A DNA stretch of 29,875 nt from a virus. The stretch covers positions 1 through 29,875 of IMG/VR virus record IMGVR_UViG_3300009104_000085; one strand, 5' to 3'. The notes beneath the pieces are model-generated. The model searched no databases. It saw only the letters and a list, made by a program, of their open reading frames with translations, and was not told where the DNA came from. The stretch's first letter is position 1; each line of letters starts with the position of its first letter. The position numbers and the translations under genes are program-made. Shown piece after piece: positions 1-29,875 of the stretch.

Positions 1-1950
1 GATCGTACTGGAGATGTTATTAACCATGATGCATGGACAAAATCAAATGGATTAGAGAATTTTAAACAAAATCCTATAATTTTGTTCAATCATGACTATA
101 ATAAGCCGATTGGTCGCGCTACTTCTATGGAAGTGAGCGAACATGGTTTAGAGGTGGGAGCAAAAATCTCTAAATCAGCAGGTGAAATAAAAGATTTAAT
201 AAAAGACGGCGTTCTTGGAGCCTTTTCCGTTGGTTTCAGAGTCAAGGATGCTGATTATAATGATGAAACTGACGGATATAAGATAAAAGACGCCGAACTT
301 TTTGAGGTATCAGTCGTTAGTGTTCCAGCTAACCAGACTGCTATGTTTTCTATTGCGAAATCTTTCGATTCTCAAGAGGAATACGAGGAGTTTAAGAAAA
401 CTTTTATATCTAATAACATGGCTACACCAACAGACACAGTTAATATTGATGAAGTTGGTACGCCACAAGCCACGGATAAAACCGTTTCACAGGAGAAACC
501 TATGTCTAAGGACACAAAAACTCCAGAAGCTGGGTCAGTAGACTTGAAAGCATATGCAGAAGAAATTGCGAAAGCAACTGCTGCAAAGATTGCTATGCAA
601 CAAGCTGAGCAAAAAGCTAAGGAACAATCTGATGCAGAAGAAGCTGCTGAGCTAGAAGCTCAAACTAAAGCAGCTAAAGAAGCTGAAGAAGAAAAAGTGA
701 AGACAATAGTAGAAGTTGGCATGTCTGGAGCTGAAAGGCTTATGGAAGATGTTGAAAAACGTGTTTCTGAAAAGCATGAAGACCTCGAAAAAGTTGTCAA
801 CGAACTTAGAACAGAGCTTACTGAGAAAAAAGACGAAATCGAAGCAATTCGTGAGTCTAAAAGAATTTTTGGTGACAGAAACGACTCTGACTGGAAGAAA
901 GCCTTCGAGAGCGATGTAAATGATGCATGGACTCTAGGGCTAGCTACAGGAAGAGGTTGGGATACTGATTATGCGAAAGATGTAATGCAAAAAGTTAACG
1001 CTCATTCGGGTGTTGGCGTTTCGAGTGCAGATTTCGAGCAAACTGTATCTACAAATGTGGAAAGAGATATCCAGTTGCAGTTAGTACTTGCGCCTCTCTT
1101 TAGAGAGATCACAATGTCTGCTGCTACACAAATCATACCTATCTTACCAGATGCTGGTTATGCTGAATTCGCTTCAGCTCAAACAGCTAGTGGATCATCT
1201 CCACATGGTAACTTAGAAGAAAGAGGAGACACTTATGGCTCACCTTTCGCTGGTGTTGATTTGACTGAGAGAACTCTTTCAACCAAAAAACTTATTTCAC
1301 AATCTTACTTAGGTAATGAAACTGAAGAAGATGCGATTCTACCAATCCTACCTTTAATTAGGGAGTCGGTTGTTAGATCACATGCAAGAGCCGTAGAAAA
1401 TGCGTTACTATTAGGTAACAACGCTGATGGTGCCTTTGGTACTTCAGGAGCATCTTTCGATGGTGTTTGGCATCTAGCTGAAGCTGATAGTGATGTAACA
1501 CAATCAGCAACTGCATTTGCATCTGACTCAATGACAGCACTTAAGCTATTAGCACTAAGAAAGAATATGGGTAAATATGGTATTAACCCATCTGATGTAG
1601 TGTACATAGTATCTTCTACAGCTTATTACAATCTGTTAGAAGATGCTGAGTTCCAAGATGTGAACTTAGTTGGCGATGTAGCAACAAAGCTAAGAGGAGA
1701 AATCGGAAGCGTATTTGGATCTAAAGTCCTAGTATGTGACGAGTTCCCAACTGCGGCAGTAAATATGCCTGCAGCTATAGCAGTGTATCCTAGAAACTAT
1801 GTTGTACCTAGATTAAGAGGTATGACTATAGAGTCTGACTACGAAGTTGCTAATCAAAGAAGAGTTTTGGTTGCTTCACAAAGAATTGGCTTCACCGACA
1901 TGATCGATGGCGCTACTTCTAAATGGGCATATCAATATAAAGGCTCTTAA
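1..1950 (+). CDS. HK97-type prohead protease fused to major capsid protein (5' partial)
   Basis: The frame is open from base 1, so the gene begins upstream; 649 residues are visible. Numbering from base 1, residues 1-125 look like the HK97-family prohead serine protease: the His of FNHDYNKPIG (residue 31), the Ser of GAFSVGF (76) and the Glu of FEVSVVSVP (102) sit where that family's catalytic His-Ser-Glu triad lies. Residues about 180-290 are Ala/Glu/Lys-rich and should form a long helix or coiled coil, like the scaffolding delta domain of HK97 capsid precursors. Residues about 340-649 resemble the HK97-fold capsid family. In capsid assembly the precursor forms the procapsid and the protease then trims the scaffold helix. 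A cut near residues 285-295, between helix and capsid body, is inferred. A TTG at 82 is not the real start because the protease motif is already in progress there. An internal in-frame start at 502 would give a 482-residue capsid protein. The family assignment is firm; the cleavage point is not. Confidence 0.92.
   Translation, partial: DRTGDVINHDAWTKSNGLENFKQNPIILFNHDYNKPIGRATSMEVSEHGLEVGAKISKSAGEIKDLIKDGVLGAFSVGFRVKDADYNDETDGYKIKDAELFEVSVVSVPANQTAMFSIAKSFDSQEEYEEFKKTFISNNMATPTDTVNIDEVGTPQATDKTVSQEKPMSKDTKTPEAGSVDLKAYAEEIAKATAAKIAMQQAEQKAKEQSDAEEAAELEAQTKAAKEAEEEKVKTIVEVGMSGAERLMEDVEKRVSEKHEDLEKVVNELRTELTEKKDEIEAIRESKRIFGDRNDSDWKKAFESDVNDAWTLGLATGRGWDTDYAKDVMQKVNAHSGVGVSSADFEQTVSTNVERDIQLQLVLAPLFREITMSAATQIIPILPDAGYAEFASAQTASGSSPHGNLEERGDTYGSPFAGVDLTERTLSTKKLISQSYLGNETEEDAILPILPLIRESVVRSHARAVENALLLGNNADGAFGTSGASFDGVWHLAEADSDVTQSATAFASDSMTALKLLALRKNMGKYGINPSDVVYIVSSTAYYNLLEDAEFQDVNLVGDVATKLRGEIGSVFGSKVLVCDEFPTAAVNMPAAIAVYPRNYVVPRLRGMTIESDYEVANQRRVLVASQRIGFTDMIDGATSKWAYQYKGS
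491..504 (+). promoter_or_regulatory. Internal in-frame ribosome binding site and ATG for capsid without protease
   Basis: AGGAG at 491-495 lies 6 nt before an ATG at 502 that is in frame with the capsid. The string aggagaaa matches the ribosome sites before the genes at 2011, 4676, 7236 and 20924. It falls at the junction of the protease domain and the scaffold helix, exactly where a separate capsid gene would start. It therefore probably produces a 482-residue capsid precursor in excess over the fused protease form. Chance purine runs occur in AT-rich genes, but the combination of spacing, frame and domain boundary is persuasive. Confidence 0.6.
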
Positions 1951-1960
1951 TAGCTAAATG

Positions 1961-1997
1961 ATTTTACGTGAGGGGAGACTTATCCCCTCACTAAAAT
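1961..1997 (+). terminator. Long hairpin after the capsid gene (terminator or mRNA 3' end)
   Basis: GTGAGGGGA (1968-1976) pairs perfectly with TCCCCTCAC (1983-1991) around a 6-nt loop. After a single bulged C at 1967, the stem continues with the AT pairs of 1961-1966 against 1992-1997. It lies 10 nt past the capsid stop and 3 nt before the ribosome site of the next gene. There is no clear U-run after it, so it may be a partial terminator, a processing site or a stabilising 3' structure for abundant capsid mRNA. Confidence 0.6.
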
Positions 1998-2010
1998 TAA
2001 GAGGAGAAAA

Positions 2011-2622
2011 ATGGCAGATTTAATAACATTACAACAGTATAAGGATTTCGCAGGGTTGACGGGAGTAACGATGGACGCCCGCATTAATGTTATAATTGAT
2101 TCCGTAAGCGAACTTGTTAAAAACTATTGTGGTACTAGTTTTGTAGATGATTATAGTTCCGCAAAAACTGAATATTTTGATATTAAAGATAATTCAACTA
2201 CTAGAGTTATGCTAGATGAAGGGCCTATTAATACGGTAACTTCAGTATCAGAAAGAGAATCACAAGCAGATTCATATGTTACACTAATCACAGAAAATTC
2301 TGACAGTAGTGGTAAATATGAATATATTGTTGATACTATGACTGATAGTATAATTCGTACTAATGAAGATGTTGATAAAGCATTTCCAAGAGGGAGAAAA
2401 GCTGTAAAAGTAGTATATACTGCTGGATATAGCGCTTGTCCCGAAGATTTAAAACTAGCAATTTTTGATTTAGTTAAATACTATCTTAAAGATGAACGAA
2501 AAGAACGATTACAAATTGCAGGAGCAATGATTGAAAACCCTGTATCGACTAGCATTAAAAATAATGCAGGATTCCCAGATCACATAAAAAGAATACTGGA
2601 TATGTACAAGGTTTATAAATAA
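2011..2622 (+). CDS. Head-tail connector (HK97 gp6-like adaptor)
   Basis: This 203-residue protein follows the capsid gene, the usual place of the adaptor that forms a ring under the portal. The N-terminus (LQQYKDFAGL, then a helix ending in LVKNYCG) and the later segment VVYTAGYSACPEDLKLAIFD followed by LVKYYLKDER resemble the gp6-like connector family: a short helix, a beta-rich middle, then helices that pack in the ring. The middle, residues about 45-125, is acidic and beta-prone and longer than in the smallest family members. The start is ATG 2011, 5 nt after GAGGAG. The stop overlaps the next start by one base, suggesting coupled translation. The call rests on motifs and position; no catalytic function is expected. 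Confidence 0.75.
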   Translation: MADLITLQQYKDFAGLTGVTMDARINVIIDSVSELVKNYCGTSFVDDYSSAKTEYFDIKDNSTTRVMLDEGPINTVTSVSERESQADSYVTLITENSDSSGKYEYIVDTMTDSIIRTNEDVDKAFPRGRKAVKVVYTAGYSACPEDLKLAIFDLVKYYLKDERKERLQIAGAMIENPVSTSIKNNAGFPDHIKRILDMYKVYK

Positions 2623-4148
2623 TGGGAAGAAAAAAGAAAGGTCAATCTAGTCTTACAAAAGCAATTACAGAAGCCGCTGGACCTGGTGATAGTAACCGAA
2701 ACTTTAATAAAGTAATGGCGACTCAAAAAAAGGAATTTGGAGCTGCTTTGGCTACGGGAGATCAGGAAAAATACATTAACCAAAAATTAACAGGAGCAGT
2801 AGAGAAATCTTCCTTATTTAAGTGTTTTAGAGAAGTATTTGATACAGCCGAAGAGTTTGAACGATGGATGGTAGAGAATAAAGACGCAATAGATGCCCTT
2901 GATGGTAGAACTAAAGCTTCTTTACTTAATGCTTTAAATGCTTTATATGTACCATTAACAGGAATGACTATAGGGAAAGCTGGTTATAACATTGATCATA
3001 CTGATATAAGTAATATGGCTTCAAAAGCAGTTGCTATGTATATAGTTTTACAAGAAACAAAACTAGAATTAGGAAATCGCCCTTCAGAGAAGGGTAGAAA
3101 AAGAATGACAACAAATGATAAGGGTAAAAGAGTACCTATAGGATCAGCAAGAAGTTCAGGAGTAGAGTTCATTTTTAATCAAGCAGAAGCTGGATTAGAC
3201 GAAGTAATAAGTAAAATTCAAAGCGCAATAGGTATAATGGAATATTTAACTCATGCTTATGCAAATGGAAAAGAACCTACAGCAGAACAAGTAGAAAAAG
3301 ATTATGAAGAATATGTTAAATCAAAAGGTGAAACATGGAACTTAACAACTTTTAAAAGAAAAATTATAGATTCTGCTGCAGGAAACGCCGAGCAAGTATG
3401 GACTGTAATGTCAGAAGATACAAATAAAGTTCAAAAAGGATTTTTTGAGGGTACATTGCCACATTGGTTAAATGATTTAATACCTGGCAGAAGCCCTTTT
3501 GGTGGAAAAGGAATGGAGGAGGCTCTAGAAAGAATAGATGCTTTACATTCTAAAACAATAGAGAATACTAAAATAGTAGGTTCAGTCCCTATAGAAAATG
3601 AAATAGTAGACCAAATTGCCAAAGCTGCTATAGGAATAAAGCCTAGAAAATATGCGCCTACTCCTAAAAAGGGGAAAGTGCCTATAAAAATGAAACAGCC
3701 ATCAACAGCTGGCGTACGTGCTGCAATGAAAAGACATACAAGGGAAGTCGGCAGAGCAAAAGAAAAGTTAGATTCAGTACGACAAAAAGCTCAAGGTAGA
3801 CTGGTTAAAACAGTAGAAACAAATGTTGATGACTTAAGAGAAACAGCTAAAATAAGAGCAGCTATTAATAGAAAACTTCCTACAGAACTAAGAAAGAATA
3901 TGGTAAGACCTGCTTTAATGAATAGAACAGGAAGATTTGCTAATTCAGTAAAATTAGAAACTTTAACAGCTACTCAAGCTGGAATGGCAGGACAGTACTC
4001 TTACTTGTTAAGCCCTTATGAGACATTCGAAAGTAAAGGAAAACGAAAATGGCCTTTAGCATATAATCCTAAACCTTTAATATCAAAAAGTATTAGAAAT
4101 ATAGCTATAGGATTTATGAAAGCAAAATTAACACTTAGGAGAATATAA
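2622..4148 (+). CDS. Neck / tail-completion protein with large N-terminal extension
   Basis: This is a 508-residue, lysine-rich protein. The C-terminus (about residues 410-505) contains a NRTGRFANSV motif, a YSYLLSPYETFE stretch, and a helix rich in KPLISKSIRNIA. This pattern fits neck or tail-completion proteins related to the HK97 gp10 family, which join the head to the tail. Those proteins are commonly only about 100-200 residues long, so the first 400 residues here are extra. They are mainly helical, include a very basic stretch around residues 345-365 (PRKYAPTPKKGKVPIKMK), and show no enzyme motif I recognise. Position between adaptor and tail terminator supports a neck role. ATG 2622 overlaps the preceding TAA, and the end overlaps the next ATG by one base. 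The role is moderately supported by position; the N-terminal function is unknown. Confidence 0.55.
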   Translation: MGRKKKGQSSLTKAITEAAGPGDSNRNFNKVMATQKKEFGAALATGDQEKYINQKLTGAVEKSSLFKCFREVFDTAEEFERWMVENKDAIDALDGRTKASLLNALNALYVPLTGMTIGKAGYNIDHTDISNMASKAVAMYIVLQETKLELGNRPSEKGRKRMTTNDKGKRVPIGSARSSGVEFIFNQAEAGLDEVISKIQSAIGIMEYLTHAYANGKEPTAEQVEKDYEEYVKSKGETWNLTTFKRKIIDSAAGNAEQVWTVMSEDTNKVQKGFFEGTLPHWLNDLIPGRSPFGGKGMEEALERIDALHSKTIENTKIVGSVPIENEIVDQIAKAAIGIKPRKYAPTPKKGKVPIKMKQPSTAGVRAAMKRHTREVGRAKEKLDSVRQKAQGRLVKTVETNVDDLRETAKIRAAINRKLPTELRKNMVRPALMNRTGRFANSVKLETLTATQAGMAGQYSYLLSPYETFESKGKRKWPLAYNPKPLISKSIRNIAIGFMKAKLTLRRI

Positions 4149-4603
4149 TGGTATCAACATATAGAACAGCAAGAAAAAAGATTGTTGATGCCTTAGTAAA
4201 AGAATTAAAAACGAGTATAAATGGGGTTGCCCCTTATAACTCGAACATATTTAACAATGCTGATGGGCATTTAAAATTTTTAGATACAATCAACGAATAC
4301 CCACAAGTATGTGTGGTAGCAGGAGATGAAACTAGACAGTATCAGCCCGACGGCTTTAAATGGAGGTTTCTGCAACTCGAAATTAGATGTTATATCGAAA
4401 ACGAAGCAGATCCTCAAGAGGTTCTAGCCCTTTTAATGGAAGATATAGAAAGGGTAATAGATAATAATGATGTTTTGACTTACGATGATACAGTAAGTCC
4501 AGCATTAAATACAACTTCCTTAACTTTACAAACATTGACTACTGATGAGGGCGCATTAGCCCCAATTGGAATAGGGTCATTAGTTTTAGAGTGTAGGTAT
4601 TAA
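4148..4603 (+). CDS. Tail terminator protein (gpU-like)
   Basis: This 151-residue protein sits just before the tail tube gene, where siphophages encode the tail terminator that caps the tube and joins it to the neck. An N-terminal helix (TYRTARKKIVDALVKELKT) is followed by alternating beta segments: YPQVCVVAGDE, then WRFLQLEIRCYIENEADPQE, then a helix LALLMEDIERVID, and finally SLVLECRY. This alpha-beta order (input, beta, helix, beta) is typical of terminator proteins. The start overlaps the preceding stop by one base. The following 72 nt hold the ribosome site for the tube gene and no other feature I could identify. Fairly sure of the family, based on layout and position. Confidence 0.68.
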   Translation: MVSTYRTARKKIVDALVKELKTSINGVAPYNSNIFNNADGHLKFLDTINEYPQVCVVAGDETRQYQPDGFKWRFLQLEIRCYIENEADPQEVLALLMEDIERVIDNNDVLTYDDTVSPALNTTSLTLQTLTTDEGALAPIGIGSLVLECRY

Positions 4604-4675
4604 AAATCGAAATTACAAAGCAGATAAAAATCTAGCTAAGTACTTTCAAAGACTAAAAAAGATAGGAGAAAAGCA

Positions 4676-6316
4676 ATGGCTTTAAATCTTTCAAGAAATA
4701 CGAAAGTATTTGTAAGCAGCGTAAATGGAGTCCCCACTGCAGGTGGAGGAATTCTGACAGCTTATGTTAGTACTAAAGGTACTGGATATGCTGTAGGAGA
4801 TATTGTCACTTTAGGTACAACTTCAGGTTCTGGAGCAAATGCAAAATGTATTGTACTATCTGTATCAGGTTCTGGAGCAGTAGAAACAGTAGCTATTCCT
4901 AACAACTTTCGAGGAAATGGCTTTGTAGCTGATGAAACCGCAACAGAAACTGCAGTAGAAAACTATGCTGGAACTAATAATGGTTCAGCTAGTGGATTGA
5001 TTGTTACAGCTAAAACTGTAACAGGTACAACTACAGCAGAAGGAGCAAGAGCTGGAACAGGACGTTTCAGAGGTAACTCAACTGCAGCCAATACTTTTAG
5101 AGTTGGTGTATTAGACGGTTATAGTTTCTCTCAAGGAAGTGAATCAACTGATGTAACAATCAATGAAGCTGGTTCTGCACCAAATCGTGGATCAAAAAGA
5201 TTCAACGATGCATTACCTCCTGCAGAATGGTCATTTGGAACTTATGTTCGACCATTTAAGCACGGAGCTGCAAGTTTCAGAGCAGACGGAACATATGATA
5301 TGGTAGAAAATATACTATGGTCTGCACTAGCAGGTACAGGGCTATCAGATGCCTCAGGCTCTGCTGTAGCAACAAGCACAGGAACAGCTAATGGAGCATT
5401 AGTAGACTTTGTAGAATCAGATGTTCACGAACTTATGAAACTAAATATCTTCTTTGCCTTAGAAAATACAACTTACAGACTGAATGATGCTCAAATCAAT
5501 CAGGCTGAAATTGATTTTTCTATCGATGGAATTGCACAAATCACATGGAGTGGTAATGCAACTACTATTGACCAAGTAACAACTGCATATGAAGATCCTT
5601 CTAAGTATCAAATCGAAGCATATGATGCTGATGGAGCGAGTTTGACTCACTCTAGTGGAAGTACAGATACTTATGTAGAAAACTACAACTTTGCAGATAC
5701 AGTTGGCCCAAGTGATGCTGATTACTTAAGAAATAAATTATCGTCTCTATACTTAGATGCTGATGCCCAAGGTGGCGGAAATGCATCTGGAGGACTAGAT
5801 GATAGAACTTATGATATTAATATCACAGGTGGTTCAATAACAATAGCTAATAATGTTACTTATGTAACACCAGAAACAATTGGTATTGTTGATAAACCAA
5901 TAGGATCATTTACAGGAGCAAGAACTATTACTGGTTCTTTAAATATGTATTTAGATACGAAATCTAATGGTTCTAATCAGCTATTAACAGATTTAGCAGC
6001 AGCGACTGACCTTGTTACAAACGTATTTGACTTACGTTTATACATGGGTGTAGCTGGTGCAGTTGGTTCCGATGGCGATGCTATGGGATCAGATGACTTC
6101 ACAGCGCCGGGCGTAGAATTTAATATGCCTAGATGTCACTTACAAGTACCAACAATTGAAACAGGCGATTTAATCTCAACAACAGTAGAATTTGCTGCTC
6201 ACGGTAGCGATCTTCTAACTGGAGATGAAATGAAAGTTAAATATTTAGGCTCTACTTCTCACACTCAAACTGGTTATGCAGCGAGTGGATCAGGAGACAG
6301 ATCAGTAGCGTCTTAA
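4676..6316 (+). CDS. Major tail tube protein with inserted glycine-rich module
   Basis: A 546-residue protein preceded by TAGGAGAAA. The start (LNLSRNTKVFVSS) and the later block FRVGVLDGYSFSQGSESTDV match the pattern of phage tail tube proteins, as do the EWSFGTYVRPF stretch and the C-terminal run of GSFTGARTITGSLNMYLD and CHLQVPTIETGDLISTTVEF. These proteins stack as hexameric rings to form the tube. Between the first strand and the rest, residues about 17-115 hold an insert: a glycine-rich segment with KGTGYAVGDIVTL and SVSGSGAVETVAI, resembling a module also seen in the tail tip gene downstream. The insert would probably project from the tube surface. No sheath or contractile motif is present. 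The tube assignment is good; the surface role of the insert is inferred. Confidence 0.78.
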   Translation: MALNLSRNTKVFVSSVNGVPTAGGGILTAYVSTKGTGYAVGDIVTLGTTSGSGANAKCIVLSVSGSGAVETVAIPNNFRGNGFVADETATETAVENYAGTNNGSASGLIVTAKTVTGTTTAEGARAGTGRFRGNSTAANTFRVGVLDGYSFSQGSESTDVTINEAGSAPNRGSKRFNDALPPAEWSFGTYVRPFKHGAASFRADGTYDMVENILWSALAGTGLSDASGSAVATSTGTANGALVDFVESDVHELMKLNIFFALENTTYRLNDAQINQAEIDFSIDGIAQITWSGNATTIDQVTTAYEDPSKYQIEAYDADGASLTHSSGSTDTYVENYNFADTVGPSDADYLRNKLSSLYLDADAQGGGNASGGLDDRTYDINITGGSITIANNVTYVTPETIGIVDKPIGSFTGARTITGSLNMYLDTKSNGSNQLLTDLAAATDLVTNVFDLRLYMGVAGAVGSDGDAMGSDDFTAPGVEFNMPRCHLQVPTIETGDLISTTVEFAAHGSDLLTGDEMKVKYLGSTSHTQTGYAASGSGDRSVAS

Positions 6317-6319
6317 AAA

Positions 6320-7225
6320 ATGTCTTATAGTTTTCTTCGTGAGAGTAAACTATACATAGTGTATGGCGGGAACAAGTATAGAATCTATACTTCTTCCGCC
6401 ATCTCTTTTGATCAAACATTTGCGGAAGATTCGTATTCAGTAAAGACTTTACACGATCAATCAAAAATGTTTGAAGGATCAACTATAACAAAAGCTAATC
6501 CAGCTTCGTTTAGTTTTGATGTTCCTTTAACAATTGAAAAAGATGAGTCTGTTGTAATAGAATTATTGGGTGATGTAACTAATGAACAGTTAAAATCATT
6601 TGATATCTATGTACAAACAGGAAGCAGTACTTTCAAATTAGAAAGTGCAGTAATTACTAGTGGTAGTTTTGATTTTGTACCTCAAAATCAATTTACAGTT
6701 AGATTAGAAGGAGAAGGAACTAAATTATCGAGAGTTGGAGATGAAAGCTATTCAATTCCCGGAAGCGCTCGATCTGAGTCTTCCACAAGAACCCCTCTAA
6801 TAGTCTACCCTGTTATTACAGCAGATAGCTTAAATATGAATAATATTATAAGCGTTAATTTAAATCTGCAAAATAATATAGAGTGGACTCCTTACGAAAA
6901 CCTTCATAGTAGTTTATCAGTAACTAATTCTAGTAATGCTATGTTTCCTGCAAATTATGTACTGAGTAATCGTATATTATCGGGAGAAATACGACAGTAC
7001 CAACAAGATAATAATATAACACAATTTGATGATTTTAGTACTAATACTGATTTAACTATTATTGCAAAAAATACATCTGGAGATGCTAACTTTTTCGAAG
7101 TTGAAATCAACCCAGTAATGTACACAGCTAGAATGGAACCATCTGAGATTTATACTCAAAGCTATGACTATAGATCTTTAGATAATACTGACCCAGTAAC
7201 TACTCAAATCTCATATTCAACTTAG
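6320..7225 (+). CDS. Second tail tube-like protein
   Basis: A 301-residue beta-rich protein beginning 3 nt after the tube gene stop, with no ribosome site of its own, so it probably relies on coupled translation. Residues about 50-145 (PASFSFDVPLTIEKDESVV, SFDIYVQTGSSTFKLESAV, NQFTVRLEGEGTKLSRV) have the strand pattern and glycine placement of a tail tube domain. The second half (about 165-290), with VNLNLQNNIEWTPYEN and FEVEINPVMYTARMEPS, looks like a further copy of a related fold. It could be a minor tube protein, such as a tube initiator or terminal ring. This family is not one I can name with certainty. An RNA hairpin lies inside the first 30 codons. Confidence 0.5.
   Translation: MSYSFLRESKLYIVYGGNKYRIYTSSAISFDQTFAEDSYSVKTLHDQSKMFEGSTITKANPASFSFDVPLTIEKDESVVIELLGDVTNEQLKSFDIYVQTGSSTFKLESAVITSGSFDFVPQNQFTVRLEGEGTKLSRVGDESYSIPGSARSESSTRTPLIVYPVITADSLNMNNIISVNLNLQNNIEWTPYENLHSSLSVTNSSNAMFPANYVLSNRILSGEIRQYQQDNNITQFDDFSTNTDLTIIAKNTSGDANFFEVEINPVMYTARMEPSEIYTQSYDYRSLDNTDPVTTQISYST
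6363..6402 (+). other. Strong RNA hairpin inside the start of the second tube-like gene
   Basis: ATGGCGGGA (6363-6371) pairs with TTCCGCCAT (6394-6402, one G-T pair), and AAGTATA (6374-6380) pairs with TATACTT (6386-6392), separated by a small internal loop, with a GAATC loop on top. The stem is about 16 bp long and is followed by CTCTTTTG, a weak U-run. It lies 43 nt into the coding sequence just after the tube gene, so it may reduce transcription or translation of this minor gene. That role is inferred from position. Confidence 0.45.
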
Positions 7226-7235
7226 GAGAATATAA

Positions 7236-7685
7236 ATGGAACTAAAAAGCCTGTTGGTCGACAGTAAGACCACTTGGGTTGAGTTTCCTGGTCTTGATGG
7301 ATTTGAAGTTGAACTAGCGAATCTCTCCCGAAAAGAATTAGTAAATCTTAGAAAAAAATGTACTCAAAATAAATTTAATAGAAAAACTAGACAGTTTGAA
7401 GAACAATTAGATGATGATAAATTTGTAATAGAATTTACACAATCAACTGTAAAAGGTTGGAGAGGTCTCAAACTAAAATACTTAGAAGATTTAGTTTTAG
7501 TTGATTTAAAAGGACAAAATACAGAAACTGAATTAGACTATTCTGATGAAAATGCAAAAGAACTTGTAGAAAATTCAAGTGAATTTGATAATTGGCTCAA
7601 TGAGGTAGTCTTTGACTTGGATAATTTTCGTACAGAAGAGCAAAAAGAAGCTAATAAAGAAACTAAAAATATACCTGGATCATAA
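7236..7685 (+). CDS. Tail assembly chaperone, upstream frame (gpG-like)
   Basis: A 149-residue acidic protein after a TAGGAGAA ribosome site that overlaps the preceding stop. It lies between tube and tape measure, where almost all long-tailed phages encode an assembly chaperone that coats the tape measure. The segment WVEFPGLDGFEVELANLSRK resembles the beta start of gpG-type chaperones, and the rest is helical and rich in Glu/Asp/Lys. The stop at 7683-7685 lies 10 nt before the second chaperone frame's ATG (7696). In many phages the two are joined by a programmed frameshift; here the reading would have to shift +1 or -2, at an A-rich stretch between 7641 and 7670. Confidence 0.7.
   Translation: MELKSLLVDSKTTWVEFPGLDGFEVELANLSRKELVNLRKKCTQNKFNRKTRQFEEQLDDDKFVIEFTQSTVKGWRGLKLKYLEDLVLVDLKGQNTETELDYSDENAKELVENSSEFDNWLNEVVFDLDNFRTEEQKEANKETKNIPGS
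7641..7670 (+). other. Candidate +1/-2 frameshift region between chaperone frames
   Basis: The upstream frame reads through 7641-7682 and the downstream frame is open from 7609. The zone contains A-runs at 7642-7646 and 7665-7669 and an AAAG, where a lysine tRNA on AAA could re-pair one base downstream as AAG or AAA. A -1 shift would not join these frames; +1 or -2 is needed. No strong downstream stem was recognised. The alternative is a separate start at ATG 7696. Confidence 0.35.
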
Positions 7686-7695
7686 TAGAGTAGGT

Positions 7696-8022
7696 ATGAC
7701 CAAAGACCAGTATCTGCGAATGGTAGAGCAGACTGGCGAAGAAATAGATTGGGATAAGTGTCCTCCAGATCAAGAGGATTTTCCCGATTCTATTATAACA
7801 GCTCTTAATATATTTTATACATTAGGAGATAGAGTTTACCCAGATGTAGGATTTGTTGGAAAAGATTATACAAATCTTAATTTTTTATATGAGTATTATA
7901 ATATAAAACATACCTCAGAAAAAGAATGGATTTGGGAATTAATACATGTGATGGAAACAGAAGCCATCAAAGAATCGCAAAGGCAAATTAAAGCGAGTTT
8001 GGATAAAATAAAAAGAAAATAA
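7696..8022 (+). CDS. Tail assembly chaperone, downstream frame (T-like)
   Basis: A 108-residue protein from ATG 7696 (MTKDQYLRMVEQTGEEIDW), preceded by a weak AGAG. It contains DFPDSIITALNIFYTLGDR and NLNFLYEYYNIKHTSEKEW, resembling the T domain of phage tail chaperones that binds tube subunits. The frame stays open upstream to 7609, overlapping the previous gene, so the protein may be made alone or as an extension of the upstream chaperone by frameshift. The ATG start is the most natural because the sequence before it does not look like family sequence, but a fusion cannot be excluded. The tape measure begins one base after its stop. Confidence 0.65.
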   Translation: MTKDQYLRMVEQTGEEIDWDKCPPDQEDFPDSIITALNIFYTLGDRVYPDVGFVGKDYTNLNFLYEYYNIKHTSEKEWIWELIHVMETEAIKESQRQIKASLDKIKRK

Positions 8023-8023
8023 A

Positions 8024-11000
8024 ATGGCAGATAGTAGAGTACTAATTGAAATTATAACAACGAGTAAAGGGTTAAAAATAGCCGCCGTTGATGCTGCAAA
8101 ATTAGCTAAAGAAACTGAGAAAATAGATAAGTCTCAAGATAAGGCTACAAAAAGCGGTAATAAATATCATAAATTACAGAAAGGAGTAGCTCAAGCAGGA
8201 GCGAATTCTACTAAAAACTTCTCAAAAATGAATCAAACAATGGGATCGGGAGGATCCTCTGGTTTGGTGGCAGCTTATGCAACATTAGCTGCTAACGTCT
8301 TTGCTGCGACCGCAGCATTTAGTGCTCTTTCTCGAGCAGCAGAATTTGAAAATCTTCAAACAGGTTTAACAGAATTAGGAGCTACCTCTGGGCAGACTCT
8401 ATCTGTTGTGGCTGATGGTTTGAGAGAAATTACAGGTATGGCCTTATCTAGTGAAGAAGCCATGAGAGGAGCCGCTTTAGGTATTTCTGGTGGGTTTGGT
8501 GGAGCTGAATTAGAAGGACTAGCAAAAATAGCTAAAGGAGCTTCAATAACATTAGGTAGAAACTTACCAGATGCATTTGATAGATTAACAAGAGGTGCTA
8601 TAAAGCTAGAGCCAGAAATATTAGATGAATTAGGTATTATGGTTCGTGTAGATGATGCTATGCGGGATTATGCTGTACAATTAGGTAAAGCTTCAACTGC
8701 TCTTACTCAGATGGAAAAAAGACAAGCATTTATGAATGCAATTCTTGAACAAGGAGAAATGAAATTTGGACATATTGCTGATAGTGTTGAAACTGATGTA
8801 TATGCTAAATTAGGAGCAACTTTTGCAGATTTAACTAAGCATATATTTACTTTTGTTAATGAATCTTTACGCTTAGGAGCTGTAGTTGGATTTTTAGCTG
8901 AAAATATGACAGTTCTTGCTGGAGTTATGATACTATTTGGTAGCACTATAGCAAGTAAGATGTTACCTTTTCTTGCTAATGCTGGAGAAGGAGCAGCCAG
9001 AACAGCTAAAAATTTAAGAGGTTTAGCTGATGCAGCAGCAGGTTCATTAAAAAGTACAAAAGATGCTATTGCTGCAAGTATTGTGGACGCTGATGTAGGA
9101 TCAAAGGCTTTCAAAAAAACTATGGCAGATTATGTAGCAGGTAATGCGGGGGTTAAGGAGTTAACAATAGCAAAATCAAAATTAGCGGCAGGAGAAAGGC
9201 AACTTCATAAAAGAAGAGTATTTAATTCTGCAAAAGAAAAGGCGGATCATGAAGCAAGAATTATAGCCTATCAACAAGAGCAAATAGAACTTGGAAAATT
9301 AATAGCTTTAGAAAGTGAACATGGAGCTGCTGCAGTAAAAGCAGATGCAGCTAGTATAATAGCAGATCAAGCACAAGCAAATTCTCGTGCTATTGCAGTA
9401 TATACACAGGGTGGAGCAAGCCTTGGGCAGACATTAGGTGATTTAAAAGATGGATATGGAGATTTAAGGGATAAATTAGTAGAAAATGCTAAAGGTATGG
9501 AACATGGAAATAAAGTAACCAAGAAGCTACGAATTGGGAATGCAAAATTAAAAGCTGGTATGACTCAATTAGGAGCACAAGCTAAAGCTATAGGAGCAGC
9601 CTTTATGAGTTGGCTCCCATTAATAGGAGCTATAGTTATTATAGCAGGAGTACTATATGCAATTTGGAATAAACTTTATAACACAAAAGAACATAAGGCA
9701 TATGTAAAACAACAAGAAAAATTAAATGAAGTACTTGAAAATCAGGCAAAAATAGCAGACTCATATCGTAAAACAAATGAAACAATCCGTCGTTCAGCGG
9801 AGAGACAAGTACAAAATTTTGAACAAATAAGTAATAGTATTAAGCAAGTAAATAAAGAATTAAAAGAAACTATAAGACTCAGAGAATTATCAAGCAAAGA
9901 CTATAGCATGGGAATGAGTGAAGAAAATGCAGCAGAAAGAGCTGAGAACTTTGGCAAAACTTATACCGCTAGTTCTGGGTATGCTAGTAGGGCAGTACTG
10001 GTAGATATGACAGAAGCAGAGGTAGGGGCGAAGATGGACTCCTTGATAGGTAAAAATGCAATAGACTTAACTAAAGAACAGTTAACTCAAATTTTTCAAG
10101 TAAAAGATAGTGATGAGTGGAAAACATTTCAAAATGCATTAAAGAGTGAAATTCCAATGATTGCAGAATCCGCCGCTAGAAAGTTTAATAATATAATGAG
10201 TGAAGGAATCAAAAATCCCAAAGAATTAGTAATAGCATTAGCTGGGGGCATGCAAGATATGGAAGATGGTATGGGAGGCTTGGGAGCTGCTGTACGAGGT
10301 ATGCATACAGGATTAGTAGAAGCAGAAAAAGAAGCTTCTAAATTTATGCAATCTTTTGCCAAAACAACAAAAGTTGATAGATTATCAGATGCTTTTGATA
10401 CTATAGTACTTAGTCTTGACACTATTGATAAAGAAGCAAAATTAGCTAATTTAATCCCAGAAAAGGGAGCAAAAGCATTATTAGAGACTGGAAAAGCTTT
10501 ATCCTCGATGGGGGATACTACAGCTCGTATGGTTAGCAAAGACTTTGTTAATCAATTAGATAAGGTAAAGATGCTAGAAGATGAGATATGGAAAATTAAT
10601 ACTTCCGATAAGACTAAAAAGAAGAAGGAGGAGGAAATAGCTAAGCTAGAAAAAATACATGGCACTTTAGATAAAAACTTAGAGATATTGGGGGGTTATG
10701 ACGATGCTGTTAGAAACGCTGCCAAAAATGCTTCTGTTTTACAAAGAACTTTATTAGTTACTGCACAAGAACTTAAAAATATATCTGCAACTCAAAAAAC
10801 TATAAATGGTCTTCAAAAATCTGGTATTAATATGCAAAAACATACAAATACATTAACAAAGAAAAAATTTGAATTAGAGAAGAGAGTACAAACAGCACAA
10901 AGGGGTTTCTTAGTAGATAATATTGAAGCAACAAAAGCAGCACGAGATATAGATCTTGGGTTTATGAAGCTTAAAAAGGGGCAACAAGTAGATATAGCAA

Positions 11001-12751
11001 CTTTTGAAAAATTATCTGTTGAAGACCAAATAAAACTTGCATCAGAATTAGGACTAAAGAAAGCTGATGTATATTCTTTAGAGCAGTTAAACTTTCAAAT
11101 TAAAATGAAAAACTTGCAGGCAGAGCATGCTGAAACAATTGGAGTACATCAGGCAACTATACAAGTCTTTGAAACTTTAAAGAAGAAACATGAATTAGAA
11201 AAGAAAGCTTACGAGACACAACAGGAAATGTTCAAACTTCAAAGAAAAATAGCAAATTTTGAAGGAGGTAGAGGTTTTGCAGAAACAGGTGTAGAAGAAG
11301 CAAAAGCTAAAATTGATGCTGCAAAATATGAATTAGACGTAGCAATACTTAGGCAAGAAGCAGAAAAGAAGATGATAGCCGCAAAAGCCAGAATCCAAGA
11401 AGCTGAATTAGTATTACTACAAGGCCAATTGGCATTAGCGAATATGCCTCCAATGAGTGAGGACGACGTAAAGCTTATTCAAGGCGCTATTAAAGACGCG
11501 GAAACATTAAGTACAACTGCTGTAGACGATAATATAAAATTATTAAAACTTAAATATACAGGAGCTTTATTAGAATCTTTCGAAACTGCAATACAACAAT
11601 CAGTTGAAGGAGATAATCTTAATGCATATGCATTAGCTCTCGCAGCTGCTAGAGATCCTGGAGGTGTAGGAGGAGTTACGGAAGAAGCAAAGAAAAGAGA
11701 AACAGACGCGGGACGAACAGGCGATGATGCTCAATTTACAGGAGAAGACGGAGTAATTACTTTTGCTGAAAAAATTAGTTTAATGAAAGTGATGACAGGT
11801 AAATTTACTGAAGAAATGTCAAAACTTGGCCCTACAGGGGAAGCATATGCAAACTTTATGGCAGGCGCTTATGGAATGGCTGATGGTTTAACTGCAATAA
11901 AAGAAAATGGACTCAAATCTGCTGAAGGTATAAAGGGAGTGACTCAGATGATAGGCGGTATTGGTCAAATGATGCAAGCCGCTTCAGCAGCTAAAGTAGC
12001 CGCAATAGATAATGAAATAAAAGCAGAAGAAAAAAGAGATGGAAAGTCTAAAGAGTCTCTTGCAAAAATCCAGCAGTTAAAGATGAAAAAGTATCAAATT
12101 GAGAAAAAAGCTTTTGAACAAAATAAGAAAATACAATTAGCTGGTGCAATTATAGATGGACTTGCTGCTATACAGAGTGGTTTTTCTACTAAACCTTTCT
12201 GGCCTATGGGGCTATTAATGGGAGGTATGGCAACCGCAATGACTATGATGCAAATAAAAGCAATTAAGTCTCAAACTTTTTCAGGAGAAAAACCTGATAT
12301 GTCAAAACCCACAGCACCAAATACAGCTTTAAATATAGGAAAGAGAGGCTCAAGTGTAGATGTTTCTAGAGGAGCAACAGGTGGAGAATTAGGCTACTTA
12401 AGAGGTCAAAGAGGATATGGTACATCAGCATCAAATTGGAAACCTACAGGAGGAGCAGCTGGATTAAGAAGTGGATATGGAGCTGGAGGAGTTCTCGTAG
12501 GAGAAAGAGGCCCAGAAGTAATAGCTCCAAGAGGGGGGTATGAAGTAACTCCAAATGACCAGTTAGGTGGTGGAGCTGGTAATGTAAACTTTACAATAAA
12601 CGCAGTAGATGCTGCAGGTGTAGAAGACGTACTACTTAGACAAAGAGGACATATAATAGGAATGATAAGAGAAGCAGCGAATGACAATGGGGAAAGATTT
12701 TTAGAACAAGTAGATACTCAAGTTTATGCAAGTGAAGCAGGTGGTGGATAA
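8024..12751 (+). CDS. Tail tape measure protein
   Basis: A 1575-residue protein, the length ruler and scaffold of the tail, which also helps DNA entry. It has long charged helical stretches (residues about 560-640, 850-920, 1010-1120) and hydrophobic segments at about 78-105, 287-320, 526-550 (SWLPLIGAIVIIAGVLYAIW, the clearest membrane span) and 1373-1415. The C-terminus carries the tape measure signature: a Gly/Arg-rich stretch, then GGVLVGERGPEVIAP, then a conserved-looking helix ending near the stop. No lytic transglycosylase or peptidase motif was recognised, so the wall-cutting enzyme, if any, is elsewhere. At about 0.15 nm per residue the predicted tail is at most about 236 nm. It starts one base after the previous stop with no clear ribosome site, and ends overlapping the next ATG. 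Confidence 0.93.
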   Translation: MADSRVLIEIITTSKGLKIAAVDAAKLAKETEKIDKSQDKATKSGNKYHKLQKGVAQAGANSTKNFSKMNQTMGSGGSSGLVAAYATLAANVFAATAAFSALSRAAEFENLQTGLTELGATSGQTLSVVADGLREITGMALSSEEAMRGAALGISGGFGGAELEGLAKIAKGASITLGRNLPDAFDRLTRGAIKLEPEILDELGIMVRVDDAMRDYAVQLGKASTALTQMEKRQAFMNAILEQGEMKFGHIADSVETDVYAKLGATFADLTKHIFTFVNESLRLGAVVGFLAENMTVLAGVMILFGSTIASKMLPFLANAGEGAARTAKNLRGLADAAAGSLKSTKDAIAASIVDADVGSKAFKKTMADYVAGNAGVKELTIAKSKLAAGERQLHKRRVFNSAKEKADHEARIIAYQQEQIELGKLIALESEHGAAAVKADAASIIADQAQANSRAIAVYTQGGASLGQTLGDLKDGYGDLRDKLVENAKGMEHGNKVTKKLRIGNAKLKAGMTQLGAQAKAIGAAFMSWLPLIGAIVIIAGVLYAIWNKLYNTKEHKAYVKQQEKLNEVLENQAKIADSYRKTNETIRRSAERQVQNFEQISNSIKQVNKELKETIRLRELSSKDYSMGMSEENAAERAENFGKTYTASSGYASRAVLVDMTEAEVGAKMDSLIGKNAIDLTKEQLTQIFQVKDSDEWKTFQNALKSEIPMIAESAARKFNNIMSEGIKNPKELVIALAGGMQDMEDGMGGLGAAVRGMHTGLVEAEKEASKFMQSFAKTTKVDRLSDAFDTIVLSLDTIDKEAKLANLIPEKGAKALLETGKALSSMGDTTARMVSKDFVNQLDKVKMLEDEIWKINTSDKTKKKKEEEIAKLEKIHGTLDKNLEILGGYDDAVRNAAKNASVLQRTLLVTAQELKNISATQKTINGLQKSGINMQKHTNTLTKKKFELEKRVQTAQRGFLVDNIEATKAARDIDLGFMKLKKGQQVDIATFEKLSVEDQIKLASELGLKKADVYSLEQLNFQIKMKNLQAEHAETIGVHQATIQVFETLKKKHELEKKAYETQQEMFKLQRKIANFEGGRGFAETGVEEAKAKIDAAKYELDVAILRQEAEKKMIAAKARIQEAELVLLQGQLALANMPPMSEDDVKLIQGAIKDAETLSTTAVDDNIKLLKLKYTGALLESFETAIQQSVEGDNLNAYALALAAARDPGGVGGVTEEAKKRETDAGRTGDDAQFTGEDGVITFAEKISLMKVMTGKFTEEMSKLGPTGEAYANFMAGAYGMADGLTAIKENGLKSAEGIKGVTQMIGGIGQMMQAASAAKVAAIDNEIKAEEKRDGKSKESLAKIQQLKMKKYQIEKKAFEQNKKIQLAGAIIDGLAAIQSGFSTKPFWPMGLLMGGMATAMTMMQIKAIKSQTFSGEKPDMSKPTAPNTALNIGKRGSSVDVSRGATGGELGYLRGQRGYGTSASNWKPTGGAAGLRSGYGAGGVLVGERGPEVIAPRGGYEVTPNDQLGGGAGNVNFTINAVDAAGVEDVLLRQRGHIIGMIREAANDNGERFLEQVDTQVYASEAGGG

Positions 12752-13467
12752 TGGCAAATTTTAGTTCTTTTTCAAACAGACTTCCCGATCCTAATTGGGG
12801 GTTAAATGAGGCTGGAGATGGTCATGCAAGTAATTATACAGAAGGACCTGGATTTGCTTCGGTTAAAGTAAGCTCTATGCAACCTGTAGCCACTAGTGTA
12901 ACAAATAGTGGAAGGGTATCATCGAGAACGATTCATGCTCATAGATGGAAAATCTCAATACAATATAATCCTTTAACTAGAAATCAATTTGAACCAATTT
13001 ATAATTTTCTTTTAGAAAAAAGAGGTAAATTAAAACCTTTTGAAATAGTATTACCTCAATATAATAGTCCTAGAACTACTACTAGTGGAACTATAAGCGT
13101 TGATGGGGCAATAACAGCAGGAGCAACAAACTTTAAAGTTGATGGCTTCGGAAGCGTTACTGGAGGATTAAGACCAGGTGATATGTTTAACTTTACGGAC
13201 AGTAATAACTCAAACCATAAGAAAACATATAGAATTGTAAGAGTTTTAACTAATTCAGATTATTTAACAGGAGGAACACAACCCGCATCAGATGAACGAG
13301 TTTATTATACTATTCCTTCTGTAGAGAAAGGAGTAGCAGATAATTCTACTCTAACTTATACCAACCCTACTTTTAGGGTTATGCAAGAAGGCGATATTCG
13401 AGAATACTCTTTAGGCACAAACAATCTATATACATTTTCATTAAATTTAATAGAGGCTCAACCTTAA
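12751..13467 (+). CDS. Distal tail / minor tail protein (gpM-like)
   Basis: A 238-residue protein directly after the tape measure, with a 1-nt overlap, in the position of the lambda gpM or distal tail protein that connects the tube to the tip. Residues about 60-105 (HRWKISIQYNPLTRNQFEPI, then a helix and FEIVLPQYNSPR) fit the strand-helix-strand layout of that family. Residues about 110-155 form a glycine-rich, strand-rich segment (ITAGATNFKVDGFG, LRPGDMFNF) that may be an inserted beta module. The C-terminus (LYTFSLNLIEAQP) returns to the family pattern. Family identity is inferred from layout and position. Confidence 0.62.
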   Translation: MANFSSFSNRLPDPNWGLNEAGDGHASNYTEGPGFASVKVSSMQPVATSVTNSGRVSSRTIHAHRWKISIQYNPLTRNQFEPIYNFLLEKRGKLKPFEIVLPQYNSPRTTTSGTISVDGAITAGATNFKVDGFGSVTGGLRPGDMFNFTDSNNSNHKKTYRIVRVLTNSDYLTGGTQPASDERVYYTIPSVEKGVADNSTLTYTNPTFRVMQEGDIREYSLGTNNLYTFSLNLIEAQP

Positions 13468-13468
13468 A

Positions 13469-16400
13469 ATGTCAACTGAGAGATCAATAAATGCGAATAT
13501 TAAAACTCATCTACTTTCGAATGAGCCGCTACAGTATGCCCATCTTGTAAAATTCGAACGTCCGTTCGATCCCGATCCACTTACAGGAAAATTCCGAACA
13601 AATAAAGAACGATATGCGTACTTTACAGATGCTGCGCACGATATTTCGTACAATGACGGAACTACAGACCAAGATGGAAATTCTAATGGGGCAATGACCT
13701 ATAGAGCTAATAGAGTACTTAAGATAGGTAATTATTCTGAAACAACAATAGCAAGAGCAACAAGTTTAAAACTTACTTTAGCAGGAGAAGATTTAGGGGC
13801 TGCAGTAAGTTTAAATGGAGCTTTATCAACAGCAACAGTAGATAGTGTAACTGTAGGACGATTTACTCCAACTTCTACAATTTATGAGGGGGAAGTATTA
13901 GATTTTACAGAGAAAGGATTTAAAGAAGGAGACTTAATAACCTTTACTAATACAACAACTAGTGCAGTTGATAGTAACGCTTATACTAATAAATATATTA
14001 TAACTCTATCTTCAGCTAATTCTCAGATTAAGGAAGGAGCTATAGTTACAGGTACAGGTATCGGTACAAATACAAAAGTAGTAAGTATTGATAGTGCAAC
14101 CTTAACTTTGGATAAATTAGTATCAGTTAGTTCTGGAGCAACCTTAACTTTTGAAAATTCAAATACATATTTTCTTAATAGATTTAGAACTAATAATACT
14201 GTTCTTGAATTTTCACGAACAGGAGATGATAGTGATGATAGTGCTTTTTTAAGTCTTACTGATGATTTTACTATTTCTCTTAAATCTCAAGAAGTAACCT
14301 CAATTTTAGAAGATAGGCAGATTGAAGCAGGAGCCATTTCTCGAGATACAAGTTTAGCTAGTCCTAGTTTTTTGCATAGACAAGTTTTTGTTTATAAAGT
14401 GTTTATTGATCCTGATGATGGAAGTATAATTGGTAATACATCAATTTTAGTTTTTAAAGGGATTGTAGCTTCATCTAGTTTATCAGAAGATGGCACTAAT
14501 ACGATAGTTGATTGGTCAGTAACTAGTCATTGGGGAGATTTTGAAGGAATACAAGGAAGATTAACAACTGATGAAACTCATAGATCTTTAGATGCAAGAG
14601 GTAAACCAAATATTGAACAAGGAATTAGACCAGAATATGCAGGAGATCTTGGATTTTTACATTCTGAAACTTCATTAAGCGCTATAGCCATATATAATAC
14701 TAAAGGTCAAGGCTCTAAACTGAAATCCAAAAGAAGGGGTGGTTTTGCAGGACTTACAGGTCAGAAGTATTATGTAACTGAAACTTGGGAATATGATATT
14801 CAAAATGAAGTAGATTTAAATATTCATTTACAAGGAAAACATCTTCCTGTAGTTTATGGAGTTCAAAGACTAAATTCTGTTCCAATTTTTGCAGATACTT
14901 TAAATAGTGATTCTAAAAAAGTTTATACAGCTGATGCTATTTGTGAAGGAGAAATTCATGGTGTATATAATATATACATAGATGATGTTCCTTTAATTTG
15001 TACTGATGATAATGATTATGATATACGAAATGCTACTAATGGAACTGATACAGACAATACTCAGTTACAATGTTATGGAAATATGTCAAAAGGAGATACT
15101 TTAAATGGTCATTTAATGAGAACAGCTCCTTACTCAACAGCAGATGAACAAAGAGTAATGGCAGGGTTATCTCCATCTTCAGCTACTATGGCGGGAACCC
15201 ATGTACCTCTTATTGGTACTCCTTTTTCTACTGGGCATCAAGACGCTGTAGAAGATTCAGCTCATTCTCCTTTAAAATATAGAAGCGTAGCTCCTCAAAA
15301 TATTCAAGGATTAACTGCATCAACAGAAGGATTAAATCATGACGAATCTTATAAAATTAATCTAGGAGATGGCGGAGTTTTATCTAGTACAATGTTTACT
15401 GGACAAGCAAATCAAAAAGCTTGTGACTCTTTAGTAACTCCAGCAGAAAATGTTACAAAAGTTATGTCTGTAACTATAACAAATCCTGGAGATGGTTATA
15501 CTAGCGCTCCTACTGGAGTAATAGATGCTCCTGATAGTGGCGGAACTCAAGCAACTATAGGAAGTATAACTTTAGGAACTGCAGAAAATGGAGAAACTGA
15601 TGTATTAGGAAATATAACAGTAAATAATCATGGAACTGGGTATGCACCTGTAGATACGCCTGTAGGAGTTACATTTAGTGGCGGCGGTGGTTCAGGGGGT
15701 GCAGCGGTTGCAAATTTAGGGGGTTATAAAAGACAAAATGACTATTATGATGGAAATTTACCTTATTGGGGTCCCGCTCATAGATTATTAGATACAGCTT
15801 ATGTAGCTACTTCGTTTGAACTTAATGCTGATCAAACTTCATTACCTGAGATAGAATATATTGTAAAGGGGAAGGTTTTAGAATGTCATAATTATGATAA
15901 TACTTATTTACCAGACCCTTCAGTAACAAGTGCTGCTCATACGAATTTTGTAGAGGGTTCAATATATACAGTTGAATATAGTTCTGATGGTTCAAGTTGG
16001 ACAACAGATACTACAGGTACTTGGACAAATAATAAGTTTAAAATTTTAGATAAATATGAATTTACAAACCATAGGGGAGTTACAACTTGGCGTTTTAGAT
16101 TAGATACTACTCCTGCTTTAGGGGGTGCAACTCCAACTCAAACTAGATTAAGATTAAAAAATGGAAATGATTATTGGTATATGATTACTTGGAATCATGC
16201 TGTAGTATCTACAGAGACAGCTTTCCCAGATGAATGGACTACAGCAACTTTAGGTGTAGCTAGTGGTAAACTAACAGCAACAGTAGCAGATGCAACAGCT
16301 GGAACCCCTGCTTTAAATACTTATACTGAGTTTCAATTTTATAACGCAGATTGGTATGATGATTATAGTCATGATTATGACCATACAAAAGGTTTAAAGT

Positions 16401-19400
16401 ACGGTGTTTTAAAAGGAACTTGGAGTGGAAATACAATAACTTTTGATGGAACTGATTATACAGGAATAAGTTCTTTTGGAACTAATAAAATTAGACCAGC
16501 AGATGCATTTGATTTATCTAGTGTAAGTGCCGTAGCTAATATAACTAATACTGGAGAATTATATAGTGGTCGTACTACAACTCAATACCATTATCTTACA
16601 CACGCAGCAACTAGTCAAACAGAGCACGAAATAGGAGCTAGATTAATAAATGAAACAACAGGAGAATGGAGAGAAATTATTGGATTTAATACTACTACTG
16701 ATGTAGTAACTATAGAAACTCCTTTCTTTACGCCACCTTTAACTACTCATAAATTTACAATATCAGGAAGAGGAAAAGATTTAAGAGCTTCTTCTAATCC
16801 AGCCATACAAACTTTAGATTACTTAACAAGTAAACGCTATGGTAAAGGAGCAGATTTAGCTGAAGATGTAGATTTATCTAGTTTTATATCTGCTGCAAAA
16901 TTATGTGATTCTAGATCAAACATACAATTAAAAGTAGAAAGTATTACAGGGATAGCAGAAGGAGATATATTTACTTTAACCCATAATGGAGCAAGTGATG
17001 GAACTCATGTTGCCTCAGGAAAAGTAGCTGCTGGGGGTATTGATGCAAGTGGTAATACTATTACTCTTACTCAAGTTATAAATAAGTTTGCAAAAAGATA
17101 TTCGACTTATACATCACTTAATACAGGAGATATAGTATATACTGATGCTGGAGCCTACTACAGAGCTACTGCAGATATAGCAACCCCTCCTTCAACTGTA
17201 CCTTCACATGGGAGTCAAACAACAGTTGCTAACTTATTACATATCGGAAATTATGATGATAATGTAGGAGCCAATCCTATTGTAGTACATAAAACTTCAG
17301 GAAGTGGTAGTGCTTCTACTTTAAATGTGCAAAAAAGACAAGGAACCCCAGTAGAGTATTCTTTATATGATTCAGATTGGGTAAAATATTGGAAATATTA
17401 TGGGTGGGATCATCATCATCAAAGAGAAGTAACTAGACACCAAACTAACTTTATATTAGATACTGGTAAATCTGTTTTTGCAAATATGAATGCATTACTT
17501 TCTCACTTTAATGGAATTCTTTCCTATGAAAATGGAAAATACACATTAGATGTTGAAACTCAAATGGACGCACCAACTATAAGTTTAAATGCTAATCAAG
17601 AGAATATTAATCCGTATTATATAGAAAATTCAGATATAATAGGTAGAATATCCTTAAAAGATAATTCTAGTAAGAAAGCCAAAAATACAGTTAAAGCTAG
17701 TATAGCTGATCCACAGAATAATTTTGGGTCTAGAAGCATTACTTTCTTTAACTCTGACTTTTTAAAAGCAGATAGAAATATAGTAAAGAACGGACAATTT
17801 CCTTTTACAGGAATAACAAATTATTATAATGGTAGAATTGGAGCCGAAAAAGAATTATATCAAAGTAGGTTCTCAAAAGAAATAAGTTTCACTGTCGGTT
17901 CAAGAGGCTTATTATTAAAGGCTGGACAAGTTATTGCTATAACATATGATCCGTTTGGGTGGAGCTCTAAATTGTTTAGAATCGATAACCTTTCATTTCA
18001 AGCAAATTGTAATGTTTCGGTAAAAGCTACAGAGTATGATGATAGCATTTATGAAATCACTAAACAACAATTTAGTAATGTTATGAGTCAAAGTTCTGCT
18101 TCTTATACTCTACCTATTCCACCAAAGCCTACAGACTTAGATGCTACTACAGATAAAAATGGTTCTATAATTATAACTTGGAAGAATGGTGTAAGTGATA
18201 ATAATGCTTTTGATGAAAGAACTGATTCTACAGAAATATGGTATAATAGTTCAGATGATAGAGATTCTTCAACTTTATTAGCAACTGTAGATAATTCAAC
18301 TTCATATACATTTACTTCTACTGTTGCGGAGAATAAATACTTTTGGATTAGACATAAAAGAATGTCAACTATGTCGAAAGGGAGTAAAACAGGTACTATA
18401 CATTCTGCTTGGAACGCTTCAGCGGGAGAATTAGGGACTTCTTTATCAATAAGTGCTGGGGCAACAAGTGTTAAATTACTACCAAGTAGCCATGTAATTG
18501 ATTGGAATAAAGAAGCATCAGATGAACAATCTACTATTAATTTTACTACTGATATACAAGGTATGTCAGGAACTCTTTATTATGACTTCTTAGTTGGAGC
18601 AACATCAAAACAAAATACTACAACTTCTACTTGGACTTTACCTGACGCAGATGAACCCGGCCCAACAGATGCTCCAATAAAAATTACAGTTAAAGTTAGG
18701 CAAGGATCAACTTCAGGAACTCTTTTAGCACAAGATGTAGTTTCAATTTACGCAATACAAGACGGACAGAATACTGTTACCGGGATATTGACAAATGAAT
18801 CACATACTGTACCCACAAATTCTGATGGATCAGGAGCGAGCTTTACTGGAGCGGGAGGAACTTATTTAGTATATTATGGAAATGATAAAATTCAAGATAT
18901 ATCGGGTTATCAAGCGTCAGATTTAGTATTTAGTGTACAAGGCACAACAGGAACAGTAACAGCAGCTATAAATGCAACTACTGGAGTATATTCAATATCA
19001 GCACTTAGTTCCGATGTAGCTACAGTAACTTTCAGAGCGATAGTTAAGGGCAGTATGTTAGGCGGCCTTGATACCACAAATGATGTAACAAGAGATAAAA
19101 TTTATACAATATCAAGAGCAAAAGCAGGAGTTTCTGTAACTGGAACTTCAAATGCATTAGTATATGCATATCAAAGATCTTCTAGTGCACTTACTTCTGA
19201 TGCAGGAGATGTAACAGTTGCTTTAACAGGAACTGACGCAGGTAAAATAACAACAAGCAGTTTAGCTAATGATTGGGAAAAAGAGATACCAAGTGGAACA
19301 GACGATTTATATGTTATAGCTGCAACTGCAAGTGGAACAGGAGCAACAGATACTATAGCTGCTTCAGAGTGGACAGACCCTGTCCAATTAGGAGCATCAG

Positions 19401-20914
19401 GGTTAGCTGGATTAAATTCTGCAACAGTACAATTATGGCAAGCAACAGCAACAGATTCCGAACCTTCAGCAGGAAGTAATAACGGAAAGCCTGAAGGAAA
19501 CGCAACTTATACATTTGCTACTTCAACTTTAGGAGCATTTGCTACAAATGCTCGTAGTTGGTCAACTGTTCAGCCTTCTGTAAGTTCTACTAATAAATAT
19601 ATATGGACAATTACAGCAACTGCATCAAGTAATACTGCTACTGATGTTATACCAGATAGTGAATGGAGTGATATAATAAAACTCGTTCAACCTGGAGCAT
19701 CTGGAACTGACTCAAAAACAGTTCATTTAGCTGCAGATGATTACTCAATAATTTATGATGGAAATGGAGCAAACCCAGAGCCTAGTGGTAATATAACACT
19801 AACTGCAACTGCAATTAACTTCACTGATCCTTATTTTAAATTTACAACAGACGGTACTGCAGAAGGTAATTATTCAGACGGTTCTGGAGCTACAGATACG
19901 AAGACCTTCGCTATCCCTAGTACTAAAGCAGCTTTTGGAACTGATAGTAAGGTTATGAGGGTGGGAGTGGCAGACGCAGATCAAAACGAGCTTGCTTACG
20001 ATACAATTAATATTTACGCAGTACAAGATGGAACTGATGCTTTAACAGTTATATTAGCAAATGATGCAGTAGCTTTACCTGCAGATGACACTGGGGCTAT
20101 TAGCTCTTATAATGATAGCGGTACAACTATAGAGGTACTTCAGGGAGGATCAACTCTTGATTACATTGCGTCAGGAACAGCTGCAGCAGGAGAGTATAAA
20201 GTAACTGCTGTAGAGTCTCAAACAAGCAGTACAGATGATCTTACAGTAGATCAAACTCCAACAGATACTTCTGATGGAGTAACTTTTGGTAATGTTAGTG
20301 GTTGGCGTGCAACAGATCAAGTAACAGCAAGTATTACTTTCACAGTAGCAGGAAAAGATTTAGCGGGGAATAACTTTTCGGTAGTTAAGAAACAAACCTT
20401 TACTCAAATTAAAGCAGGAGCATCAGGAACCCTTACTACAAAAGTAATTTATAAAGCAGCTAATATAGCTCCAAGTGCTCCGAGCGCAGATGGATTAAAT
20501 GTTCCTAGTGGTTGGAGTGAGGACCCAAATATAGCAAGAACTCTTCCACAAAGACTTTATCAAAGTACAGGAACTATAAGTAGTGGTGCATATGTTTGGG
20601 GGACTCCAAAAAATGCAAATGAGGGAGAGCACATGATATTTAGACAGTCTGCCATGCCTGATGGTAGTAGTACTTATGAAGTAAACAAAGATGATCACTG
20701 GTATGATCTCGACTTTAGTCCTCCCCTAAAATATGTTGCTATGGCAGATGATGCGGCAGCAATACATTCAACTACTGGGTGGTGGCGTGCAGAACCTGAT
20801 CTAAGAAATGTTGTTACTTTAGGTAATAATACTTTACCAGCTACAACAGACTACAATGTAGGAACAATAGTAATATTAGCCAACGGTAGAACTCATGAGT
20901 TGGTGGATTTATAG
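13469..20914 (+). CDS. Giant tail tip protein: gpL-like tip, gpJ-like hub, FN3 and Ig-like repeats
   Basis: A 2481-residue protein that probably forms the tail hub and host-recognition tip. Residues about 1-385 resemble the gpL or DUF2163 tip region (a long beta block with FKGIVASSSL) interrupted by inserted beta modules. A glycine-flanked segment near 458 (LPVVYGVQRLNSVPIFAD) is typical of the gpJ hub, which resumes at about 1110-1545 (SKRYGKGADLAEDVDLSS; ILDTGKSVFANMNALLSHFN) after a roughly 450-residue insert containing a G-x-GY module (665-750). An FN3-like domain (KPTDLDATTDKNGSIIITWK) spans about 1549-1635. Beyond that, repeated Ig-like modules with YAIQDG and YAVQDG motifs alternate with blocks ending in SEW, joined by short GASG linkers. 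No separate peptidase gene lies nearby. It starts 1 nt after the previous stop. The hub call is good; domain limits are approximate. Confidence 0.8.
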   Translation: MSTERSINANIKTHLLSNEPLQYAHLVKFERPFDPDPLTGKFRTNKERYAYFTDAAHDISYNDGTTDQDGNSNGAMTYRANRVLKIGNYSETTIARATSLKLTLAGEDLGAAVSLNGALSTATVDSVTVGRFTPTSTIYEGEVLDFTEKGFKEGDLITFTNTTTSAVDSNAYTNKYIITLSSANSQIKEGAIVTGTGIGTNTKVVSIDSATLTLDKLVSVSSGATLTFENSNTYFLNRFRTNNTVLEFSRTGDDSDDSAFLSLTDDFTISLKSQEVTSILEDRQIEAGAISRDTSLASPSFLHRQVFVYKVFIDPDDGSIIGNTSILVFKGIVASSSLSEDGTNTIVDWSVTSHWGDFEGIQGRLTTDETHRSLDARGKPNIEQGIRPEYAGDLGFLHSETSLSAIAIYNTKGQGSKLKSKRRGGFAGLTGQKYYVTETWEYDIQNEVDLNIHLQGKHLPVVYGVQRLNSVPIFADTLNSDSKKVYTADAICEGEIHGVYNIYIDDVPLICTDDNDYDIRNATNGTDTDNTQLQCYGNMSKGDTLNGHLMRTAPYSTADEQRVMAGLSPSSATMAGTHVPLIGTPFSTGHQDAVEDSAHSPLKYRSVAPQNIQGLTASTEGLNHDESYKINLGDGGVLSSTMFTGQANQKACDSLVTPAENVTKVMSVTITNPGDGYTSAPTGVIDAPDSGGTQATIGSITLGTAENGETDVLGNITVNNHGTGYAPVDTPVGVTFSGGGGSGGAAVANLGGYKRQNDYYDGNLPYWGPAHRLLDTAYVATSFELNADQTSLPEIEYIVKGKVLECHNYDNTYLPDPSVTSAAHTNFVEGSIYTVEYSSDGSSWTTDTTGTWTNNKFKILDKYEFTNHRGVTTWRFRLDTTPALGGATPTQTRLRLKNGNDYWYMITWNHAVVSTETAFPDEWTTATLGVASGKLTATVADATAGTPALNTYTEFQFYNADWYDDYSHDYDHTKGLKYGVLKGTWSGNTITFDGTDYTGISSFGTNKIRPADAFDLSSVSAVANITNTGELYSGRTTTQYHYLTHAATSQTEHEIGARLINETTGEWREIIGFNTTTDVVTIETPFFTPPLTTHKFTISGRGKDLRASSNPAIQTLDYLTSKRYGKGADLAEDVDLSSFISAAKLCDSRSNIQLKVESITGIAEGDIFTLTHNGASDGTHVASGKVAAGGIDASGNTITLTQVINKFAKRYSTYTSLNTGDIVYTDAGAYYRATADIATPPSTVPSHGSQTTVANLLHIGNYDDNVGANPIVVHKTSGSGSASTLNVQKRQGTPVEYSLYDSDWVKYWKYYGWDHHHQREVTRHQTNFILDTGKSVFANMNALLSHFNGILSYENGKYTLDVETQMDAPTISLNANQENINPYYIENSDIIGRISLKDNSSKKAKNTVKASIADPQNNFGSRSITFFNSDFLKADRNIVKNGQFPFTGITNYYNGRIGAEKELYQSRFSKEISFTVGSRGLLLKAGQVIAITYDPFGWSSKLFRIDNLSFQANCNVSVKATEYDDSIYEITKQQFSNVMSQSSASYTLPIPPKPTDLDATTDKNGSIIITWKNGVSDNNAFDERTDSTEIWYNSSDDRDSSTLLATVDNSTSYTFTSTVAENKYFWIRHKRMSTMSKGSKTGTIHSAWNASAGELGTSLSISAGATSVKLLPSSHVIDWNKEASDEQSTINFTTDIQGMSGTLYYDFLVGATSKQNTTTSTWTLPDADEPGPTDAPIKITVKVRQGSTSGTLLAQDVVSIYAIQDGQNTVTGILTNESHTVPTNSDGSGASFTGAGGTYLVYYGNDKIQDISGYQASDLVFSVQGTTGTVTAAINATTGVYSISALSSDVATVTFRAIVKGSMLGGLDTTNDVTRDKIYTISRAKAGVSVTGTSNALVYAYQRSSSALTSDAGDVTVALTGTDAGKITTSSLANDWEKEIPSGTDDLYVIAATASGTGATDTIAASEWTDPVQLGASGLAGLNSATVQLWQATATDSEPSAGSNNGKPEGNATYTFATSTLGAFATNARSWSTVQPSVSSTNKYIWTITATASSNTATDVIPDSEWSDIIKLVQPGASGTDSKTVHLAADDYSIIYDGNGANPEPSGNITLTATAINFTDPYFKFTTDGTAEGNYSDGSGATDTKTFAIPSTKAAFGTDSKVMRVGVADADQNELAYDTINIYAVQDGTDALTVILANDAVALPADDTGAISSYNDSGTTIEVLQGGSTLDYIASGTAAAGEYKVTAVESQTSSTDDLTVDQTPTDTSDGVTFGNVSGWRATDQVTASITFTVAGKDLAGNNFSVVKKQTFTQIKAGASGTLTTKVIYKAANIAPSAPSADGLNVPSGWSEDPNIARTLPQRLYQSTGTISSGAYVWGTPKNANEGEHMIFRQSAMPDGSSTYEVNKDDHWYDLDFSPPLKYVAMADDAAAIHSTTGWWRAEPDLRNVVTLGNNTLPATTDYNVGTIVILANGRTHELVDL
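15463..15720 (+). repeat. Glycine-rich G-x-GY module inserted in the tail tip
   Basis: The encoded segment starts VMSVTITNPGDGYTSAP and contains ITVNNHGTGYAPVDTPVGV, giving two copies of an N-x-G-x-GY pattern followed by a glycine-rich tail. The same style of module (STKGTGYAVGDIV) is inserted in the tail tube gene at about 4730-5020. These look like interchangeable surface modules in one virion. The boundaries are approximate and the shared origin is inferred. Confidence 0.45.
18750..20420 (+). repeat. Repeated Ig-like and Trp-rich modules in the tail tip C-terminus
   Basis: Two copies of an Ig-like block start YAIQDGQNTVTGILTNESH (residue about 1761) and YAVQDGTDALTVILANDAV (about 2182). 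Between them, two blocks end in ASEWTDPVQLGASG and DSEWSDIIKLVQPGASG, and a third, diverged one follows the second Ig-like copy. Short GASG-type linkers join the blocks. The repetition is clear in protein but not at DNA level, so the duplications are old. Such modules usually extend the receptor-binding tip. Confidence 0.55.
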
Positions 20915-20923
20915 GAGAAAAAT

Positions 20924-22123
20924 ATGACAATACAATGGAAAGAAATAGCTTCAATAGGAGCAGTAGCAGGAGTGAATTTAAAAGAATCTGACGGCACAGT
21001 ATTAGCTGATAGTGCAGTTAAAAACTCGTCCATAGCTTTAGCTATAAATAATTCTACAGGAGCATTAACCTTAACAAATGCAGGGAGTGGAGTAACTTTA
21101 TCAAATGCTAGTGTAGGATTAAGTAATGTAGCTAATGTAGATATGAGAGATTTGGGAAATGCAACTGCAGGAACTTTAGCTGCAGCTCGTGGTGGAACAG
21201 GCTTAACTTCTATTTCTACTTTAACAAATAGTAATACTACTAAATCAGATGTAGGCTTAAGTAATGTAGATAATGATTCAACAGCTACTATTAGATCAGG
21301 TACTACTAAATCAGATGTAGGCTTAAGTAATGTAGATAATGACTCAACTGCTACTATAAGAGCAGGTACTACTAAATCAGATGTAGGCTTAGGTAATGTA
21401 GATAATAATTCAACAGCTACTATATTAGGTAGTACTCATACTGGGGCTGTAAGTGGAAATGTCACAGGAACAGTTAATAGTGTAGCGGTAGCAACCGTTA
21501 CTTCAGGAGCTGCAGCAGGAGCTACAGCTAATCAAGATTCAACAACTACTATTAGAGAAGGCACTACTAAAACTCATGTAGGTTTAAGTAATGTACCAAA
21601 TACAGATGCAACAAACGCAGGTAATATATCCTCAGGAACTTTAGGAAAAGCTAGAGGTGGTTTTGGAGAAGATGTTTCAAGTAAAACAGGGGCCTTATCG
21701 GTAAGTGGTGGTACTTTTAGTTTTGGAACTCTACCTGCAGGTGTAGGTGGAACAGGTTTAACCAGTACTAGTACTTTATTAAATACGAATGTAACAACTT
21801 TTAGTATAGATAGAAGTAATATGCATGTATGGTCAAATCTTAATAATAATTTAACTCCTAGTTCTACTACAAATGATTGGACTATAACATGGTATAATGG
21901 AGCGGGAACGTCTTTAGGTACAACAGTAATCAGAGCTTCAACAGCTAATTCTTCAACAAGTTTGGCAATAATGCAAACAGTTAGTAATGGAGCAAGTGCA
22001 ACAATAAATTTAGGAGGTGCAACATCTGCAGGAAGCATACAGACTACTACAGTAACAAAAAATAGTGTAGTATGTACTTTAAAAGCTGAGATAGTTGATG
22101 GATCTGGGTGGGATTTTAAGTAG
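20924..22123 (+). CDS. Tail fibre protein with 22-residue repeats
   Basis: A 399-residue protein behind a TAGGAGAAA ribosome site overlapping the tip gene stop. The N-terminus (TIQWKEIASIGAVAG) is short. Residues about 105-170 and 214-235 contain a 22-residue repeat with consensus TTKSDVGLSNVDNDSTATI, a repeat common in phage fibre shafts, with ARGGTGLTS motifs at about 88-96 and 275-283. The C-terminus (about 295-399) is not repetitive and may be a tip or binding domain. It lies just before the two GNAT-like genes and may be their structural partner. Fibre function is well supported by the repeats; the ligand is unknown. Confidence 0.8.
   Translation: MTIQWKEIASIGAVAGVNLKESDGTVLADSAVKNSSIALAINNSTGALTLTNAGSGVTLSNASVGLSNVANVDMRDLGNATAGTLAAARGGTGLTSISTLTNSNTTKSDVGLSNVDNDSTATIRSGTTKSDVGLSNVDNDSTATIRAGTTKSDVGLGNVDNNSTATILGSTHTGAVSGNVTGTVNSVAVATVTSGAAAGATANQDSTTTIREGTTKTHVGLSNVPNTDATNAGNISSGTLGKARGGFGEDVSSKTGALSVSGGTFSFGTLPAGVGGTGLTSTSTLLNTNVTTFSIDRSNMHVWSNLNNNLTPSSTTNDWTITWYNGAGTSLGTTVIRASTANSSTSLAIMQTVSNGASATINLGGATSAGSIQTTTVTKNSVVCTLKAEIVDGSGWDFK
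21236..21433 (+). repeat. Tandem 66-bp coding repeat in fibre gene
   Basis: Three adjacent units of 66 bp (22 codons) start at 21236, 21302 and 21368. Units 1 and 2 differ at only about 4 positions; unit 3 is more diverged at its end. A fourth, diverged copy starts near 21563. The close DNA match indicates recent duplication and a site where fibre length can vary by recombination. Confidence 0.85.
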
Positions 22124-22167
22124 GAGGGAGCTCCAAATAACCTCACAGAGAGTAAGGAAAAAAAGAT

Positions 22168-22752
22168 ATGGCATTTAAAATAACAGGAGAAAATATATAC
22201 CTAAGAAAAGCACAGGAGTCAGATATGAGTACATTGGCTACTGCGGTTGACTTTAGTCCTGGTTCAGTGAATCCTGATTCTAATTCTCAAAAGTATTATT
22301 GGTATAGAGAAAATAAAGCTAATGCAGCAGCAGTTAGTGCAGCTTTAACAAGTTCTTCGGGAACTGGCTCTATGTTTCTTACAGTTTGTAAAAAAAGTGA
22401 TGATAGTATAGTAGGTTTTCATAGATTTGTATATATAGATCAAAAAGTTGAATCGAAATTTACAGCTATAATACCTTCAGCAAGGGATAATGGTTATTAT
22501 AAAGAAGTGGGCGTTTTACGACATAAATTTTATTTTCAAGGGTTAGAAGCAACTTCAGCAGAAATGAAGTTACCAACAGATATTAGTCATTATTTAGATA
22601 CTTTATATACTGGAACTGATAGGACCGGGTATATAACTAATCAAGGAAATTGGAGATGGAGTACAATAACTTCTTCAAACTGGACAGCTTGGATTGATGC
22701 GGGGGCTCAATCTACTTATAAATCACAAACTTATTCACTAACATGGAGTTAA
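22168..22752 (+). CDS. GNAT-fold protein in the fibre region (first)
   Basis: A 194-residue protein. The start (ENIYLRKAQESDMSTLATAV) is like the opening strand and helix of GNAT acetyltransferases. Residues about 68-90 (MFLTVCKKSDDSIVGFHRFV) match strands 2-3. FTAIIPSARDNGYYKEV (about 96-112) sits where GNAT motif A binds acetyl-CoA. In that motif (R-x-x-G-x-G/A) the last small residue is replaced by Tyr here, which could weaken cofactor binding. The C-terminus holds a WTAWID motif at about 172-177, also found in the next protein. The start is ATG 22168 after AAGGA. It is probably expressed with the fibre gene. It may acetylate a tail or host component or be a structural GNAT relative; the substrate is unknown. 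Confidence 0.6.
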   Translation: MAFKITGENIYLRKAQESDMSTLATAVDFSPGSVNPDSNSQKYYWYRENKANAAAVSAALTSSSGTGSMFLTVCKKSDDSIVGFHRFVYIDQKVESKFTAIIPSARDNGYYKEVGVLRHKFYFQGLEATSAEMKLPTDISHYLDTLYTGTDRTGYITNQGNWRWSTITSSNWTAWIDAGAQSTYKSQTYSLTWS

Positions 22753-22753
22753 T

Positions 22754-23437
22754 ATGATAGTTACTTATAGATATTCAAATGACAATATTTACATTCAGCC
22801 TCTTTTAGATAGGGCAGAAGATAAAGCAAATATATTATTAGCTAGAGCTGATTGGAGAGCTGATGGTGTAATACCCACAAAAGAATTTGATGATGTTTTC
22901 CCTATTTGGATTTCAGAATTAAATCAAACTTGGAAAGATGTAGGAATGACAGAAAATACAAAAGCAGAGGCTCAAAGAGTGGGTATGCCTACAGAAGATA
23001 ATAGTGTAAACCCCCGATCATTTTATCCAAAGCCTTTTTATTTAATAGAAATGGTTTATGAAAAATCAACAAATGATTTTGTAGGTTTTACTAAGACTTG
23101 GCTGAACGGCACTCATTCTGAGCACATAGTTACTTGTTATCACCCAGATCAAAGAGGAAAAGGATATCATGACGATATGGCGATAATAAACACAAAAGCT
23201 TGGTTTTTATATAGTGGAGGTGAGTCTGCATCATATTACACCCCTAAAGGTCAGAGCAGTTATTACGTATCAGATCCTAATGCTGCAATTGCAAAAACAA
23301 GGGTTGATAGAGTTGAGCCAGTTGATTATATAGAAAATAAACTTACTAAAGCAGATTGGACTACATGGATGAATCAAGCAGATAAACAAGCAGATAGAGA
23401 TGCTAATTTTTTAATGCAACGATACTTAGAAATATAA
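22754..23437 (+). CDS. GNAT-fold protein in the fibre region (second)
   Basis: A 227-residue protein beginning 1 nt after the previous stop. FYLIEMVYEKSTNDFVGFTK (about 96-115) matches GNAT strands 2-3, and IVTCYHPDQRGKGYHDDMAI (about 124-143) matches the motif A loop and helix, with the canonical HPDQRGKGY sequence. The final small residue of R-x-x-G-x-G/A is His here. Residues 201-206 (DWTTWM) match the WTAWID motif of the neighbour, followed by a charged helix. The N-terminal 90 residues differ from the first protein. A GNAT-fold identity is likely; whether it is catalytic is unknown. It is the last gene before the sigma-70 promoter, so it closes the upstream transcription unit. Confidence 0.65.
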   Translation: MIVTYRYSNDNIYIQPLLDRAEDKANILLARADWRADGVIPTKEFDDVFPIWISELNQTWKDVGMTENTKAEAQRVGMPTEDNSVNPRSFYPKPFYLIEMVYEKSTNDFVGFTKTWLNGTHSEHIVTCYHPDQRGKGYHDDMAIINTKAWFLYSGGESASYYTPKGQSSYYVSDPNAAIAKTRVDRVEPVDYIENKLTKADWTTWMNQADKQADRDANFLMQRYLEI

Positions 23438-23479
23438 CATATAAATTCGGGTCTAGCACACCCCTTAGAAAAATAATTC

Positions 23480-23508
23480 TTGACATATACCTTAAATTTT
23501 GGTATAAT
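23480..23508 (+). promoter_or_regulatory. Consensus sigma-70 promoter before the fibre cassette
   Basis: TTGACA at 23480-23485 and TATAAT at 23503-23508 are separated by exactly 17 nt, a complete match to the bacterial consensus. A-rich sequence (GAAAAATAAT) precedes the -35 box, as an UP element might. The predicted start is around 23515, just before the ribosome site of the gene at 23533. It is the clearest promoter in the window. Confidence 0.85.
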
Positions 23509-23516
23509 TATACAAA
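23499..23516. promoter_or_regulatory. Palindrome over the -10 box (candidate operator)
   Basis: GTATAATTATAC at 23502-23513 is a perfect 12-bp palindrome that contains the whole -10 box; extended to 23499-23516, 16 of 18 positions stay symmetric. A repressor dimer bound here would block the promoter. The extended symmetry is suggestive only, because the TATAAT motif is itself nearly symmetric in AT-rich DNA. Confidence 0.3.
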
Positions 23517-23517
23517 T

Positions 23518-23535
23518 GGAGGAAAAAAATAAATG
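23518..23535 (+). promoter_or_regulatory. Strong ribosome site for the fibre cassette's first gene
   Basis: GGAGG at 23518-23522, in the 5' leader just after the predicted transcription start, lies 10 nt before ATG 23533, a strong but rather widely spaced match. It differs in style from the aggagaaa sites used upstream. Confidence 0.6.
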
Positions 23536-23868
23536 AGCGCAGGAACTTACAATTTCATATTAGAGCAAGGAGCGACGTTTAACCGTATTCTAACCCTGAA
23601 AGAAAACAATGCAGTAATGGATCTAACAGGCTACTCGGTTGCGTCTAAGATGCGATCAACCCACGACTCGAGTACGGTGGTGGGCACTTTTACGTGCACG
23701 ATTAGTGACGCTAGTGCTGGTAAGATAACAATGCAGATGACCAATAGCACTACGGCAGCAATTGAAGAAGGAATGTATGTATACGATTTAGAGATTACGG
23801 CTAGTAGCGGAACTGTTACTCGTATAATGGAGGGCACAGTTACCGTTAACCCAGAGGTAACTCGATAA
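23533..23868 (+). CDS. Tail/baseplate-type structural protein, first gene of fibre cassette
   Basis: A 111-residue beta-rich protein: YNFILEQGATFNRILTLKEN, DLTGYSVASKMRS, then YVYDLEITASSGTVTRIMEG and a final EVTR. This layout is a common small phage structural family found beside tail fibres and resembling the N-terminal part of upper-baseplate proteins; it may anchor adhesins. The gene is visibly richer in G and C than its neighbours and uses codons such as CGT, ACG and CTG more often, suggesting separate origin. It directly follows the sigma-70 promoter, and its stop overlaps the next ATG by one base. Function is inferred from family style and location. Confidence 0.6.
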   Translation: MSAGTYNFILEQGATFNRILTLKENNAVMDLTGYSVASKMRSTHDSSTVVGTFTCTISDASAGKITMQMTNSTTAAIEEGMYVYDLEITASSGTVTRIMEGTVTVNPEVTR

Positions 23869-24269
23869 TGGCAATAACAGTAACTATAACTGAAAATCCA
23901 ATTTATGTAACCGTTGATGAAACTAACAATACAGTTACTTTAAATCAAAGTGATAATCCTATTACTATTAATACAACAAGTGATTTAACACTTCAAGCAG
24001 GCTCTGCAGGAGACATAGTTTACACACAAACAGGTAGTTTACCTGGTGGTAATATGCAAGAAGCCTTAGCTGATTTAGCAGACCAATTTTACAGACAAGG
24101 TTCCACTCCTTCGGGTAGTAATTTAGCAGAAGGAGATTTATGGTATAATACCTCAACAGAAGAATTATTTGTCTACAGACAAGTATCTGGTGGATACGAA
24201 TGGCATACTATTGCCTCAGCAGGGGGATCATCTCCCACGACTTTCACCTTAGATGGTGGGTCATTTTAG
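23868..24269 (+). CDS. Small fibre-associated protein
   Basis: A 133-residue protein. The first 45 residues are strand-rich with repeated T/N/V (VTITENPIYVTVDETNNTV), followed by GDIVYTQTGSLPGGNMQEAL and AEGDLWYNTSTEELFVYR, a segment typical of the ends of phage fibre proteins that give a short trimer-like fold. The one-base overlap with the preceding gene points to coupled translation. I cannot assign a specific role; it may be an adhesin subunit or a connector between fibres. Confidence 0.5.
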   Translation: MAITVTITENPIYVTVDETNNTVTLNQSDNPITINTTSDLTLQAGSAGDIVYTQTGSLPGGNMQEALADLADQFYRQGSTPSGSNLAEGDLWYNTSTEELFVYRQVSGGYEWHTIASAGGSSPTTFTLDGGSF

Positions 24270-24278
24270 GAAAAATAA

Positions 24279-25598
24279 ATGGCAACAAATATAATTAAAA
24301 TTAAAAGGACAACTGGTACTACCGCACCCAGTTCGTTAAACGCAGGAGAATTAGCATTCTCAGGTGGCTCTGGAACTCAGGGCAACATGGGGCAGAGGCT
24401 ATTTATTGGTGATCCTGCAAACTCAAACGCTGTTACAGTAATTGGCGGTAATTACTTTAGCAACTTAATGGATCATGCACATGGTACTACTACTGCAAGT
24501 TCGGGATTAATTGTAGACGCAAATAAATCGACTTCAGAGTTAAGAACCGCAGCATTATATTTAGGAACATCAGGTTCCGATACATTAATAACAGCTACAG
24601 CTGCAGAACTAAATACATTAGATGGAATTACTTCCACAGCAGCAGAACTTAACCTATTAGATGGTTCCGTTGCAGGAACAGTAGTTGCAAGTAAAGCAGT
24701 AGTTGTAGATTCAAATAAAGATGCGGCAAGTTTTAGGAATGTTACTTTAGCAGGAACTCTTACAGCAGCTACATTAGATATATCAGGCAATATAGATGTT
24801 GACGGTACTACTAACTTAGATAATACAGATATTGATGGGTCATTAACAGTTGATGGAGCAGTAGACTTTAATCCTACTACTTTTCAAGTAGATGCAAGTG
24901 ATGATGTAGATATAAATACTACAGATACTACTGGTGGTATAGGAATAGGTACATCAACTTCAGGAGTTCCAATTTCAATAGGACACACAACTTCAGAAGT
25001 TACAGTTAATGATAATATGACAGTTACAGGAAATTTAACGGTTGCTGGCACTACCACTACTGTTAATTCTACTACTGTTTCAATAGCAGATCCTGTATTC
25101 GAAATAGGTTCTTCTTCAAGTGATGATAACCTTGACAGAGGAATAAAAATGAAGTATAACTCTAGTGGAGCTAAGATTGCTTTCATGGGTTATGATGATT
25201 CAGATGGAAAATTCGCATTTATACATGATGCAACAGATTCTTCAAGTGTCTTTTCTGGCACACAAGCAACTTTGAAAGCAAATATAGAAGTTGTTTCAGG
25301 TGGTAGTGGTTTTAAAGTTGGGGACTCTTATCCTTTTAGTGATAGTTCTGGAACTTTAACACTTACAAATATTGATAATATAGATGCCACAACAGAAGCA
25401 ACTTTTGAAAATGCTATTGACAGTTTATCAAACTTAACAACTGTTGGAGCTATTACTTCAGGTACTTGGGAAGCAACAGCTATAGCAGTAAATAAAGGTG
25501 GAACAGGATTAACAGCGGCAGGTACTTCAGGATTTATACCAGTATCTAATGGTAGTGCTTGGGTTATGCAAGCAATAGATGGAGGCACATATAGCTAA
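24279..25598 (+). CDS. Tail fibre with Mtd-like N-terminus and AAELN-LDG repeats
   Basis: A 439-residue protein. The N-terminus (IIKIKRTTGTTAPSSLNAGE) resembles the start of phage major tropism determinant-like adhesins. Residues about 107-130 contain TATAAELNTLDGITSTAAEL, two copies of an AAELN-x-LDG repeat known from fibre shafts. Residues about 160-200 carry ATLDISGNIDVDGTTNLDN-type repeats. The middle (about 250-330) with DNLDRGIKMKYNSSGAKIAF is shared with the giant fibre downstream. A GGTGLTAAGTSGF motif lies close to the C-terminus. This is probably one of several fibres or side arms. Start ATG 24279; stop overlaps the next ATG. Confidence 0.75.
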   Translation: MATNIIKIKRTTGTTAPSSLNAGELAFSGGSGTQGNMGQRLFIGDPANSNAVTVIGGNYFSNLMDHAHGTTTASSGLIVDANKSTSELRTAALYLGTSGSDTLITATAAELNTLDGITSTAAELNLLDGSVAGTVVASKAVVVDSNKDAASFRNVTLAGTLTAATLDISGNIDVDGTTNLDNTDIDGSLTVDGAVDFNPTTFQVDASDDVDINTTDTTGGIGIGTSTSGVPISIGHTTSEVTVNDNMTVTGNLTVAGTTTTVNSTTVSIADPVFEIGSSSSDDNLDRGIKMKYNSSGAKIAFMGYDDSDGKFAFIHDATDSSSVFSGTQATLKANIEVVSGGSGFKVGDSYPFSDSSGTLTLTNIDNIDATTEATFENAIDSLSNLTTVGAITSGTWEATAIAVNKGGTGLTAAGTSGFIPVSNGSAWVMQAIDGGTYS

Positions 25599-25792
25599 TG
25601 GTTGATCAAGTAATAAAATTAAAAAGAAATACTTCAAATACAACAGCACCGACTACAGACGATATTGTAGTTGGAGAAGTAGCAATAAGTGCTGTTGATG
25701 GTAAATTATACATTCGCAAACAAGATGATTCTATTAAAGCAATAGACGCGAATGAGGACGATGTTATCGCTTTAGCAATAGCACTAGGATAA
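25598..25792 (+). CDS. Small stand-alone fibre N-terminal-like module
   Basis: A 64-residue protein: VDQVIKLKRNTSNTTAPTTD, then GEVAISAVDGKLYIRKQD. This matches the N-terminal 50 residues of the fibre before it (IKIKRTTGTTAP, AGELAFSG, RLFIGD), but has no shaft. GGAGG at about 25581-25585 lies 12 nt before the start, which overlaps the preceding stop. It may be a separate docking subunit or a remnant of a fibre that lost its shaft. The intact frame and cassette position favour a real gene. Confidence 0.6.
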   Translation: MVDQVIKLKRNTSNTTAPTTDDIVVGEVAISAVDGKLYIRKQDDSIKAIDANEDDVIALAIALG

Positions 25793-25798
25793 TAAAAA

Positions 25799-26134
25799 AT
25801 GGCAAATACTTTTAAAAACGCAGCAGCGGCAGCTACTGGGACTACTGAAGTCACAGTATATACTACCCCTAGCTCAACTACTACTACCGTAATTGGACTT
25901 ACTTGTGCAAATGTAACAAGTACTAGCCCTATATTGGTAAGTATTAGAGTGTACGATAGTTCTGGCACAGCCTATTATTATGTAGTGAAAAATGCTGAAG
26001 TTTATACAGGTGGATCATTAGTAGCGGTAGGTGGAGACCAGAAATTGGTACTAGAAACAGGGGATTTAATAAGAGTCGTTTCAGACACGGCAAGTTCAGT
26101 TGATACAATCGTATCAGTAATGGAGCAAACATAA
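25799..26134 (+). CDS. Small beta-rich virion protein
   Basis: A 111-residue protein with TGTTEVTVYTTPSSTTTTVI, VSIRVYDSSGTAYYYVVKNA and KLVLETGDLIRVVSDTASSV, forming a repeating beta pattern. Similar small proteins occur near fibres in many marine phages, possibly as decoration or fibre-tip proteins, but I do not have a definite family name. The start is ATG 25799, 6 nt after the previous stop. It is one nucleotide upstream of the giant fibre start. A structural role is inferred only. Confidence 0.5.
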   Translation: MANTFKNAAAAATGTTEVTVYTTPSSTTTTVIGLTCANVTSTSPILVSIRVYDSSGTAYYYVVKNAEVYTGGSLVAVGGDQKLVLETGDLIRVVSDTASSVDTIVSVMEQT

Positions 26135-26135
26135 G

Positions 26136-29100
26136 ATGGCATATATAGGAAAACGACCAATTGATACTTTCCCAGCTATTAATGCTGTAACTTCGACTCT
26201 AATAGCAGAGAATAATATTACAGCAAGGGAGATTGCAACCAATACTATTGTTACTTTATTAATAGCTGATAATGCAATTACAGCAGTAAAAATAGCAGAA
26301 AATTCTATAACAAGTAGAGAACTAGGAGCTAATGTAATAGCAACTGGTAATATAGCTGATAATGCAGTTGATGGCACAAAAATAGCACAGAATTCAATTT
26401 TAACTCGTCATATAGATGACGGGCAAGTAGGCACAGCTCAAATAGCAGCTGATGCTATTACAGGAGCTAAAATAGCAGATGATGCTATTGATTCAGAACA
26501 TTATGCAGATGGATCAATCGATACAGCTCATATAGCAGATGATCAAGTTACTCTTGCTAAAATGGCAGGTATTGCACGAGGCAAGATTATATATGGAGAT
26601 TCAAGCGGAAATCCAGCAGTTTTAGCACTAGGTTCAAATGGACAAGTATTAAAATCAGATGGAACAGATATAGCTTGGGGGGCGGATTCGGGACTAAGTA
26701 CTGAGGAAGTACAAGACATAGCAGGTGGAATGTTTACAAGTAATACTGAAACAGGTATTACTGCAACATACCAAGACGGCGACGGAACAATAGATTTAGT
26801 AGTAGGAACTCTTAATCAAGATACTACAGGTAACGCAGCTACAGCTACAGCTCTAGAAACAGCACGAACAATAGGTGGAACATCATTTGATGGTACAGCT
26901 AATATAGCGGTTGGCTTAGCGGCAACAGCAACAGCACTAGCAAGTGCAAGAACAATAGGTGGAACTTCATTCGATGGTACAGCAAATATTGTACCAGGCA
27001 CTTCAACAGCTTTAGCTACAGGAAGAACAATAGGAATGACTGGAGATGTTGTTTGGACATCACCTTCATTTGATGGTAGTGGAAATGTAACTGCCGCAGC
27101 AACAATACAAGCTAATGCTGTAGAATCAGCAATGATTGCTGAAAATAATATTACTACTAGAGAACTTGCTGCCAATACAATCGCAACAGGTAATATAGCC
27201 GATAATGCGGTAGACGGCACTAAGATAGCTCAAAACAGTATTCTCACTAGACATATAGATGATGGACAAGTAACAACTGCTCAATTAGGAGCAGATGCAG
27301 TTACAGGGGCTAAAATAGCTGATGATGCTATTGATAGCGAGCACTATGCTGATGGAAGTATAGATACGGCACACATAGCTGATGACCAAGTAACAGCAGC
27401 AAAACTAGCAAATACTGCAGTAACAGCTGCAGCGTATGGTTCAAGTTCAGCAATCCCAGTAATAACAATAGATGCTCAAGGTCGTATAACGGCAGCGAGT
27501 ACTGCGGCTACAAGTTCTACACTTACAATCGCAGCAGATAGTGGAAGTAATGATACTGTTACAGTTGGTACAGATACTTTAACTTTTGCTGGAACTTCAA
27601 ATGAAGTAAATACAACAGTTTCAAATAATGCTATTACGATAGGACTACCAGATGATGTAACAATCGCAGGAGACCTAATAGTTACAGGTGACTATACAGT
27701 AAATGGTACTACAAGTACTAATGCTGTTACAAACATGGTTATCTCTGATAATCTAATAGAACTCAATAATGGTGCTGGCTCAAATGCTAACGATAGTGGT
27801 ATCGTTATAGAAAGAGGAAGTACTGGTGATAACGCAATATTTGCATGGGACGAAAGTGCAGATAAATTTACATTAGGAACAACAACTGCTACTGGATCAA
27901 GTACTGGTAATTTAAGTATTACTACAGGAACACTAGTAGCAAATATAGAAGGTAATATAACAGGTAATGTTACAGGTAACACTTCTGGAACAGCCGCAAC
28001 GGTTACAACAGCAGCACAAACAAACATAACAAGCTTAGGTACATTAACAGCACTTACTGTAGATAATGTTGTAATTGATGGCGCAGTAATTGGACACACA
28101 GGAGATACAGATTTAATCACACTAGCAAGTGGGGTTGTTACTGTTGCAGGTGAACTAGATGCAACAACTCTTGATATATCAGGAAACGCTGATATTGATG
28201 GAACTCTTGAAGCAGACGCAATCACAGTTGATGGAACAACATTAGCAGAATATATTGCCGATACAGCAGGAGCAATGTTCAGTTCAAATACTGAAACAGG
28301 TATAACTGCTACTTATCAAGATGGTGATAATACTATTGATTTAGTAGTTGGCACACTTAACCAAGATACTACAGGAAACGCAGCCACAGCAACAGCATTA
28401 GAAACAGCAAGGACTATTGGTGGTACATCATTTGATGGTACTGCTAATATTGCTGTCGCAACAGCAACAGAAGCAACAAATGTAACAGTAAGTGCTAATA
28501 ATACAACAGATGAGACAGTATATCCAGTCTTTGTAGATGGAGCTACAAGTACACAAGGAATTGAAACTGATACAGGATTCACATATAATCCTAGTTCAGG
28601 TAACTTAACAATAGCTGGAGCTTTAACATCAGCTACACTTGATATATCTGGTAATGCAGATATTGACGGAACACTAGAAGCTGATGCTTATACAGTTGAC
28701 GGAACAGCACTTAATGAATATATAGCAGATACAATAGGAGCTATGGTTGGCTCTAACACAGAAACAGGTATCGCAGTAACTTATGAAGATGGAGATAATA
28801 CTTTAGACTTTGTAATAGGAACACTAAACCAAAATACTACAGGAACAGCAGCGTCTTGGACGAGTGCAAGAACTCTATCCTTTACAGGAGATGTAACGGG
28901 TTCTGGTTCAGTAGATGGAAGCGCAAATGTAGCAACTGCACTTACTATAGCAAATGATGCTGTAGAACAAGCAATGATAGCAGATGATGCAGTTGGAGCA
29001 GATCAACTTGCTGCCAACGCTGTAGTATCAGCAAGTATAGTAAATGGAAGTATTGTTGGAGCGGATATAGCCGCAAATACAATTACAGTTACTAATTTAG

Positions 29101-29875
29101 CTGACGACGCTGTAGAAAGTGATAAGATAGCAAACAACGCAATTTTAACACAACATATAGACGATAATCAAATTACAGGAGATCAATTAGCAGACGATTT
29201 AGTACTTAGTGGTACTGGGGCAATAAGAATGCCAGACGGAACAACAGGACAAAGGCCTGGATCACCGGCTGCTGGAATGTTTCGATATAATACTACAGAT
29301 AGTAAATTCGAAGGATATACTGATAGCTGGGGAGAAATTGGCGGAGGTGGAAGCAACACTTTCACTTATGATAGTTTCACAAATGCTAACTCCACAGATG
29401 GTAATAGTAACCTAACATATACACTATCACAAACCGCAGGTAATGAAAATAACTTAATAGTATTCATTGATGGTGTATTCCAGAATCAAGCAGCCTTCAG
29501 TCTTAGTGGAACAACTCTAACTTTAGCAGACGCACTACCAGACAGTAGAACAATGACAGTTTATTCTGTCAAATCAACTGTAGCTGGAGATGGACTTAAT
29601 GTTAATAACTTTAGTGGAAATGGTTCCACTACAGACTTTACACTTAGTATAAATCCAGTACACGAAAATAACACACAAGTTTATATAGATGGTGTTTATC
29701 AGTTTAAAAACACATATACAGTATCAGGAACAACATTAGCTTTCTCAACAGCTCCACCAAATGGATCGGCTGTTGAGGTAATGACACACAGTCAAACTAA
29801 TATAAATACATTCCCAGCAACAGGAATCTCGGGATTAACAGAAGTAACAGCCGTAGCAGCAGATCACTTTATGAT
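26136..29875 (+). CDS. Giant tail fibre with decapeptide repeats (3' partial)
   Basis: The reading frame starts at ATG 26136, one base after the previous stop, with GGAG 10 nt upstream, and runs without a stop to the window end (at least 1246 codons). The N-terminus, MAYIGKRPIDTFPA, is typical of marine phage fibres. It contains three arrays of a ten-residue repeat (A-D-D-A-I-T-x-A-K-I), near residues 24-143, 325-434 and 939-1018. Between them lie long modules (NTETGITATYQDGD, LDISGNADIDGT) found repeatedly. Toward the end a TTGQRPGSPAAGMFRYNT motif is followed by two copies of a VFIDGVFQ/VYIDGVYQ module. It is likely a long, repeat-stiffened fibre carrying adhesive tips. The C-terminus, where binding or chaperone domains would be, is outside the window. 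Confidence 0.88.
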   Translation, partial: MAYIGKRPIDTFPAINAVTSTLIAENNITAREIATNTIVTLLIADNAITAVKIAENSITSRELGANVIATGNIADNAVDGTKIAQNSILTRHIDDGQVGTAQIAADAITGAKIADDAIDSEHYADGSIDTAHIADDQVTLAKMAGIARGKIIYGDSSGNPAVLALGSNGQVLKSDGTDIAWGADSGLSTEEVQDIAGGMFTSNTETGITATYQDGDGTIDLVVGTLNQDTTGNAATATALETARTIGGTSFDGTANIAVGLAATATALASARTIGGTSFDGTANIVPGTSTALATGRTIGMTGDVVWTSPSFDGSGNVTAAATIQANAVESAMIAENNITTRELAANTIATGNIADNAVDGTKIAQNSILTRHIDDGQVTTAQLGADAVTGAKIADDAIDSEHYADGSIDTAHIADDQVTAAKLANTAVTAAAYGSSSAIPVITIDAQGRITAASTAATSSTLTIAADSGSNDTVTVGTDTLTFAGTSNEVNTTVSNNAITIGLPDDVTIAGDLIVTGDYTVNGTTSTNAVTNMVISDNLIELNNGAGSNANDSGIVIERGSTGDNAIFAWDESADKFTLGTTTATGSSTGNLSITTGTLVANIEGNITGNVTGNTSGTAATVTTAAQTNITSLGTLTALTVDNVVIDGAVIGHTGDTDLITLASGVVTVAGELDATTLDISGNADIDGTLEADAITVDGTTLAEYIADTAGAMFSSNTETGITATYQDGDNTIDLVVGTLNQDTTGNAATATALETARTIGGTSFDGTANIAVATATEATNVTVSANNTTDETVYPVFVDGATSTQGIETDTGFTYNPSSGNLTIAGALTSATLDISGNADIDGTLEADAYTVDGTALNEYIADTIGAMVGSNTETGIAVTYEDGDNTLDFVIGTLNQNTTGTAASWTSARTLSFTGDVTGSGSVDGSANVATALTIANDAVEQAMIADDAVGADQLAANAVVSASIVNGSIVGADIAANTITVTNLADDAVESDKIANNAILTQHIDDNQITGDQLADDLVLSGTGAIRMPDGTTGQRPGSPAAGMFRYNTTDSKFEGYTDSWGEIGGGGSNTFTYDSFTNANSTDGNSNLTYTLSQTAGNENNLIVFIDGVFQNQAAFSLSGTTLTLADALPDSRTMTVYSVKSTVAGDGLNVNNFSGNGSTTDFTLSINPVHENNTQVYIDGVYQFKNTYTVSGTTLAFSTAPPNGSAVEVMTHSQTNINTFPATGISGLTEVTAVAADHFM
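26205..26564 (+). repeat. Decapeptide repeat array 1 (12 units of 30 bp)
   Basis: Twelve 30-bp units each encode ten residues of the form A-D-N-A-V-D-G-T-K-I. The phase stays exact through the array. Units vary in sequence but keep small and hydrophobic residues at fixed places, as in a stacked beta fibre. Confidence 0.85.
26718..26912 (+). repeat. 195-bp fibre module copy 1
   Basis: Encodes a segment containing SNTETGITATYQDGDGTID and ARTIGGTSFDGTANIAV. Copies lie at 28263-28457 (nearly identical in protein) and, shorter and more diverged, from 28731. Confidence 0.8.
27108..27437 (+). repeat. Decapeptide repeat array 2 (11 units)
   Basis: Eleven 30-bp units. The part at 27138-27410 repeats 26295-26567 of array 1 with 81 of 91 residues identical, counted by eye, while many third codon positions differ. 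Confidence 0.85.
28263..28457 (+). repeat. 195-bp fibre module copy 2
   Basis: Matches the module at 26718-26912 over 65 codons with few residue changes (for example YQDGDN for YQDGDG) and more silent changes, so it is an intragenic duplication kept under protein-level constraint. Confidence 0.8.
28731..28886 (+). repeat. Fibre module copy 3 (short, diverged)
   Basis: Retains SNTETGIAVTYEDGDNTLDF and GTLNQNTTGTAA and then departs from the other two copies before the ARTIGGTSF part, giving ARTLSFTGDV instead. It is preceded, like copy 2, by a LDISGNADIDGTLEADA segment. Confidence 0.7.
28950..29189 (+). repeat. Decapeptide repeat array 3 (8 units)
   Basis: Eight 30-bp units (for example ADDAVESDKI, ANNAILTQHI, DDNQITGDQL). 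It is more diverged from arrays 1 and 2 than they are from each other, but keeps the ten-residue phase. Confidence 0.8.
29358..29800 (+). repeat. Two copies of a VFIDGVFQ module at the 3' end
   Basis: Two segments of about 65-70 residues each run from a FTLS- or TYTLS-like strand through VFIDGVFQ or VYIDGVYQ to a GTTLTLADALP or GTTLAFSTAPP turn. They look like a tandem beta-sandwich pair on the fibre, just before the window ends. Confidence 0.65.

Follow-up and report, generated by a model that had tools for sequence, protein, structure and literature searches.

Two adjacent phage genes, hereafter GNAT1 and GNAT2, encode divergent members of the GNAT superfamily, as seen through comparison of their whole family. 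Within the range of moderately close relatives, the comparisons of gene order and sequence indicate that the pair is obligately linked to one C-terminal domain (CTD) of the tail-tip or fibre protein encoded upstream, in marine tailed phages. It is probable that the pair serves this CTD by one mechanism or another. The reading we prefer, with an estimated probability of a little over 0.4, is that the two proteins acylate the CTD, as a fibre-dedicated maturation pair in which GNAT2 is probably catalytic and GNAT1 degenerate.

Two genes at the end of a tail-tip unit

The window, i.e. the whole stretch of 29,875 nucleotides that was analysed, is a virus record that reads as a fragment of a siphovirus-like phage; no tRNA genes were found in it. 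Upstream of the GNAT pair it encodes a head protein, a major tail protein, a tape measure, a distal tail protein and J, and the pair itself sits between a separate fibre gene (20924-22123) and a second fibre module (23533-25598). The relevant features are the following:

13469-20914, + strand: central fibre / tail-tip protein J, 2481 aa (phrog_31 central tail fiber J, E 4.3e-35)
20924-22123, + strand: separate fibre protein, 399 aa (phrog_25620 tail collar fibre, E 0.0015)
21776-22120, + strand: CTD, ~110 aa, ending in GWDFK (from the alignment, its invariant columns and the linkage test made with the CTD alone)
22168-22752, + strand: GNAT1, 194 aa, with a C-terminal WxxWI segment (family comparison)
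22483-22506, + strand: motif A loop of GNAT1, RDNGYYKE (R106, Y111 and E113 invariant, 21/21)
22754-23437, + strand: GNAT2, 227 aa, paralogue of GNAT1, with an invariant N-terminal DWR-DGV set (family comparison)
23141-23170, + strand: motif A loop of GNAT2, HPDQRGKGYH (R134 and G137 invariant, 17/17)
23480-23508, + strand: promoter, perfect match to TTGACA-N17-TATAAT with an extended -10 (pattern found in the window and in relatives)
23533-23868, + strand: LtfC-like / phrog_1084 fibre-assembly-like protein of the next module (phrog_1084, E 2.9e-32)

The initial annotation of this DNA had pointed to two adjacent open reading frames at the position of the pair, and these are indeed found there, on the + strand and one base apart. 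They are not chance frames, because both have intact homologues and low dN/dS values. In protein scans of IMG/VR, which used short conserved peptides and whose reach is limited to moderately close relatives, GNAT1 was found in 26 records and GNAT2 in 25, window included, with the same gene order; these contigs are not all independent, several being near-duplicates, and represent about a dozen lineages by sequence, with 22 distinct sequences for GNAT1 and 18 for GNAT2. Wherever dS was finite, dN/dS was 0.02-0.44 for both GNATs (0.02-0.49 overall). We conclude that GNAT1 and GNAT2 are real genes under purifying selection.

A sigma-70-type promoter that the initial annotation overlooked, at 23480-23508 between GNAT2 and the gene starting at 23533, sets the pair apart from the downstream fibre genes. 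It is a perfect match, for which the chance expectation in the window is 0.08. In 173 kb of representative loci, six perfect matches were detected on the + strand, all of them just after GNAT2. The promoter also follows GNAT2 in relatives L001, L008, L013 and L021-L025 (relatives are designated by locus number), and in near-perfect form in L017 and L040. This means that GNAT1 and GNAT2 close the tip unit, and do not open the next fibre unit. The gene at 23533-23868, which also matches phrog_3304 (L-shaped tail fibre assembly, E 3.6e-17) and, just under the cut-off, PF23926 LtfC (1.1e-5), is downstream context, outside the GNAT pair.

Linkage and exchange with one tail-tip domain

Across the loci, the gene 5′ of GNAT1 encodes either a tip/J protein or a separate fibre, and in both cases the C-terminal ~110 aa make up a single conserved domain, the CTD. 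This domain ends in G-F/W-x-F-K, except that the final residues are different in L013 and in the distant L040 (which ends in LGGK, the conserved lysine being displaced). The lysine of F-K, at the extreme C-terminus, is the only conserved one in the domain. The J protein of the window does not have the CTD, which is carried by the next gene: over its last ~200 aa, this separate fibre shares 66-70% identity with the C-terminus of the L006 J protein, a resemblance that its first ~200 aa do not have. J and GNAT1 are joined by overlapping stop and start codons in several loci.

Starting from GNAT2, one finds GNAT1 and a tip or fibre gene upstream of it in the loci. For the reverse test, IMG/VR was scanned with the CTD alone, yielding 22 contigs, two of which end no more than 2 bases from the match, so that 20 have downstream sequence. 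GNAT1 comes next after the CTD in 20/20 of them, with a RimK-like gene intervening in two (L068 and L069), and GNAT2 follows GNAT1 in all CTD contigs that extend far enough. Five of these 20 contigs were new, having been missed by the GNAT scans. The initial annotation had tied the function of the pair to the fibres, and when we asked whether homologues occur mainly away from tail genes, every one of them was found directly behind a tail-tip or fibre gene. The tie to a fibre is supported, and it can be narrowed down: the link is to the CTD of the upstream fibre, not to fibres in general.

These results bear on the possibility that the pair has a general role in metabolism or host takeover, like Rac, which acts on RNA polymerase, or like a spermidine acetyltransferase, and is found near a fibre by chance. 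Phage GNATs with such roles have been described or proposed (PMC7824862, PMC6918029), and a spermidine acetyltransferase is among the nearest structures to the family. However, all homologues share one location, in different tail types. At the sensitivity used, searches of phage isolates (tblastn, 50,697 records) and of 84,980 prokaryote species genomes turned up nothing convincingly related to the pair or to the CTD, and no stand-alone homologue was found in these two sets. We consider this explanation very improbable. A GNAT toxin was also set aside, given the fixed location behind fibres and the lack of an antitoxin-like neighbour.

Comparisons between loci revealed how the domain and the pair move. 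The J proteins of L009 and L013 are 80-93% identical over their first ~1,400 aa, whereas most of the distal part and the CTDs are only ~25% identical, and the GNAT1s 41%. Between L009 and L001, whose CTD belongs to a separate fibre, identity is 63% for the CTD and 84% for GNAT1. In the case of L030 and L034, the J backbones are only 14-22% identical, yet identity reaches 71% for the CTD, 79% for GNAT1 and 67% for GNAT2. These identities indicate that the CTD and GNAT1 (together with GNAT2) travel as a cassette between different J backbones and tail types, and such joint movement is what a pair working on the CTD, or together with it, would be expected to show. Considered for itself, the comparison of L009 (465-7280) with L013 (1522-7992) is a clear example of receptor-binding module exchange between J-like tail-tip proteins, which are ~85-90% identical over 1,400 residues and differ almost entirely beyond them.

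Joint exchange with a receptor-binding domain is also what would be seen if the pair modified the host receptor of the CTD (a sugar or a protein precursor), thereby preventing re-adsorption of the progeny, with a specificity matched to the CTD and hence a joint cassette. Phages are thought to alter host surfaces, an example being the glycosyltransferases encoded beside tail fibres in pelagimyophages (PMC7029224). Such a role is difficult to reconcile with the location of the pair: its genes come last in the tail-tip unit, and the promoter of the next unit follows them in several lineages, which implies late expression. Moreover, the pair is accompanied by no transport or membrane part, and no other surface-modifying gene was seen next to it. 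We therefore hold receptor modification to be unlikely.

The GNATs were also considered as fast-changing adhesins, and this was rejected. Identities for CTD/GNAT1/GNAT2 are 68/86/93% between L017 and L034, and 60/77/81% between L021 and L024; in most pairs compared, with L021-L026 as an exception, the GNATs are conserved as much as the CTD or more, and this speaks against a role as the variable part in contact with the receptor.

Apart from this, L006 was found to encode CsgF, CsgG, curlin-repeat proteins, FecR and a CHASE2-adenylate cyclase at 9679-15281, between tail and lysis-type genes. Similar genes are present in L007, L026, L030-L033 and L035, in siphovirus-like phages with lambda-J-type tails. 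The published examples of such curli modules come from pelagiphages whose tails are of the podo- or myovirus type (PMC9599517, PMC7029224).

GNAT membership and the acyl-CoA loops

Taken alone, GNAT1 and GNAT2 of the window gave no GNAT match in Pfam, PHROGs or NCBIfam, and their assignment was made through the family. HMMs of GNAT1 and GNAT2, each built without the other, find each other with E values of 1e-9 to 1e-22 for nearly all members, the weakest cross-match being that of the L001 GNAT2 (E 2e-4). Since independent HMMs recover each other, the two are paralogues. A combined profile built without L040 found the distant adjacent pair of that locus (E 6e-15 and 3e-14, in a search of 20,000), and this pair scores above the curated Pfam cut-offs, with 27.6 versus 25.4 bits for Acetyltransf_3 and 21.9 versus 20.7 for Acetyltransf_1. 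Among Pfam models, Acetyltransf_3 has matches to the largest number of members (12/27, at E up to 1); GNAT1 of L030 matches it over positions 2-128 of 138 (E 0.0022). Against the PDB, the 27-member profile retrieved the GNAT 3fbu (E 3.8e-4, profile positions 8-145, most of the domain), five further acetyltransferases with weak scores, and chance matches to geminin and a kinase. In hhalign comparisons, single-sequence E. coli GNATs matched the family too weakly to be decisive; the combined profile placed five GNATs above all 20 control proteins.

The GNAT identity first proposed for the pair is thus borne out by the L040 Pfam scores, the profile match to L040 and the match to 3fbu. It rests on sequence, because AlphaFold was run on two-sequence alignments only and returned pLDDT values of 30 and 36 for the two proteins, too low for a usable model. 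Residues 141-193 of the L013 GNAT1 (7992-8618) match DUF6866_C with an E value of 1.7e-4, below the cut-off. This match may be a sign of a wider group of proteins of this kind; as a lead it went no further.

The motif A loops read as initially described, R106-D-N-G-Y-Y111 in GNAT1 and R134-G-K-G-Y-H139 in GNAT2, with Tyr or His in place of the usual last Gly/Ala. In the family, the small last residue of R/Q-x-x-G-x-G/A is present in 0/21 GNAT1 and 1/17 GNAT2 proteins. From this replacement it had been argued that catalysis may be altered or lost. The argument is weak, because RimJ and RimL of E. coli, which are active N-acetyltransferases, are equally bulky at this position (loops QGKGLM and QGQGII). 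The alignment offers a better sign of altered chemistry: in GNAT1 the Arg, the last-position Tyr and the following x-Glu are each kept in 21/21 members, but the first Gly is present in 9/21 (the window included) and lost in 12/21. In GNAT2, by comparison, Arg and the first Gly (R-x-x-G) are conserved in 17/17, the last position being F, H, Y, M, W or A, and the invariant DWR-DGV set lies where other GNATs contact their acceptor. Judging from these residues, the pattern better fits a GNAT2 capable of binding acyl-CoA, with a GNAT1 that is degenerate in some lineages.

Possible action on the CTD and relation to known systems

If the pair acylates the CTD, the following scheme can be proposed. 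GNAT1 and GNAT2 would be made late, alongside the tail-tip protein, and their action on the C-terminal receptor-binding domain would precede tail assembly or accompany it. GNAT2, with its acetyl-CoA loop Arg and Gly retained throughout, would be the catalytic N-acyltransferase, and GNAT1, degenerate in many lineages, would be its substrate-holding partner, comparable to tandem GNATs in which one half is dead. The lysine of the C-terminal F-K, the only one conserved in the CTD, is a candidate for the acceptor, although this residue may be structural. We infer in this way the direct action on the CTD, the catalysis, the division of labour and the lysine target.

Linkage and co-exchange fit a chaperone or a tip cap equally well. 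The proteins would then be GNAT folds that have become non-catalytic and bind to the CTD, either in the form of a heterodimeric chaperone or as a component of the virion, in the manner of Tfa, gp38 or LtfC. A location directly behind the fibre and a strict one-to-one linkage are in keeping with such an assembly factor, as is the degeneracy of the loops, above all in GNAT1: the missing loop Gly in 12/21 GNAT1 proteins and the bulky last loop residue in nearly all members weigh against acylation. Furthermore, the next fibre of the window owns an LtfC-like assembly protein, and for the upstream fibre no known Tfa-type chaperone was recognised. What argues for an enzyme is that GNAT2 keeps its cofactor loop, with R-x-x-G retained in every member, as well as DWR-DGV, and that one lineage adds a RimK-like ligase to the cassette; the pair also has no sequence relation to known fibre chaperones. 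On these grounds acylation is preferred, and an assembly factor or cap is regarded as a serious, if somewhat less probable, possibility.

RimK-like ATP-grasp proteins are a protein-modifying family. The gene in question (E 7.5e-32) is found inside the cassette in the L021-L025 lineage only, and is absent from the window; in L021 it occupies 6489-7388, between the fibre CTD and GNAT1. Its closest relative in an isolate, with 45.5% identity, is encoded by pelagiphage Mosig, away from the fibres. A RimK-like gene was for this reason rejected as a general part of the fibre module, and since isolates carry such genes away from fibre genes, the support that it brings to the enzyme reading is modest.

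Phage GNATs have been described as host-takeover or DNA-modifying enzymes (PMC7824862), and as general regulators of host metabolism (PMC6918029, PMC10504331). No description of a fibre-linked GNAT pair was found in the literature searched, whose coverage was partial. The companions of fibres so far known in phages act as chaperones or caps and have other folds; the present pair is a fibre companion cassette whose companions have an unexpected fold. It could represent the first case of a post-translational modification system dedicated to a phage receptor-binding protein, in which a split GNAT pair, joined in one lineage by a RimK-like ligase, would complete the tail-tip domain chemically and move with it, as a cassette, between unrelated tail types, a proposal that we hold slightly more tentatively than acylation itself. 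If phages do modify their adhesins chemically, host range and adhesin evolution would have to be read differently from sequence. In the alternative case, an adhesin chaperone would have been derived from a common enzyme fold. Owing to the one-to-one linkage, a direct test of this question would need no more than the ~110-aa domain and two small genes. For annotation, "acetyltransferases" behind such fibres should not be taken as metabolic by default.

Among known systems, the GNAT superfamily, as represented by Acetyltransf_3/Acetyltransf_1 (RimJ/RimL/SpeG-like), shares with the pair the order of elements, the motif A Arg (plus Gly in GNAT2) and, in L040 and L030, a sequence similarity that extends along most of the domain. 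The pair differs in that most members fall under the Pfam cut-offs, the last loop residue is bulky, GNAT1 is often devoid of the loop Gly, a C-terminal TxxxWxxW segment is added, and the proteins always come as adjacent pairs. MshD, Eis and N-myristoyltransferase are tandem or split GNATs with one degenerate half. They resemble the pair in having two related GNAT units, one of which is better preserved in the acyl-CoA motif, whereas here the units are separate genes without a sequence match to these proteins, and the partner role is putative. Lambda Tfa, T4 gp38 and T5 LtfC are likewise products of small genes directly behind a fibre and exchanged with the tip domain, but they are not GNATs, and the pair has no PHROG or Pfam match to them. 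Phage RimK-like ATP-grasp ligases have one representative inside the L021-L025 cassette, unlike in the window. Finally, Rac-type GNATs, which act on the host RNA polymerase (PMC7824862), are also phage-encoded, but differ in location and partner, the pair described here being fixed to a fibre domain.
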